Below are positions 1 through 64,000 of a stretch of 64,000 nucleotides of DNA, one piece after another. The notes under the pieces are model-generated. The model did not search any database, had not been told where the DNA came from, and saw nothing but the letters and a program-made list of their open reading frames with translations. Position 1 is the stretch's first letter. Every line of letters begins with the position of its first letter. Made by a program: the position numbers and the translations under genes. Source of the DNA: Flavobacteriaceae bacterium. Lineage in GTDB: Bacteria; Bacteroidota; Bacteroidia; Flavobacteriales; Flavobacteriaceae. The DNA lies in contig JAQWGN010000010.1 of the NCBI GenBank assembly GCA_029238215.1, forward strand, positions 62,001 to 126,000, read 5' to 3'.

Positions 1-1252
1 TATATTTTATTTCACCAGGAAGAGCTTTAACAAATAACGAGTTATTTGGCATGGTATCAATCTCTATGGTTTCAACTAATTGAGTTTTACCATCAGGGCC
101 AATAGCCGGTTTGGTGTATAGATTCCCTCTATAATAACTCATATCCGAAACATCATTATTTATTGCTGGTCGATAGACATCGGCAACCCATTCGGCAACA
201 TTCCCTGCCATTCCGTAAAGTCCAAAATCATTTGGAGGGTATGATCGGACAGGGGCTGTAATATCTGCATTGTCTGAAGACCATCCAGCAAGACCACTAT
301 AATCTCCTTTTCCTTGTTTAAAATTGGCCAATTGATCCCCTTCATTTTTTCGTTTTAATGAACGTGTGGATTCACCAGACCATGGATATTTCTTTTTACC
401 TCGATAGCTGTTGTATTCTCTTAGTTCTGACAATCCCAAGGCAGCGTACTCCCATTCAGCTTCTGTTGGTAGTCTGTATTCTGGAAGAAGAAGTCCATCT
501 TTACGCTTAACATAATTTAAGGCTGTTGAATCTGCATCCCTACTTTTAGGTTGTGCACTTCTCCCTGATTTAGCAGCAAAATCCCCACCATAGGCTTGGT
601 TAGGAGTTTGTAGATATGTTTGGGTATTGAATTGCTTTCCAGGTGTAATACTGTCTATTTGAATGCTTACTCCTCGCTCAATGTAGCCTTCGTTTTCTAA
701 CACACGCTCATTAACACGATTTGAACGCCATTTGGCAAAATTAACTGCTTGCTGCCACGAAACACCCACTACTGGGTAGTCTCTAAAGGCAGGGTGGCGC
801 AAGTAATTGTTTACCATATCTTCATTAAAACCAAGAGGGTTTCGCCAGACCATGGTATCCGGAACGGCTGCAAAATATACGTTTCGATATTCTCCTTCCG
901 CTTTTTTGTAAATACGTTCTAGCCAGTCTAAGTATTCAAGATACATCAGATTAGTGACTTCAGTTGCGTCAAGAAAAAACGAACGAACCTGTACGCGTAC
1001 AGGAGCATTGTTCCAGTCACGCATAACGTCATCTTGAACTTTACCTTTTACAAAAGTGCCTCCAGGTACAAAAACAAGCCCTGGACCTGCCTCTTGGCCT
1101 TTGTAATTGGTTTTATATTGGAAACCACCTTTACTAGAATTGATCTCTAAACCAGTGGCTTGTGAAACATTATTGCCGCGTTTTCCAGAGCTACAACCAA
1201 TAAGAAGAGCGGATAAAGCGAATGAAATAAATAAGTTTGTATGTGTATTCAT
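1..1252 (-). CDS. gldJ: Gliding motility lipoprotein GldJ (3' end outside window)
   Basis: GldJ is an outer-membrane-associated lipoprotein needed for flavobacterial gliding; it stabilises GldK and the type IX secretion machinery. The start at 1252 gives a lipoprotein signal with lipobox Cys20 (ALLIGC), followed by SSGKRGN, which lacks the acidic surface-export signal and so fits a periplasm-facing protein. The rest is a formylglycine-generating-enzyme-like (SUMF1/FGE) fold: FVPGGTF near residue 60, RDYPVVGVSW near 160, RLPTEAEWEYAA, and GLYGMAGNVAEWVADVYRP near 340. GldJ and GldK use this fold without known FGE activity. The C-terminus runs off the left edge. It is divergent from porU, the neighbour expected in Flavobacteriaceae. 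GldK is the main alternative, but the porU linkage favours GldJ. Confidence 0.93.
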   Translation of the reverse strand, partial: MNTHTNLFISFALSALLIGCSSGKRGNNVSQATGLEINSSKGGFQYKTNYKGQEAGPGLVFVPGGTFVKGKVQDDVMRDWNNAPVRVQVRSFFLDATEVTNLMYLEYLDWLERIYKKAEGEYRNVYFAAVPDTMVWRNPLGFNEDMVNNYLRHPAFRDYPVVGVSWQQAVNFAKWRSNRVNERVLENEGYIERGVSIQIDSITPGKQFNTQTYLQTPNQAYGGDFAAKSGRSAQPKSRDADSTALNYVKRKDGLLLPEYRLPTEAEWEYAALGLSELREYNSYRGKKKYPWSGESTRSLKRKNEGDQLANFKQGKGDYSGLAGWSSDNADITAPVRSYPPNDFGLYGMAGNVAEWVADVYRPAINNDVSDMSYYRGNLYTKPAIGPDGKTQLVETIEIDTMPNNSLFVKALPGEIKY

Positions 1253-1272
1253 TTGTTTTTTAACAATCATAA

Positions 1273-1280
1273 CAAAGGTG
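1273..1280 (-). promoter_or_regulatory. Possible -7 element for gldJ
   Basis: On the minus strand this reads CACCTTTG, one mismatch from the Bacteroidota -7 consensus TAnnTTTG, 20 nt before the gldJ ATG. No clear -33 TTG lies at the right distance. The assignment is weak. No convincing element was found for the divergent porU. Confidence 0.35.
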
Positions 1281-1371
1281 CAATATACGAATTATTAGTG
1301 CGTTTATTTAATTAGTAAACGAAGTCAATCTTAAAATAGTATATGGGTAATTAAATACGATAACACTCACA

Positions 1372-4300
1372 ATGTCGTTATATTTACAGATGCAAAGGGA
1401 AAACCTAAAATTTATAGTATTCTTTTTCTGTTTTGGTTGGGCAACTATTTTTGCTCAAGACATCCCAAAGCACCCTTTTTTGGATGACGGAATTTCCGCA
1501 TGGCATCGTTTTTCTGTTGAAGAAACCGGAGTTCAAAAAATAGACGTTAAATTTTTACAAGACTTAGGGATTCCAGTTCAAGATATCAATCCTAAAACAT
1601 TGCGTGTTTTTGGAAGAGGAGGAGAAATGTTACCCCTTCAACTTTCCGATGATATTGAAACGCTGCATGAAAATTTTATTTGGGTTGTTGGTGAGGAAGA
1701 TGGTTCTTTTGACAATGAAGACTATATTTTGTTTATGGGTTATGCTGGAGATACTTGGAATGCTGAAAGCGAGACTTTTAAAAATTTATACAACGATTCA
1801 AGCGCATATTATATTACATATGGATCAACGTTTGGTAAGCGTGTAATGCCTATTGATGGGCAGGCGGCAGCATTGACAAACGCAAAAAATTATGGAATCT
1901 TTCAAGTGGCCCAAGAAGAAGACCGTTATAATCTAGGTGCGATTGGACGCCGTTGGTTTGGACTAAGATTTTCTGATGAACAAACGGAAACACTTACGCT
2001 TCAAACGCCCAATGTGGCAGAAGGAGCAACCATTGATCTTGCTGTACGCCTAGCAGCAGTATCAAATATCAGCTCAAGCTTTTCGTTAACCGCAGAAAAT
2101 AATACAGTTAATGCCTCTTTAGGAAAAACATCGAACACTATTGTTGCTACAGAACCCAATACGAGATTTAATTCTATCCGAGGAATAGTTTCCATGGAAT
2201 TGGAACCTACATCTGAAGTGAACGCAACATTGACGTATGATTCCAATGGTGATTTTTCATCGAATGGCTATCTTGACTATGTCTTGGTCCAATACAATAG
2301 AAAGTTGCTTGGCAATGGAGGTAGTTTTTTATTTACCCTAGATGCTTCTATGGGGCTACAACAATTGACAGTCTCAGACACAACGCCACAAACATCGTTG
2401 TGGGAATTGGGAAGTGGAGTTGTTCATCTTAACCCTGAAGGCGCAACTTCTTTTGGCGCTGAGGTTCTTGTGGATGAAACAGATACGTTTTATTTGGCAA
2501 CAGATTATAAAACACCAACATTTAATAGAAATTCACGAAAGCTTACTCCCTATACTGTTTGGGAAAAATTGGAGGCATTACCCCCAACTACCTATTTACT
2601 CATTACGAGCGAGGAATTTAGAAAAGAGGGCGAGCGTCTTGTAGCCCATCGCCGACAACACTTAGGCCTGCAAGCACAATTACTTACTTTAGAAGAAATC
2701 TATGAAGCCTTTTCTTGTGGACAGCAAGATATAGCCGCAATTCGTAATGCAATCCGTTATCTGTATTTTACGCAGGGCAAACAACTGAAATACTTGTGCT
2801 TATTTGGGGATACAAGTGTGGATTATAAAGATCGCTTGGCTTCAAACGACATGGTAGTGCCTACGTTTCATGCATTACCCAGTTTTTCTTTGGCAAATAC
2901 TTATATGTCCGATGATTTTTTTACCATGATGGATGCCGGGGAAGGACTTCTAAGCTCCACAGATGTTATGGATATGGCTACAGGCCGTATGGTGTTTTCA
3001 AACGAAACCCAATCCCGAGTAGTTGTGGATAAGGTAATTGCATATGAGTCTGCTGAAAACAAAGGAAGTTGGAACAATGTGTTTACGCTTCTATCAGATG
3101 ATGCTGATAAAACAAATGAAAAAGACGACTATAAAATACAAGTAGAACTCGATAAAGTTGGTGATGAATTGTTAAGTCAAAAACCATTTTTAAATATTAC
3201 CAAGCTTCATGCTGATGCCTTTAAGCAAGTTGCTTCAGCTGGTGGAGATCGATATCCCGACGTAGAACGCGCCCTAGAAAATAGGTTGTCACAAGGTGCC
3301 TTGGTTGTAAATTACTTTGGTCATGGTGGTGAAGATGGACTTGCAAGTGAGTTCTTGGTGGACAAGGACATGGCATCGACCTTATTTCATCCAGGCAAAT
3401 ACCCTCTTTTTATTACGTCTACATGTGAGTTTGCAAAATTTGACAACCCTGACAGGCAAACTGCTGGCGAATTGATTTACCAAAATCCTACTGGAGGAGC
3501 TATTGGGCTTATTACTACTACACGACAGATTTATGTGTCCAACGGGATTGATTATAATGCTATTATTTCAAAATATCTTTTTTCTTTTGGGTCGGAAGAA
3601 TACACGTCTGTTGCCGAAGCTCTAAGAAGAGCAAAAAATGAATTTAGAGATACTAGTCAAAAACGTATAGTATTTTATTTAGGAGACCCAGCTTTAAAGC
3701 TAAATATTCCGAAGAGAGAGGTCAAAATTACGCATATGAATGAAGTTGCAATTGAAGATTTAAGTGATGCACAGCGTCAACTTAAAGCCTTAGATACGGT
3801 TGTGCTTGAAGGGGCAGTTTATAATTATGATGGAACTCAAAATATTGAATTTGACGGCACGGTCACCTTACAGGTTTTTGACAAATCAGTTACCCGGAAT
3901 ACCCTTGGTAATGACGGAAATAAAATCATGGAGTTTTCTGCTTTAGGGAAACAGATATTTCAGGGTCTTGCCTCAGTAAGAAATGGGCAATTTTCAGCTT
4001 CTTTTGTGGTGCCTAAAGATATTAGTTTAGATGTTGGAGAGGCTCGAATAAGTCTAATCGCTTTTAACGAGGACAAGAGCGAGTCTTTGGGCGGTTATTC
4101 AGATAAACTAACAATAGGAGGTCTTAATTCAAATGTTACCGAAAATACTCAGGGTCCTGCAATTTCGGTGTATTTGAACGATAGAACATTTGTCGATGGT
4201 GATAGGGTCTTTGATAGTCCAACATTACTAGTAGATTTATCCGATCAAAATGGAATAAATACTGCAGGGGGTATTGGGCATGATATTACAGCAGTTTTGG

Positions 4301-4803
4301 ATGGAAATTTAATTAATCCTTATGTGCTTAATGCGTATTACACAACGGCTTTGGATGATTTTACAAAGGGCACCCTTGAGTTTCCTTTAAATGGTTTGGC
4401 AACAGGCATCCATACACTTTCCGTAAAAGCATGGGATACTCACAACAACCCTAACACCCAAACCATTACATTTTGGGTTATGGATAATGATAATATTTTA
4501 TTAGAAAACATCTTTAATACACCCAATCCAGTTTTGGATCAAACGACGTTTGTAGTTAAGCATAACAGGCCAAGAGAACTTTTGGAAGCTAAAATTTATA
4601 TATTTGCCATTGATGGCAAGAGAATTTGGCATACAAGTCAAAGCGTGTTTTCTAATGGCTACTTTATAGATAGTCTTACATGGGATACAAGGTCGTACAG
4701 TGGTCAACCCGTAAATAAAGGAACCTACGTGTACACGATTGAGTTAATTTCTACGTTATCTGGTTCGAGTGATACTATTTCAGGAAAACTTATTATAAAC
4801 TAA
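1372..4803 (+). CDS. porU: Type IX secretion system sortase PorU
   Basis: PorU is the cell-surface sortase of the T9SS: it removes the C-terminal signal of cargo proteins and attaches them to lipopolysaccharide. The 1143-aa protein has an N-terminal signal peptide (the start could also be the ATG at 1390), a long beta-rich N-terminal region, then a gingipain-like C25 peptidase domain. The predicted catalytic pair is visible: His651 in NYFGHGG and Cys685 in TSTCEF. A segment near the end (NTPNPV, GTYVYTIEL, GKLIIN) resembles a T9SS C-terminal domain, as known for PorU itself. Porv follows 3 bp after the stop, and gldJ lies upstream on the other strand. Length and gene order match flavobacterial PorU. 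Confidence 0.95.
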   Translation: MSLYLQMQRENLKFIVFFFCFGWATIFAQDIPKHPFLDDGISAWHRFSVEETGVQKIDVKFLQDLGIPVQDINPKTLRVFGRGGEMLPLQLSDDIETLHENFIWVVGEEDGSFDNEDYILFMGYAGDTWNAESETFKNLYNDSSAYYITYGSTFGKRVMPIDGQAAALTNAKNYGIFQVAQEEDRYNLGAIGRRWFGLRFSDEQTETLTLQTPNVAEGATIDLAVRLAAVSNISSSFSLTAENNTVNASLGKTSNTIVATEPNTRFNSIRGIVSMELEPTSEVNATLTYDSNGDFSSNGYLDYVLVQYNRKLLGNGGSFLFTLDASMGLQQLTVSDTTPQTSLWELGSGVVHLNPEGATSFGAEVLVDETDTFYLATDYKTPTFNRNSRKLTPYTVWEKLEALPPTTYLLITSEEFRKEGERLVAHRRQHLGLQAQLLTLEEIYEAFSCGQQDIAAIRNAIRYLYFTQGKQLKYLCLFGDTSVDYKDRLASNDMVVPTFHALPSFSLANTYMSDDFFTMMDAGEGLLSSTDVMDMATGRMVFSNETQSRVVVDKVIAYESAENKGSWNNVFTLLSDDADKTNEKDDYKIQVELDKVGDELLSQKPFLNITKLHADAFKQVASAGGDRYPDVERALENRLSQGALVVNYFGHGGEDGLASEFLVDKDMASTLFHPGKYPLFITSTCEFAKFDNPDRQTAGELIYQNPTGGAIGLITTTRQIYVSNGIDYNAIISKYLFSFGSEEYTSVAEALRRAKNEFRDTSQKRIVFYLGDPALKLNIPKREVKITHMNEVAIEDLSDAQRQLKALDTVVLEGAVYNYDGTQNIEFDGTVTLQVFDKSVTRNTLGNDGNKIMEFSALGKQIFQGLASVRNGQFSASFVVPKDISLDVGEARISLIAFNEDKSESLGGYSDKLTIGGLNSNVTENTQGPAISVYLNDRTFVDGDRVFDSPTLLVDLSDQNGINTAGGIGHDITAVLDGNLINPYVLNAYYTTALDDFTKGTLEFPLNGLATGIHTLSVKAWDTHNNPNTQTITFWVMDNDNILLENIFNTPNPVLDQTTFVVKHNRPRELLEAKIYIFAIDGKRIWHTSQSVFSNGYFIDSLTWDTRSYSGQPVNKGTYVYTIELISTLSGSSDTISGKLIIN

Positions 4804-4806
4804 ACG

Positions 4807-5958
4807 ATGAAAAAATTTATTGCAGCCGTCTTTTTTTTAGGAGCATTTTATCAAACAAAAGCACAAAACACAGATCTACGTGTTATCACCACAGGTGTAC
4901 CTTTTTTAACCATTGCACCCGATGCGCGATCTGCAGCCTTAGGAGATCAAGGGGTTGCCACCTCCTCCGATGCTTTTTCTAATCATTGGAATCCTGCAAA
5001 ATATGCTTTTGCATCGAATGATACAGGAGTAGCGATTAGTTATACGCCATATTTAAGCAAGCTTGTTAATGACATTTTCCTTGCAGATTTAACTTATTAC
5101 CGTGCTATTGATGACCGCGCTGCTTGGAGTGTAGGGTTGAGGTATTTTAGTTTGGGTGAGATTCAAATTGGACAAACACCTTCAGATTTTATAAATCCAC
5201 TAATAGAGCGGCCAAATGAATATGTCCTTGATGCTTCCTATGCATTAAAGCTCAGCGATAATTTTTCTATGGCGATTCAAGGTTCTTTTTTAACCTCTGA
5301 TTTAAAATTAGATTCAGGAACCAACGACAGTTCGTCTGCGAGTACAGTTTCTGTAGGTATTTCAGGGTTTTACGAGTCTTACGAAGTACCTTACTCTAGT
5401 TTTTCAGGAATTTGGCGAGCAGGATTTAACATTTCCAATATTGGTCCTAAATTAAAGTATGAGGATGAAGGACAATCTGATTTTTTGCCTACCAACCTTA
5501 AGCTAGGAGGTGGTTTTGATTTCATCTTTGATTCGTACAACAAGTTAGCGGTAAGCTTAGAAATCAATAAGTTATTGGTTCCTTCTTTAAGTGAGCCTGT
5601 AATAGATGATAATGGAGAAATAGTAGGCTATACGCAGCCCGACGATGTGGGTGTTCTTTCGGGAATATTTAAATCATTTGGTGATGCGCCAGATGGTTTT
5701 AGTGAGGAGTTAAAAGAATTCACATGGTCTTTAGGTGCTGAATTTATGTATGATGAATCTTTTGCCTTACGCGCAGGGTATTTTAATGAGCACGAGTTAA
5801 AAGGAGCACGAAAATTTTTCACTCTTGGGGCTGGATTTAAATACAATGTTATCGATGTCGACTTATCGTATTTAATCTCTGCATCTAAAATTGTTAACCC
5901 CCTTGAAAACACGCTTCGTTTCTCGCTTACATTTAACTTCGGTCAAGAGCGTTACTAA
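4807..5958 (+). CDS. porV: Type IX secretion outer membrane protein PorV (LptO)
   Basis: PorV is an outer-membrane beta-barrel that shuttles folded T9SS cargo from the SprA translocon to the PorU sortase complex. The 383-aa protein has a signal peptide ending near FYQTKAQ, then the PorV hallmark PFLTIAPDARSAALGDQGVA near residues 33-52 and HWNPAKYAF. It ends in alternating beta strands and a terminal aromatic (LTFNFGQERY), typical of outer-membrane barrels. It begins 3 bp after porU, so the two are almost certainly co-transcribed. Other T9SS components (SprA, PorZ, GldKLMN) are not in the window. Confidence 0.95.
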   Translation: MKKFIAAVFFLGAFYQTKAQNTDLRVITTGVPFLTIAPDARSAALGDQGVATSSDAFSNHWNPAKYAFASNDTGVAISYTPYLSKLVNDIFLADLTYYRAIDDRAAWSVGLRYFSLGEIQIGQTPSDFINPLIERPNEYVLDASYALKLSDNFSMAIQGSFLTSDLKLDSGTNDSSSASTVSVGISGFYESYEVPYSSFSGIWRAGFNISNIGPKLKYEDEGQSDFLPTNLKLGGGFDFIFDSYNKLAVSLEINKLLVPSLSEPVIDDNGEIVGYTQPDDVGVLSGIFKSFGDAPDGFSEELKEFTWSLGAEFMYDESFALRAGYFNEHELKGARKFFTLGAGFKYNVIDVDLSYLISASKIVNPLENTLRFSLTFNFGQERY

Positions 5959-5996
5959 GCTGTATTGTTTCGTTTTTTTTCAAGGTAAAGTTGCCT

Positions 5997-6004
5997 TATC
6001 TTTG
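5997..6004 (+). promoter_or_regulatory. Promoter -7 element for pdhA
   Basis: TATCTTTG matches the Bacteroidota -7 consensus TAnnTTTG exactly and lies 22 nt before the pdhA ATG. The expected -33 position is a T-rich tract rather than a clear TTG, so only the -7 half is well supported. Confidence 0.6.
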
Positions 6005-6026
6005 CAGTTCTTAATTGCATCATTCT

Positions 6027-7025
6027 ATGAAAGAAGTTACACGCGAGACCTATTTGAACTGGTACGAAAACATGCTTTTTTGGCGTAAGTTTGAAGATAA
6101 ACTGGCCTCAGTCTATATTCAACAAAAAGTACGCGGGTTTTTACACCTTTACAACGGTCAAGAAGCTGTACTGGCAGGTGCACTTCATTCTATGGATCTT
6201 ACCAAAGATCGAATGATTACGGCATATCGAAACCATGTTCAACCGATTGGAATGGGTGTTGATCCCAAAAGAGTAATGGCTGAATTGTTTGGCAAGGCAA
6301 CAGGTACTTCTAATGGTCTTGGTGGCTCAATGCATATTTTTTCAAAAGAACACCGTTTTCATGGAGGGCATGGTATTGTAGGAGGTCAAATTCCATTAGG
6401 CGCTGGAATGGCTTTTGGAGATAAATATCATGGAAGCGATGCAGTAACCCTATGTTGTATGGGTGATGGAGCTGTACGTCAAGGCTCGCTTCACGAAACT
6501 TTAAATCTTGCAATGCTTTGGAAACTCCCTGTCGTTTTTATTGTTGAAAATAACGGCTATGCAATGGGAACTTCTGTTGAACGGACTGCTAACCACACCG
6601 ATATTTGGAAGTTAGGGTTAGGCTATGAAATGCCTTGTGGTCCAGTTGATGGGATGAACCCCGTGGCTGTTGCGGAGGCCATAGATGAAGCTATACAGCG
6701 TGCTCGCCGAGGGGAAGGCCCTACATTCTTAGAAGCGAAAACATACCGTTATCGCGGTCACTCTATGTCGGATGCGCAGCATTACCGAACTAAAGATGAA
6801 GTAGAGGAGTACCGTAAAATTGACCCTATTACTCAAGTAAAAGATATTATTTTAGAGGAGAAGTATGCTACCGAAGAGGAGCTTGCAGAAATTGATGCAA
6901 GTATAAAAGCACGAGTTAAAGCATGTGAAGCCTTTGCAGAAGAATCTCCATTCCCTGAAAAAAGCTTGATGTACGACGCCGTTTACGAACAAGAAGATTA
7001 CCCATTTATATCTCACAAATTATAG
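6027..7025 (+). CDS. pdhA: Pyruvate dehydrogenase E1 component, alpha subunit
   Basis: This is the thiamine-diphosphate-binding subunit of the pyruvate dehydrogenase complex, which decarboxylates pyruvate and passes the acetyl group to E2. The start chosen is ATG 6027 (MKEVTRE, 332 aa); a TTG four codons upstream is possible but less likely. Visible features are the E1-alpha signature around GGSMHIF and HGIVGGQIPLG, and the TPP/Mg motif starting GDGA at residues 146-149 and ending NNGYAMGT. A conserved phosphorylation-loop-like stretch YRYRGHSMSD follows. E2 starts 1 bp after the stop. The beta subunit (pdhB) and E3 are not adjacent, so they must be encoded elsewhere. Confidence 0.95.
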   Translation: MKEVTRETYLNWYENMLFWRKFEDKLASVYIQQKVRGFLHLYNGQEAVLAGALHSMDLTKDRMITAYRNHVQPIGMGVDPKRVMAELFGKATGTSNGLGGSMHIFSKEHRFHGGHGIVGGQIPLGAGMAFGDKYHGSDAVTLCCMGDGAVRQGSLHETLNLAMLWKLPVVFIVENNGYAMGTSVERTANHTDIWKLGLGYEMPCGPVDGMNPVAVAEAIDEAIQRARRGEGPTFLEAKTYRYRGHSMSDAQHYRTKDEVEEYRKIDPITQVKDIILEEKYATEEELAEIDASIKARVKACEAFAEESPFPEKSLMYDAVYEQEDYPFISHKL

Positions 7026-7026
7026 C

Positions 7027-8619
7027 ATGGCAACAATAATCAATATGCCGCGTCTTAGCGACACCATGGAAGAAGGAACTGTGGCTACATGGCTTAAAAA
7101 TGTAGGCGACAAAGTAGTAGAAGGCGATATTTTGGCTGAAATCGAAACTGACAAAGCCACCATGGAGTTCGAATCTTTTCATGACGGAACCTTACTCCAT
7201 ATTGGAGTTGATGCTGGTGAAACAGCCCCCGTAGATGTTTTATTGGCAATAATAGGGGATGAAGGGGAAGATATTACCGCATTATTAAACGTTGATACTA
7301 CTGCAGCTCCTCAAGAAGAAGTTTCTGCTAATGAACCAACAGAAACTCAAGAGGTAGCATCTATTCCGGAAGGCCTTGAAATTATCAACATGCCACGCCT
7401 TAGCGACACTATGGAAGAGGGTACGGTAGCCTCTTGGCTAAAACAAGTAGGTGACGCTGTTGAAGAAGGTGATATTTTGGCTGAAATTGAAACGGACAAA
7501 GCAACAATGGAATTTGAATCCTTTTTCTCGGGTACTCTATTGCATATTGGTATAGGAGTAGGAGAAACGGCTGCTGTAGACACTCTTTTGGCAATTATTG
7601 GCCCTGAGGGTACAGATATTGCACCTATTTTGGCAGCACCTCCCACTGCGATTAAAGCTACCGAAACACCTGCTACTTCCGAACCTCCTTCAACTGTTCC
7701 AACCCAAGAAGTGACTCCCATTGAAGAACCGACACCTGTTGTTACAACTACAGGAAGAGTAATGGCTTCTCCATTGGCTAAAAAAATTGCAGCAGATAGA
7801 GGGATTGATATAAGTCTTGTTACGGGCACTGGCGAATCTGGCAGAATTGTAAAGCGCGATGTAGAGCAATTCACCCCAGCAGTAACAACAGCAACAGCTG
7901 CACCCGTTCAAGCAGCGGTCTTTGTTCCGGCGGGTCAAGAAAAACAAGAAGAAATCCCCAATTCGCAAATGCGTAAAACCATTGCAAAACGTCTTGGTGC
8001 ATCTAAATTTAGCGCACCGCATTACTATTTGTCAGTGGAGTTTGATATGGACCCTGCCATTGAGTTTAGAAAACAATACAATTCAATTCCAGACACCAAA
8101 ATATCATTTAACGATATCGTAGTAAAAGCAGTAGCACTATCTCTTAAAGCACATCCACAGGTAAATTCACAATGGTTTGACGACAAAATGGTTCTTAATC
8201 ATCACGTACATGTTGGTGTTGCCGTTGCCGTTGAAGATGGCCTTGTTGTGCCTGTGTTGAAGTTTGCCAACGAAATGGCCCTCCCACAAATTGGTTCACA
8301 AGTAAGAGACTTTGCCGGTAGAGCAAGAAGTAAAAAACTTACCCCACAAGAAATGGACGGAAGCACGTTTACGGTATCCAACCTTGGTATGTTCGGGATT
8401 AATGAATTTACATCAATTATCAACCAGCCAAACTCCGCCATATTATCGGTAGGAGCAATTGTTCAAAAACCCGTTGTAAAAGCAGGTGAGATTGTTGTTG
8501 GAAACACGATGAAGCTAACTCTTGCATGTGATCATCGTACAGTCGACGGAGCTACAGGAGCTCAGTTTTTACAAACGCTTAAGGAATTTATAGAAAACCC
8601 AATTAGACTGGTGGTCTAA
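7027..8619 (+). CDS. pdhC: Pyruvate dehydrogenase E2, dihydrolipoamide acetyltransferase
   Basis: E2 forms the core of the pyruvate dehydrogenase complex and transfers the acetyl group from lipoamide to CoA. The 530-aa protein has two lipoyl domains (about residues 1-80 and 118-198) with lipoylated lysines K43 and K158, both in ETDKATMEF. Pro/Thr/Glu-rich linkers separate them. The E1/E3-binding domain lies near 246-281 (ASPLAKKIA, GRIVKRDVE). The catalytic domain fills about 310-530, with the active-site HRTVDG at His503-Gly508. The two lipoyl domains are nearly identical in sequence, which suggests a recent internal duplication or concerted change. Confidence 0.96.
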   Translation: MATIINMPRLSDTMEEGTVATWLKNVGDKVVEGDILAEIETDKATMEFESFHDGTLLHIGVDAGETAPVDVLLAIIGDEGEDITALLNVDTTAAPQEEVSANEPTETQEVASIPEGLEIINMPRLSDTMEEGTVASWLKQVGDAVEEGDILAEIETDKATMEFESFFSGTLLHIGIGVGETAAVDTLLAIIGPEGTDIAPILAAPPTAIKATETPATSEPPSTVPTQEVTPIEEPTPVVTTTGRVMASPLAKKIAADRGIDISLVTGTGESGRIVKRDVEQFTPAVTTATAAPVQAAVFVPAGQEKQEEIPNSQMRKTIAKRLGASKFSAPHYYLSVEFDMDPAIEFRKQYNSIPDTKISFNDIVVKAVALSLKAHPQVNSQWFDDKMVLNHHVHVGVAVAVEDGLVVPVLKFANEMALPQIGSQVRDFAGRARSKKLTPQEMDGSTFTVSNLGMFGINEFTSIINQPNSAILSVGAIVQKPVVKAGEIVVGNTMKLTLACDHRTVDGATGAQFLQTLKEFIENPIRLVV

Positions 8620-8624
8620 ACGTT

Positions 8625-9305
8625 TTGAATACTATAAAAAACATTATTGTAACTGGGGCCAGTCGTGGCATTGGACTTGAATTGGTTCAATGGTTTGCAA
8701 ATAACAACCACAAAGTTTGGGCTCTTTCACGCAATATTGCTCCAATAGAAGCATTAAAACTCCGTAACGTTACAGCTTGTGCAATTGATATAGCAGACGA
8801 GAAATCTGTTTCCCATTGGCGTGCATCGTTTTCTTCAAAGGTTGATGTTCTTATAAACAATGCGGGAAAACTCATAAACAAACCTTTTTCCGAAACTACG
8901 CAAGCTGATTTTGAGGAAGTATATCGAGTCAATGTATTCGGATTAGCTAACATAACACGAGTGCTTATTGACGCTTTTAATCAGCAAGGCCATGTACTCA
9001 ATATTAGTAGTATGGGTGGCATCAATGGTTCGTCTAAATTTCCTGGCTTGGCTGCATATAGTAGTAGTAAAGGAGCAGTTTCTATACTTACAGAGCTTCT
9101 TGCCGAGGAGTTTAAAGCAACAGGACCTAGTGTTAATGCACTAGCCTTAGGCGCTGTACAAACAGAGATGTTAGCTGAAGCTTTTCCTGGGCTAGACGTG
9201 CCAATGGATGCATCGACGATGGCGGATTATATAGCCAGATTCTCGTTGAATGGACATCAATTTTACAATGGCAAAGTTTTGCCAGTTTCGAATACGACTC
9301 CTTAA
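8625..9305 (+). CDS. SDR family NAD(P)-dependent oxidoreductase
   Basis: This is a classical short-chain dehydrogenase/reductase of 226 aa with a Rossmann fold. The cofactor motif TGASRGIG is at residues 10-17, the NNAG motif near 80, a catalytic Ser in ISSMGG, and the YSSSK catalytic Tyr/Lys near 145-149. The substrate cannot be told. The reading frame has no ATG before the cofactor motif; the only good start is TTG 8625, five bases after the pdhC stop. It follows the dehydrogenase genes in the same direction and probably belongs to their operon, although no metabolic link is evident. Confidence 0.85.
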   Translation: MNTIKNIIVTGASRGIGLELVQWFANNNHKVWALSRNIAPIEALKLRNVTACAIDIADEKSVSHWRASFSSKVDVLINNAGKLINKPFSETTQADFEEVYRVNVFGLANITRVLIDAFNQQGHVLNISSMGGINGSSKFPGLAAYSSSKGAVSILTELLAEEFKATGPSVNALALGAVQTEMLAEAFPGLDVPMDASTMADYIARFSLNGHQFYNGKVLPVSNTTP

Positions 9306-9902
9306 ATGCGTGTTGATTTTTATTCTTTTTTACCTCAAGAAGCCAAACAACAATGTGCGGCATTAGTTCAGGGGCATAATGTAATAATCAATGTTGTAAG
9401 AGAGCGTAAAACGAAACATGGTGACTTTCGTGTTCAGTCCAATAAACCAGTAACAATAACGCTTAATGCGATGGAGAACCGCTATAGGTTTCTTCTTACC
9501 TTCTTACATGAGTGGGCACATTACATGGTTTTTTCACAATTTAGACTGCGAAAAAAACCACATGGAAACGAGTGGAAAACAGCTTTTCAGAAAGTAACAG
9601 CCCCTTTTTTTTCAAATGATATTTTTCCAAATGAGCTCTTAGCGGCGCTTAAAAATCACATGCAAAAACCGCGTGCAACTTTTTCGTCAGACGCTCAGCT
9701 TATGCATGTGTTGAGGCAATTTGACCCTCCAAACAATAAAAAATGTATTTTTGAATTGGAGCAAGAAATGCTTTTTAGTATTGATGATGGGCGTTTGTTT
9801 CGAAAAGGAGCAAAACGTAGAACACGATTTTTATGTACGTGTATTAAGACCAAAAAGCAATATTTATTTCCTCCATTTGTTGAAGTTAATCCTGTTTTAT
9901 GA
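9306..9902 (+). CDS. SprT-like zinc metalloprotein
   Basis: A 198-aa cytoplasmic protein with no signal peptide. The key motif is FLHEWAH, giving the HExxH zinc-binding/catalytic pattern at His68, Glu69 and His72, surrounded by SprT-like sequence. In SprT/Spartan relatives this fold can act as a protease on DNA-bound proteins; what the bacterial short forms do is unclear. The C-terminal part has only one CxC pair (FLCTC), so a complete zinc ribbon is not obvious. The gene starts directly after the SDR stop and overlaps the next gene by 4 bp (ATGA), so it is part of the same transcription unit. Function beyond likely zinc binding is inferred. Confidence 0.7.
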   Translation: MRVDFYSFLPQEAKQQCAALVQGHNVIINVVRERKTKHGDFRVQSNKPVTITLNAMENRYRFLLTFLHEWAHYMVFSQFRLRKKPHGNEWKTAFQKVTAPFFSNDIFPNELLAALKNHMQKPRATFSSDAQLMHVLRQFDPPNNKKCIFELEQEMLFSIDDGRLFRKGAKRRTRFLCTCIKTKKQYLFPPFVEVNPVL

Positions 9903-10966
9903 AGTCAAAATTCGACTTTTCAGAAGCTGACGAAAAGAAAGCAATCCTTTCAGAGGATAAGCTTACGTGGAAACAACGGTTTTTATATGTACGTCAATTG
10001 CTTCATATAGCTCGCGATACGGACTATGCCGCTACGCTAGAAGCTGTGCGGGCTGATATTCCATTTAAGGGGGCAACGGCCTGGGTGCTTATTTGTTCAA
10101 TATTTATAGCCTCAATTGGACTAAATACAAACTCAACAGCTGTTGTTATTGGAGCGATGCTAATTGCACCTTTAATGGGTCCTGTACTTGGCATCGGTTT
10201 TTCTTTAGCCATCAATGACTTATCCATGCTTAGACAGGCGTTTCAAAACGTTATTGTTATGATTGCTTTAAGTGTAATAACTGCAACATTATTTTTCTTA
10301 TTTTTTCCATTACAGCAAGAATCTTCAGAACTATTGTCTAGAACACAGCCTGATATTCGTGATGTTTTTATTGCTTTTTTTGGCGGCGCTGCTCTAGCTA
10401 TTGCACGTACTAAAAAGGGAACGATAGCTTCTGTTATTTTTGGTGTAGCAATAGCCACAGCTTTAATGCCGCCATTGTGCACCATAGGCTATGGACTTGC
10501 GCTAGGGAATGTTAGTTATGCCTTAGGAGCAGCATATTTGTTTTTTATCAATGCAACTTTTATTGCTTTTGCATCTTTTTTAGTGGTTAAGTTTTTACGC
10601 TTTCCGATGATTCAGTATGCCGACTCTAAACAGCGAAGACGTATTGTTCGTTTGGTAAGTTTTGCAGCCTTGCTAGTGATGATTCCAGCAGGAATTACGT
10701 TTAAAAATGCACTGAAAAAGAATTCCTTTGAACAAGCAGCACAAACATTTATTGGCAATCATATTGAGCCGCTTCAATATGGTACATATTTAAAAGAATC
10801 AGCCAAAATAATTTACACAAGTAATACAGATAAGGCGATTATAATTAACCCAATAGGTTTGGTAAAAATAGATGCTGCTACAATAATCGAGTTGAATAAC
10901 AATTTGAAATTTGACACTGAATTAGTCGGTACAAAGCTTACAATAATACCTAATATTTCGAATTAG
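9899..10966 (+). CDS. DUF389 domain membrane protein
   Basis: A 355-aa integral membrane protein of the DUF389 (TIGR00341-like) family, whose function is unknown. Several hydrophobic helices occupy about residues 60-270, including the family's conserved segments NSTAVVIGAMLIAPLMGP and the Gly/Ala-rich segments IAFFGGAALA and IATALMPPLCTIGYGLA. A soluble C-terminal tail of about 85 residues follows. The gene overlaps the SprT-like gene by 4 bp. Its stop abuts the stop of the convergent mlaF with no spacer. Confidence 0.85.
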   Translation: MKSKFDFSEADEKKAILSEDKLTWKQRFLYVRQLLHIARDTDYAATLEAVRADIPFKGATAWVLICSIFIASIGLNTNSTAVVIGAMLIAPLMGPVLGIGFSLAINDLSMLRQAFQNVIVMIALSVITATLFFLFFPLQQESSELLSRTQPDIRDVFIAFFGGAALAIARTKKGTIASVIFGVAIATALMPPLCTIGYGLALGNVSYALGAAYLFFINATFIAFASFLVVKFLRFPMIQYADSKQRRRIVRLVSFAALLVMIPAGITFKNALKKNSFEQAAQTFIGNHIEPLQYGTYLKESAKIIYTSNTDKAIIINPIGLVKIDAATIIELNNNLKFDTELVGTKLTIIPNISN

Positions 10967-11725
10967 TTATTCTTGGTATACTTCCCTAACTTTTTTCATC
11001 AACCTAGATGAATAAACAAAGTCATTAATAGCCTGATTGTCCGTTTTAAAGATGTGCTCTTTTTTTCCCTCCCAAGCCTTTACTCCATCTTTTAAAAACA
11101 ATATGGTATCTCCAATTTCCATCACAGAATTCATATCATGTGAATTGATTACAGTTGTGATGTTGTTTTCTTGAGTAATTTCACGAATAAGATTATCGAT
11201 GACAATGGCTGTTTTAGGATCTAAGCCTGAATTAGGTTCATCACAAAATAAATACTTAGGTTTCATCACCACAGCTCTAGCAATAGCGACTCTTTTTTGC
11301 ATCCCTCCAGAAAGTTCTGCAGGCAGTTTGTTGTGGGCGTCGATTAGATTAACACGTTCAATAACTTCTTCTGCTGCTGCGCGCATTTCAGATTCATTTT
11401 TTGTAGAAAGCATCCGCATGGGAAACATTACGTTTTCCAAAACATTCATAGAATCAAATAATGCGCTGCCTTGAAATACCATACCCATCTCACGTCTTAA
11501 AGTTCTTCGTTCACTATCTTCCATGATTCCAAAGGCTTTGCCGTCAAATACCATGGTACCACCATCGATCTGATTTAGTCCCAACAAACATTTTAATAAT
11601 ACAGTTTTCCCCGATCCACTTTGACCAATGATTAGGTTTGTTTTCCCCTGTTCAAAAGTCATGCTAATTCCCTTTAGCACTTCTCGTCCATCAAATGATT
11701 TTGATATGTCAGTTAGTACAATCAT
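10967..11725 (-). CDS. mlaF: MlaF-type ABC transporter ATP-binding protein
   Basis: This is the ATPase of a phospholipid (Mla-like) ABC transporter that helps maintain outer-membrane lipid asymmetry. The 252-aa protein shows Walker A GQSGSGKT, the Q-loop region, the signature LSGGMQKR, Walker B YLFCDEP and the H-loop in NSHD. The start is set at 11725 (MIVLTDIS). It shares one base with the mlaE stop (TGATG), so translation is probably coupled. The substrate-binding MCE protein (MlaD) is not next to it, so the full transporter needs genes elsewhere. Direction of lipid movement cannot be told. Confidence 0.88.
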   Translation of the reverse strand: MIVLTDISKSFDGREVLKGISMTFEQGKTNLIIGQSGSGKTVLLKCLLGLNQIDGGTMVFDGKAFGIMEDSERRTLRREMGMVFQGSALFDSMNVLENVMFPMRMLSTKNESEMRAAAEEVIERVNLIDAHNKLPAELSGGMQKRVAIARAVVMKPKYLFCDEPNSGLDPKTAIVIDNLIREITQENNITTVINSHDMNSVMEIGDTILFLKDGVKAWEGKKEHIFKTDNQAINDFVYSSRLMKKVREVYQE

Positions 11726-12462
11726 CAGGTAAGTAATAATTGCGTTATAAAATAATTTACAACAATAATGACAACAGAGGTCCACACAAAAGCTACTGTT
11801 GCTGCTTTACCAACTTCAAGGGCACCGCCTTTCATAAAATAGCCATGATAGGAAGGTATTGTGGCCAAAATCATGGCAAAAACAAGTGTTTTAATAAAGG
11901 CATATGCAACATGATAGGGTCTGAAATCGAGCTGAATTCCTTCAATAAAATCTGCACTACTAGAAAAACCACCATATAATGTGGCTGCATATCCCCCCAA
12001 AATTCCTAAAAACATCGACACGTTAATAACCAATGGTAGTAAAAGCATTGCAATAATTTTCGGGAAGACTAAGTAATTTACTGAATTGATTCCCATTACC
12101 TCAAGAGCGTCAATCTGTTCGGTAACTCGCATGGTTCCTATACTTGACGTAATAAACGAGCCTACTTTACCCGCTAGTATAATACACATAAACGTTGGGG
12201 CAAACTCCAGTATCATGGATTGCCGTGTTGCAAAACCAACCAGGTTTTTGGGGATAAGTGGACTTTCAATATTCAATGCGGTTTGTATGGAAACCACGCC
12301 GCCTACAAAAAAAGATAAGAATGCTACAATACCAATCGAACCAATAATAAGGTCTTGGATGTCTTGGAATATTAACTTCCGCATCACTTTTCCTTTGGTT
12401 GGTTTGATGAAAACCATGCGAAGCATTAAAAAATAAGCTCCAATATGATGCAGTAGTTTCAT
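11725..12462 (-). CDS. mlaE: MlaE-type ABC transporter permease
   Basis: Inner-membrane permease of the MlaE family, 245 aa, partner of the ATPase encoded just downstream. It has several transmembrane helices and typical MlaE sequences, such as FFVGGVVSIQTALN, the EFAPTF helix, GTMRVTEQIDALEVMGI near residues 130-146, and GLLVNVSMFLG-like hydrophobic helices. The stop overlaps the mlaF start by one base. The gene is divergent from the PafA-like phosphatase gene, with a 75-bp gap. Confidence 0.9.
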   Translation of the reverse strand: MKLLHHIGAYFLMLRMVFIKPTKGKVMRKLIFQDIQDLIIGSIGIVAFLSFFVGGVVSIQTALNIESPLIPKNLVGFATRQSMILEFAPTFMCIILAGKVGSFITSSIGTMRVTEQIDALEVMGINSVNYLVFPKIIAMLLLPLVINVSMFLGILGGYAATLYGGFSSSADFIEGIQLDFRPYHVAYAFIKTLVFAMILATIPSYHGYFMKGGALEVGKAATVAFVWTSVVIIVVNYFITQLLLT

Positions 12463-12537
12463 TTAAACGAATGTAAAAAATATTGTCTGTATAATCCTGG
12501 GAAAGCAAAAAAAAAATACATTTACAAAAAGATTTTT

Positions 12538-14181
12538 ATGCGCACCAAATCATTCTTGTTATTAGTGGTACTTTTTTTTGTGTCATGTCAGACAAAGATT
12601 CAGCCCCGTAGTCCAAAGTTAGTGGTTGGTATTGTTGTTGACCAAATGCGAATGGACTACCTGACTCGTTTTCAAAACCACTATGGTTCCGCTGGTTTTA
12701 AACGCTTTTATAATCAAGGTTTTATTGCTAAAAACCATCATTTTGATTATGCTCAAACCAAAACTGCCCCAGGGCATGCAAGTATCGCTACGGGTACTCC
12801 ACCGGCTATACATGGAATCATTGGGAATGATTGGTTTAATAAGGCATCAAACACCAATCAATATTGTGTTTATGACAATACCTACGCTGGGGTAGGAACC
12901 GATACTTATGAGGGAAAAAAGGCTCCAACACAATTACTTGTTAGCACATTTTCTGATGAAATCAGACTTGCTACTCAGTTGCGGGGTAAGGCAATTGGTA
13001 TTTCTATAAAAGACAGGGCTGCTATACTTTCTGTTGGACATTCAGCCAATGGTGCTTATTGGTTCTCTGGAAAAGATGCAGGTAATTTTGTGAGCAGTAC
13101 ATTTTATATGCAGCAACTTCCAGCATGGGCACAAGATTTTAATGACTCAAGAGTTATAGATCGTTACTTGACCGCATGGAATACCCTTTATCCCATAGAT
13201 CAGTATGTGGAAAGCGGGCCCGACAATACAGTTTACGAACGAATTCCAAAAGGAAAGCAAACCCCGACTTTTCCATATGATTTAAAAGAGTTATTCAAAA
13301 TTAATAATGGCTATAGTGTGTTAGAAGCTACACCATTTGGGAACAGTCTTAGTACAGATTTTGCCCTGGCTGCTATTGCTGGCGAAGAATTAGGTATGGA
13401 TGCTGACTCCGATGTATTGATGCTAAGTTATTCTTCGACTGACTATGTTGGGCACAATTTTGGAGTAAATTCCATAGAATTACAAGACACCTATATTCGT
13501 CTTGACAAAGATTTGGCTCGTTTGTTTAGTGCGCTTGACAAGCAAGTAGGTAAAAAAGGATATACCGTTTTTTTAACGGCAGATCACGGTGTAGCACATG
13601 TGCCTCAGTTTTTACTGGATAATCGTTTGCCAGCTGGGTATTTTGATAAAAAAAGCTTCACTGATAATCTTAAAAAGGCTGTTTCTTTTCGTTTTGGAAT
13701 TGAAGATTTGATTTTGAATATTTCTAATAATGAAGTGTATATTAACCATAAAATTGTAGCTGATAAAGGATTAGATGCGGCAATAGTTAAAAACTTTATA
13801 GTCTCAGAAATTCGCACTCACCAAGACATAGCTGAAGTTTATTCAACCACAGAATTAATGCATATGGACAGTCATAATCCTTTGGTTCAACGCCTGCAAC
13901 GGGGGCATCAATCCAAGCGCTCTGGCGACATTGTATTTACCCTATTACCCGGATATTTAAGTAATGGTACCCAAGGGATAAAAGGAACCACACATGGATC
14001 AGCATATACCTACGATACACACGTTCCGTTTATGATGTTTGGATCAGGAGTTCAAAAAGGGAGTACGTATGAGCGTACGAATATCACGGATATTGCACCT
14101 ACAATAACAGCATTGTTGGGTGTTAGCAACCCCTCTGGAACAATCGGCAATCCAATTGGAAAAGCCTTGATACCTCATTAA
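12538..14181 (+). CDS. pafA: PafA-like alkaline phosphatase lipoprotein
   Basis: An alkaline-phosphatase-superfamily phosphomonoesterase that probably releases phosphate in the periplasm. The 547-aa protein has a lipobox at Cys17 (FFVSC) followed by QTKIQ, not the acidic surface-export signal. Known PafA active-site residues have clear counterparts: metal ligand Asp35 (IVVDQMR), nucleophile Thr76 (KTAPGH), Asn97 (GNDWF), and Lys158/Arg160 (SIKDR), the pair typical of monoesterase activity. More metal ligands lie in STDYVGH, TADHG and THGSAY. Its stop overlaps that of the convergent KAS III-like gene by 4 bp. A weak -7-like TACATTTA lies 18 nt before the start. Confidence 0.85.
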   Translation: MRTKSFLLLVVLFFVSCQTKIQPRSPKLVVGIVVDQMRMDYLTRFQNHYGSAGFKRFYNQGFIAKNHHFDYAQTKTAPGHASIATGTPPAIHGIIGNDWFNKASNTNQYCVYDNTYAGVGTDTYEGKKAPTQLLVSTFSDEIRLATQLRGKAIGISIKDRAAILSVGHSANGAYWFSGKDAGNFVSSTFYMQQLPAWAQDFNDSRVIDRYLTAWNTLYPIDQYVESGPDNTVYERIPKGKQTPTFPYDLKELFKINNGYSVLEATPFGNSLSTDFALAAIAGEELGMDADSDVLMLSYSSTDYVGHNFGVNSIELQDTYIRLDKDLARLFSALDKQVGKKGYTVFLTADHGVAHVPQFLLDNRLPAGYFDKKSFTDNLKKAVSFRFGIEDLILNISNNEVYINHKIVADKGLDAAIVKNFIVSEIRTHQDIAEVYSTTELMHMDSHNPLVQRLQRGHQSKRSGDIVFTLLPGYLSNGTQGIKGTTHGSAYTYDTHVPFMMFGSGVQKGSTYERTNITDIAPTITALLGVSNPSGTIGNPIGKALIPH

Positions 14182-15236
14182 AACTTATACGAAAAGGCAT
14201 TGATATTCATGCCTGCACCTACACTAGCAAATAGAGCTACATCACCCTTTTTGACGGCATGTCCATCTAGTTTTTTTTGTTTTACTAAATCAAGTAGGGT
14301 TGGTACAGTAGCCACTGAACTATTCCCTAATTTGTGTATACTAATGGGTAATACGTTCTCGGGTTGATTAAAACGGTATAGTCGATAAAATCGTTTTACA
14401 ATAGCTTCATCCATTTTTTCATTTGCTTGATGAATAAACACCTTGTTTAAAGATGAAATTTCTTCACCGCTTGCGTCCAAACAATCCTTTAATGCTTGGG
14501 GGACATGGCTTATAGCAAACTCATAAACTTTTCGTCCATACATTTTAATGTACTTGTCAGTTGGATTTGCTTGAGCATTGTATGACTTTCCCGAATACAA
14601 AAAGAACGCCTCGTCCTCACTGTATGTTTGAGTACAATGACTTAAAATTCCACCAGCTTTATCGGTTTCTTCAATTATAGTTGCACCAGCTCCATCCGCA
14701 AAGATCATGGAATCACGATCATTTGGATCAGCAATTCTAGATAAAGTGTCTGCGCCAACAACAAGACATCGCTTGGCCATTCCAGCTTTTATAAACGCTT
14801 GTGCTTGAATAACCCCCTCAACCCATCCTGGGCAACCAAAAATGACATCATAGGCGACACAGTTTGGGTTTTTAATTCCTAATTTATGCTTTACACGTGT
14901 GGCCAAAGAGGGCAGCATTTCAGTTTGAATACATCCGTGTTGAATATCTCCAAAATTATGCGCCACAATAATGTAGTCCAAGGTTTCAGCGTCTATAGCT
15001 GCATCTTTAATAGCTTTTTCAGAAGCAATGTAGGCAAGGTCAGAAGTGACTTGGTCAGGCTTGGCATAGCGCCGTTCTTCAATACCTGTTATAGCTTCAA
15101 ATTTTTCTATAATTTCGCTGTTTTCACTGCTAAACAGGCTTCCATCTTCACCCATAAAAGTGTGATTGATAAAGTCTTTATTTCGTTCGGTATGTGATGG
15201 AATGCAACTCCCTACTCCTGTGATATGAATCCCCAT
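14178..15236 (-). CDS. 3-oxoacyl-ACP synthase III (KAS III) family protein
   Basis: A 352-aa thiolase-fold condensing enzyme of the FabH-like family. The catalytic triad is present: Cys135 in FGCPG, His269 in FIHQAN and Asn305 in HKLGNSS. True FabH starts fatty acid synthesis by joining acetyl-CoA to malonyl-ACP. This protein belongs to a related Bacteroidota group whose substrate is not settled, so I do not name it fabH. No acyl carrier or other fatty-acid genes are beside it. It is transcribed in the same direction as gcvP but has its own promoter-like element. Confidence 0.8.
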   Translation of the reverse strand: MGIHITGVGSCIPSHTERNKDFINHTFMGEDGSLFSSENSEIIEKFEAITGIEERRYAKPDQVTSDLAYIASEKAIKDAAIDAETLDYIIVAHNFGDIQHGCIQTEMLPSLATRVKHKLGIKNPNCVAYDVIFGCPGWVEGVIQAQAFIKAGMAKRCLVVGADTLSRIADPNDRDSMIFADGAGATIIEETDKAGGILSHCTQTYSEDEAFFLYSGKSYNAQANPTDKYIKMYGRKVYEFAISHVPQALKDCLDASGEEISSLNKVFIHQANEKMDEAIVKRFYRLYRFNQPENVLPISIHKLGNSSVATVPTLLDLVKQKKLDGHAVKKGDVALFASVGAGMNINAFSYKF

Positions 15237-15278
15237 TGATTAGTGGCTAGGTCAATTAATATTGGCATTATTATTCTT

Positions 15279-15286
15279 CAAAGATA
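15279..15286 (-). promoter_or_regulatory. Promoter -7 element for the KAS III-like gene
   Basis: The minus strand reads TATCTTTG, an exact match to TAnnTTTG, 42 nt upstream of the KAS III-like start codon in the 108-bp gap after gcvP. No clear -33 TTG is at the proper spacing. It suggests this gene is not only read through from gcvP. Confidence 0.55.
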
Positions 15287-15344
15287 AAAATCTATATGTA
15301 GAACGTTGCTATTTTGTTGAAATTGATGTTCTATTAATTGTTTT

Positions 15345-18209
15345 TTAATCGTTTTGTGTTACCCGATTTTCTTCATATTCCGCTACAGGTGCACACGTAC
15401 ACATTAAATTTCGATCACCAAAAGCCTCATCTACTCGTTGTACACTTGCCCAAAACTTATGTTCTCTAACATAATGAATGGGGTATGCTGCCTCTGCGCG
15501 TGTGTATGGAAATTTCCAAGTATCACTTGTGAGCTGTGCAAGTGTGTGGGGTGCGTTGCGAAGCAGGTTGTTCGGTTGATCGGGATAACTGGCTTCTATT
15601 TCATAGCGAATTGCAATAAAAGCTTCGCAAAATCGATCTAGTTCTTCTTTGTTTTCGCTTTCTGTTGGTTCAATCATCATTGTTCCAGCAACCGGAAATG
15701 AAACCGTAGGCGCATGGAAGCCATAATCAATTAGACGTTTTGCGATATCCATTACACCTACGCCATTTTCTTTAAAAGCACGGCAATCAATAATAAACTC
15801 GTGTGCCGCTCTGTTGTTATCTCCACTGTATAGAACGGGGTAGTGTTTTGCGATTCGCTCTTTAATGTAGTTTGCATTTAAAATAGCCACTTTAGTAGAG
15901 TCTGTTAATCCCTCTGCTCCTAATAGTCTGATGTATGCATAAGAAATTAAGCAGGCTAGTGCAGAACCGAAAGGGGCTGCAGATAGTGCGGTTATACCCT
16001 GGTCTCCACTTGTAGGGATAATATTATGATTTGGTAAAAATGGAACCAAATAATCTGCAACACAAATTGGTCCAACACCGGGTCCACCTCCTCCGTGAGG
16101 AATGGCAAATGTTTTATGTAGGTTTAAATGACATACATCAGCACCAATCGCAGCAGGGTTTGTAAGGCCAACTTGAGCATTCATATTGGCGCCATCCATG
16201 TATATTAATCCTCCTTTACGGTGAACATAGCCGGTAATTTCTTTAATAGAAGATTCAAAAACCCCATGTGTAGAAGGGTATGTGATCATAAGTGCAGCCA
16301 AATGATCTCCATGTTCATCGGCTTTTGCTTTTAGGTCTTTTAAATCAATATTTCCACGTTCGTCGGTTGCAACCACAACCACCTTCATACCAGCCATTAC
16401 TGCAGATGCAGGGTTGGTGCCGTGTGCAGATGCAGGGATCAAACATATATTACGCATGGTGTCTTTTTGCGCTTGATGATAGGCTCTAATAACCATCAAC
16501 CCTGCAAACTCGCCTTGGGCACCAGAATTTGGCTGTAATGATGTGCCGCCGAATCCAGTGATTTCAGTTAAATAATCTGCCAAATCACCAAGTACCTTCT
16601 GATATCCTTTTGCTTGATTAATTGGAACAAATGGATGTATATTATTCCACTGTGAATCACTAAGAGCAAACATTTCTGTTGCTGCATTCAATTTCATAGT
16701 ACATGAACCTAATGCGATCATAGAATGGTTTAGCGCCAGATCTTTTCGTTCCAAGGACTTTATATAGCGCATCATGCTTGTTTCGGAATGATATTTCTGA
16801 AACACCTCATGCGTTAGGAATGGAGTATTGCGTTTATGAGTTTCGGGGATACAATCTTCATTTTCGTTTGAAAGGATTGCCTCTTGATTTCCGGATGCTT
16901 CCGCCAGTATACGAATTATTGATTCTACATGATGGTTTTCGGTTGCTTCATGAAACGAAACGGATAATTCATGCTCACTTATGTATCTAAGGTTAATACC
17001 CATGCTTTCAGCCAAAGGCTTTACTTTACTAGTAGGGGCTTCAATTAACAGGGTGTCAAAAAACACCTTATTTTTTTGTTTTACTCCCATGCTTTTTAGT
17101 GCCTGGTTTAATCGACATGCATTACGGTGAATTCTCGATGCAATATCAACTAGACCATTTGGACCGTGATATACGGCATACATGCCAGCCATTACGGCTA
17201 GTAATACTTGGGCAGTGCATATATTGGATGTAGCCCGATCTCGTTTAATGTGCTGCTCTCGTGTTTGCAAAGCCATTCGCAATGCACGATTTCCTTCTTT
17301 GTCTTGCGTTACCCCAATAATTCTTCCAGGAATACTGCGCTTATAAGCAGTTTTTGTTGCAAAAAAAGCAGCGTGGGGCCCTCCATATCCCAATGGAATA
17401 CCAAAGCGTTGTGTGCTTCCAACAACAACATCTGCACCTAGTGAGCCAGGAGCATCAAGAAGTACTAAGCTCATTAAATCTGCAGCAACGGCTGTTTTAA
17501 TTGAAGCCTCACTAGCGAGGTCAATAAATGATTTGAGGTCAGGAATTGCACCAGAGCATCCTGGGTATTGCACGAGTGCCCCAAAATAATCTGCAGATGG
17601 AGTAAATTCTTCAGGTGCGCCATAAACCAAACGTATTCCAATTGGCGTAGCACGAGTTTCTAAAACTTCTTTTGTTTGGGGGAGTGTTTCTTCATCTACA
17701 AAAAACAAGGTTGCTTGTCTCCTTTTCTGATCTTGTGTACGCTGTCCAAACAACATGCTCATTGCTTCTGCTGCAGCTGTAGCTTCATCGAGTAGGGAAG
17801 CGTTTGCAAGTTCCATACCTGTCAATTCGGCAACCATGGTTTGGAAATTAAGGAGTGCTTCCATTCTTCCCTGAGCTATTTCTGCTTGATATGGTGTGTA
17901 AGCTGTATACCACCCTGGGTTTTCGAGAATATTCCGTTGGATTACACCGGGTAAAATAGCCTCATTATATCCCATTCCAATAAATGAAGAAAATACTTTG
18001 TTTTCTTTTCCCAATGAAGCAATGTGCTTCATAAACGTGTGTTCGCTCATCGCTTTTGGAAGTGACAAAGGTTTGCTAAGTCTTATGGGAGCTGGAACGG
18101 TTTGTTCAACCAATGCCTCTAGTGAAGGTGCATCGATGGTTTTGAGCATTTCCTCAATGTCGTGATTACTAGGTCCTATGTGACGAAATACAAAGCGTTG
18201 CGTATTCAT
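15345..18209 (-). CDS. gcvP: Glycine dehydrogenase (decarboxylating), P-protein
   Basis: P-protein of the glycine cleavage system: a PLP enzyme that decarboxylates glycine and transfers the aminomethyl group to the lipoylated H-protein. The 954-aa chain is the fused homodimer form, with an N-terminal half (FIGMGYNEAILP, GYGGPHAAFFA) and a C-terminal half carrying the PLP lysine, Lys699 in NLHKTF, next to the glycine-rich loop PHGGGGPGVGP. Length is normal for the family. The H and T proteins are not in the window. A good -7 element lies just upstream. It is divergent from the UbiA-like gene. Confidence 0.97.
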   Translation of the reverse strand: MNTQRFVFRHIGPSNHDIEEMLKTIDAPSLEALVEQTVPAPIRLSKPLSLPKAMSEHTFMKHIASLGKENKVFSSFIGMGYNEAILPGVIQRNILENPGWYTAYTPYQAEIAQGRMEALLNFQTMVAELTGMELANASLLDEATAAAEAMSMLFGQRTQDQKRRQATLFFVDEETLPQTKEVLETRATPIGIRLVYGAPEEFTPSADYFGALVQYPGCSGAIPDLKSFIDLASEASIKTAVAADLMSLVLLDAPGSLGADVVVGSTQRFGIPLGYGGPHAAFFATKTAYKRSIPGRIIGVTQDKEGNRALRMALQTREQHIKRDRATSNICTAQVLLAVMAGMYAVYHGPNGLVDIASRIHRNACRLNQALKSMGVKQKNKVFFDTLLIEAPTSKVKPLAESMGINLRYISEHELSVSFHEATENHHVESIIRILAEASGNQEAILSNENEDCIPETHKRNTPFLTHEVFQKYHSETSMMRYIKSLERKDLALNHSMIALGSCTMKLNAATEMFALSDSQWNNIHPFVPINQAKGYQKVLGDLADYLTEITGFGGTSLQPNSGAQGEFAGLMVIRAYHQAQKDTMRNICLIPASAHGTNPASAVMAGMKVVVVATDERGNIDLKDLKAKADEHGDHLAALMITYPSTHGVFESSIKEITGYVHRKGGLIYMDGANMNAQVGLTNPAAIGADVCHLNLHKTFAIPHGGGGPGVGPICVADYLVPFLPNHNIIPTSGDQGITALSAAPFGSALACLISYAYIRLLGAEGLTDSTKVAILNANYIKERIAKHYPVLYSGDNNRAAHEFIIDCRAFKENGVGVMDIAKRLIDYGFHAPTVSFPVAGTMMIEPTESENKEELDRFCEAFIAIRYEIEASYPDQPNNLLRNAPHTLAQLTSDTWKFPYTRAEAAYPIHYVREHKFWASVQRVDEAFGDRNLMCTCAPVAEYEENRVTQND

Positions 18210-18231
18210 AATGATGACATTGAGTTAGATT

Positions 18232-18239
18232 CAAAGTTA
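18232..18239 (-). promoter_or_regulatory. Promoter -7 element for gcvP
   Basis: The minus strand reads TAACTTTG, an exact TAnnTTTG match, 22 nt upstream of the gcvP ATG. No -33 TTG was found at the ideal distance. Confidence 0.55.
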
Positions 18240-18326
18240 ATTTTTTGATTAAAACCTAAAAAGAAAACCTAATCAATTCGGACTAAAGTTGTTAACCGTA
18301 AAAGGCTACGTTATTAACACATTTGA

Positions 18327-18334
18327 TACTTTTG
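18327..18334 (+). promoter_or_regulatory. Promoter -7 element for the UbiA-like gene
   Basis: TACTTTTG matches TAnnTTTG and ends only 6 nt before the ATG at 18341. If it is used, transcription would start almost at the start codon, giving a leaderless or nearly leaderless mRNA. Confidence 0.5.
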
Positions 18335-18340
18335 CACCCT

Positions 18341-19132
18341 ATGTTTAATAAAATTCTTAAGAATTATATTTCTTCAAATCTTCATGTTACCCTCGCACTA
18401 TGGGCATTTTGCCGAACAATAGCATTGCAACAAGGAATATCCATAGCCTATTCATTACAGCTTGCCATTGTTGGTTTTGGTTGGGCTGCTTATCAATACA
18501 TACAGATTTTTATTCCTTTTTTCATTAAGAAAATTACTCCTAAGCCGCTAAGTTTTTTACGCTTTTTCGCAGCAATTTTTTTAGGCGTTTTTGGCTTGAT
18601 GTCCCAGCCTTTCAGTGTGTGGGTTGTTTTTGCCTTCTTAACTTTTATTACAGTATTATATGCCCTCCCTTTTAAATCAAAAAAGGGATTGCGTTTTATT
18701 CCTGCTCTTAAAATATTTGCGGTTGCTTTGTGTTGGACAACCCTTGCTACGGTTAGTCTTGTAGGGCTTCAAAACGAATTATTTCTTTTAATTGGATTAA
18801 AAGCTTTATTGTGGATGGTTGTTTTAATTCTCCCTTTTGAGATTCGAGATATGCATAAAGATGCTTCTAGCTTAAAAACTATACCGCAATTATTGGGTAA
18901 ACAACAAACAAAATTATTTGGATTTTTACTCGTGACTGTTTTGGCAGTATTAGCAACTAAAACCGTTATGTATACTCCATTATTATGGGCTGAATTAGTT
19001 ACTTTGGTTATACTGGCTCTTGCACTGTTCGGGATGCATTCAAAACGCAATATTTATTACACATCGCTGTGGATCGAAGCAATTCCTGTTTTATGGTTGG
19101 TATTAAGCATAACAGCAGTTATCCTTTTTTAA
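18341..19132 (+). CDS. UbiA-like polytopic membrane protein
   Basis: A 263-aa membrane protein with about eight hydrophobic helices, starting at ATG 18341. The general layout, the YALPF segment near residue 108 and [12 protein letters not shown] near 168-179 recall the second conserved region of UbiA-family prenyltransferases (usual form DxxDxxxD). The first Asp-rich motif, normally near the N-terminus, is replaced by AYQYIQIF, with no Asp. It may therefore be a diverged, possibly non-prenylating relative. The true menaquinone prenyltransferase (menA) is elsewhere in the window. Its 3' end overlaps the convergent purE by 14 bp. Function unknown. Confidence 0.6.
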
Positions 19133-19604
19133 TGTCCTTGGCGCTTTGATGTACTTTTTCTCCTAAGGATGCTTTATAGGCAATCATTGCCTCGCGAAGA
19201 GCAGGGTTTTTTACTCCTAAAATTTGACATGCCAACAAACCAGCATTTTTAGCACCATTTAGTGCAACTGTTGCAACAGGAACACCTCCTGGCATTTGCA
19301 AAATGGATAATACAGAATCCCAGCCATCAATAGAATTTGAGGATTTAACGGGAACACCAATTACTGGTAATGGGCTAATTGCAGCAATCATTCCGGGGAG
19401 GTGTGCTGCGCCTCCAGCACCTGCTATGATAACATCTATCCCTTTTTCATGAGCTGTACTGCCGAATTCCATCATTTTTTCTGGAGTTCGATGTGCAGAT
19501 ACTATGTCAACGACTGTGTCTATTTCAAATAAGGCTAGAGCATCAATGGCTTCTTGCATTACGGGAAGATCACTTTTACTTCCCATTATTACGGCTACTT
19601 TCAT
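19119..19604 (-). CDS. purE: N5-carboxyaminoimidazole ribonucleotide mutase
   Basis: Class I PurE, which converts N5-CAIR to CAIR in purine biosynthesis. The 161-aa protein carries the family signatures [10 protein letters not shown] at residues 7-16, SAHRTPE near 40-46 and [11 protein letters not shown] near 66-76. It follows purK by 1 bp on the same strand, the usual pairing because PurK makes its substrate. Its last 14 bp overlap the end of the convergent UbiA-like gene. Confidence 0.97.
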
Positions 19605-19605
19605 A

Positions 19606-20763
19606 TCACGTTGCTTTAAGTTGAAGTTTGGATTTTAATACTTTAATTTTTTTAACAATACTGTCCAGCGTACTTCCTGTTAGCGTAATGTGCCCCATTT
19701 TCCGCTGAGGTTTTGTGGTTTTTTTACCATAAACGTGTAAGGCTGCTTGTGGCGTGTTAAGAATTGTTTCGACACCATCATAATAAAAGTCTCCTGTTAG
19801 GTTTTCAGGCCCCACCACGTTTGCCATAATTGCAGGACGATAAAAGTCTGTTTTACCTAGAGGCGCATCCAATATGGCACGAAGATGCTGTTCAAATTGG
19901 GAGGTAATACACCCTTCAATAGTAAGGTGACCGCTATTGTGCGGGCGTGGTGCTACTTCGTTAATCCAAAGCTTGTGTTCTGAATCAACAAAAAACTCGA
20001 CTGCTAACAACCCTACATGTTCCCATGCATTGACTAAATTTCTTGCAATATCTTGTGCTTGAGTTGTTATTTCTAGGTCTAATTCGGTTGGGTAGAATAC
20101 ATATTCAACTTGGTTGGCAGTAGGGTGGAACGCCATACCCACAGTAGGGTAGAGCGCAACTTCACCCGATGCATTTCGCGCAACAATTACAGAAACCTCA
20201 TGAGCAATTGAAACCAACTCTTCAACAATACAGTCTCCCTCTGGGAGGCTGTCAAGCGCTTCTAAACAATCAATTTTTTTAACACCAAATCCGTCATAGC
20301 CAAAGCGTGCGGCTTTCCATATACACGGAAATTCAAAAACACCATTTTGACCTGCTGTTATTAATGCTGTTTTGTTTTCAAATGAGTGAAAGGGAGCTGT
20401 TGGTAGTTTTTGTTTTGAATAAAAGGCTTTTTGAGTGCTTTTGTTTTGAATAATCTCCAGTGTTTTTGGTCTTGGATATACCATTACCCCCCGTCGTTCT
20501 AACTCGTAAAGCGCTTCAATATTTACATGCTCGATTTCAATGGTTAACACATCCACTTCCAAGCCAAACGCTAAAACGGTATCATAGTCCATTAAATCCC
20601 CTAGTACAAAATGGTTGCAACTATGTTTAGAAGATGCTGTTGCATTGGGATCAAGCACGTTGGTTTTAATGTCAAAACGGCGTGTGACGTCAAGAAGCAT
20701 TTTTCCTAATTGGCCACCTCCTAAAATTCCTAGCGTGGTGTTTGAAGATATATACTGTTGCAT
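19606..20763 (-). CDS. purK: 5-(carboxyamino)imidazole ribonucleotide synthase
   Basis: PurK is an ATP-grasp enzyme that carboxylates AIR with bicarbonate to N5-CAIR, the substrate of PurE. The start is ATG 20763 (385 aa); a GTG three codons upstream lies inside the promoter-like element. Features include the N-terminal [12 protein letters not shown] motif near residues 11-22, the ATP-grasp segments [11 protein letters not shown] and [14 protein letters not shown], and the metal-binding [12 protein letters not shown] near 265-276. It is divergent from adk and forms an operon with purE. Confidence 0.97.
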
Positions 20764-20771
20764 GATCCGCA

Positions 20772-20779
20772 CAAAGGTA
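20772..20779 (-). promoter_or_regulatory. Promoter -7 element for purK-purE
   Basis: The minus strand reads TACCTTTG, an exact -7 match, ending 8 nt before the purK ATG. The usual start-point distance would place transcription initiation within a few bases of the ATG. Confidence 0.55.
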
Positions 20780-20830
20780 AGGCATATTCCACAATCTGAT
20801 TATTAGATAGTCTTACTGCTCAAAATAGAA

Positions 20831-20838
20831 TATCTTTG
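20831..20838 (+). promoter_or_regulatory. Promoter -7 element for adk-obg
   Basis: TATCTTTG matches the -7 consensus exactly and lies 17 nt before the adk ATG. The -33 region does not contain an obvious TTG. Confidence 0.55.
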
Positions 20839-20855
20839 CTCGGTAAAAAGTATCT

Positions 20856-21428
20856 ATGAAGAATATAATTTTATTTGGGAAACCAGGAGCAGGAAAGGGG
20901 ACACAAGCCGATTTTTTAAAAGAAAGCTTTGGTCTTATTCATATTTCTACTGGAGATGTGTTTCGTTACAACATTAAAAATGAAACCGAATTGGGTTTAT
21001 TGGCTAAAGGATATATGGATAACGGCGATTTAGTTCCTGATGAGGTTACCATCCAAATGCTTGAAAGTGAAGTAATTAAGGCTCCTGATGCAAAGGGTTT
21101 TATTTTTGATGGATTTCCACGGACAACCTCACAAGCAAAGGCTCTGGACGCTTTTTTATTAAAAAACAATATGGCGATTGCAGCCACTCTTGCTCTTGAA
21201 GTTTCTGAGAATCTTTTGGTAGACCGTCTCTTGGCGCGTGGAAAAGACAGTGGGCGTGTAGACGATCAAGATGAAGAAAAAATCAGAAATCGTTTTGCAG
21301 CGTATAATGAGAACACCGCACCACTTATTGATTATTATAAAGCCCAAAATAAATTTCATTCGATTAATGGCGAAGGTTCTATTGCATCGATTACCGCGCA
21401 ACTGACTAACCTAGTCGAAAAACTATAA
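20856..21428 (+). CDS. adk: Adenylate kinase
   Basis: Adenylate kinase interconverts ATP and AMP with two ADP. The 190-aa protein has the P-loop GKPGAGKGT at residues 8-16, the AMP-binding STGD and GFPRT motifs, and [14 protein letters not shown] leading into a short LID. It is the short form without a zinc-binding LID insertion. Its stop shares one base with the obg start (TAATG), so the two are translated from one message. Confidence 0.97.
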
Positions 21429-22426
21429 TGACAGAAGGAAATTTTATAGATTATGTAAAAGTTCATGTCACTTCTGGAAACGGGGGCAGAGGCTCTACGC
21501 ATTTTCATCGCGAAAAATACATTACCAAAGGTGGGCCAGATGGGGGAGATGGCGGTCGTGGAGGCCACATCATTTTAAGAGGCGATAAAAACCTATGGAC
21601 CCTTATTTCATTTAAATTTAAGCGTCACTTTAATGCCGAACACGGCTTTAGTGGTAGTAAGAGTAGGAGTACGGGTGCTGATGGTACCGATGTGATTATA
21701 CCTGTTCCATTAGGGACTGTAGTCCTTGATGCAGAAACAAAAGAACGTATTGCTGAAATTACCACAGAAGAAGATGTTATTATTACTCCTGGTGGTATGG
21801 GAGGTCGTGGCAATTGGCACTTTAAAACTTCTACCAATCAGGCTCCACGATATGCTCAGCCGGGTAGGGAAGGAACTTCTAGAGACATTATTCTCGAGCT
21901 TAAAGTTTTAGCCGATGTTGGACTTGTAGGGTTTCCTAATGCAGGAAAGTCAACCCTTTTATCAGCACTTACATCTGCAAAACCAAAAATTGCGGATTAT
22001 CCATTTACAACGCTAAAGCCTAATTTAGGAATTGTTGCCAATAGAGACTACACCTCATTTGTCATGGCAGATATTCCAGGAATTATTGAAGGTGCTGCTG
22101 AAGGAAAGGGATTGGGTCATTATTTTTTGCGTCATATAGAGCGTAATAGTGTGCTGTTATATGTTATCCCAGCAGATGCAGATGACATTAACAAACAATT
22201 CACTATTTTGAAGAGTGAATTAACTCGATATAATCCAGAGTTGTTAGACAAGCATTTTATGATTGGTATATCAAAATCAGATTTATTGGACGAGGAACTC
22301 TATGAGGCTATCGAAAATGAATGTAAGACTGCTTTCAGTGGAATTCCATTTGTGCTGTTTTCATCCGTTACTCAGCATGGACTTACAGAATTAAAAGACA
22401 ACCTATGGAAGTTGCTCAACGATTAG
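21428..22426 (+). CDS. obg: GTPase Obg/CgtA
   Basis: Obg is a conserved GTPase that binds the large ribosomal subunit and links assembly with the stress response. The 332-aa protein has the glycine-rich Obg fold at about 1-158 ([25 protein letters not shown]), then the G domain with G1 GFPNAGKST, switch [18 protein letters not shown] and a GISKSD nucleotide-specificity segment. The C-terminal OCT domain of some Obg proteins is absent. The coding end overlaps the next gene by 22 bp in a different frame. Confidence 0.96.
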
Positions 22427-23262
22427 TTTTTCTGCTGGTATTTGTAGCATCGTCCTATGGGCAGCGCATACCACAAACTTTGTTCGAGCCTATTGTTGTT
22501 ACTCAGAGGCAGGAATCCCGAATTCAAACGTTAGAGTCAGTTGCATCAATGACACAAGAACAACGTGTGGAATTAGCGAAACTTTATGCTGCAACAGGTG
22601 CCTACTTGAAATCTTTTTCTTTGCTAGAAGAGCTTAGTAAAGAAACCCCAACAGCTTACGAGTGCCAATTTTTATTGGGTGGGATCTCAGGGATATTGGC
22701 TACCAATGAATCAAGAGTAAAATCCTTGCCTTATGTTCGTACTATGAAAGCCGCATTTGAAACTGCTGCATTCATTAATCCCGATGCATTGGATTTGCAG
22801 CGAATCATGTTGGAGTTGTACACTGAACTTCCTTGGGTTTTGGGCGGGAGTAATAAAAAAGCTGCAGAATCAGTAAAAAACATTAAATCACTATCTGTTG
22901 TTGAAGGGTTTCTTGCATCGGGGTATTTCAATCAGATGAACAATAAAAATAAAGAGGCATTGGTTTCTTATTTAAATGCCATTAGTGAGGTTCAAGATTG
23001 CTCAGAATTTGAAGGTACAACAAACAACGCCCATTATCGATTGGCTGTTTTGGCGTATTACCTTCAAAAAGATATTCCTAAGGCTCAATGCCTGTTTGAG
23101 CGGTATTTAGAAAACCACAGCACAGGGGATAGTTATCCAAAATCTTTTGCAGAATATTATTTAGCATTGTTATCAGACCCTGCGTTATTTGATGAGCATA
23201 TGCAAGAGATTTTGACAACCTATGATTCGCTAACTGCATGGATTCAAAACAACTTTAAGTAG
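22405..23262 (+). CDS. Exported TPR-like protein of unknown function
   Basis: A 285-aa protein that begins inside the end of obg. It has a signal peptide (hydrophobic [13 protein letters not shown], probable cleavage after residue 19). The rest is helical, with TPR-like spacing: [19 protein letters not shown] near 53-71, [19 protein letters not shown] near 124-142, and a [11 protein letters not shown] motif near 146-156. It probably resides in the periplasm or outer membrane as a protein-interaction module. No catalytic motif is seen. Neighbouring genes give no firm hint. I do not recognise a named family. Confidence 0.65.
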
Positions 23263-23268
23263 TGTGTT

Positions 23269-24564
23269 ATGATACTCATTTACACCCCTTCAGTTAAGCC
23301 AAGAGTTACATATATTTTTAAACACTTTTTTGGTACTCGAATGGGCGAGGAGGTAGGTTTCACTTCTGAATTAAGCGTCTTTATTGCACATAGTGGTCCA
23401 AAGATGTCTTATGGTGAATCACCACTTGGAAATGAGTTTTTCATTGCAGCTCAAGGATTATTGACATCGCAAGGAGTAAATTCTTTGGAGGTTAACGTAT
23501 TTGACTGGGATGGGATTCCCGCGTTTTTTGCAACGCAGGCAAAGAGTGAACTTCCTTTTGATATATTTTCGGCATCGTTTTATTTACTTTCACGCTATGA
23601 GGAATATCTACCTTTTGTTTCCGATCACTTGGGTAGATTTAAATCAACACAATCCTTGGCCTATTTAAACGATTTCTTGCATCTCCCACTTGTTGATATG
23701 TGGTTTGAGCGCTTTGCTAAGATTTGGCAGGAATTCTTTGATCTTGAAACCCCAAAAAAGGAAGATAGTAATCGGTTGTCTTTGGTAGTGGATATCCCTG
23801 AGCTTTATTTTTTCAGCCATAAATCGTTTTTAAGAAATATTTTTGAAGGAATTCAAGATGTAATTCGTTTTAAACTCTCTCGTGTATTTGATAGAATGCT
23901 TGTTTTACTTGGGTTTCGTAGCGATCCTTTGGAGGGATTACTTCCTTGGATAGAAGCACAACAGTATAAGGAACTATCCATTCATTTTTTTATTTTATAT
24001 ACGAAATTAGGTGTTCATGATAGAAGCTTAAGTGTATTTAATCAAGCGCATCAGCGTGTTATTAAAAGTATTTCAGACTATGTGCCAACAGCCCCGCTTG
24101 CATCTTTCGAATCTTCTGTTAATCCATCAGTCCTTGGTAACGACATTGAACGCTTTAAAACGCTTATCCATCGACCTGTTAAGGCCATACGTCAGCATAA
24201 ATTAATACTTCGATTTCCTCATACATACCGTACTTTTTCTGAACTAGGCATACGAAGTGACTATTCAATGCAATATCCTGACAAACCGGGTTTTCGTGCT
24301 AGCACAGCGTTCCCGTTTCGGTATTATGATTTAGGGGATGAACAACAAACACCTTTAACGATTCATCCAGTTTGTTTGAGTGAGGACCACATCAGAAACC
24401 AGCGGTTTTCTAGAAAGATGCGACAACTATTTTTAAGTTTTCAAGAAAGTCTCAACGATTTAAACGCCCCTTTTATAGTTGCGATTTCAAACAAAAGTTT
24501 TAACTCCCGATCCAAAAATGCTACATACTTGTCTACGCTTAACAAGTTGTTGACTCATGAATAA
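23269..24564 (+). CDS. Polysaccharide-deacetylase-like (DUF7033-type) protein, apparently degenerate
   Basis: A 431-aa protein resembling the flavobacterial family that joins an N-terminal DUF7033-like domain (YLLSRYEEY, LGRFKSTQSLAYL, LPLVDMWFERF near residues 103-155) to a NodB-like polysaccharide deacetylase fold. The later family features are recognisable: AIRQHKLILRFPHTYRTF near 305-322 and GFRASTAFPFRYYDL near 343-357. The metal-binding motifs are not intact. Where relatives have an Asp-x-Asp-His segment, this protein has VVDIPELY, and the usual His-rich strand reads ASFESS. Deacetylase activity is therefore doubtful. It overlaps the YjjG gene by 8 bp. Assignment rests on remembered family patterns. 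Confidence 0.65.
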   Translation: MILIYTPSVKPRVTYIFKHFFGTRMGEEVGFTSELSVFIAHSGPKMSYGESPLGNEFFIAAQGLLTSQGVNSLEVNVFDWDGIPAFFATQAKSELPFDIFSASFYLLSRYEEYLPFVSDHLGRFKSTQSLAYLNDFLHLPLVDMWFERFAKIWQEFFDLETPKKEDSNRLSLVVDIPELYFFSHKSFLRNIFEGIQDVIRFKLSRVFDRMLVLLGFRSDPLEGLLPWIEAQQYKELSIHFFILYTKLGVHDRSLSVFNQAHQRVIKSISDYVPTAPLASFESSVNPSVLGNDIERFKTLIHRPVKAIRQHKLILRFPHTYRTFSELGIRSDYSMQYPDKPGFRASTAFPFRYYDLGDEQQTPLTIHPVCLSEDHIRNQRFSRKMRQLFLSFQESLNDLNAPFIVAISNKSFNSRSKNATYLSTLNKLLTHE

Positions 24565-25246
24565 GAACCCTATAAAAGCATTATTTTTTGATTTGGATCA
24601 TACCCTTTGGGATTTCGAAAAAAACTCTGCGCTAACGTTCAAGCAATTATTTACAACGTTTGACATTAATCTATCATTAGACGATTTCCTTGCTGTTTAT
24701 ATACCAAACAATAACGCCTACTGGAAGCTCTATAGAGAAGGTAAAATTGAGAAGGAAGCCATGCGTTATGAACGTCTTAAATCTGTTTTTAACACGTTGA
24801 ACTATAAGGCTACAGACGCTTTGATTGATAATTTGGCGGATGCCTATATTCAAGGACTTCCAAAGTATAATGCCTTATTTAATGGAGCTATTGACGTGCT
24901 TGCTGCGTTAAAACTTAGATATTCACTGCATATAATTACGAATGGATTTAAAGAAGTACAACATCTTAAAATGAGAAACTCTGGGTTACTTCCTTTTTTT
25001 GAAACGATCACGGATTCATCGAGTGTAGGAACAAAAAAACCAGATCCTACAATTTTTAACCATGCACTAAAAGTAGCTCAAGTACATCCGCATCAAGCAT
25101 TAATGATAGGAGATAGCCTTGAGGCTGATATAGAAGGTGCTTTGAATGTTGGGATGCAAGCGGTACATTTTACGCCTGTAGCAGAATGTAATCCTGCACA
25201 TTATCATGAAATTACGCAACTCCAACAGTTGTTACAAATACTTTAG
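24557..25246 (+). CDS. yjjG: YjjG-family noncanonical pyrimidine nucleotidase (HAD)
   Basis: A 229-aa haloacid-dehalogenase-type phosphatase. The nucleophile motif FFDLDHT gives Asp12 and Asp14; motif II is IITNGF near residue 120; motif III/IV includes KKPDPTIF and MIGDSLEADIEGA. YjjG enzymes remove phosphate from nucleotides and help clear noncanonical pyrimidines. The gene overlaps the preceding one by 8 bp, and its stop overlaps the convergent rlmB stop by 4 bp. Confidence 0.88.
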   Translation: MNKNPIKALFFDLDHTLWDFEKNSALTFKQLFTTFDINLSLDDFLAVYIPNNNAYWKLYREGKIEKEAMRYERLKSVFNTLNYKATDALIDNLADAYIQGLPKYNALFNGAIDVLAALKLRYSLHIITNGFKEVQHLKMRNSGLLPFFETITDSSSVGTKKPDPTIFNHALKVAQVHPHQALMIGDSLEADIEGALNVGMQAVHFTPVAECNPAHYHEITQLQQLLQIL

Positions 25247-25962
25247 TGATTCTGCCTGCGTGCTTCGTAAAGCACCAATGATGCAGCAACAGAAACGTTA
25301 TATGAGTCTAAGATTTCTTTAATAGGGATTTTGAACTGTTCATCACAAAGACCTAGCACGCTTTTGCTAATCCCTTTGTGCTCATTCCCCATAACGATTG
25401 CAATTGATCGTTTTAGATCTACCTGATCAATATCGTTTGAAGCTTTTTCAGTACACCCAAGTATCGGAATTTCGTGAGATTTAAAGTGGTAGATAGCATC
25501 TTTGATGTGACTTACACGAACAATAGGGATATGAAACGCTCCTCCAGCAGAGGTTTGTATGGCTATTTCATTTAGGGGAGCTGCTCCTGTTTGTCCAATG
25601 ATAATCCCGTTAGCCCCTAAACCGACGGCACTACGAATGATTGCACCAAAGTTTCTGACATCGGTAATACCATCCAATATTAGAAAAAGCTGTTGTGTAT
25701 TTTCTTCAATAATATCTTCTAAGCGTGCAAACTGAATTGCTCCTAAAAGGGCAACAAAACCTTGATGATTTTCCTTGGTATGTTTGTACAGCTTTTGAGC
25801 GGGAACAAACGAATAGGATACTCCAGATCGCATCACTTCTTCCTTGAGCTTTTGCGCACTTGGATTTTTAAGATCATTTTCGATCAGGACTTTTTGTACT
25901 CCTGATGGGTTTTGAATGGCTTCACGAACTGCGTTTATACCAAAGATAGCTGTTGTAGGCAT
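25243..25962 (-). CDS. rlmB: 23S rRNA 2'-O-ribose methyltransferase RlmB (SpoU family)
   Basis: A 239-aa SpoU/TrmH-type SAM-dependent methyltransferase, probably modifying G2251 in 23S rRNA. It has the N-terminal substrate-binding domain (FGINAVREAI) and a C-terminal trefoil-knot domain with motifs DGITDVRNFGAIIRSA, IVMGNEHKGIS and SLNVS-like SYNVSVAASLVLYE. It lies downstream of the second protease gene on the same strand with a 33-bp gap. RlmB fits best, but another TrmH-family rRNA methylase is possible. Confidence 0.88.
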   Translation of the reverse strand: MPTTAIFGINAVREAIQNPSGVQKVLIENDLKNPSAQKLKEEVMRSGVSYSFVPAQKLYKHTKENHQGFVALLGAIQFARLEDIIEENTQQLFLILDGITDVRNFGAIIRSAVGLGANGIIIGQTGAAPLNEIAIQTSAGGAFHIPIVRVSHIKDAIYHFKSHEIPILGCTEKASNDIDQVDLKRSIAIVMGNEHKGISKSVLGLCDEQFKIPIKEILDSYNVSVAASLVLYEARRQNH

Positions 25963-25995
25963 ATAGAATGTAAATGTAAATAAAAACCAACAAGG

Positions 25996-27885
25996 TTAGT
26001 TATTCATAAGCATGAACTTAGCAATATAGTTTTCAGCCCCCTTGATTTTCATAAAATATAAGCCGTTTTCTAAGTGACTTACGGCAATCCTGTTCTTTGC
26101 TTCACCAATCCATACTGTTTGTCCCATTATATTGATTATAGACACTTCAGTAGCTTTTTTAAGTCCATAGATGTTTATCAGACCATCGGTTACAGGGTTT
26201 GGATATATATAGACTTCTTGAGAATTCTGTTGTTTTAAGCTAAGCGGAAATGATAATTCATTACCAGAAATAATGAGCGAATAATCTTGATATTTTGGTC
26301 GTTCCAATGGCGATTGGCCTGGGTTTACTAAATCTCCTTTGTGGCTAACACTAATTGTATATATTCCCGGCTCGGGTAAGTCAATGTCGATTTTTTCATA
26401 GTTATCTACTACATTATCCCCTTTTTCATTTAGGACGTTATCTTCTGTTAAAACAAGTCTCCAAGGTAAAAATGTTTCATCTCCTTTGGTAATCTTAACA
26501 TCTAAATCATTTACCAATACTGGGTCTGGGTTATTTGCCACTAATTCCCTAAGGGGACCTGCAGGATCTGTCCAGGATAATGAAACAGATAAATTATCAC
26601 TACTTCCAACAGTAACATCCATTGTGAAGGTGCCAGCTTGAACCAATCTTTTTTCTGCTATTAACGCATCTCCTGTTGTTGTGTCTGAAATGAGCTGCGC
26701 AGCACTAGCCGCATCCAATAATCCCCAACCAAAATATGGATCAGGGCCCTCATTTGTGCTGTCGTCAGCAGCAGTGTGACACGCCAAAGCTTTTATTGTA
26801 GCTGCTTTGGGTATGTTTCCAGTGGTATTTGTGTAGTGTTCGTGCACCAAGACTAAAGAACCACAAACGTTAGGTGATGCCATTGAAGTACCAGAGTAGT
26901 TGTCATATTCGTTTTCCATCACACTAGAAAAAACATTTGTTCCATCACCAGCGATATCCGGTTTCACTCTTAAATCATCTGTAGGGCCTTGACTACTGCT
27001 ACTATTTATTGGAAAATCTGTTAGTTGTTGCGTCAATGGATTGAAAGCCGGATTTGCATTTGCAATCACTAAATTATTTTTAGCCGTTTTTGTATAGTTT
27101 AGCTTGTCAATATTTAAAAGCATGCCTCCTTCATAAGAAGTAATTCCGTCATTTCCAGCTGAAGAAACCATAAGAAGGTTTTTATTTTCAAAAGAAATTC
27201 GATCCCATTGTTGCGCGTAACCATTATAAGAGCCTATATCTTCAGCAAAAAGCACTTGTTCGTTATCATCATCATAAATATAAAATCCATACGAGTGATT
27301 TGAGAAATATATAGGGTTTGTAGCATCATTTGCTGCATATATTATTTCACTGTCAACATCGTCTGCGTCATACGATTTTACAGCAGCACCAAATGCCATT
27401 CCCAGAGCTGCACTATTTGAACCAATAGCCGCGATAGTTCCTGTAACATGCGTTGCATGATCTGAGATATCCATTAAGTCTTCCGTTTCTACTTTTGTTC
27501 CATTCTCTGTTTGGAATTCATCATGTGTTGTTTCGGCTACACCAATATCCCATACCCCTACAGTCGCGTTTTTACCACTTAGGTTAAGATTTAATTCACC
27601 ACCAGGCTGAATTTTTATAGTTTTTGTTCCCTTAGCAGCATTGAGGTTGTCCGTGGCTAAGTAAATAGGCAAATTTGCTTTTACATCAAAAAGCATGTAA
27701 TTTTTTTGTTTTTTTTTGAAGTCAAGCTTTGTTTGTGGATTCTTAGATAGGAACTGTTCAATCCTATTGCTTCTTTTACTTTTTTCGTATTTTATTTTTT
27801 CAAGTAATTGAAGATTTCCCTCAGATAAATTTTGTCCAGTTACAATCCCAGATAGAAGCACTATTAAATAAATAAGTTTTCTCAT
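25996..27885 (-). CDS. Secreted S8 subtilase with T9SS sorting domain (module 1)
   Basis: A 629-aa secreted serine protease. It has an N-terminal signal peptide (cleavage near TGQ at 16-18), a region of about 90 residues before the catalytic domain, and an intact subtilisin triad: Asp113 (GVWDIG), His143 (DHATHVTGT) and Ser334 (GTSMASP), with oxyanion Asn245 (SAGNDG). A beta-sandwich follows (VNDLDVKITKG, YTISVSHKG). The end is a type A T9SS sorting domain (YPNPVTDGLINIYG, ENGLYFMKIKG). It closes module 1 after SusC, SusD and a lipoprotein. A strong terminator sits 3 nt before its start codon. It is paralogous to the protease of module 2. Confidence 0.92.
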   Translation of the reverse strand: MRKLIYLIVLLSGIVTGQNLSEGNLQLLEKIKYEKSKRSNRIEQFLSKNPQTKLDFKKKQKNYMLFDVKANLPIYLATDNLNAAKGTKTIKIQPGGELNLNLSGKNATVGVWDIGVAETTHDEFQTENGTKVETEDLMDISDHATHVTGTIAAIGSNSAALGMAFGAAVKSYDADDVDSEIIYAANDATNPIYFSNHSYGFYIYDDDNEQVLFAEDIGSYNGYAQQWDRISFENKNLLMVSSAGNDGITSYEGGMLLNIDKLNYTKTAKNNLVIANANPAFNPLTQQLTDFPINSSSSQGPTDDLRVKPDIAGDGTNVFSSVMENEYDNYSGTSMASPNVCGSLVLVHEHYTNTTGNIPKAATIKALACHTAADDSTNEGPDPYFGWGLLDAASAAQLISDTTTGDALIAEKRLVQAGTFTMDVTVGSSDNLSVSLSWTDPAGPLRELVANNPDPVLVNDLDVKITKGDETFLPWRLVLTEDNVLNEKGDNVVDNYEKIDIDLPEPGIYTISVSHKGDLVNPGQSPLERPKYQDYSLIISGNELSFPLSLKQQNSQEVYIYPNPVTDGLINIYGLKKATEVSIINIMGQTVWIGEAKNRIAVSHLENGLYFMKIKGAENYIAKFMLMNN

Positions 27886-27888
27886 AGC

Positions 27889-27930
27889 AAAAAAATTAAG
27901 CCACTCAACAAATAAACATTGAGTGGCTTA
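27889..27930 (-). terminator. Intrinsic terminator directly before the module 1 protease
   Basis: A perfect 12-bp stem pairs 27897-27908 (TAAGCCACTCAA) with 27919-27930 (TTGAGTGGCTTA) across a 10-nt loop. On the minus strand it is followed by seven Us (27895-27889). It lies after the lipoprotein stop, and the U-tract ends 3 nt before the protease ATG. Confidence 0.88.
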
Positions 27931-27957
27931 TATATTAAATTAATTTAGGAGATATTG

Positions 27958-28719
27958 TTATTCAATATCAAAAAACCCAACTGCATTTGGTCCTGTAACA
28001 GAAGTGCTTTCCACAGCTTCTGTACCATTAACTGATACTGTAAAACCACCATCTGTTATTCCATCGCCATATAAATCATAGACAATAATAGCATATGAAC
28101 CTGTATCCAAGCAAAGTTTAGTTTCTACAGTGGTTTCTAGTAAGCCAACAAAAGTGTCACTTTGATAGACAAGTACCCCCATCGGGTCTGTAGTTATATC
28201 CAACACTTCGAAATAAGTTTCCTCAGGATATTCGTCAGTTGTAATATCTACCGAAACATCGTTAAGCGTACATTTTTTCACAAAAGAAATCTCTGTAGAC
28301 TTACGTTCTTCATTAAGAACAACACCTGCGTCTGTATCTAATTGGTCACTGCTAATGTCAAGAACTAGTTTTTTCTCATCTCCAAAGTCTAGTAGCGCAT
28401 GGCTAAAACTTAATGTTGAAAATCCACTTGTTTCTCCTGCAGCTATTGTTACAGATGGCGTCATGCTATACAAACTGCTGTCTGGTCCAGATGTTACCTC
28501 TAGATTAACTACAATTGGACTAGCTGATGGTTTTATTGTTGATACTACAACATCATATGTTGTGGTTTCTTCAACTTCAACCATTTTTGAATCTGTGTCA
28601 AATGAAACAGCAATTGGTGAATCTACCCCTAATAGTGCATCATCATCGCTACAAGAAGCAATTAGTATTGTAAACACTAATAAATAGGCTGGCTTGAATT
28701 TTAAATAGTTTAAAAACAT
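27958..28719 (-). CDS. Surface lipoprotein with Calx-beta-like and DxYGDGI domains
   Basis: A 253-aa lipoprotein, start set at 28719 (MFLNYLKF). The lipobox Cys23 (LIASC) is followed by SDDD, which resembles the acidic lipoprotein export signal described for Capnocytophaga, so it is probably surface-exposed. Residues about 30-130 look like a Calx-beta/immunoglobulin-like beta domain. Residues about 150-253 contain TTDEYPEETYFEVLD and GSYAIIVYDLYGDGI, a pattern I recall from extracellular Bacteroidota peptidases. It lies between susD and the protease of module 1 and may act like SusE/SusF, binding substrate. Module 2 has no counterpart. Confidence 0.65.
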   Translation of the reverse strand: MFLNYLKFKPAYLLVFTILIASCSDDDALLGVDSPIAVSFDTDSKMVEVEETTTYDVVVSTIKPSASPIVVNLEVTSGPDSSLYSMTPSVTIAAGETSGFSTLSFSHALLDFGDEKKLVLDISSDQLDTDAGVVLNEERKSTEISFVKKCTLNDVSVDITTDEYPEETYFEVLDITTDPMGVLVYQSDTFVGLLETTVETKLCLDTGSYAIIVYDLYGDGITDGGFTVSVNGTEAVESTSVTGPNAVGFFDIE

Positions 28720-28729
28720 AATGTATAAT

Positions 28730-30214
28730 TTATAGTGGGTTTTGATCAACCTCGTTAATTTCCGTATTGTTGTCTAACTCCTTTTCTGGAATTTGAAAAC
28801 GCATCTCGTTATCATCATAATCAAAATCAAATTTCCCATAAGCGGGGTGGTTTGAACCATCGTAATCTCTAACAAGGTTTACATTATTGCGTTTCATGTC
28901 TAACCATGCAAAACCTTCACCCCAAAGTTCAATTCTTCGTTGTAAATGAATTTCGGAAAGTAGAGAAGCCCCTGTCTTGTCAGATTGCGTATACCCTGAA
29001 TCTCTTGTACTTACTAAGTCATAAAGGATTCCTGCTGCCTTAGCATCGTTACCACTTCTTGCTTCAGCTTCAGCTTCAATAAGATACATTTCTGATGCAC
29101 GCATGTAAACGTAGTCTCCAATAAAACTAGAACCACTAGCATCATAAAACTTATAACTTGCGTAAGGAACTGTTGTATCATCTGCATCACCAAACGCATC
29201 TTTTCTAGCGTCTGTATCATTAATCGCATTGTAGAGTCTTGCGTCAATTGTTTTGTAAACTCCAATAACACCTGTGTACCCAGCGTTCAAGGTACCCATA
29301 TGAGAAAAGAAAGATGCATAAATTGTTGAAGATTCTGCATTGATATCTGCACCCCACATCCACTCAGAATTTGAAATACTATCAAAGCCACCATTTACCC
29401 ACTCATCTGCAGACATTAGTGCGAATCCATTTTTAGCAGTATTTGCCATTTGTGCACACAATGCATCATTTGTTCCTGTTTCCAATAAAACGCGAGCATA
29501 AATACCTGCGACTACTCTTCTGTTTAATTTTTCTTTTGATGGTCTCGAGTACCCTTCAATATTATCATAGGCATAGCTAAGATCAGAAAGTATTAAATCA
29601 TAGACTTTTTGAACAGTCCCACGGCTTTTATCATTTATATCTTGCTCAGGCGCATACAATGGAACACCAGGTGCCTGCGGATTCGCTTTGTATGTATGTT
29701 GATAGAAACGAATCAAGTTGAAATACGAATACGCTCGAATTGCCATTGCTCTTGAGCGAAGGTGTACTAAAGATTCATCCGAAGCATCTGGTGCAATTTG
29801 CCCAATGATAGAATTAACATTCATAATTATTGTGTAATAAAAATTCCAGATAATTCTAGTTGTAGAGAAATCTTGTGTTCGTCCTTGGTACGAGTAGTAG
29901 TTCGAAAACCAATGATCTATTACTTGGACTGCGTCATTTGAAAGTAAATCAACTCCTAAGTCAATAGATTTTTGGCCAAAATCGTCAGCACGCTCTCCAG
30001 TGTCAGAAAAGTTCGTAGAGTATTCTCTCATAAAAGCATATTGCCCGTCTTCAACACCTAAGTTGATCGTCAATGCAGCTTCTGGCGAAGATTCTGCCAG
30101 TTCAATTAATTGTTGCTTTGTCACAAGGCTCTTAGCCTCGTGATTAAGACCATCTTCGCTACAAGAAACTATCAAGAAGCTTAATGATATAAAATAAAGG
30201 ATTCTATTTTTCAT
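28730..30214 (-). CDS. SusD/RagB family outer membrane lipoprotein (module 1)
   Basis: A 494-aa substrate-capture lipoprotein that forms the lid of a SusC-type transporter. The lipobox is at Cys18 (FLIVSC) followed by SEDG, an acidic export-signal-like start. Typical SusD helices are visible: RSRAMAIRAYSYFNLIRFY near 150-168, VPLYAPEQ, and the C-terminal HLQRRIELWGEGFAWLDMKR near 425-444. It lies 9 bp after the SusC stop and 10 bp before the lipoprotein start. Substrate cannot be read from the sequence; the linked proteases suggest peptides. Confidence 0.92.
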   Translation of the reverse strand: MKNRILYFISLSFLIVSCSEDGLNHEAKSLVTKQQLIELAESSPEAALTINLGVEDGQYAFMREYSTNFSDTGERADDFGQKSIDLGVDLLSNDAVQVIDHWFSNYYSYQGRTQDFSTTRIIWNFYYTIIMNVNSIIGQIAPDASDESLVHLRSRAMAIRAYSYFNLIRFYQHTYKANPQAPGVPLYAPEQDINDKSRGTVQKVYDLILSDLSYAYDNIEGYSRPSKEKLNRRVVAGIYARVLLETGTNDALCAQMANTAKNGFALMSADEWVNGGFDSISNSEWMWGADINAESSTIYASFFSHMGTLNAGYTGVIGVYKTIDARLYNAINDTDARKDAFGDADDTTVPYASYKFYDASGSSFIGDYVYMRASEMYLIEAEAEARSGNDAKAAGILYDLVSTRDSGYTQSDKTGASLLSEIHLQRRIELWGEGFAWLDMKRNNVNLVRDYDGSNHPAYGKFDFDYDDNEMRFQIPEKELDNNTEINEVDQNPL

Positions 30215-30223
30215 AATTTTTTT

Positions 30224-33200
30224 TTAAAAAGTTAGTTTTAAACCAAAGCTAACGTTGCGTAAAAGTGAATAATCACTTTCCACAGCTAAAGCTGTTAGCC
30301 CAGCGGTTCTAGGATCATATCCCTGACGCGCAGACCATAAATACACATTGTCTATGTTAGTATATAATACTGCATTATCAATAAATAAATCACCAGGTAT
30401 GATAGAACTTAGATCATACGATAATGAGATGTCTTGAATGCTCAAGAAAGAGTTGTCAATAAAATACATAGACGATGTTGCATAATAGTTGTTGTCATCA
30501 TTTTTAACAACAATTGGTAATTGTGCAGTGGTATTCTCTGGTGTCCAAGTTTGTGTAAATAAATCGTTGTGGAAGTTTTCTCCAGGTTCAGATCTAAGCA
30601 TCGAGAAGTATGCACTGTCTCTTCCATATCCACCAACTTGGTATGCAAAGTTGATACCTAAGTTTAAGTTTTTGTACGACACAGATGCGCCAAACCCTCC
30701 GTAAAAGTCAGGTAATGGTGACTTGTCTAGGTGGTATTCACTAGCATCTGAAAAGCTTTCAGTTACGTTGCGAACTCCAGTAGGTTCACCATTAGTATCT
30801 AAGACATCTTTGTAGAAAGTTGCTGCTCCATTTACAGGATTAACACCTGCAAACTCACGCATGTAGTATTCATACAATGAACGACCTTCTTCATACCTAA
30901 ATGATCCAGCATCAATAAAGTCTCTTGGAAGCTTCGTTATTTCATTCTCGAAAGATGCTACATTAAAGTTTAAGTCAACTGTAAGATCATCACTGTTGTA
31001 AACGCTACCGTCAAGGCTAAGTTCCCAACCACGATTTTCCATATCACCTACATTTTCTGGAAAACTAGGTAGTCCAGAAGAAGGCGGTTGTGGTGTGTTG
31101 AATAATAAGTCTTCAACTTTTCTGGTAAAGAATTCAAAATCAACGTTTAACTTAGAATCAAATAGACTCGCAGCAAAACCAAAGTTTGTGTTTGTAGAGG
31201 TTTCCCAAGTTAAGTTTGGATTACCTTGATAAGCCAATGATAGTCCAAAATCTCCGTTGTTATTGGTTACAGAATACTGATCTTGATATGCAATGAAGTT
31301 TCTTCCACCATCAGGATATAAAATACGATCGTTACCAACTTGTCCAAAACTAGCCTTAATCTTAAGCTCATTTATAATGTCTACATCAAAAAAGTCTTCT
31401 TTTGAAATTCTCCATGCACCACCGGCGCCGTAGAATGTTCCCCAACGAACTGAAGGATCAAATACTGAAGAAGCATCACGTCTAAAGTTTGCACTTAAGA
31501 AGTATTTCTCATCAAAATTATAATAAAGTCTAGCAAGCCATCCCTGAACAGTGTAGTTATATTCACTATTATTCATTGATTGCATTGTAATCCCTTGGTT
31601 CAATACGTTTTCTTGTGGTAACAAGAATTTAGTTTTTTGAGCTGAAAGGTTTACGTTATGCCAGTCATTAGATTCATAACCTCCTAAGAAATCAATATTA
31701 TGGTTTCCAAAGCTTTGCTTGTACTCTAAAAACACTTGGTTAGAGAAGGTAGATGAGCTAGACGCTGAAGGAGTTGAACGCCCTTCTACATTTGCAGCAT
31801 CACCACCAACAGAAGTGTCATAGTCTACTCCAGAGGTGTTACGATTAAGGATGTTTGCAACATACCTTACTCCTATATTATCTGTAATTTCAAATCTTGT
31901 GTTAACAGTAGCATTAATGTTATCTGTAGTAAATACTTTTCTATCTAGTATGGAAGATGCATATGGGTTAGCAAATCCAGCATAAGGTCTTGCTAATGGA
32001 GTTCCATTTGATTTGTCTCCAAAATCATAAACTTGCGTTCCACTGGAATCAAGGATAGGAGTACCATCTGTTTGATAACCAAAAATTGGATAAATAGGCG
32101 CTATAGATCGTGTCCAACTAAATGCACCAGCATAACCTCCTTGGTCAGGAGTATTTTGCACTGTACGTGAGTAGTTAATGCTCGATTTTACTTCAATTTT
32201 ATCTTTAAACTTAAAGTCGTTCTTAAAAGAAGCAGTTGTTCTTTCAAAGCTTGAGTTTACAGCGTACGAGTCATTCTTCTCATGACCTAAGGAGAAATAT
32301 GTTTTTGAGGTATCAGAACCACCTGAAACATTCATAAATATTTTTGTAGAAATATTTTCATTAAACATATAGTCATCCCACTTTTCGTTCCAAAGAAGGT
32401 TACTTGAGTCTGTCGTTAATAACCCTGTAGCAGGATCAATAAGTGCGTTGTTAGCGGTACCATATGCATTGTACCCTAAAGAGTATCCAAGTCCATCCGT
32501 ATCAGTAATTAGATTTTGAGCAGCTGCAAGTCTTGCATTAGCATCGCTGTATCCTAAATCATGCATAAGGGTGTTTCTAGAAACCATGAAAAAGCCTTCA
32601 TAGTATCTTCCCGGATTCATGATACGATCGTAATCTTTAGTTGCACGCGTTGAAACTGATGCACTATAATCGAGCGTAGCTTTGATACCACCTTCTTTAC
32701 TAGATTTTGTTGTAATGATAACAACTCCGTTAGATCCTCTACTACCATATATGGATACAGCTGATGCATCTTTAAGGAAAGTGATAGAGCCAATATCTTG
32801 CGGATTGATAGAGTTAATTGCCCCATTAAAAGGCACGCCATCTACAACGTAAAGCGGTGAACTAGATGCGTATAGTGAGCCAATCCCCCGAATTCTTACG
32901 GTTGGACTTGATCCTGGTTGACCACTATTACTAAATACTTGTACACCAGCAACTTTTCCAACAGCAGATTGTAATACGTTTGGATTTCTTGCCTTGTCAA
33001 GTACTTCAGCATCAATTTTCCCAACAGAACCGGTTAGTTCTAATTTACGTTGTGATCCATATCCAGTAACAAATACTTCATCAAGAACCGTAGAGCTTTC
33101 AAGCACTATGTTTAATACAGTAGCGTTAACAGAAACCTCTGCAGCAGTATATCCCACATAACTTACCGTTAAAGTAGTTCCATTGTCAGCGAGAATTGCG

Positions 33201-33379
33201 AAGTTACCATCAAAGTCAGTGCTTGTGGCCGTTGAGGTTCCTTTAAGCACAACAGTAGCACCAGGGATTGGTAAACCATCCTGGTCCGTTACAGATCCTG
33301 TAACTGTTTGTTGAGCTATGGCAACCTGAAACACTGCAATAAGACACAGTATTAAAATTTGAATAAATTTAGTTTTCAT
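30224..33379 (-). CDS. SusC/RagA family TonB-linked outer membrane transporter (module 1)
   Basis: A 1051-aa outer-membrane importer. It has a signal peptide, an N-terminal carboxypeptidase-regulatory-like domain (VTGSVTDQDGLPIPGATVVL near 25-44), a TonB plug with the SusC signatures VRIRGIGSL, YVVDGVPFNG and SIYGSRGSNGVVIITTK near 165-225, and a long beta barrel to the terminal VSFGLKLTF. With SusD it should import large ligands using TonB energy. It is the first gene of module 1. Upstream lie a weak -7 element and an AT-rich hairpin that may end module 2. Confidence 0.95.
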   Translation of the reverse strand: MKTKFIQILILCLIAVFQVAIAQQTVTGSVTDQDGLPIPGATVVLKGTSTATSTDFDGNFAILADNGTTLTVSYVGYTAAEVSVNATVLNIVLESSTVLDEVFVTGYGSQRKLELTGSVGKIDAEVLDKARNPNVLQSAVGKVAGVQVFSNSGQPGSSPTVRIRGIGSLYASSSPLYVVDGVPFNGAINSINPQDIGSITFLKDASAVSIYGSRGSNGVVIITTKSSKEGGIKATLDYSASVSTRATKDYDRIMNPGRYYEGFFMVSRNTLMHDLGYSDANARLAAAQNLITDTDGLGYSLGYNAYGTANNALIDPATGLLTTDSSNLLWNEKWDDYMFNENISTKIFMNVSGGSDTSKTYFSLGHEKNDSYAVNSSFERTTASFKNDFKFKDKIEVKSSINYSRTVQNTPDQGGYAGAFSWTRSIAPIYPIFGYQTDGTPILDSSGTQVYDFGDKSNGTPLARPYAGFANPYASSILDRKVFTTDNINATVNTRFEITDNIGVRYVANILNRNTSGVDYDTSVGGDAANVEGRSTPSASSSSTFSNQVFLEYKQSFGNHNIDFLGGYESNDWHNVNLSAQKTKFLLPQENVLNQGITMQSMNNSEYNYTVQGWLARLYYNFDEKYFLSANFRRDASSVFDPSVRWGTFYGAGGAWRISKEDFFDVDIINELKIKASFGQVGNDRILYPDGGRNFIAYQDQYSVTNNNGDFGLSLAYQGNPNLTWETSTNTNFGFAASLFDSKLNVDFEFFTRKVEDLLFNTPQPPSSGLPSFPENVGDMENRGWELSLDGSVYNSDDLTVDLNFNVASFENEITKLPRDFIDAGSFRYEEGRSLYEYYMREFAGVNPVNGAATFYKDVLDTNGEPTGVRNVTESFSDASEYHLDKSPLPDFYGGFGASVSYKNLNLGINFAYQVGGYGRDSAYFSMLRSEPGENFHNDLFTQTWTPENTTAQLPIVVKNDDNNYYATSSMYFIDNSFLSIQDISLSYDLSSIIPGDLFIDNAVLYTNIDNVYLWSARQGYDPRTAGLTALAVESDYSLLRNVSFGLKLTF

Positions 33380-33401
33380 AATTGTTTGATTGTTAGCAAA
33401 T

Positions 33402-33409
33402 CAAAGATG
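33402..33409 (-). promoter_or_regulatory. Possible -7 element for module 1 susC
   Basis: The minus strand reads CATCTTTG, one mismatch from TAnnTTTG, 22 nt before the susC ATG. The upstream DNA is very AT-rich and offers no clear -33 TTG. The rest of the 219-bp gap shows no other feature besides the AT-only hairpin at its far end. Confidence 0.35.
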
Positions 33410-33580
33410 TTAAAAAAATGTTAATTCTAAAAACTTATTTTAAAATTCATTATTTTTTTTGTATTTCAAAAAATCAACAGGTTAAATCTTATGTTTTAAG
33501 ACCTCTTTAATTACTTTTAAACATACTTTTTGATGAAATAAAACAAAATTAATTACTCAAAAAAACAAAATAAACGTCAT

Positions 33581-33605
33581 AAAAATAATTAATCTACATT
33601 AATTA
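33581..33605 (-). terminator. Weak AT-only terminator candidate after module 2
   Basis: Positions 33586-33593 (TAATTAAT) pair with 33598-33605 (ATTAATTA) across a 4-nt loop, followed on the minus strand by five Us. The stem overlaps the protease stop codon. With no GC pairs, termination may be inefficient. Confidence 0.4.
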
Positions 33606-35587
33606 AGTGAAAATTTTCCATATTTCGCAATCCCTTTTCCGCGTGCTTTAACAATATATACGCCTGGGGATAATGTATTGGTGTTGTAGATGAAACTTTG
33701 CATTGCTCGTTCAAGTGTTTTACTCGCAATCAAACGTCCTGATAAATCATATACATCAAATCCATTAAGTGCTACGGAAGGGTCGCTATGCATTATGGTT
33801 AGTACCCTTTTTTCCGAATTATGGCGGAGTAGTAGCTGTTGTTTTGTTAACTCTAGCGAAGTATTTGTGTTTAATGTAGGCGCCTCACCATCAACCGATA
33901 CGATTAAGGAATAAGACTGATTTTCAGCCAACGTCCCTTTATGATTTATGGTAATCGTATACGCACCTGCGCTTGGGTTTTCTATTTCAATTTTCTCAAT
34001 ATTATCAACGATATTATCTCCTTTTGTTGCAGAAAGGCTGTAGTTAGTTGCGTCTAGTTTCCATGGGTAATAAACCGTTTCTCCTTGTGTTATGCGTACA
34101 TCTAAATCATGGACTAGGGTTGTTTCAGTTGTTAAATCATCCAAGTAGGGGTCGTTCCAACTTAACGTCACGGTTAACTTTTCAACAGATTCGTCTAATA
34201 ATAGATTTATTTCCTTTGATCCAAGATTTTCGAGTTGTTGTTCGTGTATGGCCGTACTGGAGCCCGCATCATCCACAATTAATGCAGCGGCCTTTTCTAA
34301 GTTTAGCATGCCGAATCCTGTTTTTGCATCAGGACCAATAATATCGTCAACAGATTTCCAAAAACGAATGTCGTCTGCCGTATGGCAGGCTATTCCTTTT
34401 AGTGTAGAAGCTAGCATAAAGTTAGTATAATACGATTTATATAATTCTTGTAAAAGCGCCAAGCCTCCAGTTGTTGCAGGTGCTGCAAAGGAGGTTCCGC
34501 TAACCGTTGAATAGTTGTCTTTAACATCGGGTTCTTCACTATTCCATGATGCCGCGGGCATGCCTTCGCCAACCGCTACGAGTTCTGGTTTTATTCTACC
34601 ATCGCTTGTAGGTCCAGTAGAGCTAAACCCTGAAGGGATGGGTTCAAAGGGCGAAGAATATGCCCTTGATACCGACCCTATTGTTAAAATATTTTTAGCT
34701 GAAGACCCGTCGGTTAAATAATAATACCCTTCATATTCTTGATCTGGATAGGCGAGGCCACCTTCATTGCCTGCCGCTACTACCCTTAAATAGTAGGGAT
34801 GTACATTGGCGATATTATCCAATAGCTGATCTAATACATTGTATACCCCAATTTCATCAACAGTAAATTGATATTCGCCTTCTTCTTCGCCTTCACCTTC
34901 CTTATAAATGGGAAAACCGTAAGAGTGATTTGAAAGAATAAAGTTTTCATTGGTACTCAATGCATCGGTTACTTCATTTTCTGCATCATCCCAATTCCTG
35001 TAAAGGAGTTTGTCTACGTGTGGAGCAATCCCCGTAATATTATAATTTGTTCCATGAAAGACTCCACTTGCAATAATAGTAGAGGTTACTGAAGTTGGAT
35101 GAGAATCATCTACTACTTGGCTTTCGGTTTCTAAAACTTCGATTTTATTTGCCTCAGTTCCAATGGCACCAAACTCCACGTGATCTTGTAAAATGGCACC
35201 ACCATCCCAAACCCCAATGGTAACCCCTTCGCCAAACAATCGTAGACCAAGCGAGCCAGCCGTTTTTAGTTCATTCCCTTTCATGGGAGTATACACATCT
35301 ACCCCGTGATTGGTGGAATAGTACAATGGTTTGCCACTAGCAGACACTCCGTTAGGGCGAATGATTTCCCCGGCTTTATTGCGTTTTAATCGAGGATCAT
35401 TAATGGCAATTAGGCTGTCAATAATTCGGTTATTACGCTCTTTAAAGTTGTTGAGGTTTTCATGCAAGGCAACTTTTTTCTCTGCTTCAGTATGTTGATT
35501 AGATTCTACGGCAGTAGCAGACGGCTTGTTTGTGGTGCTACAACTAAGAAACAGTAGTAGTAGAAAAAGTATTTTTGGGTTTTTCAT
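33599..35587 (-). CDS. S8 subtilase lipoprotein with T9SS-like C-terminal domain (module 2)
   Basis: A 662-aa serine protease with an intact triad: Asp128 (GVWDGG), His163 (DDSHPTSV), Ser366 (GTSFAAP) and oxyanion Asn274 (AAGNEGG). The His motif HPTSVTST departs from the usual HGTHVAG. Unlike its module 1 paralogue, it has a lipobox at Cys16 (LFLSC) followed by STTNKPS, without acidic residues. A beta-sandwich (VHDLDVRITQG, YTITINHKG) follows, then a T9SS type A-like end (VYDLSGRLIASK, LSPGVYIVKARG). The combination of lipidation and a T9SS domain is unusual. The gene starts 13 nt after a strong terminator. Confidence 0.9.
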   Translation of the reverse strand: MKNPKILFLLLLFLSCSTTNKPSATAVESNQHTEAEKKVALHENLNNFKERNNRIIDSLIAINDPRLKRNKAGEIIRPNGVSASGKPLYYSTNHGVDVYTPMKGNELKTAGSLGLRLFGEGVTIGVWDGGAILQDHVEFGAIGTEANKIEVLETESQVVDDSHPTSVTSTIIASGVFHGTNYNITGIAPHVDKLLYRNWDDAENEVTDALSTNENFILSNHSYGFPIYKEGEGEEEGEYQFTVDEIGVYNVLDQLLDNIANVHPYYLRVVAAGNEGGLAYPDQEYEGYYYLTDGSSAKNILTIGSVSRAYSSPFEPIPSGFSSTGPTSDGRIKPELVAVGEGMPAASWNSEEPDVKDNYSTVSGTSFAAPATTGGLALLQELYKSYYTNFMLASTLKGIACHTADDIRFWKSVDDIIGPDAKTGFGMLNLEKAAALIVDDAGSSTAIHEQQLENLGSKEINLLLDESVEKLTVTLSWNDPYLDDLTTETTLVHDLDVRITQGETVYYPWKLDATNYSLSATKGDNIVDNIEKIEIENPSAGAYTITINHKGTLAENQSYSLIVSVDGEAPTLNTNTSLELTKQQLLLRHNSEKRVLTIMHSDPSVALNGFDVYDLSGRLIASKTLERAMQSFIYNTNTLSPGVYIVKARGKGIAKYGKFSLN

Positions 35588-35600
35588 TAGTGTAAGTTAT

Positions 35601-35630
35601 AAAAAACCCCGCATATAGCGGGGGTTTTTA
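35601..35630 (-). terminator. Intrinsic terminator directly before the module 2 protease
   Basis: Positions 35602-35612 (AAAAACCCCGC) pair with 35618-35629 (GCGGGGGTTTTT), with one bulged G and a 5-nt loop. On the minus strand, six Us follow. The run of T on the plus side could also work in the other direction, but no plus-strand gene ends here. The protease ATG lies 13 nt beyond the U-tract. Confidence 0.9.
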
Positions 35631-35651
35631 AAGCTTTTTAAAATCTATGTG

Positions 35652-37232
35652 CTAATTAAAAGCTGGGATATTTGAATCGTCAGTTCTTGCATTTGAAGAG
35701 GTCAAATCATAATGAGGAGTAATCCCTTGGGGATCAGCACTAACTCCTCCTAAAGTATATAATTCTTGCTCAAGTACTTCAAGCTCTGTAGCTGGAATCG
35801 GTAAATGACGGAAAGTGCCAATTTGAAGTTGATTCGTCCTGCGTCTATCAAAAAAGCCGCTACCAACAGCTGTGTTAAACAACTCTACATAACGCTCATA
35901 AAATATTGCATCTAAAATAACTTCCTTAGTTTCACCACCCGATAATGGTGTGAGATTACCTCTTGTGACGCGGGAACCTTCATTTATATCAAAGGCTGCA
36001 CCAGAAATATTATCAAGTTCATTTAGTCTTGCTTTTGCTTCAGCAAGAAGTAAACGATTGTCCTCCACAGTAAAAGTTTTTATCTGTTTAGCATCTGCAC
36101 CATCAGAAAAATTAATATCATTTGCATACCTTGTATTTATATAATGAGAAAAATGGAATCTACCTCTTTCGGAACGAAAAAGAATATCAGATTTAAATTC
36201 AAAATCTTTCCCAACTCCAAACCTATTGTCAGCTGTGGTTATTTGTGGGTTTGTTAGGGTAGAACCAGAACTTGCAGGAAAGAAGCTTGGTTGGTTTGGA
36301 TCAACAAGGTTAATTACTCTCATATCAAGTCGAGCACCAAATCTACCAAATCCATTTGGTGAATTATTTAAAACATATGATCTTGACCACCAACTAATAC
36401 CATCATCACCGTATGGACCAAAATCTTGATTAATTCCATTTTGTGTTAAAGTTTTAACACTTCCCCAGTCAATAGCATTTGTTTCAGATAAATTTCTTGC
36501 TCCTTGAACAATAAAACGAGCTTTATATGAATTACAAAGCTGAATTAAATCTGAACTACTAATTGCCACTCCATTAACTACTGATTCTGGAATTATTATT
36601 GTATTATTTTCTGCAACTTCAATGGCCTTGTCTAGTTCTAACACAGCTTGCTCAACCAATTCTTGATAATTAACATAGGAAAAGTCTTTAGACAAATCAT
36701 CACCAGGATTTATTATGAATCCTTTTTCAAAAACTAAACCTAAATATCCATAAGAAAGACCTTTTAGAAAGTAAGCCGAAGCTTCGACAATTGGAGTTTT
36801 ATCTGTGCCCCCATCAATCCATTCAATTCCGTTTGCAATGGCTTCTAATACATCATTAGCTGAAGAGATTGCAGAATAATTCCCTCCCCAAGGCTGAGTT
36901 AAAACAGTTAAGTCACTCCAAGAAGACGTATTCTGAATAGGATTCCTAGGCTCATTTGACAACACTCTCATTCCCCAATTACCCCAAGAACATGTAGCGT
37001 GATCTCCAGCTACTGCCAAGGCGGGAATTAAATCTCTGTTGTTTCCTTGCCACCAAATTACATAGCCTCCGCTAATGATTCCAATTAAATCTGAGCCATT
37101 AGCAAGAACTTGAGTTCTGTCAGGATTGTTTAAGTTTTCTACTGCATCAATATCATTTTTACAGCCTGTAAACACTAAAAATAATGTAAGTGTAGGTAAA
37201 ATAAGTTGTTTAATAGTTTTCATTTTTTTCAT
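35652..37232 (-). CDS. SusD/RagB family outer membrane lipoprotein (module 2)
   Basis: A 526-aa SusD-like lipoprotein. The lipobox is at Cys24 (FTGC), followed by KNDIDA; the start could also be Met4. It shows the SusD-type helical core (SAYFLKGLSYGYLGLVFEKG near 153-172, ILDAIFYERYVELFNTAVGSGFFDRR-type segment near 444-469) and the end RHLPIPATELEV. It lies 2 bp after the SusC stop, so the pair is co-translated or closely coupled. It is only distantly related to the module 1 SusD. Substrate unknown; peptides are inferred from the downstream protease. Confidence 0.88.
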   Translation of the reverse strand: MKKMKTIKQLILPTLTLFLVFTGCKNDIDAVENLNNPDRTQVLANGSDLIGIISGGYVIWWQGNNRDLIPALAVAGDHATCSWGNWGMRVLSNEPRNPIQNTSSWSDLTVLTQPWGGNYSAISSANDVLEAIANGIEWIDGGTDKTPIVEASAYFLKGLSYGYLGLVFEKGFIINPGDDLSKDFSYVNYQELVEQAVLELDKAIEVAENNTIIIPESVVNGVAISSSDLIQLCNSYKARFIVQGARNLSETNAIDWGSVKTLTQNGINQDFGPYGDDGISWWSRSYVLNNSPNGFGRFGARLDMRVINLVDPNQPSFFPASSGSTLTNPQITTADNRFGVGKDFEFKSDILFRSERGRFHFSHYINTRYANDINFSDGADAKQIKTFTVEDNRLLLAEAKARLNELDNISGAAFDINEGSRVTRGNLTPLSGGETKEVILDAIFYERYVELFNTAVGSGFFDRRRTNQLQIGTFRHLPIPATELEVLEQELYTLGGVSADPQGITPHYDLTSSNARTDDSNIPAFN

Positions 37233-37234
37233 TT

Positions 37235-40200
37235 TTAAAAGTTTAGGTTGACTGAAAAACTAAATGTCTTAGTTGACGGATAAGGAAAATTATCTACCTT
37301 GAAGACATTTGTGTCCCCACCAGGTGTGTTAGCGTCACTACCTATTCCATTTGATGCGCGTGAAGTTAAATCTGAACGATTTGATTCAGATTGATGTGAG
37401 ATTTCTGGATCAAAACCTGAATAATCTGTAATTGTTAAAAGGTTTCTTCCAATAACCCCGATTTTAATAAGATCAATGTGCTTTCCTATGATTCCTAAAT
37501 CCTTACTTGAAAGTGTATAATAAAGAGACATTTCTCTTAATTTAACAAAAGAGCCATCTTCAACAAATGCTGAACTTGATAAATTTACATTATATAAACT
37601 TTGATAAAAATTATATGGTAAATTGTTTGTTATGTCTGTATGTCTACCATCTCTATATAACCATTGTTTTGTTTTATTATATATATCTCCACCTTTTTTC
37701 CAGTCAACAAGTGCATAAAAGCTAAAGTTTTTATAAGAAAGATTTGTATTAAATGCCATTCTGAAGTCTGGATTTATGTCTCCTATAATAAAAGATTCAT
37801 TTCCTGAACTATCAACTCGTTTAACAGCACTTTGCCCGGTGGCTTTATCAACTACATATCCAGCACTGTTTATAACATAATCTGATGGGTCTAAACCAGA
37901 AGGTAACTTACTTAAACTTTTTATAAGTTCATTCCCATACATGCTACCAAAATTAACTCCTTGTTCAATCCTAAAGATTGTAGTTTCTTGCGTACCGGGT
38001 CCGGTTAAATATGCAGGCACATCAAGTTTTGAGATTAATTGCTCTGAAGTGTCCCAAATGACTCCTAAATCCCATTTCCAGTCTTTTTTGGTAATAATAT
38101 TTCCATTAAGGCTCGCCTCCCATGTTTCACTTTCAATTTCTCCTGCATTTCGCCATTGTGCTGAATATCCTGTAGATGCTGGTAAGGGGACTCTTAAAAT
38201 TTGATCTTCAGTTGTTGATTTCACATAGTTTAACTCCATAGAAATACGGTCTAAAAAACTCACATTCAATCCTAATTCAATTTCAGTAGTCTCTGCAGGT
38301 CTTAAATCATTATTTCCTAAAGTAGCTTTTGAAGGAGATCCATCGGTTAACGTAAATGTTTCAAACCTCATTTCATACGTAGGTCTTATTCCCGCTGTTC
38401 CAATTGAACCTCTTACTTTTAATTCTTGAATTCCAGGGATTTCTAAGTCTTCTGAAATTCGATAAGCTGCACTTGCTCTATAATAGTCAGCGTCCCTGTT
38501 ATTTGGTCCAAATAATGAAGAACTTTCAATTCTATAGACTCCACTAAATATGTATTTACTGTCATAATCAAAATCTGCAATTGCAAAATAACTGTCAGCT
38601 AATATACTTTCCGATTTAGATGAAACAGATGGTTCATTTGAAATGTTATCTAAAGATCTGATTCCAGAAACTGCCAAATTATAACCTTCTGCATTATTGT
38701 ACTCGTTGTTATAGCGTTCATGTAAAAAGCTAAGACGTAAATTCAAGTTTAATTTTGAATCTTCTTCAAAAAAGTTTCTAAAAAGCATATTAAACCGAGC
38801 GTTTTGAGAACGCCCTCTAAATGTTGATCGCTGAATAAATCCTGCATTTTGAGCATTTCCATCAGGATCATCAGATAAATAACCTTTTGGGATATAATTT
38901 TCAAAAGAATTATCTTCATAATCAAATGAATAAGACCCATTAAGGCGTAACCACGGAAATGTATTATGTGATAAATCTACACTTCCAAGAATTCTATTTC
39001 TATCATCTGTCCTTGAGTTGTTTGCAAGTGTATACAAAGGATTTCTTATGTTAGGATCAAATGTGTTACTATCCCAATTATAAGCCGACCCATCTTCCTC
39101 ATTAGTGGCATTCCAATCATATATAGGCTCTGTTATGAGTGTGGTAAATAGAATCCCAACAGTTGAGCCCGAATTGATATTAGAGTCTCTATCTGATCGG
39201 CTGTAAAAGAAAGATGATTTTAGATTAAAATCCGTAAAAAAAGTGTTATCTAAATTCATTCTAAAATTGTCTCTAGAGTAAGAATCTACTAAATTGAAAA
39301 TTCCCTCGTCTTCAAGGTGTTGATATGAAAATAAAAACTTTGATTCTGTAGAGCCACCTTGAAGCGAAGCATGATGTGTACTAAACAACCCACTTTTAAA
39401 AATGACATCTTGATAATCATAAAGTTCTGAAATAGGGTAAGGATTATCACTTACGCCGTCTACATCAACCTCTCTAGACCCACTGCTTAAATCAAAATTG
39501 TCACCTGCAGTATTTAGTTTAAATCGATGTGTCGTAGCTAAATCATACTTGGAAGAAATTTGTTTAAACCCATATTCCGAGCGGTAACTGAAACGTAGGT
39601 TTCCTTTATCATTATCGGATAAAATCACTTTGCCTCTTTTGGTAAAGATTTCAATAACACCATTTGAAGCTCGTGAGCCATATATTGATGCACCTGCAGC
39701 GCCTTTTACAACTTCAATTCGTTCTACGTCCTCTGTATTAATATCTGCTAACCCACCTTCAAGTATAATTCCATCCAGAATGACTAAAGGTTGTTGACCA
39801 GTTGACAAAGAGTTTGCTGCTCTAAGTTGAATCGAAACATCACTTCCAGGTTGACCTCCACTTGGTGAAATCTTAACACCAGAAATTTTCCCTTGTAGTG
39901 CAGAAGTTACTGTTGATGCAGGTACATTTTCTAATAACTCATCTTTTACTTGTCCAACAGAAAAACTCAACTCTTTTATTGATTTTCCAGTAGCACTTCC
40001 TATGACTACCACCTCATCCAATTTATTATCTAGATTCAGTTGGACATCATGCGTGGCTGCATTTACCACAACACTTTGCGTGGCATAACCTACATAGCTG
40101 AATTCTAGGGTTTCGCCTTGGCTTGCGTTAATTTGGTACTTCCCATCAAAGTCTGATGAAACACCGCGCGTGGTACCCTGTACAAGTACAGTAGCTCCAG

Positions 40201-40309
40201 GCAGTGGTTGGTTGTTTTCGTCGGTTACGGTACCCGATACGGTTTGTGACCATGCCGTTGTACTCATGAGTGCTAGAAGAAGCACACCTATATGTCGTAT
40301 ATAGTTCAT
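37235..40309 (-). CDS. SusC/RagA family TonB-linked outer membrane transporter (module 2)
   Basis: A 1024-aa transporter; the start chosen is ATG 40309 (MNYIRHIG), which gives a clean signal peptide ending near AWSQ. It has the carboxypeptidase-regulatory-like domain (VSGTVTDENNQPLPGATVLV), a plug domain with VSIQLRAANSL, LVILDGIILEGG and SIYGSRASNGVIEIFTK, and a barrel ending FSVNLNF. The plug has SIQLRAANS where module 1 has TVRIRGIGS, so the two pumps belong to different SusC subgroups rather than being recent copies. It is the first gene of module 2. Confidence 0.93.
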   Translation of the reverse strand: MNYIRHIGVLLLALMSTTAWSQTVSGTVTDENNQPLPGATVLVQGTTRGVSSDFDGKYQINASQGETLEFSYVGYATQSVVVNAATHDVQLNLDNKLDEVVVIGSATGKSIKELSFSVGQVKDELLENVPASTVTSALQGKISGVKISPSGGQPGSDVSIQLRAANSLSTGQQPLVILDGIILEGGLADINTEDVERIEVVKGAAGASIYGSRASNGVIEIFTKRGKVILSDNDKGNLRFSYRSEYGFKQISSKYDLATTHRFKLNTAGDNFDLSSGSREVDVDGVSDNPYPISELYDYQDVIFKSGLFSTHHASLQGGSTESKFLFSYQHLEDEGIFNLVDSYSRDNFRMNLDNTFFTDFNLKSSFFYSRSDRDSNINSGSTVGILFTTLITEPIYDWNATNEEDGSAYNWDSNTFDPNIRNPLYTLANNSRTDDRNRILGSVDLSHNTFPWLRLNGSYSFDYEDNSFENYIPKGYLSDDPDGNAQNAGFIQRSTFRGRSQNARFNMLFRNFFEEDSKLNLNLRLSFLHERYNNEYNNAEGYNLAVSGIRSLDNISNEPSVSSKSESILADSYFAIADFDYDSKYIFSGVYRIESSSLFGPNNRDADYYRASAAYRISEDLEIPGIQELKVRGSIGTAGIRPTYEMRFETFTLTDGSPSKATLGNNDLRPAETTEIELGLNVSFLDRISMELNYVKSTTEDQILRVPLPASTGYSAQWRNAGEIESETWEASLNGNIITKKDWKWDLGVIWDTSEQLISKLDVPAYLTGPGTQETTIFRIEQGVNFGSMYGNELIKSLSKLPSGLDPSDYVINSAGYVVDKATGQSAVKRVDSSGNESFIIGDINPDFRMAFNTNLSYKNFSFYALVDWKKGGDIYNKTKQWLYRDGRHTDITNNLPYNFYQSLYNVNLSSSAFVEDGSFVKLREMSLYYTLSSKDLGIIGKHIDLIKIGVIGRNLLTITDYSGFDPEISHQSESNRSDLTSRASNGIGSDANTPGGDTNVFKVDNFPYPSTKTFSFSVNLNF

Positions 40310-40504
40310 ATGATTTGGATTTTGGTTTATGTTACACAAGTTGCTAAGCACTTTTTAAAACACAAAGCCAAAAGGCGTGTATTGGCAAGTTTTTAAGCGA
40401 GTTGCAGGCTTTTTTTGTGAATTATGTAATAAAATTATTCACTAAAATTATATCCCCTTTTTTTTGTTAATGAAACGTTAATGGGGCGTAGCATGGAGGA
40501 GGCT
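40310..40504. other. 195-bp intergenic region between menE and module 2 susC
   Basis: This gap must contain the module 2 promoter and the end of the men transcript. A 6-bp inverted repeat pairs 40417-40422 (GTGAAT) with 40437-40442 (ATTCAC); on the minus strand it is followed by As, so it is not a terminator and could be an operator. A TGGCTTTG at 40373-40380 (minus strand) is one mismatch from the -7 consensus, but its possible -33 TTG is only 15 nt away. Neither assignment is firm. Confidence 0.35.
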
Positions 40505-41572
40505 TTACAGGCCTAAATTTGCGAGTAGCTTTTTATGTGTTGCCTTTCGGTCTAGTTTAGCTGTTGCGGTATACACAAATGCGTCCAAGCAAATCACATC
40601 TTTTGGAATATGGTGCTTATCTGCTCCCAATACCGATTGTGCCATTGCTAGCAACGCATCTGTTTGGGTTTTTGGTGCTTGGGCTACCAATACCATTTGC
40701 TCCCCAAGAGTTTCATCAGGAAGACTTGTAAAAAAGAAGGGGATTGAGAGTACAGCGCCTAAGGTTTCTTCAAGCTGCTCAGGAATTATTTTCTTTCCTC
40801 CCGAATTAATAACCCAATCCTTGCGCCCCAATAAATAAAACGAATGTTCGTCTACCAGCTTTACCACATCCTGTGTTGTTATCGTTGAAGGAGATGCGTA
40901 AGGAACGTTTAAAACCAAGCAGTTATCTGAGCCTGTTGCAATATCAATTCCTGGCATCGCCCGAAAGGCAACAGCAGGGTAAGTAATAGGACGTGTGGCC
41001 ACATGCGTAAGGGTTTCAGTCATGCCATAGGTTTCTATGCAGTTGGAATGCGTGGCAGCAAGTGCCTTTTGGAGTTTGGTGTTTATAGGTGCCCCTCCAA
41101 TAAGGATTGTTTTAAAGCGTTTTAATTGCGCCAAATTTTGCTGGGCTTGTAGCGGAATCAATGCAACGAAATCGTATGATTTTCCGTTTAATTCGAATGT
41201 GGTCTTAGGGGTTATAACATCTAAATGCAATCCAAGAGTCATGGCTCGAACCAGCATCATTTTACCAGCAATATAGCGTATGGGCAAACATAGTAAGGCC
41301 GTGTTTCCAGCACGGAGTTCAAAAAAAGTTCCTGTTCGTTGTGCCGATTCATTCATAGAAGCCTTCGGAACATCCAATTGTTTTGCAGTGCCTGTAGAAC
41401 CCGAGGTTTGGAGGGATACGTTAGTATCATCAGATAACCATTCCAGAATGAATATGCCTAATGCATGGGTTTCCGCATCGTCATCATTTACCCAAACTTG
41501 CGCTGCTGCGCCAAGGGTTTTGGCATCATGAGATGTTCCATTGAGTCGAAATTCAGGATGGAGACGTTGCAT
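40505..41572 (-). CDS. menE: o-Succinylbenzoate-CoA ligase (MenE)
   Basis: An AMP-forming acyl-CoA ligase of 355 aa that activates o-succinylbenzoate in menaquinone synthesis. The start is set at ATG 41572 (MQRLHPEF), 2 bp after the menC stop; an earlier start at 41593 would overlap menC. It has the ATP-binding loop TSGSTGTAK, the adenylate-forming motif ETYGMTETLTHVA, the hinge GRKDWVINSGGKKI and a C-terminal lysine region TAKLDRKATHK. It is shorter than many MenE proteins (about 450-500 aa), as in other Bacteroidota. Last gene of the men operon. Confidence 0.9.
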   Translation of the reverse strand: MQRLHPEFRLNGTSHDAKTLGAAAQVWVNDDDAETHALGIFILEWLSDDTNVSLQTSGSTGTAKQLDVPKASMNESAQRTGTFFELRAGNTALLCLPIRYIAGKMMLVRAMTLGLHLDVITPKTTFELNGKSYDFVALIPLQAQQNLAQLKRFKTILIGGAPINTKLQKALAATHSNCIETYGMTETLTHVATRPITYPAVAFRAMPGIDIATGSDNCLVLNVPYASPSTITTQDVVKLVDEHSFYLLGRKDWVINSGGKKIIPEQLEETLGAVLSIPFFFTSLPDETLGEQMVLVAQAPKTQTDALLAMAQSVLGADKHHIPKDVICLDAFVYTATAKLDRKATHKKLLANLGL

Positions 41573-41574
41573 GG

Positions 41575-42606
41575 CTAAAAGGGATATTCCCAATTTAAAG
41601 TGTTGTCATAACGAAGTACGCCTTGTTCTACAACCAAAGGACTATTGATGTTGTTTGTAAACAAGCCTCCCGTACCCAATCCTTGAGGCGTGGAGGTGTT
41701 TAGCGTGGCGCACCACTGTGCGATGGCATTTAAACCAATATTGCTTTCAAGGGCACTGGTAACCCACCAGCCAATATTGCGTTCTTCTGCCAAACGAATC
41801 CAAGACTCAGAAGCAGCAAAGCCACCGAGCAGACTCGGTTTTAAAATAATAAACTGTGTCTTTATCGTGTCTAGCAACGCTGCCTTTGCTTTCAGTGATT
41901 TCACCCCAATAAGTTCTTCGTCTAGGGCAATAGGAATTGGCGTAGTGGCACAAAGCTTTGCATGGGCTGATTGTTGTCCTGCAGCAATAGGCTGTTCTAT
42001 AGAATGAATGTCAAAAGCTGCTAATGTTTGTAGTTTTGATAGCGCCTCATCGGGAGCAAAAGCGCCATTGGCATCTACGCGGATTGTAAGCTTTTCTGCA
42101 GGGTATCGTGCACGGATATCAGCGAGTAACGTACACTCTTTATCAAAGTCTAGAGCACCAATTTTAAGCTTGATACAATCAAATCCAGCTTCTATTTTTT
42201 TAAAGACTTGTTCGCGCATAAAATCGAAAGTACCCATCCAAACCAGTCCATTAATAGGAATGGGTTCTTTTCCAGTTGAAAAGTTTGACGGGAACAACAA
42301 AAACGGAGTTTTAGAATCCAACGATCTGAGTGCCATTTCAACCCCCATTCGAATGGATGGGAAATCTTCACAGAGCGCCATGGTGTCTTTTTCTTGGGTT
42401 AATGCAGTGCAAACGGCAGTCAATCGATCTTCGTATTCAGGAACATCGTCAATGCTTAACCCACGAAGTAAACCGCACTCACCAATACCAACGTGTGTTC
42501 CTTTTCGCAATTCAATAAAATAACTTTCTTTTTGCCGCAATACCCCGCGTGACGTTCCACTCGGACGTTTAAAATTCAATACATGTTTTTTAAAACGGGC
42601 TTCCAT
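41575..42606 (-). CDS. menC: o-Succinylbenzoate synthase (MenC)
   Basis: An enolase-superfamily dehydratase of 343 aa that forms o-succinylbenzoate from SHCHC. Active-site signatures are present: the Lys pair in CIKLKIG, metal ligands in RVDANGAF, SIEQPI and LDEELIG, and the second catalytic lysine in FIILKPSLLGG. The gene shares one base with the menA stop (TAATG) and precedes menE by 2 bp. Confidence 0.95.
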   Translation of the reverse strand: MEARFKKHVLNFKRPSGTSRGVLRQKESYFIELRKGTHVGIGECGLLRGLSIDDVPEYEDRLTAVCTALTQEKDTMALCEDFPSIRMGVEMALRSLDSKTPFLLFPSNFSTGKEPIPINGLVWMGTFDFMREQVFKKIEAGFDCIKLKIGALDFDKECTLLADIRARYPAEKLTIRVDANGAFAPDEALSKLQTLAAFDIHSIEQPIAAGQQSAHAKLCATTPIPIALDEELIGVKSLKAKAALLDTIKTQFIILKPSLLGGFAASESWIRLAEERNIGWWVTSALESNIGLNAIAQWCATLNTSTPQGLGTGGLFTNNINSPLVVEQGVLRYDNTLNWEYPF

Positions 42607-43520
42607 TACTGCATCAATTGAGTTACAAACAACAAGACACTCAATACAAAAGTAGCAAGGGCCAAAGGTTTTAATTGGGTGTCAAACAAAGTAAAATCTG
42701 TTGTATTCAGGGTTTTTCGCAGTTGGATTGCTGCTGGAAGAACGATTAAAATTGGAAGCAATTGGACGTTGCTTTGTGCCATATCTGAAAGCCCCAGTGT
42801 TAGAGCAAGAACACTTAAAAAAAGCAAGATGGCATGATAGCGTTTGGCTTTTACTAGCCCTAGAATAGCTGCAATCGTTTTTTTGCCCACTGCGGTGTCA
42901 TTTTCCATATCTCGCATGTTGTTTAGGTTAAGCACACCAACACTCAAGCCTCCAACTGCAAGGGCAAACCAAAGGCTTGTGAGGGATAATGTTTTTGTTT
43001 GTAAAAAATAACTACCTAAAACTGCCAAAAGCCCGAAGAATAGCAATACAAACAAATCCCCCAAAGCACGATACCCATAGGCTCTATTACCCGCAGTGTA
43101 TCGGTAAGCCGCCCATATGGATGCAAGCGCAAGCAATAGAAATATGGCACTAGGGATTAATTGATCCATCCCAAAAGCAGTACCTATCGTTACAGCAGCC
43201 AGTAGCAGCCCTATAATTCCTGTAAGCACAATGCCGCGAAATAACGCAGCAGCAGAGAGTAAGTTTTGTTGCAATACCCGTTTTGGTCCAATACGATCGT
43301 CATTATCTGTTCCCTTAATGCCGTCGCCGTAATCGTTGGCAAAATTTGAAAGGATTTGAAAGCAAACAGCCGTTAGTAACGTACCAGAAAAAACAATCCA
43401 TGAAAATCCAGCACGATCTAGCGCTAATGCATTGCCTGTTAAAATTCCAGCCACAGAAAGTGGCAGGGTGCGTAAACGCGCCGCTTGAATCCAAACACGA
43501 AACAGGCTGGTTTTGTTCAC
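42606..43520 (-). CDS. menA: 1,4-Dihydroxy-2-naphthoate polyprenyltransferase (MenA)
   Basis: An inner-membrane UbiA-family prenyltransferase of 304 aa that attaches the isoprenoid tail to DHNA, giving demethylmenaquinone. Both Asp-rich motifs are intact: NFANDYGDGIKGTDND near residues 61-76 and NNMRDMENDTAVGKKT near 200-215. About eight or nine membrane helices are visible. It abuts menB upstream and overlaps menC by one base. The methylase completing menaquinone (MenG/UbiE) is not in the window. Confidence 0.95.
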   Translation of the reverse strand: MNKTSLFRVWIQAARLRTLPLSVAGILTGNALALDRAGFSWIVFSGTLLTAVCFQILSNFANDYGDGIKGTDNDDRIGPKRVLQQNLLSAAALFRGIVLTGIIGLLLAAVTIGTAFGMDQLIPSAIFLLLALASIWAAYRYTAGNRAYGYRALGDLFVLLFFGLLAVLGSYFLQTKTLSLTSLWFALAVGGLSVGVLNLNNMRDMENDTAVGKKTIAAILGLVKAKRYHAILLFLSVLALTLGLSDMAQSNVQLLPILIVLPAAIQLRKTLNTTDFTLFDTQLKPLALATFVLSVLLFVTQLMQ

Positions 43521-44336
43521 TTATGGAAACTTTGGATATTGCTTGAAGTTAGGAGCTCGTTTTTCTAAAAATGCATTTTTACCTTCTTGGGCTTCATCCA
43601 TAAGGTAATACATCAATGTAGCATCGCCTGCAAGCTGCATCAACCCATGCTGCCCGTCTAGTTCGGCATTCATACAACGCTTTATCATGCGCAAGGCAAG
43701 TGGACTGCGTTGTTGCATAATTTGGCACCATTCTACTACGGTGTCTTCTAAGTTTTCTAACCGGACTACCTTATTAACCATTCCCATATCTAAGGCTTCT
43801 TGAGCGGAGTATTGCTGGCATAAGAACCAAATCTCTCGTGCTTTTTTCTGTCCTACATGCCTTGCTAAATACGATGATCCAAATCCGCCATCAAAGCTTC
43901 CCACTTTGGGTCCTGTTTGTCCAAAAATGGCATTCTCACTCGCAATGGTTAGGTCGCAAACCACGTGAAGTACGTGTCCGCCCCCAATGGCATAGCCATT
44001 GACCATAGCAATTACCGGCTTAGGGATTTCACGAATTTTTTTGTGTAAATCCAAGACGTTGAGTCGTGGTACACCATCTTCTCCAATATAACCGCCTACC
44101 CCTTTAACATTTTGATCACCACCGCTACAAAAAGCCTTCTCACCTGCACCAGTAAAAACGATAACATCAATATCATCACGTTCACGACAAACATCCATGG
44201 CCTCCAGCATTTGGTTATTGGTTTCGGGTCTAAAAGCATTGTAAACTGCCTCACGATTAATCGTTATTTTGGCAATGCCTTCGTAAAACTCAAAGCGTAT
44301 GTCGCTGTATTCTTTTATTGTTTCCCAGTTTCTCAT
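43521..44336 (-). CDS. menB: 1,4-Dihydroxy-2-naphthoyl-CoA synthase (MenB)
   Basis: A crotonase-fold enzyme of 271 aa that cyclises succinylbenzoyl-CoA into DHNA-CoA. Family signatures include [15 protein letters not shown] near the N-terminus, [15 protein letters not shown] near 73-87, and [16 protein letters not shown] and [20 protein letters not shown] at the active site. The start overlaps the menD stop by 4 bp (ATGA). Confidence 0.96.
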
Positions 44337-46108
44337 GATTCTTTGTTTGGTTTATTTGCCATGGCTCCAAAATAATTTAATAAAACAGTATCGTTATTTT
44401 TTCGCGGTGTGCAAATTTCTAAAATTTTTGCGGTATTTGAACGCTTAAAAAAAGACATTAATGTGCGTTGAAGCCCCCATGCTGTTTTTACACGTTTGTA
44501 TTGAAGCCCAAAGCTTTTTGCCAACGCCTTGGCATCACGCTTGTGTGTAGTTTCAAAATAAGTGTCGTATTTATTACTGTCTTTTTCCCCGGGCAGAATT
44601 CTAAAAATCCCTCCCCCTTGGTTGTTTATTATGATAATTCGGGCATTGCTTGGAATGTAATTATGCCATAATCCGTTGATATCATAGAAAAAACTTAAAT
44701 CTCCAGTAATCAAAACTGTTTGCTTGGGATTGATTTGTGCAGCTCCCATTGCCGTTGCTGTACTGCCGTCTATCCCTGCTGTGCCACGGTTGCTGTATAT
44801 TTCGGTGCCCTTGGGTAAATCGAATAACTGTATATAGCGAATGGGAGAGCTGTTGGCTACTTGAAGGTGGGTATTTGGGGGTAGTGCGCTTGTAACGCGT
44901 TTAAACACGGCCAAATCAGAAAAAGGAATAGTATTCAGGTATGCTTTTCCTTTATCCAAATAGGTGTGGTATTGTTTTAAAACTTTTTCTTGATAGGTGC
45001 TCGTAGTTTTTGCAAGCTTAATTACAGCTTCTAATCCTAAATTTGCAGGGGCTTCAATGTGCTGCGATAAATAATAAAAGGTGTCGTTAGCTCTAGTAGT
45101 ATCAATATGAAAATGTTTTGCAGCGGGATGTTTCCGTAAATAGAATTTAATTTTTTTTGAAACAATCATCCCCCCAATCGTAATTAACAAATCGGGTTTT
45201 AAATCGGCTTCCTTGTTGTTTTGCTCCAATTCCAATGGAGCCATCAAACAGTCTATAGCATCAATGGCTTTTGGATGTGTGAAATTGGAGGTTTTTTCAG
45301 TGAGCACTACAACACTAGGATCTTCAAGAAGCTGGTAAATGGCCTTATTAAGTTCAGAATTAGGGCTAGACACACCAATCAATATCATTTTACGAGATGC
45401 TTGTTTCCATGCAGTAATTAAAGCAGTTGTATCTACATCAAACATCTCTTTTTTAACACGAGTGGCTTTGGGTAATAAAAGTGGCTTTGAAGTCATTTCG
45501 TACAAAGGTTCCTCTATGGGAATATTTAAATGTACGGGTCCCTTACAAGTACAAGCGAGTAAAAGGATGCGTTGAAGTTCTGCAATATTGTGTTTTTGAT
45601 GTTTTTCTTGTAATGCCAGAACGTCCTCCTTGGACGGATTTGAGTCAAAATAAGTTTGTTTGTTGCTTGCCAACAGCCTATTGGTGGCGTGTGCTACATC
45701 AGGTTTTAGAACGGCAGCATCCAATAAATGAGGTCCAAAGACGCCTTCTTGCTGGATCGTTTGTCCATCGCCAATATCCACGCGGTGCGGCATGCGGTCA
45801 GCCGATAAGATTACAAGCGGTATTTCGCTGTAATAGGCCTCTGCTACGGCTGGGTAATAATTTAAAAGTGCAGATCCTGAAGTACATACCAATGCAACAG
45901 GATGTTTTTGTTGTTGTGCAATGCCTAGTGCAAAAAATGCAGCAGCACGTTCATCAACTATACTGTATGTGTTGAAAAAGGGATTTTCGACAAATCCATT
46001 GGTTAAAGGAGCGTTTCGTGAACCAGGGGAAATAACAACATGTTTAATGCTAAACTGTGCACAGTAAAATACAACAGCTTGAGGCAGCGGAATTTTGGTG
46101 TGACGCAT
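44333..46108 (-). CDS. menD: SEPHCHC synthase (MenD)
   Basis: A thiamine-diphosphate enzyme (591 aa from the chosen start) that joins 2-oxoglutarate to isochorismate, the first committed step of menaquinone synthesis. It shows [13 protein letters not shown] near the N-terminus, [17 protein letters not shown], and the TPP-binding [16 protein letters not shown] and [14 protein letters not shown]. Start: ATG 46108 (MRHTKIPL) matches the usual MenD N-terminus and leaves a short leader after the -7 element; ATG 46135 is possible. The next gene, menB, overlaps by 4 bp. Confidence 0.94.
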
Positions 46109-46142
46109 TTGTGTTGAGGTGTCCTCGGCATTCATAGCATCG

Positions 46143-46150
46143 CAAAGGTA
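46143..46150 (-). promoter_or_regulatory. Promoter -7 element for menD
   Basis: The minus strand reads TACCTTTG, an exact -7 match, 34 nt before the chosen menD ATG and 7 nt before the alternative ATG at 46135. It lies in the short gap after menF, so menD-menB-menA-menC-menE may have their own promoter. No -33 TTG at good spacing. Confidence 0.5.
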
Positions 46151-46184
46151 CAAAAGAGGAAACGAGTGTACTAGTGCTTGGCGT

Positions 46185-47231
46185 TTACAAAACGTTTAAG
46201 AGTGTTTCTGTTTTTCGTTGGCTTTCATGCCACTCTTTATCTACATCGCTTTCAGCAGTAATTCCTCCTCCAACATAGAGTGTTAAATTGCTGCCTTCTA
46301 CTTGGGCACAACGCAAATTGACAAATAGCTTTAGGGTATTGCTGCCAATAGGCCCCATAAACCCTGTGTAGTAGCTTCGCTCGTGTGTTTCGTTTTCGTC
46401 TATAAAAGCAATGCTTTTTTCAACAGGAACTCCAGCAACTGCAGGAGTGGGGTGGAGGATTTTTGTTATTTGCAAAGGGGTAAACGACTCAAGGGGAAAC
46501 TCAAAATGCGTACATAAGTGTAAAAGATTTCCAGCGCGCTTATTTTGAACTTCGGATTTGTAAACTTTTGACTTGGGTAACAAGGTTTGCAATCTGTTTT
46601 GAATAAAATCAGACACGAGCAACTGTTCTGAGCGTTCTTTAGAGCTCCAGTTTGGAGCGGCGTTTTCCTGGAAAGGAAGCGTACCGGCTAAAGCCATGGT
46701 CTTGCATGTGCCTTGATGAATGTTCAAGAGTGTTTCGGGAGTAGCTCCTATCCAATTGCCCGTTTCTTGATGCGACCAATAATACACCATAGCATTGGGG
46801 TATGTGTGAACTAGCCGAACAAAACTTTCCGCAATCGCTTCATAAGATTGTGCGCCCTGTTTTCTAGATACAACTACTTTTTGAAGGGGTGTTTCCGCAA
46901 TCGCTTTTTTTGCTTGGATCACAAGTTTGGTGTAGGTTACTTTATCCTGTTTGCTCGTAGCACTCCTTGCTGGTGTAAGCCTTACTCGTTGTGGCGGAAT
47001 ATCGAAACACTCACTTTTTTTGCCTCCAATATATATATGATCACTCACGTGATTAAATGGTGCAAAAACAAAACCTTCTTCGTTAAGCGTTTTGGTATAC
47101 GTTGTTTCAGGGGTCTTTTGTTGTAGTACAATTAGCTCATTGCCTTTAGGAAGCCGATACACTACAAAAGGAAGTTTTTCCTCTTGAAGAAATCGGAAAC
47201 ACGCAAAAAAATCGTTTTTATGGTTATGCAT
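46185..47231 (-). CDS. menF: Isochorismate synthase (MenF-type chorismate-binding enzyme)
   Basis: A 348-aa chorismate-binding enzyme that should convert chorismate to isochorismate for MenD. Signatures are LQKVVVSRKQ near 117-126, MALAGTLPFQ near 180-189, the substrate-binding THFEFPLESF region, and the C-terminal VGGGITAESDVDKEWHESQ near 318-336. Position just before menD supports MenF over the related PabB/TrpE enzymes. It is divergent from the ribosomal cluster with a 226-bp gap. Confidence 0.9.
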   Translation of the reverse strand: MHNHKNDFFACFRFLQEEKLPFVVYRLPKGNELIVLQQKTPETTYTKTLNEEGFVFAPFNHVSDHIYIGGKKSECFDIPPQRVRLTPARSATSKQDKVTYTKLVIQAKKAIAETPLQKVVVSRKQGAQSYEAIAESFVRLVHTYPNAMVYYWSHQETGNWIGATPETLLNIHQGTCKTMALAGTLPFQENAAPNWSSKERSEQLLVSDFIQNRLQTLLPKSKVYKSEVQNKRAGNLLHLCTHFEFPLESFTPLQITKILHPTPAVAGVPVEKSIAFIDENETHERSYYTGFMGPIGSNTLKLFVNLRCAQVEGSNLTLYVGGGITAESDVDKEWHESQRKTETLLNVL

Positions 47232-47390
47232 AATATACTACTGGTTGTGTCAAATTGTACCAAAAGACTTCCGCGAAATTACGTTGTGCAAACGGATTTC
47301 CATAACAGCTATTGTCAAGAATTTGAACAACGCTGTGTCCCATCATACGTTATCTTGCTAAAATCTTGAAGAAAAAATACCAGTCTATGT

Positions 47391-47420
47391 TTGAAGAAGT
47401 GGAAAATTATATTACATTTG
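47391..47420 (+). promoter_or_regulatory. Promoter of the rpsL ribosomal operon (-33 and -7)
   Basis: TTG at 47391-47393 and TACATTTG at 47413-47420 are separated by 19 nt, an exact fit to the Bacteroidota sigma-70-type promoter (TTG, 17-23 nt, TAnnTTTG). The rpsL ATG follows 37 nt after the -7 box. The leader also holds a small CCTTTA/TAAAGG inverted repeat (47425-47438). This is the best promoter in the window. Confidence 0.85.
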
Positions 47421-47457
47421 CAGCCCTTTAAATAAAGGAATAAAGCAAGTATAACGT

Positions 47458-47832
47458 ATGCCAACCATATCGCAACTAGTTCGCAAAGGCCGTAAGGACC
47501 TCGTTAAAAAGAGTAAATCTGCCGCTTTGGATTCATGTCCACAGCGTCGTGGAGTATGTACACGTGTATATACCACGACCCCTAAAAAACCAAACTCCGC
47601 AATGCGGAAGGTGGCAAGGGTTCGTCTTACTAACGGAAATGAGGTAAATGCCTATATCCCAGGTGAAGGACACAACCTCCAAGAGCACTCAATCGTGCTT
47701 GTACGTGGTGGTCGTGTAAAAGATCTACCAGGAGTACGGTACCACATTGTTCGTGGTGCACTTGACACCGCAGGTGTTGAAGGACGTTTGCAACGCCGCT
47801 CAAAGTATGGCGCCAAGCGACCAAAGAAATAG
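47458..47832 (+). CDS. rpsL: 30S ribosomal protein S12
   Basis: S12 (124 aa) sits at the decoding centre and helps check codon-anticodon pairing. The conserved loop [17 protein letters not shown] near residues 39-55 keeps Lys43/Lys44, and [15 protein letters not shown] near 83-97 is intact. Neither site shows a known streptomycin-resistance change. It is the first gene of the cluster, preceded by a consensus promoter. Confidence 0.98.
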
Positions 47833-47856
47833 TAAGTAGCGATAATGTAACATGAC

Positions 47857-47874
47857 GTTCAAGCGAGCTTGAAC
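47857..47874 (+). other. Hairpin in the rpsL-rpsG spacer
   Basis: GTTCAAGC (47857-47864) and GCTTGAAC (47867-47874) form a perfect 8+8 inverted repeat; folded as RNA it would give a 7-bp stem with a CGAG tetraloop. There is no U-tract, so it is not an intrinsic terminator. It lies in the 58-bp spacer, in the same place where E. coli S7 binds its own mRNA. Confidence 0.6.
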
Positions 47875-47890
47875 CACTCAAAACAAGAAT

Positions 47891-48367
47891 ATGAGAAAAA
47901 GAAAGGCGAAAAAACGCCCTTTACTTCCCGACCCCCGATTCAATGACCAACTGGTCACCCGTTTTGTAAACAACTTAATGTGGAGCGGAAAAAAATCTGT
48001 TGCTTTTACAATATTTTACGATGCTATCGATATTGTTGATGCCAAAAAACAAGACGATGAGAAAGATGCACTCCAAGTATGGAAAGATGCTCTTTCTAAT
48101 GTAATGCCTCACGTTGAAGTGCGTAGCCGTCGTGTTGGAGGAGCTACCTTCCAAATACCGATGCAAATTCGTCCAGACCGAAAAATTTCAATGGCCATGA
48201 AGTGGTTAATTAGTTACTCACGCAAGCGTAACGAAAAATCCATGGCACTTAAGCTAGCTTCTGAAATTTTAGCTGCAGAAAAAGAAGAGGGTGGAGCCGT
48301 TAAGAAACGTGTTGACACGCATAAGATGGCTGAAGCCAACAAAGCATTTTCACATTTTAGATTCTAA
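47891..48367 (+). CDS. rpsG: 30S ribosomal protein S7
   Basis: S7 (158 aa) nucleates assembly of the 30S head and binds the 3' domain of 16S rRNA near the E site. The N-terminal [19 protein letters not shown] and [10 protein letters not shown] near 78-87 and the later WLISYSRKR are typical. It follows rpsL after a 58-bp spacer with a hairpin and precedes fusA by 20 bp. Confidence 0.98.
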
Positions 48368-48387
48368 AACAGCGCATTAACTAGATC

Positions 48388-50511
48388 ATGGCAAGAGATT
48401 TAAAATATACACGGAACATTGGAATTGCAGCGCATATTGACGCTGGAAAAACCACGACTACAGAACGTGTGTTATACTATACTGGTGTTAGTCATAAAAT
48501 AGGAGAGGTTCACGACGGGGCAGCTACTATGGATTGGATGGAGCAAGAGCAAGAACGTGGAATTACGATTACGTCTGCTGCAACAACTTGCGAATGGACT
48601 TTTCCAACTGAACAAGGGAAAGCTACTGCTGATGCTAAGCCGTACCACTTTAACATTATTGATACTCCTGGCCACGTTGATTTTACCGTTGAGGTAAACC
48701 GTTCTTTGCGTGTACTTGATGGTCTTGTATTTTTGTTTTCAGCTGTTGATGGTGTAGAGCCACAATCTGAAACAAACTGGCGTTTAGCCGACAATTATAA
48801 AGTCCCACGTATGGGCTTTGTAAATAAAATGGATCGTCAGGGATCAAACTTTTTAAACGTTTGTAAGCAAGTGCGTGAAATGCTTAAGTCTAATGCAGTT
48901 CCTATTGTACTTCCTATTGGAGACGAAGACGATTTTAGGGGATGTGTTGACTTGGTAAAAAACCGTGCTATTATATGGCATGAAGATAATATGGGTGCAA
49001 CATTTGATGTTGTTGACATCCCTGAGGACATGAAGGAAGACGTTGAGAAATTCCGCGGTGAGCTTATTGAAGCTGTTGCAGAATATGACGAAAACCTTTT
49101 GGAAAAGTATTTCGAAGATCCAGATAGTATTTCTGAAGATGAAGTACACGAAGCACTTCGTGCTGCGACTCAAGACATGAGCATTATCCCAATGATTTGT
49201 GGTTCTGCCTTCAAAAACAAAGGTGTCCAGTTTTTATTAGATGCTGTTTGTCGTTATTTGCCTTCTCCAGAAGATAAAGATGACATCGTCGGTTCTGATC
49301 CTGACTCTGGTGAATCAATTTCTCGCAAACCATCTGTAGATGAACCGTTTGCGGCCTTAGCATTTAAAATTGCAACAGATCCTTTTGTTGGTCGTCTTGC
49401 ATTCTTCCGCGCCTACTCAGGACGTTTAGATGCAGGTTCTTATGTGCTAAACAATCGTTCTGGTAACAAAGAACGAATTTCTCGTATTTACCAAATGCAC
49501 GCAAACAAGCAAAACTCTATCGACTTTATTGAGGCCGGAGATATTGGTGCTGCAGTAGGATTTAAAGATATTAAGACTGGAGATACACTTTCAGATGTAA
49601 AACATCCTATTGTTTTGGAAAGTATGGACTTCCCTGATCCTGTAATTGGAATCGCGGTTGAACCAAAAACTAAGGCTGATGTTGATAAGTTGGGAATGTC
49701 TTTGGCTAAATTGGCTGAAGAAGATCCAACCTTTCAGGTTAAAACAGACGAGGCTTCAGGTCAGACCATTATTTCTGGTATGGGCGAGCTTCACCTTGAC
49801 ATTATTGTAGATCGTTTACGTCGTGAATTCAAAGTTGATGTAAACCAAGGACAACCTCAAGTAGATTACAAAGAAGCTATCACAAAATCTACCGATCACC
49901 GTGAAGTGTACAAGAAGCAGTCGGGTGGACGTGGAAAATTTGCCGATATTGTATTTACACTTGAGCCAGCTGAAGAAGGTAAATCTGGTTTAGAATTTGT
50001 AAACGCTATTAAAGGTGGTAATGTTCCTAAAGAATATATACCATCAGTTGAAAAAGGATTTAAAGAAGCCATGAAGAATGGGCCTTTGGCTGGTTTTGAA
50101 GTGGATGCAATTAAAGTTACTCTTAAGGATGGTTCATTCCACCCTGTGGATTCCGATTCACTTTCTTTTGAATTGGCTGCAAAACTCGGATACAAAAATG
50201 CTGCTAAAGCAGCTGGAGCCGTAATTATGGAGCCTATTATGAAATTAGAGGCACTTACTCCTGAAGAAAACATGGGTGACATTGTTGGAGACTTAAACCG
50301 CCGTCGTGGTCAAGTAAACAGCATGGACGATCGCGCAGGATCGAAAGTTGTTAAGGCTAATGTGCCGCTTTCGGAAATGTTTGGTTATGTAACTTCTTTA
50401 CGAACACTTTCTTCTGGACGTGCTACTTCTACTATGGAGTTTTCACACTATGAAGAAACACCACAAAGTATTTCTGCCGAAGTAATTGCAGCAACAACTG
50501 GTAAGGCATAA
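48388..50511 (+). CDS. fusA: Elongation factor G
   Basis: EF-G (707 aa) is the GTPase that drives translocation on the ribosome and helps recycle subunits. All G motifs are visible: [13 protein letters not shown] (G1), the switch [21 protein letters not shown] (G3) and NKMDRQG (G4). Domains II-V follow ([40 protein letters not shown]). The length is usual. In many bacteria tuf comes next, but here rpsJ follows directly, as in other Bacteroidota. Confidence 0.98.
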
Positions 50512-50522
50512 AATTAGAAACG

Positions 50523-50828
50523 ATGAGTCAAAAAATTAGAATCAAATTAAAATCGTACGACTACAACTTGGTAGATCGTTCTGCCGAGAAGATCGTAAAA
50601 ACTGTAAAGTCAACGGGTGCTGTGGTAACTGGACCAATTCCATTGCCTACACACAAAAAACTCTTTACTGTTTTGCGTTCACCTCACGTAAACAAAAAAT
50701 CAAGAGAACAATTTCAGTTGAGCTCATACAAGCGATTACTGGATATTTATAGCTCTTCGTCAAAAACGATTGATGCGTTGATGAAGTTAGAATTGCCAAG
50801 CGGCGTAGAAGTAGAAATTAAAGTATAA
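50523..50828 (+). CDS. rpsJ: 30S ribosomal protein S10
   Basis: S10 (101 aa) is part of the 30S head and also the NusE partner of NusB in antitermination. The sequence [21 protein letters not shown] and the loop [19 protein letters not shown] are typical. It begins the S10-type part of the cluster, 11 bp after fusA, and is followed by a 29-bp spacer. Confidence 0.98.
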
Positions 50829-50857
50829 CACCCCACAGGGTAGTAAACATTCAGATT

Positions 50858-51475
50858 ATGTCTGGTTTAATAGGAAGAAAAATTGGTATGACAAGCATCT
50901 TTGACGAGAACGGGAAGAACCTTCCCTGTACCGTTATTGAAGCAGGTCCATGTGTGGTAACGCAGGTACGCTCTAAAGACGTTGATGGCTACGATGCCTT
51001 ACAACTTGGCTTTGATGATAAGCCCGAACGTAAAACAACAAAAGCTGCCAGCGGTCACTTCAAAAAAGCAAGTACCGCTCCTAAGCGTAAACTTGTTGAA
51101 TTTCAAGGTTTTGAGGATGAGGTCAAACTGGGTGATACAATTACTGTTGATCATTTTAATCCAGGAGAATTTGTAGATATTACAGGTACTTCAAAAGGAA
51201 AAGGATTTCAAGGAGTTGTTAAGCGTCATGGTTTTGCTGGAGTTGGACAGTCAACTCACGGACAACACAACCGTTTACGTGCACCTGGATCTATTGGAGC
51301 AGCATCATATCCAGCACGCGTTTTTAAAGGAATGCGTATGGCAGGTCAAATGGGCAACGAAAAAGTAACCGTACAAAACCTACGAGTACTTAAAGTAGTT
51401 CCTGAGAAAAATCTTTTAGTTGTTAAGGGCTGTGTTCCTGGACACAAGAATGCGTTCATTTTAATTCGTAAGTAA
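50858..51475 (+). CDS. rplC: 50S ribosomal protein L3
   Basis: L3 (205 aa) is an early-assembly protein near the peptidyl transferase centre. It has [17 protein letters not shown] at the start and the central extension [21 protein letters not shown], which contains the glutamine region methylated in some bacteria. Its stop shares one base with the rplD start (TAATG). Confidence 0.98.
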
Positions 51476-52104
51476 TGAAAGTAGCAGTAGTTGATATTAA
51501 CGGAAAAGAAACAGGTCGCACCATTGCACTTGATAAAGCTGTTTTTGGTGTAGAACCAAATGAACATGCTCTTTACTTGGATGTAAAACAATATTTGGCG
51601 CACCAACGTCAGGGAACGCACAAGGCAAAAGAACGTGCAGAGATTACGGGAAGTACGCGTAAAATCAAAAAGCAAAAAGGAACAGGTACTGCCCGTGCGG
51701 GTAGCATCAAGAATCCATTGTTTCGTGGTGGAGGTCGTGTATTTGGCCCCCGTGTTCGTTCCTACGATCAAAAGGTAAATAAAAACGTTAAGCGTTTAGC
51801 TCGTAAATCAGCACTTAGTTTAAAGGCTAAAGCTAAAAGCATTACCGTAATAGAAAACGTACAATTTGACGCTCCAAAGACCAAAGTTTTTCAAGCAGCT
51901 TTAACTGCCCTTGGAATTCAAGACAAGAAGTCACTTTGGATAATGGGTGCGTCCAATCAAAATGTGTATTTGTCTAGTCGTAACCTTCCTTCAACAGAAG
52001 TAGTAACTAACGACGAGATTAATACCTATAGAATTATGAATGCGCAGCATTTGGTCCTTGATGAAAGTGCCTTAACTGCCATTGAAGCTAATCTGAGTAA
52101 ATAA
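51475..52104 (+). CDS. rplD: 50S ribosomal protein L4
   Basis: L4 (209 aa) lines the exit tunnel; in E. coli it also represses its own S10 operon. The tunnel loop sequence KQKGTGTARAGSIKNPLFRGGG near 62-83 and FGPRVRSYDQKVNKNVKR are characteristic. The start overlaps the rplC stop by one base, so translation is likely coupled. Confidence 0.98.
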   Translation: MKVAVVDINGKETGRTIALDKAVFGVEPNEHALYLDVKQYLAHQRQGTHKAKERAEITGSTRKIKKQKGTGTARAGSIKNPLFRGGGRVFGPRVRSYDQKVNKNVKRLARKSALSLKAKAKSITVIENVQFDAPKTKVFQAALTALGIQDKKSLWIMGASNQNVYLSSRNLPSTEVVTNDEINTYRIMNAQHLVLDESALTAIEANLSK

Positions 52105-52110
52105 CATACG

Positions 52111-52401
52111 ATGAGTATTCTACTAAAACCAGTTATTACCGAAAAAGCGACCCGCGAAAGCGAGCTTCGCAATCGTTACACTTTTTTAGTGCATCCAAAA
52201 GCCAACAAAGTTGAAATTAAAAAGGCAGTGGAAGCTACTTATGGTGTTTCCGTAGAAAAAGTACGTACACTTAACTACGGACCAGAAAGACGTTCACGCT
52301 ATACCAAAAATGGTATTCAGCATTCGAAAACCAACGCTACCAAACGCGCAGTTGTGGAAGTAGCCGAGGGGGAAAACATTGATTTTTACAGTAATTTATA
52401 A
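52111..52401 (+). CDS. rplW: 50S ribosomal protein L23
   Basis: L23 (96 aa) lies at the tunnel exit and forms the docking site for trigger factor and SRP. The start ILLKPVITEKATRESE, the TFLVHPKANKVEIKKAVE segment and VEKVRTLNY are typical. The gene lies 6 bp after rplD. Confidence 0.97.
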   Translation: MSILLKPVITEKATRESELRNRYTFLVHPKANKVEIKKAVEATYGVSVEKVRTLNYGPERRSRYTKNGIQHSKTNATKRAVVEVAEGENIDFYSNL

Positions 52402-52412
52402 TCTAAGATAGG

Positions 52413-53237
52413 ATGTCAGTTAGAAAACTCAAACCTATAACACCTGGACAGCGCGGTAGAGTGGTAAATGGATACGACGCCATAACCACTGATAAGCCGG
52501 AGAAAAGCTTACTTGCTCCGAAAAAACGTTCAGGCGGTCGTAACAACAGCGGAAAAATGACTGCTCGATATATTGGTGGTGGTCATAAAAAACGCTACCG
52601 AATAATCGATTTTAAACGTAACCGTTTTGATATCCCTGCGGAGGTCAAATCGATTGAGTATGATCCTAACCGTTCAGCATTTATTGCGCTTACGCAATTT
52701 GCTGATGGTGAAAAGCGCTACATTATTGCGCAAAGTGGTCTTAAAGTTGGTCAAGAAGTAGTTTCAGGTGATAAGATTCAACCCGAAATAGGAAATGCAC
52801 TGCCTTTGGCTAACATTCCACTTGGTACGATCATCTCTTGTATTGAATTACACCCTGGTCAAGGAGCTATTATAGCACGTAGTGCTGGTGCCTTTGCTCA
52901 GTTAATGGCTCGTGATGGCAAGTTTGCCACGATTAAGTTACCGTCTGGAGAGACACGTATGATATTAACAACGTGTTTGGCTACTATAGGTACTGTTTCA
53001 AACTCTGATCACCAGTTATTGGTTTCAGGTAAGGCTGGTCGTAGCCGTTGGTTAGGCCGTAGACCACGTACCCGTCCTGTAGTTATGAACCCTGTCGATC
53101 ACCCTATGGGTGGTGGAGAAGGTCGTGCCTCTGGTGGACACCCACGTTCTCGTAATGGTATTCCTGCAAAAGGATACCGTACACGTAACAAAAACAAGGC
53201 GTCTAATAAGTATATCATTGAACGTAGAAAAAAATAA
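52413..53237 (+). CDS. rplB: 50S ribosomal protein L2
   Basis: L2 (274 aa) supports subunit joining and peptidyl transfer. It has the N-terminal [11 protein letters not shown], the RNA-binding domain ([29 protein letters not shown]), and the C-terminal [14 protein letters not shown] with the conserved His near the active centre. The basic tail ends IIERRKK. Confidence 0.98.
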
Positions 53238-53240
53238 ACA

Positions 53241-53519
53241 ATGGCTCGATCACTAAAAAAAGGACCTTATGTACACCATAGTTTGGTGAAAAAAGTCCAA
53301 GCTAATGTAGAATCAGGAAAGAAGTCTGTAATCAAAACATGGTCACGTGCTTCTATGATTATCCCTGATTTTGTAGGACAAACCATCGCTGTTCATAACG
53401 GACGTCAGTTTGTTCCTGTGTATGTAACCGAGAACATGGTAGGACATAAATTAGGTGAATTTTCACCAACACGTTCTTTCCGTGGTCACGCTGGAGCTAA
53501 AAACAAAGGAAAAAAATAA
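53241..53519 (+). CDS. rpsS: 30S ribosomal protein S19
   Basis: S19 (92 aa) forms part of the 30S head near the A-site finger, with S13. The sequences [32 protein letters not shown] and [17 protein letters not shown] are diagnostic. It starts 3 bp after rplB. Confidence 0.98.
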
Positions 53520-53521
53520 GC

Positions 53522-53929
53522 ATGGGAGTTCGTAAAAGAGAATCTGCAGAGCAGCTTAAAGAAAACCGAAAGCACATCGCTTTCGCCAAGCTAAATGATT
53601 GCCCAACATCACCCCGTAAAATGCGTCTTATGGCGGATTTGGTTCGCGGTGAGGGCGTTGAAAAAGCCTTGTCTATGTTGCGTTTTAGCGCAAAGGAATC
53701 GTCAAAGCGTTTGGAAAAATTATTACTATCAGCAATTGCCAATTGGCAAGCTAAAAATGAAGACGGTGATGTTGAAAAAGCTGGTCTTTATATCAAAGAA
53801 ATCCGCGTGGATAGTGGCACAATGTTAAAACGTTTGCGCCCTGCACCACAAGGAAGAGGTCACCGAATCAGAAAACGCTCTAATCACGTTACACTCGTGT
53901 TAGGAGCTAAAGATAATGCGCAAAGCTAA
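53522..53929 (+). CDS. rplV: 50S ribosomal protein L22
   Basis: L22 (135 aa) reaches into the exit tunnel with a beta hairpin. Visible parts are [20 protein letters not shown] near 25-44 and the hairpin region [27 protein letters not shown] near 100-126. It starts 2 bp after rpsS. The N-terminal stretch before the core is slightly longer than in E. coli. Confidence 0.97.
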
Positions 53930-53937
53930 TACCGAAT

Positions 53938-54657
53938 ATGGGACAAAAAACAAATCCAATAGGCAATAGATTAGGTATCATACGTGGGTGGGAATCCAAC
54001 TGGTACGGAGGAAACGATTACGGCGATAAACTTGCCGAAGACGATAAAATCCGCCGTTATGTTTTCGCTCGTTTAACTAAAGCTAGTGTATCACGTGTTA
54101 TTATTGAGCGAACCTTAAAACTTGTTACTATTACCATAACCACGGCTCGTCCTGGAATTATTATTGGTAAAGGTGGACAAGAAGTTGACAAACTAAAAGA
54201 AGAGCTTAAAAAAATTACAAGTAAAGAAGTTCAACTTAATATTTTCGAAATTAAGCGTCCAGAATTGGAAGCCCAATTGGTTGCTGCTAGTATAGCACGC
54301 CAAATTGAAAGTAGAATTTCATACCGTCGTGCTATCAAAATGGCGATTGCGGCTTCAATGCGTATGAATGCAGAGGGTATTAAGGTTCAAATTTCAGGTC
54401 GTTTAAACGGTGCAGAAATGGCCCGTTCTGAAAACTATAAAGATGGACGTATTCCATTATCTACTTTTCGTGCAGATATTGATTATGCTTTAGTTGAAGC
54501 ACATACTACCTACGGTCGTTTAGGAATCAAGGTTTGGATTATGAAAGGTGAAGTATATGGCAAAAGTGAGTTATCTCCACTTGTTGGAATGAGCTTAGGT
54601 GCTGCAAAAGGAAAGAATGATAAACGCGGTGGCCGTGGTCCTCGTCGTAGAAAATAA
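53938..54657 (+). CDS. rpsC: 30S ribosomal protein S3
   Basis: S3 (239 aa) lies at the mRNA entry site and takes part in mRNA unwinding. It starts [21 protein letters not shown], has a KH domain ([19 protein letters not shown] near 70-88), and the C-terminal domain [14 protein letters not shown]. The C-terminal tail is short and basic ([16 protein letters not shown]). Confidence 0.98.
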
Positions 54658-54667
54658 AGTGTAAGTC

Positions 54668-55087
54668 ATGTTACAACCAAAAAGAACAAAATATCGCAAA
54701 ATGCAGAAAGGCCGTATGAAAGGGCTTTCTCAACGCGGTCACGAATTATCCAACGGAATGTTTGGTATCAAGTCTCTTGATTCTAAATTTATCACTTCAC
54801 GCCAGCTTGAGGCCGCCCGTATTGCTGCAACACGCTATATGAAACGTGAAGGTCAACTTTGGATAAAGATTTTTCCAGATAAGCCTATTACGAAAAAACC
54901 TCTAGAGGTACGTATGGGTAAAGGAAAAGGAGCATTGGATCATTATGTAGCTGTGGTTAAGCCAGGACGCATTATGTTCGAATTGTCTGGAGTTCCTATT
55001 GATGTTGCAAAAGAGGCTTTACGCCTTGCAGCTCAAAAGCTTCCAGTAAAAACTAAATTTGTCATCGCTCGTGATTACGAAGCATAA
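54668..55087 (+). CDS. rplP: 50S ribosomal protein L16
   Basis: L16 (139 aa) binds near the A site and organises the tRNA-binding corridor of the large subunit. It starts [19 protein letters not shown] and contains [18 protein letters not shown] and [19 protein letters not shown], all conserved. The gene is 10 bp after rpsC. Confidence 0.98.
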
Positions 55088-55096
55088 GAAGTACGC

Positions 55097-55294
55097 ATGA
55101 AACAGACAGAAATTAACGAATTATCGATCGAGGAACTCAACGAAAAGTTGACTACAACTCAAAAATCATACGAAAATGCACGTGCTACACATGCGTTATC
55201 TCCTTTAGAGAATCCAATTGCGATACGCCAACAGCGTAGGACTATTGCTCGTATAAAAACAGAATTGTCTAAACGAACTAAAGAACAAGCGTAA
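55097..55294 (+). CDS. rpmC: 50S ribosomal protein L29
   Basis: L29 (65 aa) is a small helical-hairpin protein beside L23 at the tunnel exit. The sequence [15 protein letters not shown] and the conserved second helix [20 protein letters not shown] mark it. It ends one base before the rpsQ start. Confidence 0.96.
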
Positions 55295-55295
55295 T

Positions 55296-55553
55296 ATGGA
55301 AACTAGAAACTTACGTAAAGAACGCATCGGAGTTGTTACAAGTAACAAAATGCAAAAGTCTATTGTAGTTGCCGAGGTAAAGCGTGTTAAACACCCTATG
55401 TATGGGAAGTTCGTTTTAAAAACGAAAAAGTACGTCGCTCACGATGAATCCAATGATTGTAATATTGGTGACACCGTGAAAATTATGGAAACACGCCCCA
55501 TGAGCGCATCAAAATGCTGGCGTTTGGTTGAAATTATTGAAAGAGCAAAGTAA
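55296..55553 (+). CDS. rpsQ: 30S ribosomal protein S17
   Basis: S17 (85 aa) is an OB-fold primary binder of the 16S 5' domain. Typical parts are [20 protein letters not shown] and [22 protein letters not shown]; it ends with [14 protein letters not shown]. Its stop overlaps the rplN start by one base (TAATG). Confidence 0.97.
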
Positions 55554-55921
55554 TGTTACAACAAGAATCAAGACTTAGAGTTGCCGATAATACCGGCGCC
55601 AAAGAAGTACTTACTATCCGTGTTTTGGGTGGGACAAAGCGTCGTTATGCTTCTATTGGAGATAAAATTGTAGTAACTGTTAAAGAAGCTACACCAAACG
55701 GTTCTGTTAAAAAAGGACAAGTTTCTACGGCTGTTGTCGTGCGAACTAAAAAAGAAATTCGTCGTCCAGATGGTTCATACATCCGTTTTGATGAAAACGC
55801 TTGTGTGCTTTTGGATGCTCAAGGTGAAATGCGCGGTACCCGTGTATTTGGACCCGTTGCTCGTGAATTGCGAGACAGACAATTTATGAAAATAATTTCC
55901 TTAGCTCCTGAAGTGCTATAA
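55553..55921 (+). CDS. rplN: 50S ribosomal protein L14
   Basis: L14 (122 aa) contributes to intersubunit bridges and binds the silencing factor RsfS in many bacteria. The start [19 protein letters not shown] and later [17 protein letters not shown] and [13 protein letters not shown] are diagnostic. The start shares one base with the end of rpsQ. Confidence 0.98.
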
Positions 55922-55932
55922 CGAGATATATT

Positions 55933-56244
55933 ATGACTAAGATAAAATTTAAAATAGGAGATAATGTGCGGGTAATCGCAGGCGATCACAAAAACGCCGA
56001 AGGCGAAATCGTTTCATTAATCCGCGAAAAGAACAAGGCGATCGTTTCTGGTGTAAACACCGTGAAACGTCATACTAAGCCTAGTGCTCAAAACCCACAA
56101 GGGGGAATCATTGAAAAAGAAGCCCCTATTGCTATCTCAAACCTTTCACTGCTTACCAAAGAAGGTCAAACGACTCGAGTTGGATATCGCACGGAAGACG
56201 GAAAGAAAGTACGTATTGCACGTAAAACCAATGAAGCTATCTAA
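55933..56244 (+). CDS. rplX: 50S ribosomal protein L24
   Basis: L24 (103 aa) is an assembly-initiating protein with a KOW domain: [20 protein letters not shown] near residues 7-26, then [21 protein letters not shown]. The gene ends one base before the rplE start. Confidence 0.97.
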
Positions 56245-56245
56245 G

Positions 56246-56797
56246 ATGAGTTACCAACCTAGACTTAAAACTGAATATAAAGAGCGCGTGATGTCACGTT
56301 TATCTGAAGAATTTGGATACAAAAATGTGATGCAAGTGCCTAAGCTTGAAAAGATTGTTCTTAGCCGTGGCGTAGGAGCTGCTGTTGCTGACAAGAAATT
56401 AGTAGATCATGCCGTAGACGAATTGACTACAATTACGGGGCAAAAAGCATTACCAACCATTTCCAAAAAGGATGTTGCTACATTCAAGCTTCGTAAGGGA
56501 ATGCCTATCGGTGCCAAAGTAACCTTGCGTGGAGATAAAATGTATGAATTCTTTGATCGTTTGGTAACTGCTGCACTACCACGTGTACGTGATTTTCAAG
56601 GGGTTAAAGCAGATGGTTTTGATGGTCGTGGAAATTATAACTTAGGGATCCAAGAGCAAATTATTTTCCCTGAAATTGATATTGATAAGGTGGCAAAAAT
56701 TGCTGGAATGGATATTACATTTGTTACTTCCGCAAGCACCGATAAAGAAGCAAAATCATTGTTGAACGAATTGGGCATGCCCTTTAAGAAAAACTAA
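56246..56797 (+). CDS. rplE: 50S ribosomal protein L5
   Basis: L5 (183 aa) binds 5S rRNA and forms part of the central protuberance. The start is set at ATG 56246 (MSYQPRLK), one base after the rplX stop; a longer frame runs back into rplX but is not real. Typical regions are [16 protein letters not shown] near 32-47, [20 protein letters not shown] and [18 protein letters not shown]. Confidence 0.97.
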
Positions 56798-56798
56798 T

Positions 56799-57068
56799 AT
56801 GGCAAAAGAATCGATGAAGGCCCGTGAGGTCAAAAGAGCAAAATTAGCCGCAAAGTACGCCGATAAACGTGCTGCCCTAAAAGCAGCGGGTGATTACGAC
56901 GCATTACAAAAGCTTCCTAAAAACGCATCTCCTGTACGTGGTCATAACCGCTGTAAATTAACAGGTCGTCCTAAAGGATACATGCGTCAATTTGGACTCT
57001 CTCGTGTAATGTTCCGTGAGATGGCAAATAAGGGGTTAATTCCTGGAGTTAAAAAAGCAAGCTGGTAA
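56799..57068 (+). CDS. rpsN: 30S ribosomal protein S14 (zinc-independent form)
   Basis: S14 (89 aa) belongs to the long form without the four-cysteine zinc site; only one Cys is present ([13 protein letters not shown]). The end [23 protein letters not shown] is typical. It lies between rplE and rpsH with very short gaps, as in most spc operons. Confidence 0.97.
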
Positions 57069-57078
57069 ACAACGAATT

Positions 57079-57477
57079 ATGAATACAGATCCAATTTCAG
57101 ATTATTTAACGCGAATTAGAAACGCAAACAGTGCAGGGCACCGTGTTGTTTCCATTCCAGCGTCTAAATTAAAACTTGAAATCACAAAAATTTTGTTTGA
57201 TCAAGGTTTTATCTTGAGCTACAAACATGAAGATGATACCGTTCAAGGAAGTATTAAAATTGCACTTAAATATGACAGGTCAACAAAAGAACCTGTGATT
57301 AAAAAACTGCAACGTATCAGTACCCCTGGTTTACGTAAATATTCAGCATCGACGGAAATTCCACGTGTGCTTAACGGGCTAGGTGTTGCAATTATTTCTA
57401 CATCACACGGAGTGATGACTGGAAAGCAAGCGAAACAAGATAATGTAGGTGGTGAAATCCTTTGCTACGTACACTAA
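57079..57477 (+). CDS. rpsH: 30S ribosomal protein S8
   Basis: S8 (132 aa) binds the central domain of 16S rRNA; in E. coli it also represses the spc operon by binding the rplE region. Diagnostic parts are DPISDYLTRIRNANSAGHR at the start and GLGVAIISTSHGVMTGKQA at the end. It starts 10 bp after rpsN. Confidence 0.98.
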   Translation: MNTDPISDYLTRIRNANSAGHRVVSIPASKLKLEITKILFDQGFILSYKHEDDTVQGSIKIALKYDRSTKEPVIKKLQRISTPGLRKYSASTEIPRVLNGLGVAIISTSHGVMTGKQAKQDNVGGEILCYVH

Positions 57478-57491
57478 AAAAGAAAAGAATT

Positions 57492-58034
57492 ATGTCAAGA
57501 ATTGGTAAAAATCCCATTACAATCCCAGAGGGCGTTACAGTCGACATTCAAGCCGATGTAGTTACCGTAAAGGGCAAGTTGGGTGAATTGTCTCAAACAT
57601 ATGATTCCATCAGCATTTCTCAACAAGACGGTCAGTTGTTACTAACACGTCCTTCAGAAAGCAAGACACACAAAGCCAAGCATGGTTTATATCGTGCATT
57701 ACTAGCCAATATGGTATTGGGTGTCACTACAGGATTTACAAAGGAATTAGAATTGGTTGGAGTAGGATATCGTGCTTCCAATCAAGGCCAGAAATTAGAT
57801 CTTGCTCTTGGTTTTTCACACAATATTGTGTTCGAATTACCTGTTGAAGTTAAATTAGAGACAGTTTCTGAAAAAGGAAAAAATCCTATCATTAAACTGA
57901 GCTCTTATGACAACCAATTGGTTGGTTCTATTGCTGCGAAGATTCGCTCTTTCCGCAAGCCAGAACCATACAAAGGAAAAGGAGTCAAATTTGTAGGAGA
58001 AGAAATTAGAAGAAAAGCAGGTAAATCTGCATAA
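57492..58034 (+). CDS. rplF: 50S ribosomal protein L6
   Basis: L6 (180 aa) lies near the sarcin-ricin loop and the GTPase centre. The start is set at ATG 57492 (MSRIGKNPI), which matches the family. The conserved C-terminal KPEPYKGKGVKFVGEEIRRK near 152-171 is present. Confidence 0.97.
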   Translation: MSRIGKNPITIPEGVTVDIQADVVTVKGKLGELSQTYDSISISQQDGQLLLTRPSESKTHKAKHGLYRALLANMVLGVTTGFTKELELVGVGYRASNQGQKLDLALGFSHNIVFELPVEVKLETVSEKGKNPIIKLSSYDNQLVGSIAAKIRSFRKPEPYKGKGVKFVGEEIRRKAGKSA

Positions 58035-58045
58035 GAAGTAGGGAT

Positions 58046-58402
58046 ATGAAAATGAATAAAACCCAACGTAGACAACGCATTCAAAAGCGCTTCCGAGACA
58101 CTGTTCTTGGCACTGCTGATACGCCTCGCATGTCTATTTTTAGAAGTAATAAAGAAATTTATGCTCAAATTGTTAACGATGAAACAGGAGCAACCCTAGC
58201 GGCCTCTTCTTCTCGTGATAAAGACTTTGCTGAGCATAGCGGAACTAAAGTTGAATTAGCGCAAAAGGTTGGAAAGGCTATTGCCGAAAAAGCCAAAGCA
58301 GCAGGAGTTTCTGCAATTCGATTTGATCGCGGAGGTTATTTGTATCATGGTCGTGTAAAGTCACTAGCTGACGGAGCACGCGAAGCAGGATTAAAATTTT
58401 AA
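58046..58402 (+). CDS. rplR: 50S ribosomal protein L18
   Basis: L18 (118 aa) binds 5S rRNA with L5. The core segments [19 protein letters not shown] near 29-47 and [25 protein letters not shown] near the C-terminus are typical. Either of two ATGs (58046 or 58052) could be the start. Confidence 0.97.
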
Positions 58403-58404
58403 GT

Positions 58405-58929
58405 ATGTATCAAGATTATAAAAATGTAGAATTTGTAAAACCAGGTGGTCTCGATTTGAAAGACCGATTGGTTGGTGTACAACGTGTAACCAAAGTAACA
58501 AAAGGAGGGCGTGCTTTTGGATTCTCTGCTATTGTTGTTGTTGGTGATGAAAACGGTGTTGTAGGGCAAGGACTTGGTAAATCCAAAGAGGTTGCTGAAG
58601 CAATTTCAAAAGCTGTTGAGGATGCAAAGAAAAACTTAGTACGTATCCCAATTAACAAAGGAACCATTCCTCATGAGCAAAAAGGCAAATTTGGTGGTGC
58701 CCGTGTTTTTATTAAACCGGCATCCGAAGGTACTGGAGTTATTGCTGGTGGTGCTGTTCGTGCAGTACTTGAAGCCGTTGGTGTTCATAACGTACTATCA
58801 AAATCTCAAGGATCTTCTAACCCGCACAACGTGGTTAAAGCTACCTTTGACGCATTGTTACAATTACGTGATGCAAATACTGTTGCAAAACAACGTGGTA
58901 TTTCATTAGAAAAAGTGTATAACGGATAA
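58405..58929 (+). CDS. rpsE: 30S ribosomal protein S5
   Basis: S5 (174 aa) helps decoding accuracy and mRNA unwinding. It has the N-terminal double-stranded RNA-binding fold ([39 protein letters not shown]) and the C-terminal [20 protein letters not shown]. The start is 2 bp after rplR. Confidence 0.98.
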
Positions 58930-58932
58930 GCT

Positions 58933-59112
58933 ATGGCAAAGATAAAAGTCACACAAGTTAAGAGTTACATCAAACGTCCAGAAGATCAAAAGCGTACGCT
59001 TCAAGCTTTGGGACTACATAAAATTGGTCAAGTTGTTGAACACGATGATACAGCCTCGATCAAAGGAATGATTAACAAAGTAAAACATTTGGTATCTGTC
59101 CAAAACGCATAA
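58933..59112 (+). CDS. rpmD: 50S ribosomal protein L30
   Basis: A short 59-aa gene between rpsE and rplO. The translation begins MAKIKVTQVKSYIKRPEDQ and contains RTLQALGLHKIGQVVEHDD, the L30 core. It starts 3 bp after rpsE and ends one base before rplO. Confidence 0.96.
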   Translation: MAKIKVTQVKSYIKRPEDQKRTLQALGLHKIGQVVEHDDTASIKGMINKVKHLVSVQNA

Positions 59113-59113
59113 T

Positions 59114-59569
59114 ATGGAATTAGGAAATTTAAAACCTGCTAAAGGTTCAGTTAAAGGGGCAAGCAAACGCCTTGGTAGAGGACAGGGTTCTGGTACTGGT
59201 GGTACTGCTTCACGTGGACACAAGGGTGCGAAATCACGTTCTGGATATTCTAGGAAAATTGGTTTTGAAGGAGGCCAGATGCCACTTCAACGTCGTGTTC
59301 CAAAGTTTGGTTTCACCAACATTAACCGCAAAGAGTATGCAGGGATCAATTTGGATCGTTTACAAACTCTTGTAGATGAGAAAAAAGTTAAAGGAACTAT
59401 TGATCTTGATGCCATGATATCTTTACGCTTAGTTGGTAAAAATGATTTGGTTAAAATTTTAGGACGCGGAGAATTGTCTGCAAAATTAAAAGTGAGTGCA
59501 CATAAATTTACAGCTACTGCTAAAGCAGCTATTGAGGCTGCTGGAGGAGAAGCTATTACGGTAGAATAA
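59114..59569 (+). CDS. rplO: 50S ribosomal protein L15
   Basis: L15 (151 aa) is a late-assembly large-subunit protein. It has the glycine-rich basic N-terminus (GASKRLGRGQGSGTGGTASRG, about residues 15-35), GFEGGQMPLQRRVPKFGF, and the C-terminal domain KFTATAKAAIEAAGGEA. The stop directly abuts the secY start. Confidence 0.97.
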   Translation: MELGNLKPAKGSVKGASKRLGRGQGSGTGGTASRGHKGAKSRSGYSRKIGFEGGQMPLQRRVPKFGFTNINRKEYAGINLDRLQTLVDEKKVKGTIDLDAMISLRLVGKNDLVKILGRGELSAKLKVSAHKFTATAKAAIEAAGGEAITVE

Positions 59570-60922
59570 ATGAAACGATTTTTTGAAGTTTTATCGAGTA
59601 TTTGGAAAATAGAGGAGCTAAAATCTCGTATTGGGATTACGCTTGGACTTTTGATTGTTTACCGTATTGGTGCTCAGGTTGTATTGCCTGGTATTGATCC
59701 AGTTCAGCTTTCAGAGCTTGCCAACCGTACCGGTAGTGGAGGTCTTCTAGGCGTACTGAATATGTTTACAGGCGGTGCTTTTGCTAATGCATCTGTATTT
59801 GCACTCGGTATTATGCCTTATATCTCGGCTTCTATTGTAGTTCAACTTATGGGAATTGCTATACCATACTTACAAAAACTTCAGAAAGAGGGCGAAAGTG
59901 GTCGCCGTCGAATCAATCAAATTACCCGTTGGCTTACTATCGCTATTTGTGTTTTTCAAGCACCGGCATACCTGTATTCGTTAGGTGCACTGGGAGTTCC
60001 AGATTCTGCCTTTGTTTTAGGAAAAGGAGTTGGCTTTATTGTTCCTTCTGTTATCATCTTGGTTACAGGAACTATTTTTGCCATGTGGCTTGGTGAGAAA
60101 ATCACTGATAAGGGAATAGGGAACGGGATATCGCTATTGATTACCGTTGGTATTGTAGCAACTTTGCCAATGTCATTTGCACAAGAGTTTGCTTCACGTG
60201 TAACTGAAAACAACGGAGGACCTATCGTTATTCTAATTGAAATTATTGTTTGGATTGCAATCAATGCTGTTTGTATTCTATTGGTCATGGCCGTTCGTCA
60301 GATTCCAGTACAGTATGCTCGAAGAACTGCTTCGGGAGGTATCGATAAAAATCAAATGGGAGCACGCCAGTATATCCCTTTAAAACTTAATGCTTCAGGT
60401 GTAATGCCTATTATTTTTGCTCAAGCGCTCATGTTTGCACCAGCCGCATTAGGTCGCGTTGCAGGAGATAGCACGACTGGGCAATGGCTTCAAGCATCGT
60501 TCTCAGATATTTTTGGATTATGGTACAATATTTTATTTGCCATTCTCATTATAGTATTCACCTATTTTTATACAGCAATTACAGTTCCTACCAATAAAAT
60601 GGCTGACGATTTAAAACGCAGTGGTGGATTTGTTCCTGGTGTTCGTCCTGGTACAGAAACTGCTGATTTTCTAGATCGAATTATGTCACAAATTACATTT
60701 CCAGGTTCCCTGTTTTTAGCGGCAGTTGCTATATTACCTGCAGTGGTATACCATTTATTTGGGATGCAACAAGGATGGGCTCTGTTTTATGGTGGAACAT
60801 CGTTGTTGATTATGGTTGGTGTTGCAATGGATACCATACAACAAATCAATGCATATTTATTGAATCGTCACTATGATGGATTAATGAAATCAGGAAATAA
60901 ACGTAAAACAGCAGGAGTATAA
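59570..60922 (+). CDS. secY: Preprotein translocase subunit SecY
   Basis: SecY (450 aa) is the channel of the Sec translocon in the inner membrane. Ten hydrophobic helices are present, with typical regions [16 protein letters not shown], the plug-containing first loop, and [15 protein letters not shown]. The cytoplasmic loops [10 protein letters not shown] and PVQYARR, and [19 protein letters not shown] near 340-360, are conserved. Its stop shares one base with infA (TAATG). Confidence 0.98.
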
Positions 60923-61137
60923 TGGCTAAGCAAGCAGCAATAGAACAAGATGGCCAAATTATCGAGGCACTTTCAAACGCAATGTTCCGCGTTGAGTTAG
61001 AAAACGGTCACGTAGTTACGGCGCATATTTCGGGCAAAATGCGAATGCACTATATTAAGCTTCTTCCTGGAGATAAAGTAAAACTAGAGATGTCACCTTA
61101 CGATTTGTCGAAGGCACGCATCACTTATAGATATTAA
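60922..61137 (+). CDS. infA: Translation initiation factor IF-1
   Basis: IF-1 (71 aa) occupies the A site during initiation. It is an OB-fold protein with [40 protein letters not shown] and [15 protein letters not shown]. It overlaps the secY stop by one base, so the two are co-translated. Confidence 0.98.
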
Positions 61138-61140
61138 ACT

Positions 61141-61257
61141 ATGAAAGTAAGAGCATCACTTAAAAAAAGAAGCGTAGACTGCAAGATTGTACGTCGCAAG
61201 GGACGCTTATACGTAATCAACAAAAAGAACCCTAGGTTCAAACAAAGACAAGGATAA
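61141..61257 (+). CDS. rpmJ: 50S ribosomal protein L36 (zinc-free form)
   Basis: A 38-aa gene, [20 protein letters not shown]..., ending RFKQRQG. Only Cys14 remains of the usual Cys3-His zinc site: the other positions are Ser11, Asn/Lys and Phe. It lies 3 bp after infA and 2 bp before rpsM. Confidence 0.96.
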
Positions 61258-61259
61258 TT

Positions 61260-61634
61260 ATGGCTAGAATTTCTGGAGTAGATATTCCCAAACAAAAAAG
61301 AGGACTTATTTCCCTCACCTATATATATGGGGTTGGACGCAGCCGTGCTAAAGAGATTTTAGCAAAAGCTGATGTTGATGAGAATAAAAAAGTAACTGAG
61401 TGGAATGACGACGAGATTGGTCGCATTCGTGATGCCGTTTCTTCGTTTACTATCGAAGGAGAGCTTCGCTCAGAAACGCAACTAAACATCAAGCGCTTGA
61501 TGGATATTGGATCGTTTCGTGGTATTCGCCACCGTGTAGGTTTACCCCTTCGTGGTCAACGTACCAAAAACAATTCACGTACCCGAAAAGGAAAGCGCAA
61601 GACAGTTGCCAACAAAAAGAAAGTAACGAAATAA
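61260..61634 (+). CDS. rpsM: 30S ribosomal protein S13
   Basis: S13 (124 aa) contacts the large subunit and P-site tRNA. It begins [21 protein letters not shown] and contains [23 protein letters not shown], then a basic tail [15 protein letters not shown]. It starts the alpha-type part of the cluster. Confidence 0.98.
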
Positions 61635-61646
61635 AGCAATTGAATT

Positions 61647-62030
61647 ATGGCTAAGACAAGTTCAAAAAAGCGTAAAGTTGTGGTGGAAGCCTTTGGTGAA
61701 GCTCACATTACCGCATCGTTTAATAACATCATCGTTTCGCTGACCAATAACAAAGGCGAAGTGATATCATGGTCTTCTGCCGGAAAAATGGGCTTTAGAG
61801 GATCTAAGAAAAACACCCCTTATGCTGCGCAGCTTGCTGCAGAAGATGCCACCAAAGTAGCCCAGGAAGCTGGACTACGGAAGGTTAAGGTATTTGTGAA
61901 AGGCCCAGGTAATGGACGTGAGTCTGCTATCCGTACCATCCACAATGGAGGCGTAGAGGTAACTGAAATTATTGATGTGACGCCAATGCCGCATAACGGA
62001 TGTCGTCCACCAAAAAGACGTAGAGTTTAA
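61647..62030 (+). CDS. rpsK: 30S ribosomal protein S11
   Basis: S11 (127 aa) forms the platform of the 30S subunit near the E-site mRNA. Conserved regions are [19 protein letters not shown] near 21-39, [19 protein letters not shown] and the end [16 protein letters not shown] 55-bp spacer follows before rpsD. Confidence 0.98.
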
Positions 62031-62039
62031 TACTAACCC

Positions 62040-62069
62040 GCTGGCGAAGGATAGACCTTAATTCTCAGC
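62040..62069 (+). other. Two-part hairpin in the rpsK-rpsD spacer
   Basis: GCTG (62040-62043) pairs with CAGC (62066-62069), enclosing AAGG (62047-62050) paired with CCTT (62056-62059). The helix is short and interrupted. It sits in the 55-bp spacer before rpsD, one of the longer gaps within the ribosomal cluster. S4 regulates its own operon in E. coli; whether this element does so here is unknown. Confidence 0.35.
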
Positions 62070-62085
62070 AACTAATTTTATAACA

Positions 62086-62691
62086 ATGGCAAGATATACT
62101 GGTCCTAAGACAAAAATCGCACGTAAATTTGGCGAAGCTATTTTCGGTGATGATAAGTCTTTTGAAAAACGTAATTACCCACCAGGGCAGCACGGAAATA
62201 ACCGTCGTAGACCCAAAAAATCAGAATATGCAATCCAGTTAATGGAGAAGCAAAAAGCGAAGTTTACCTATGGTATCCTAGAGCGTCAATTCCGCAACCT
62301 GTTTCTTAAGGCAAATGCGAGTAAAGGCGTAACAGGCGAGGTTTTACTTCAATTTTGTGAAACCCGTTTAGATAACTTGGTTTATCGTCTTGGAATTGCA
62401 CCAACACGAAGTGCTGCGCGTCAGTTTGTTGGTCACCGTCACATTACTCTTAATGGAGAAATCATGAATATTCCTTCTTGTCATGTAAAAGTTGGCGATG
62501 TTGTTGGTGTTCGTGAAAAATCAAAATCTCTTGAAGTTATTGAGCGTTCATTATCTGTTGCTAAACACGATTTAGAGTGGTTATCATGGAATGATGCAAC
62601 ACTAGAAGGCACATTGGTATCCGTTCCTACCCGTGAGCAAATTACTGAAAACATAAAGGAACAACTAATCGTCGAATTGTACTCAAAATAA
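62086..62691 (+). CDS. rpsD: 30S ribosomal protein S4
   Basis: S4 (201 aa) starts 30S assembly by binding the 16S 5' domain. It has the N-terminal [19 protein letters not shown] and [15 protein letters not shown], then the S4 RNA-binding domain [20 protein letters not shown] near 94-113 with [16 protein letters not shown]. No zinc-binding cysteines are seen at the N-terminus. The rpoA gene starts 4 bp later. Confidence 0.98.
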
Positions 62692-62695
62692 TCCT

Positions 62696-63688
62696 ATGGC
62701 ACTATTTAATTTTCAAAAACCAGACAAGGTAATCATGATTGATTCAGATGAATTCGAAGGTAAATTCGAGTTTCGTCCACTAGAACCTGGTTACGGACTT
62801 ACTGTTGGTAATGCACTGCGACGTGTTATGCTTGCATCTCTTGAAGGATTTGCAATAACATCAATTCGTATAGACAAAGTAGATCACGAATTTTCTACCC
62901 TTCCAGGTGTAGTAGAAGATGTTACTGAAATGATCTTGAACTTTAAGCAAGTTCGATTTAAGCAACAAATTGATTCAGTTGAAAGCGAGACAGTAAACGT
63001 TGCGATTTCAGGTCAAAAACAACTTTATGCAGGTGACTTACAGAAATTTATTTCTGGATTTCAAGTTCTTAATCCTGATTTAGTTATTTGTAATCTTGAT
63101 GAAAGCGTCCAGTTAAACATTGAATTTACGATTGAAAAAGGGCGTGGATATGTGCCTGCTGAAGAGAACAAAAAGGCTTCTGCACCAATCGGTACTATTG
63201 CAATTGATTCGATTTACACCCCTATCAAAAATGTAAAATACACGATCGAAAACTTTCGTGTAGAACAAAAAACAGATTACGAAAAACTTATTTTCGAAAT
63301 CATCACTGATGGTTCTATTCATCCTAAAGATGCGTTAACCGAAGCTGCCAAAACACTGATTCATCACTTTATGTTGTTTTCTGATGAGCGTATTACGCTT
63401 GAAGCTGATGAGATTGCTGAAACAGAAACATATGATGAGGAATCCTTACATATGCGCCAGTTATTAAAGACAAAACTTATTGATATGGACCTTTCTGTTC
63501 GTGCATTAAACTGTCTTAAAGCTGCTGAAGTAGATACACTTGGTGATTTGGTTTCTTTTAACAAGAGCGATTTGATGAAGTTTAGAAACTTTGGAAAAAA
63601 GTCTCTTACTGAACTTGAAGAATTGGTGATTGCCAAAGGACTTAATTTCGGTATGGATTTAGCCAAATACAAATTAGACAAAGACTAA
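62696..63688 (+). CDS. rpoA: RNA polymerase subunit alpha
   Basis: Alpha (330 aa) dimerises to nucleate core RNA polymerase. The N-terminal domain shows [20 protein letters not shown] and the assembly region [13 protein letters not shown]; the C-terminal domain near 260-320 has [20 protein letters not shown] and [17 protein letters not shown], which bind promoter UP elements and activators. Normal position between rpsD and rplQ. Confidence 0.98.
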
Positions 63689-63709
63689 TTCCGAAAAAGT
63701 TAACACATC

Positions 63710-64000
63710 ATGAGACACGGAAAAAAAGTAGCCCATTTGGGCAGAACAAATACGCATAGAAAAGCGATGCTAGCCAATATGGCATCTTCGCTGATTGAGC
63801 ACAAACGCATCAACACAACTGTTGCACGCGCTAAGGCACTTAAGCAATTTCTTGAGCCGCTAATTACACGTTCAAAAAATGACACGACTCACAACCGTCG
63901 TGTTGCTTTTAGAGCACTGCGTGATAAATACGCAGTAACAGAGCTTTTTCGAACAGTAGCTGAGAAAGTAGCTGATCGTCCAGGTGGTTACACACGTATT
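63710..64000 (+). CDS. rplQ: 50S ribosomal protein L17 (3' end outside window)
   Basis: The first 97 codons of L17, starting [20 protein letters not shown], with [20 protein letters not shown] and the later [16 protein letters not shown]17 binds 23S rRNA near the tunnel exit. The frame is still open at the window end. It lies 21 bp after rpoA, its usual neighbour and last gene of the alpha operon. Confidence 0.96.

Follow-up and report, generated by a model that had tools for sequence, protein, structure and literature searches.

Introduction

SusCD loci are commonly taken as sugar loci. A SusCD-type importer is combined with T9SS-secreted proteases in RagAB of Porphyromonas gingivalis, where the gingipain genes lie outside the rag operon. 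Peptidase-bearing SusCD loci, SusCD loci free of CAZymes and SusCDs that import peptides are all known kinds (PMC6499787, PMC7768429, PMC11817032, PMC9723704), and a capacity for holding peptides has been discussed for the SusCD BT2263-2264 (PMC11817032). In Flavobacterium psychrophilum, oligopeptide import that follows the action of a collagenase was proposed for the SusCD THC0290_2100/2101, which has homologues across Flavobacteriaceae (PMC9723704). In work on F. johnsoniae cells grown in Casitone-yeast extract medium, Fjoh_0403-0405 (SusC, SusD and SusE), a complex without an assigned function, was reported to be among the top two outer-membrane components by abundance (PMC12611786); the neighbouring Fjoh_0402 is homologous to TamA (PMC12045153). 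The open-licence PMC literature yielded no description of the SusC-SusD-lipoprotein-subtilase unit reported below, nor any of its hairpin or the slot between rpsL and rlmB.

Organization of the Locus

The window, that is, the whole stretch of DNA analysed, covers 64 kb of a marine flavobacterial genome (1.67 Mb, 88% complete). Positions 25996-40309 are filled by seven ORFs, all on the minus strand and transcribed in the order SusC2, SusD2, S8b, SusC1, SusD1, lipoprotein and S8a, so that module 1 is SusC-SusD-lipoprotein-S8 and module 2 is SusC-SusD-S8. The features of the locus and its borders are as follows:

25243-25962, minus strand: slot border, SpoU/RlmB-type rRNA 2'-O-methyltransferase
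25996-27885, minus strand: S8a, subtilase resembling KP-43, signal peptide and T9SS type A tail
27897-27930, minus strand: terminator-like hairpin in the lipoprotein/S8a gap (14-bp stem and T-run)
27958-28719, minus strand: surface lipoprotein in the SusE position, Calx-beta-like domain and second beta-sandwich
28730-30214, minus strand: SusD1, lipobox VSCSEDG (PF14322 and PF07980 over cut-off)
30224-33379, minus strand: SusC1, SusC/RagA TonB-dependent transporter (TIGR04056, 693.0 bits)
33380-33598, minus strand: intergenic 219 bp upstream of SusC1 with a TAnnTTTG box (consensus match only)
33599-35587, minus strand: S8b subtilase, lipobox FLSC and weak T9SS type A tail
35607-35623, minus strand: terminator-like hairpin in the SusD2/S8b gap
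35652-37232, minus strand: SusD2, divergent SusD-like lipoprotein, lipobox FTGC (PF14322, 23.8 bits)
37235-40309, minus strand: SusC2, SusC/RagA TonB-dependent transporter (TIGR04056, 558.9 bits)
40505-47231, minus strand: menaquinone genes menE, C, A, B, D and F, in the slot-to-rpsL gap in this genus
47458-50828, plus strand: slot border, rpsL-rpsG-fusA and the next ORF (str operon)

The two successive minus-strand modules of the preliminary description were recovered, with all seven ORFs in place, as was the extra lipoprotein of module 1; SusC2 starts at about 40309 (mechanical ORF start 40351), where that description had ended the locus. Both SusC proteins score above the TIGR04056 cut-off of 368.25 bits. 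SusD1 has the two profile matches over cut-off, the lipobox and the susC neighbour of a SusD/RagB protein, and SusD2, which falls below the PF14322 cut-off of 27 bits, has a lipobox and lies 2 bp after SusC2. The proteases matched PF00082 (S8a, 101.8 bits; S8b, 88.5 bits), and alignment bore out the intact Asp/His/Ser triads claimed for them (D113/H143/S334 in S8a, D128/H163/S366 in S8b), each with the oxyanion Asn. The T9SS-type C-terminal domains claimed for both were likewise above cut-off, in S8a with TIGR04183 (45.4 bits) and in S8b with Pfam (30 bits) and NCBIfam (25.4 bits against a cut-off of 23), and SprA of the T9SS is encoded in the same genome, so both have the sequence features of T9SS cargo. 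For S8b this tail was only part of the picture, since a conserved lipobox had been overlooked: S8b proteins of the genus carry it, and most also have a T9SS tail over cut-off. The joint presence of a lipoprotein signal and a T9SS-type C-terminal domain in S8b (33599-35587; L089, L092-L102) brings together signals that are seldom combined, and the acidic surface-export motif after the lipobox Cys was absent in the S8b proteins of the genus.

A recent tandem duplication, also doubted in the preliminary description, was ruled out by the global identities between the modules (SusC 30%, SusD 23%, S8 36%). The locus holds two of the six full-length SusC proteins of the 1.67 Mb genome. The claimed lack of carbohydrate enzymes and of a regulator held, as the protein scans from 23 to 50 kb turned up neither, and the locus does not qualify as a PUL.

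Module 1 as a Conserved Unit

S8b was used as query against 149 Flavobacteriaceae genomes, and inspection of the 20-kb regions then revealed the order SusC-SusD-lipoprotein-S8 in 11 loci. When species genomes were scanned with an alignment of S8 proteins, 80 named loci were obtained. Short S8 proteins (up to 700 aa) were compared with long relatives of the same subfamily, some species possibly being counted in both sets. The synteny envisaged in the preliminary description was strongly borne out for module 1, as SusC-SusD adjoined short S8 in 32/38 loci and long S8 in 1/87 (Fisher p 1e-22, not corrected for relatedness). In Confluentibacter, Mesonia, Gaetbulibacter and Psychroflexus the unit lies in the rpsL-rlmB slot, and in Winogradskyella, Psychroserpens, Mangrovimonas and Wocania in the interval between the RNase HII gene (rnhB) and Porin_10; its presence as a whole at two genomic addresses argues for a joint function. 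At the Winogradskyella-type address (L163-L178, L208), the RNase HII gene and the gene of a 787-820 aa lipoprotein stand on one side, with Porin_10 opposite. With rlmB distances removed, S8 distances followed those of SusC and SusD (partial r 0.65 and 0.61, n = 21 loci), although S8 changed faster within the genus (57% identity, against 79% for SusC1). The surface lipoprotein was kept together with the module across homologous loci. By these comparisons, SusC1-SusD1-lipoprotein-S8a is a conserved four-gene unit.

The best PDB match of S8a was 1wmd, and its closest PDB relatives, KP-43 and SubHal, are secreted degradative proteases. The lipoprotein had no match in the PDB by sequence, nor was a sequence match to BT_2262 found for it; its predicted structure (mean pLDDT 89) combines a Calx-beta-like domain with a second sandwich and matches the Bacteroides auxiliary binding proteins BACOVA_03559 and BT3507. 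A D-x-YGDG motif in its second domain (27958-28719) is kept in most homologues. The nearest solved structures to SusD1 were 3snx and 3lew, both by sequence and by fold, and in the fold comparison BT_1439 and other SusDs came first, with RagB at rank 10; the top-ranking folds belong to uncharacterised SusDs whose annotation is carbohydrate binding.

Hairpins ahead of the Protease Genes

A terminator-like hairpin was found just 5' of the S8 gene in 25/36 modules, against a mean of 0.7 and a maximum of 2 in dinucleotide shuffles, and at the SusC-SusD junction in 4/41 cases, these junctions being shorter stretches than the pre-S8 gap. In the window, the stems lie at 27930-27897 and 35623-35607, with the protease start codons some 10-20 nt behind them, which leaves no space for a promoter. 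Region-wide totals of sigma-70-type promoters and terminators were not above chance, and against this background only the pre-S8 hairpins across relatives stand out. The protease is thus probably produced by read-through, and less of it than of the transporter. Ahead of SusC1, the TAnnTTTG box is a possible Bacteroidota promoter.

Origin of Module 2

Counterparts of SusC2 and SusD2 in four further genera (L071-L074) share 63-68% and 61-68% identity with them, respectively, whereas within their own genus identity does not exceed 39% and 31%. The rlmB of those four genera is only about 43% identical to that of the window. No S8 was found beside the SusC2D2-type pairs in L071-L074. In L073 a SusC2D2-like pair is followed by a SusC1D1-like pair (44%) and then rlmB, a tandem order outside the genus with neither protease nor lipoprotein. 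S8b, in turn, directly precedes a SusC in most sampled species of the genus, often right after menE, and is a resident of the genus. The SusC2-SusD2 pair was acquired horizontally without a protease and now stands before this resident S8b. An ancestral SusC-SusD-S8 unit was rejected for module 2, given donor-type pairs without S8 and an S8b that precedes SusC in most congeners. Of the two SusC-SusD-S8 modules originally described, therefore, the first stands as a conserved unit and the second is a composite.

The rpsL-rlmB Slot across Flavobacteriaceae

An rlmB-anchored survey covered 65 Flavobacteriaceae genera, represented by nearly complete genomes taken by list order, with the slot interval ending at rpsL or at an Omp85-like gene adjoining rpsL. 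SusC and SusD were present in the interval in 62/65 genera and in 52/53 of the intervals seen to end, compared with 1/87 of the long-S8 neighbourhoods used as a control. Among 14 informative named genomes, 11 had a slot SusCD, and Flavobacterium lacus, F. fontis and Winogradskyella litoriviva lacked it; the slot of W. litoriviva holds only a gene for a T9SS-tailed protein of ~545-560 aa and a tamA-like gene. The preliminary description had thus given the genes of the locus correctly, missing that they occupy a family-wide slot and that hairpins precede the proteases.

One to three SusCD pairs were found per slot, the usual gene order being an Omp85/TamA-like gene, SusC, SusD and lipoprotein. 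The first of these genes had no match in Pfam, NCBIfam or the PDB, and its designation as TamA-like follows the report on Fjoh_0402 (PMC12045153) and an Omp85-like SIRGF motif. In the genus of the window, menF-D-B-A-C-E separates rpsL from the slot and stands at the place of the Omp85/TamA-like gene of most other genera. The 25 of 28 Pfam families listed for 116 slot accessories include ASST, FG-GAP/ASPIC, T9SS tails, lipid-binding and Ig-like lipoproteins, S8, M4 and BT_2262-like proteins (two accessories), and no CAZyme is among the families listed. In other genera the slot occupants mostly lack a linked protease, so the slot overall need not serve peptides. The label '547 aa S8', given by profile to proteins of further slots, was discarded, the matches having come through the T9SS tail of ASST family proteins; proteins of ~545-560 aa with T9SS tails recur in the slot (L107, L108, L136, L148, L245, L246) and belong to ASST where checked. 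Proteins of ~1100 aa stand beside SusCD in some slots (L107, L139, L145, L153, L160) and are probably the FG-GAP/ASPIC members counted in the accessory scan.

Within the genus, the slot SusC is 79% identical to SusC1 in two species and at most 36% in the others, whereas rlmB is 74-79% identical in all species, which indicates that the slot occupant has been exchanged. The comparison thus supports a slot fixed between rpsL and rlmB, with a SusCD occupant that changes between species. More tentatively, and with slightly less than even confidence, it may be a single ancestral site of outer-membrane import next to the str operon, retained in almost every genus with exchanged SusCDs, which houses a dominant general nutrient (probably oligopeptide) importer, the SusCDE of F. 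johnsoniae included, and has gained a read-through subtilase in some lineages. A fixed slot with exchanged importers would offer a common address for strain comparison.

Substrate of the Locus and Rival Explanations

In this genus the slot is equipped with subtilases, which probably digest protein outside the cell so that the SusCDs import the peptides, as suggested by the linked T9SS-tailed proteases, the lack of CAZymes and the RagAB precedent. Protein digestion with fragment import, as first proposed, remains the best reading in view of the module 1 synteny, the lack of CAZymes and SprA; it is weakened by a module 2 pair that came without a protease and by SusCDs no closer to RagAB than to others. 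In this scheme, S8a, and probably S8b, would cut proteins at or beyond the cell surface, the surface lipoprotein and the SusD lids would catch oligopeptides, and the two TonB-driven SusC barrels would import different oligopeptide classes, while partial termination at the hairpins would hold protease output under that of the transporter. A change of SusCD allele in the slot would then alter the peptides taken up, or the phages or bacteriocins able to dock. The SusC-SusD-lipoprotein-subtilase operon, shared across genera, would offer a direct handle on protein uptake by marine flavobacteria.

None of SusC1, SusC2 and SusD1 was closer to RagA or RagB than to other SusCDs. Among solved SusCs, SusC1 scores highest against 5t3r (305.7 bits; RagA, 288.7 bits) and SusC2 against 8aa4 (236.2 bits; RagA, 178.8 bits), which we take to be the levan and dextran SusCs, respectively, the names coming partly from PDB titles. 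Such scores would suit SusCD pairs that import glycans or glycopeptides freed as S8 strips algal glycoprotein, with the CAZymes elsewhere in the genome; some true PULs do hold peptidases, e.g., M60 and S15 (PMC7768429), peptidases beside a mannan-type PUL have suggested a glycoprotein substrate (PMC6298971), and many SusCD loci without CAZymes may use remote ones (PMC6499787). This glycan role, the main rival to peptide import, is nevertheless considered unlikely, as there is no CAZyme at the locus or in the families listed for the 116 slot accessories, and the genera that carry the module 1 unit share no linked enzyme other than the subtilase. Neither the SusD1 fold nor the SusC sequences single out RagAB, so the substrate is not given by either.

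A quite improbable role for S8a and S8b is that of maturation proteases, which would trim SusCD, the lipoprotein or another surface protein of their own cell in assembly or turnover rather than in feeding. The lipobox of S8b, the tight co-location of the protease with one SusCD unit and a hairpin that would hold the protease below the transporter level agree with it; the linked protease is, however, absent from most slot occupants, and KP-43 and SubHal are generally known to be degradative. The turnover of the SusCDs, as distinct from their feeding role, may have a different cause, namely phages or bacteriocins for which these abundant transporters serve as receptors, with choice of nutrient only secondary for the variation. 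The jump of SusC1 identity from 79% to at most 36% within a genus of even rlmB identity, the binding of a SusCD (ButCD) by the protein BfUbb (PDB 8ypt) and the four exchanged alleles of the P. gingivalis rag locus (PMC11817032) all fit this somewhat unlikely explanation, but the same pattern is explained by nutrient choice. Peptide import thus remains the preferred reading of the locus.

Comparison with Known Systems

RagAB resembles the locus in joining a SusCD-type importer to T9SS-secreted proteases, and differs from module 1 in that here the protease lies within the operon, behind a hairpin; in sequence, glycan SusCDs are as near to the SusCDs of the locus as RagAB is, or nearer. BT2261-2264 of B. 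thetaiotaomicron, a SusCD with accessory lipoprotein partners, shares with module 1 the extra lipoproteins, and to our knowledge has no linked protease. The rag locus is like the slot, being a single locus with strongly divergent exchanged alleles, four of which are known (PMC11817032). In trsusCD loci, too, a single strand carries two SusCD pairs that differ from each other (PMC6499787), whereas here the pairs are split by S8b rather than adjacent and no CAZyme is present; directly adjacent pairs occur in L072 and L073. THC0290_2100/2101 is associated with the collagenase through co-expression (PMC9723704), module 1 with its protease through gene linkage. The gene order of Fjoh_0402-0405 (tamA-susC-susD-susE) is that of most slots, and several Flavobacterium species have it between rpsL and rlmB. 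From this order and the locus tags, rather than from F. johnsoniae sequence, we infer that Fjoh_0402-0405 is an occupant of the rpsL-rlmB slot, which, unlike the present locus, has no S8 reported. The SusCDE complex that dominates in F. johnsoniae would then be connected through the slot with a family-wide locus, which is open to testing by knockout.
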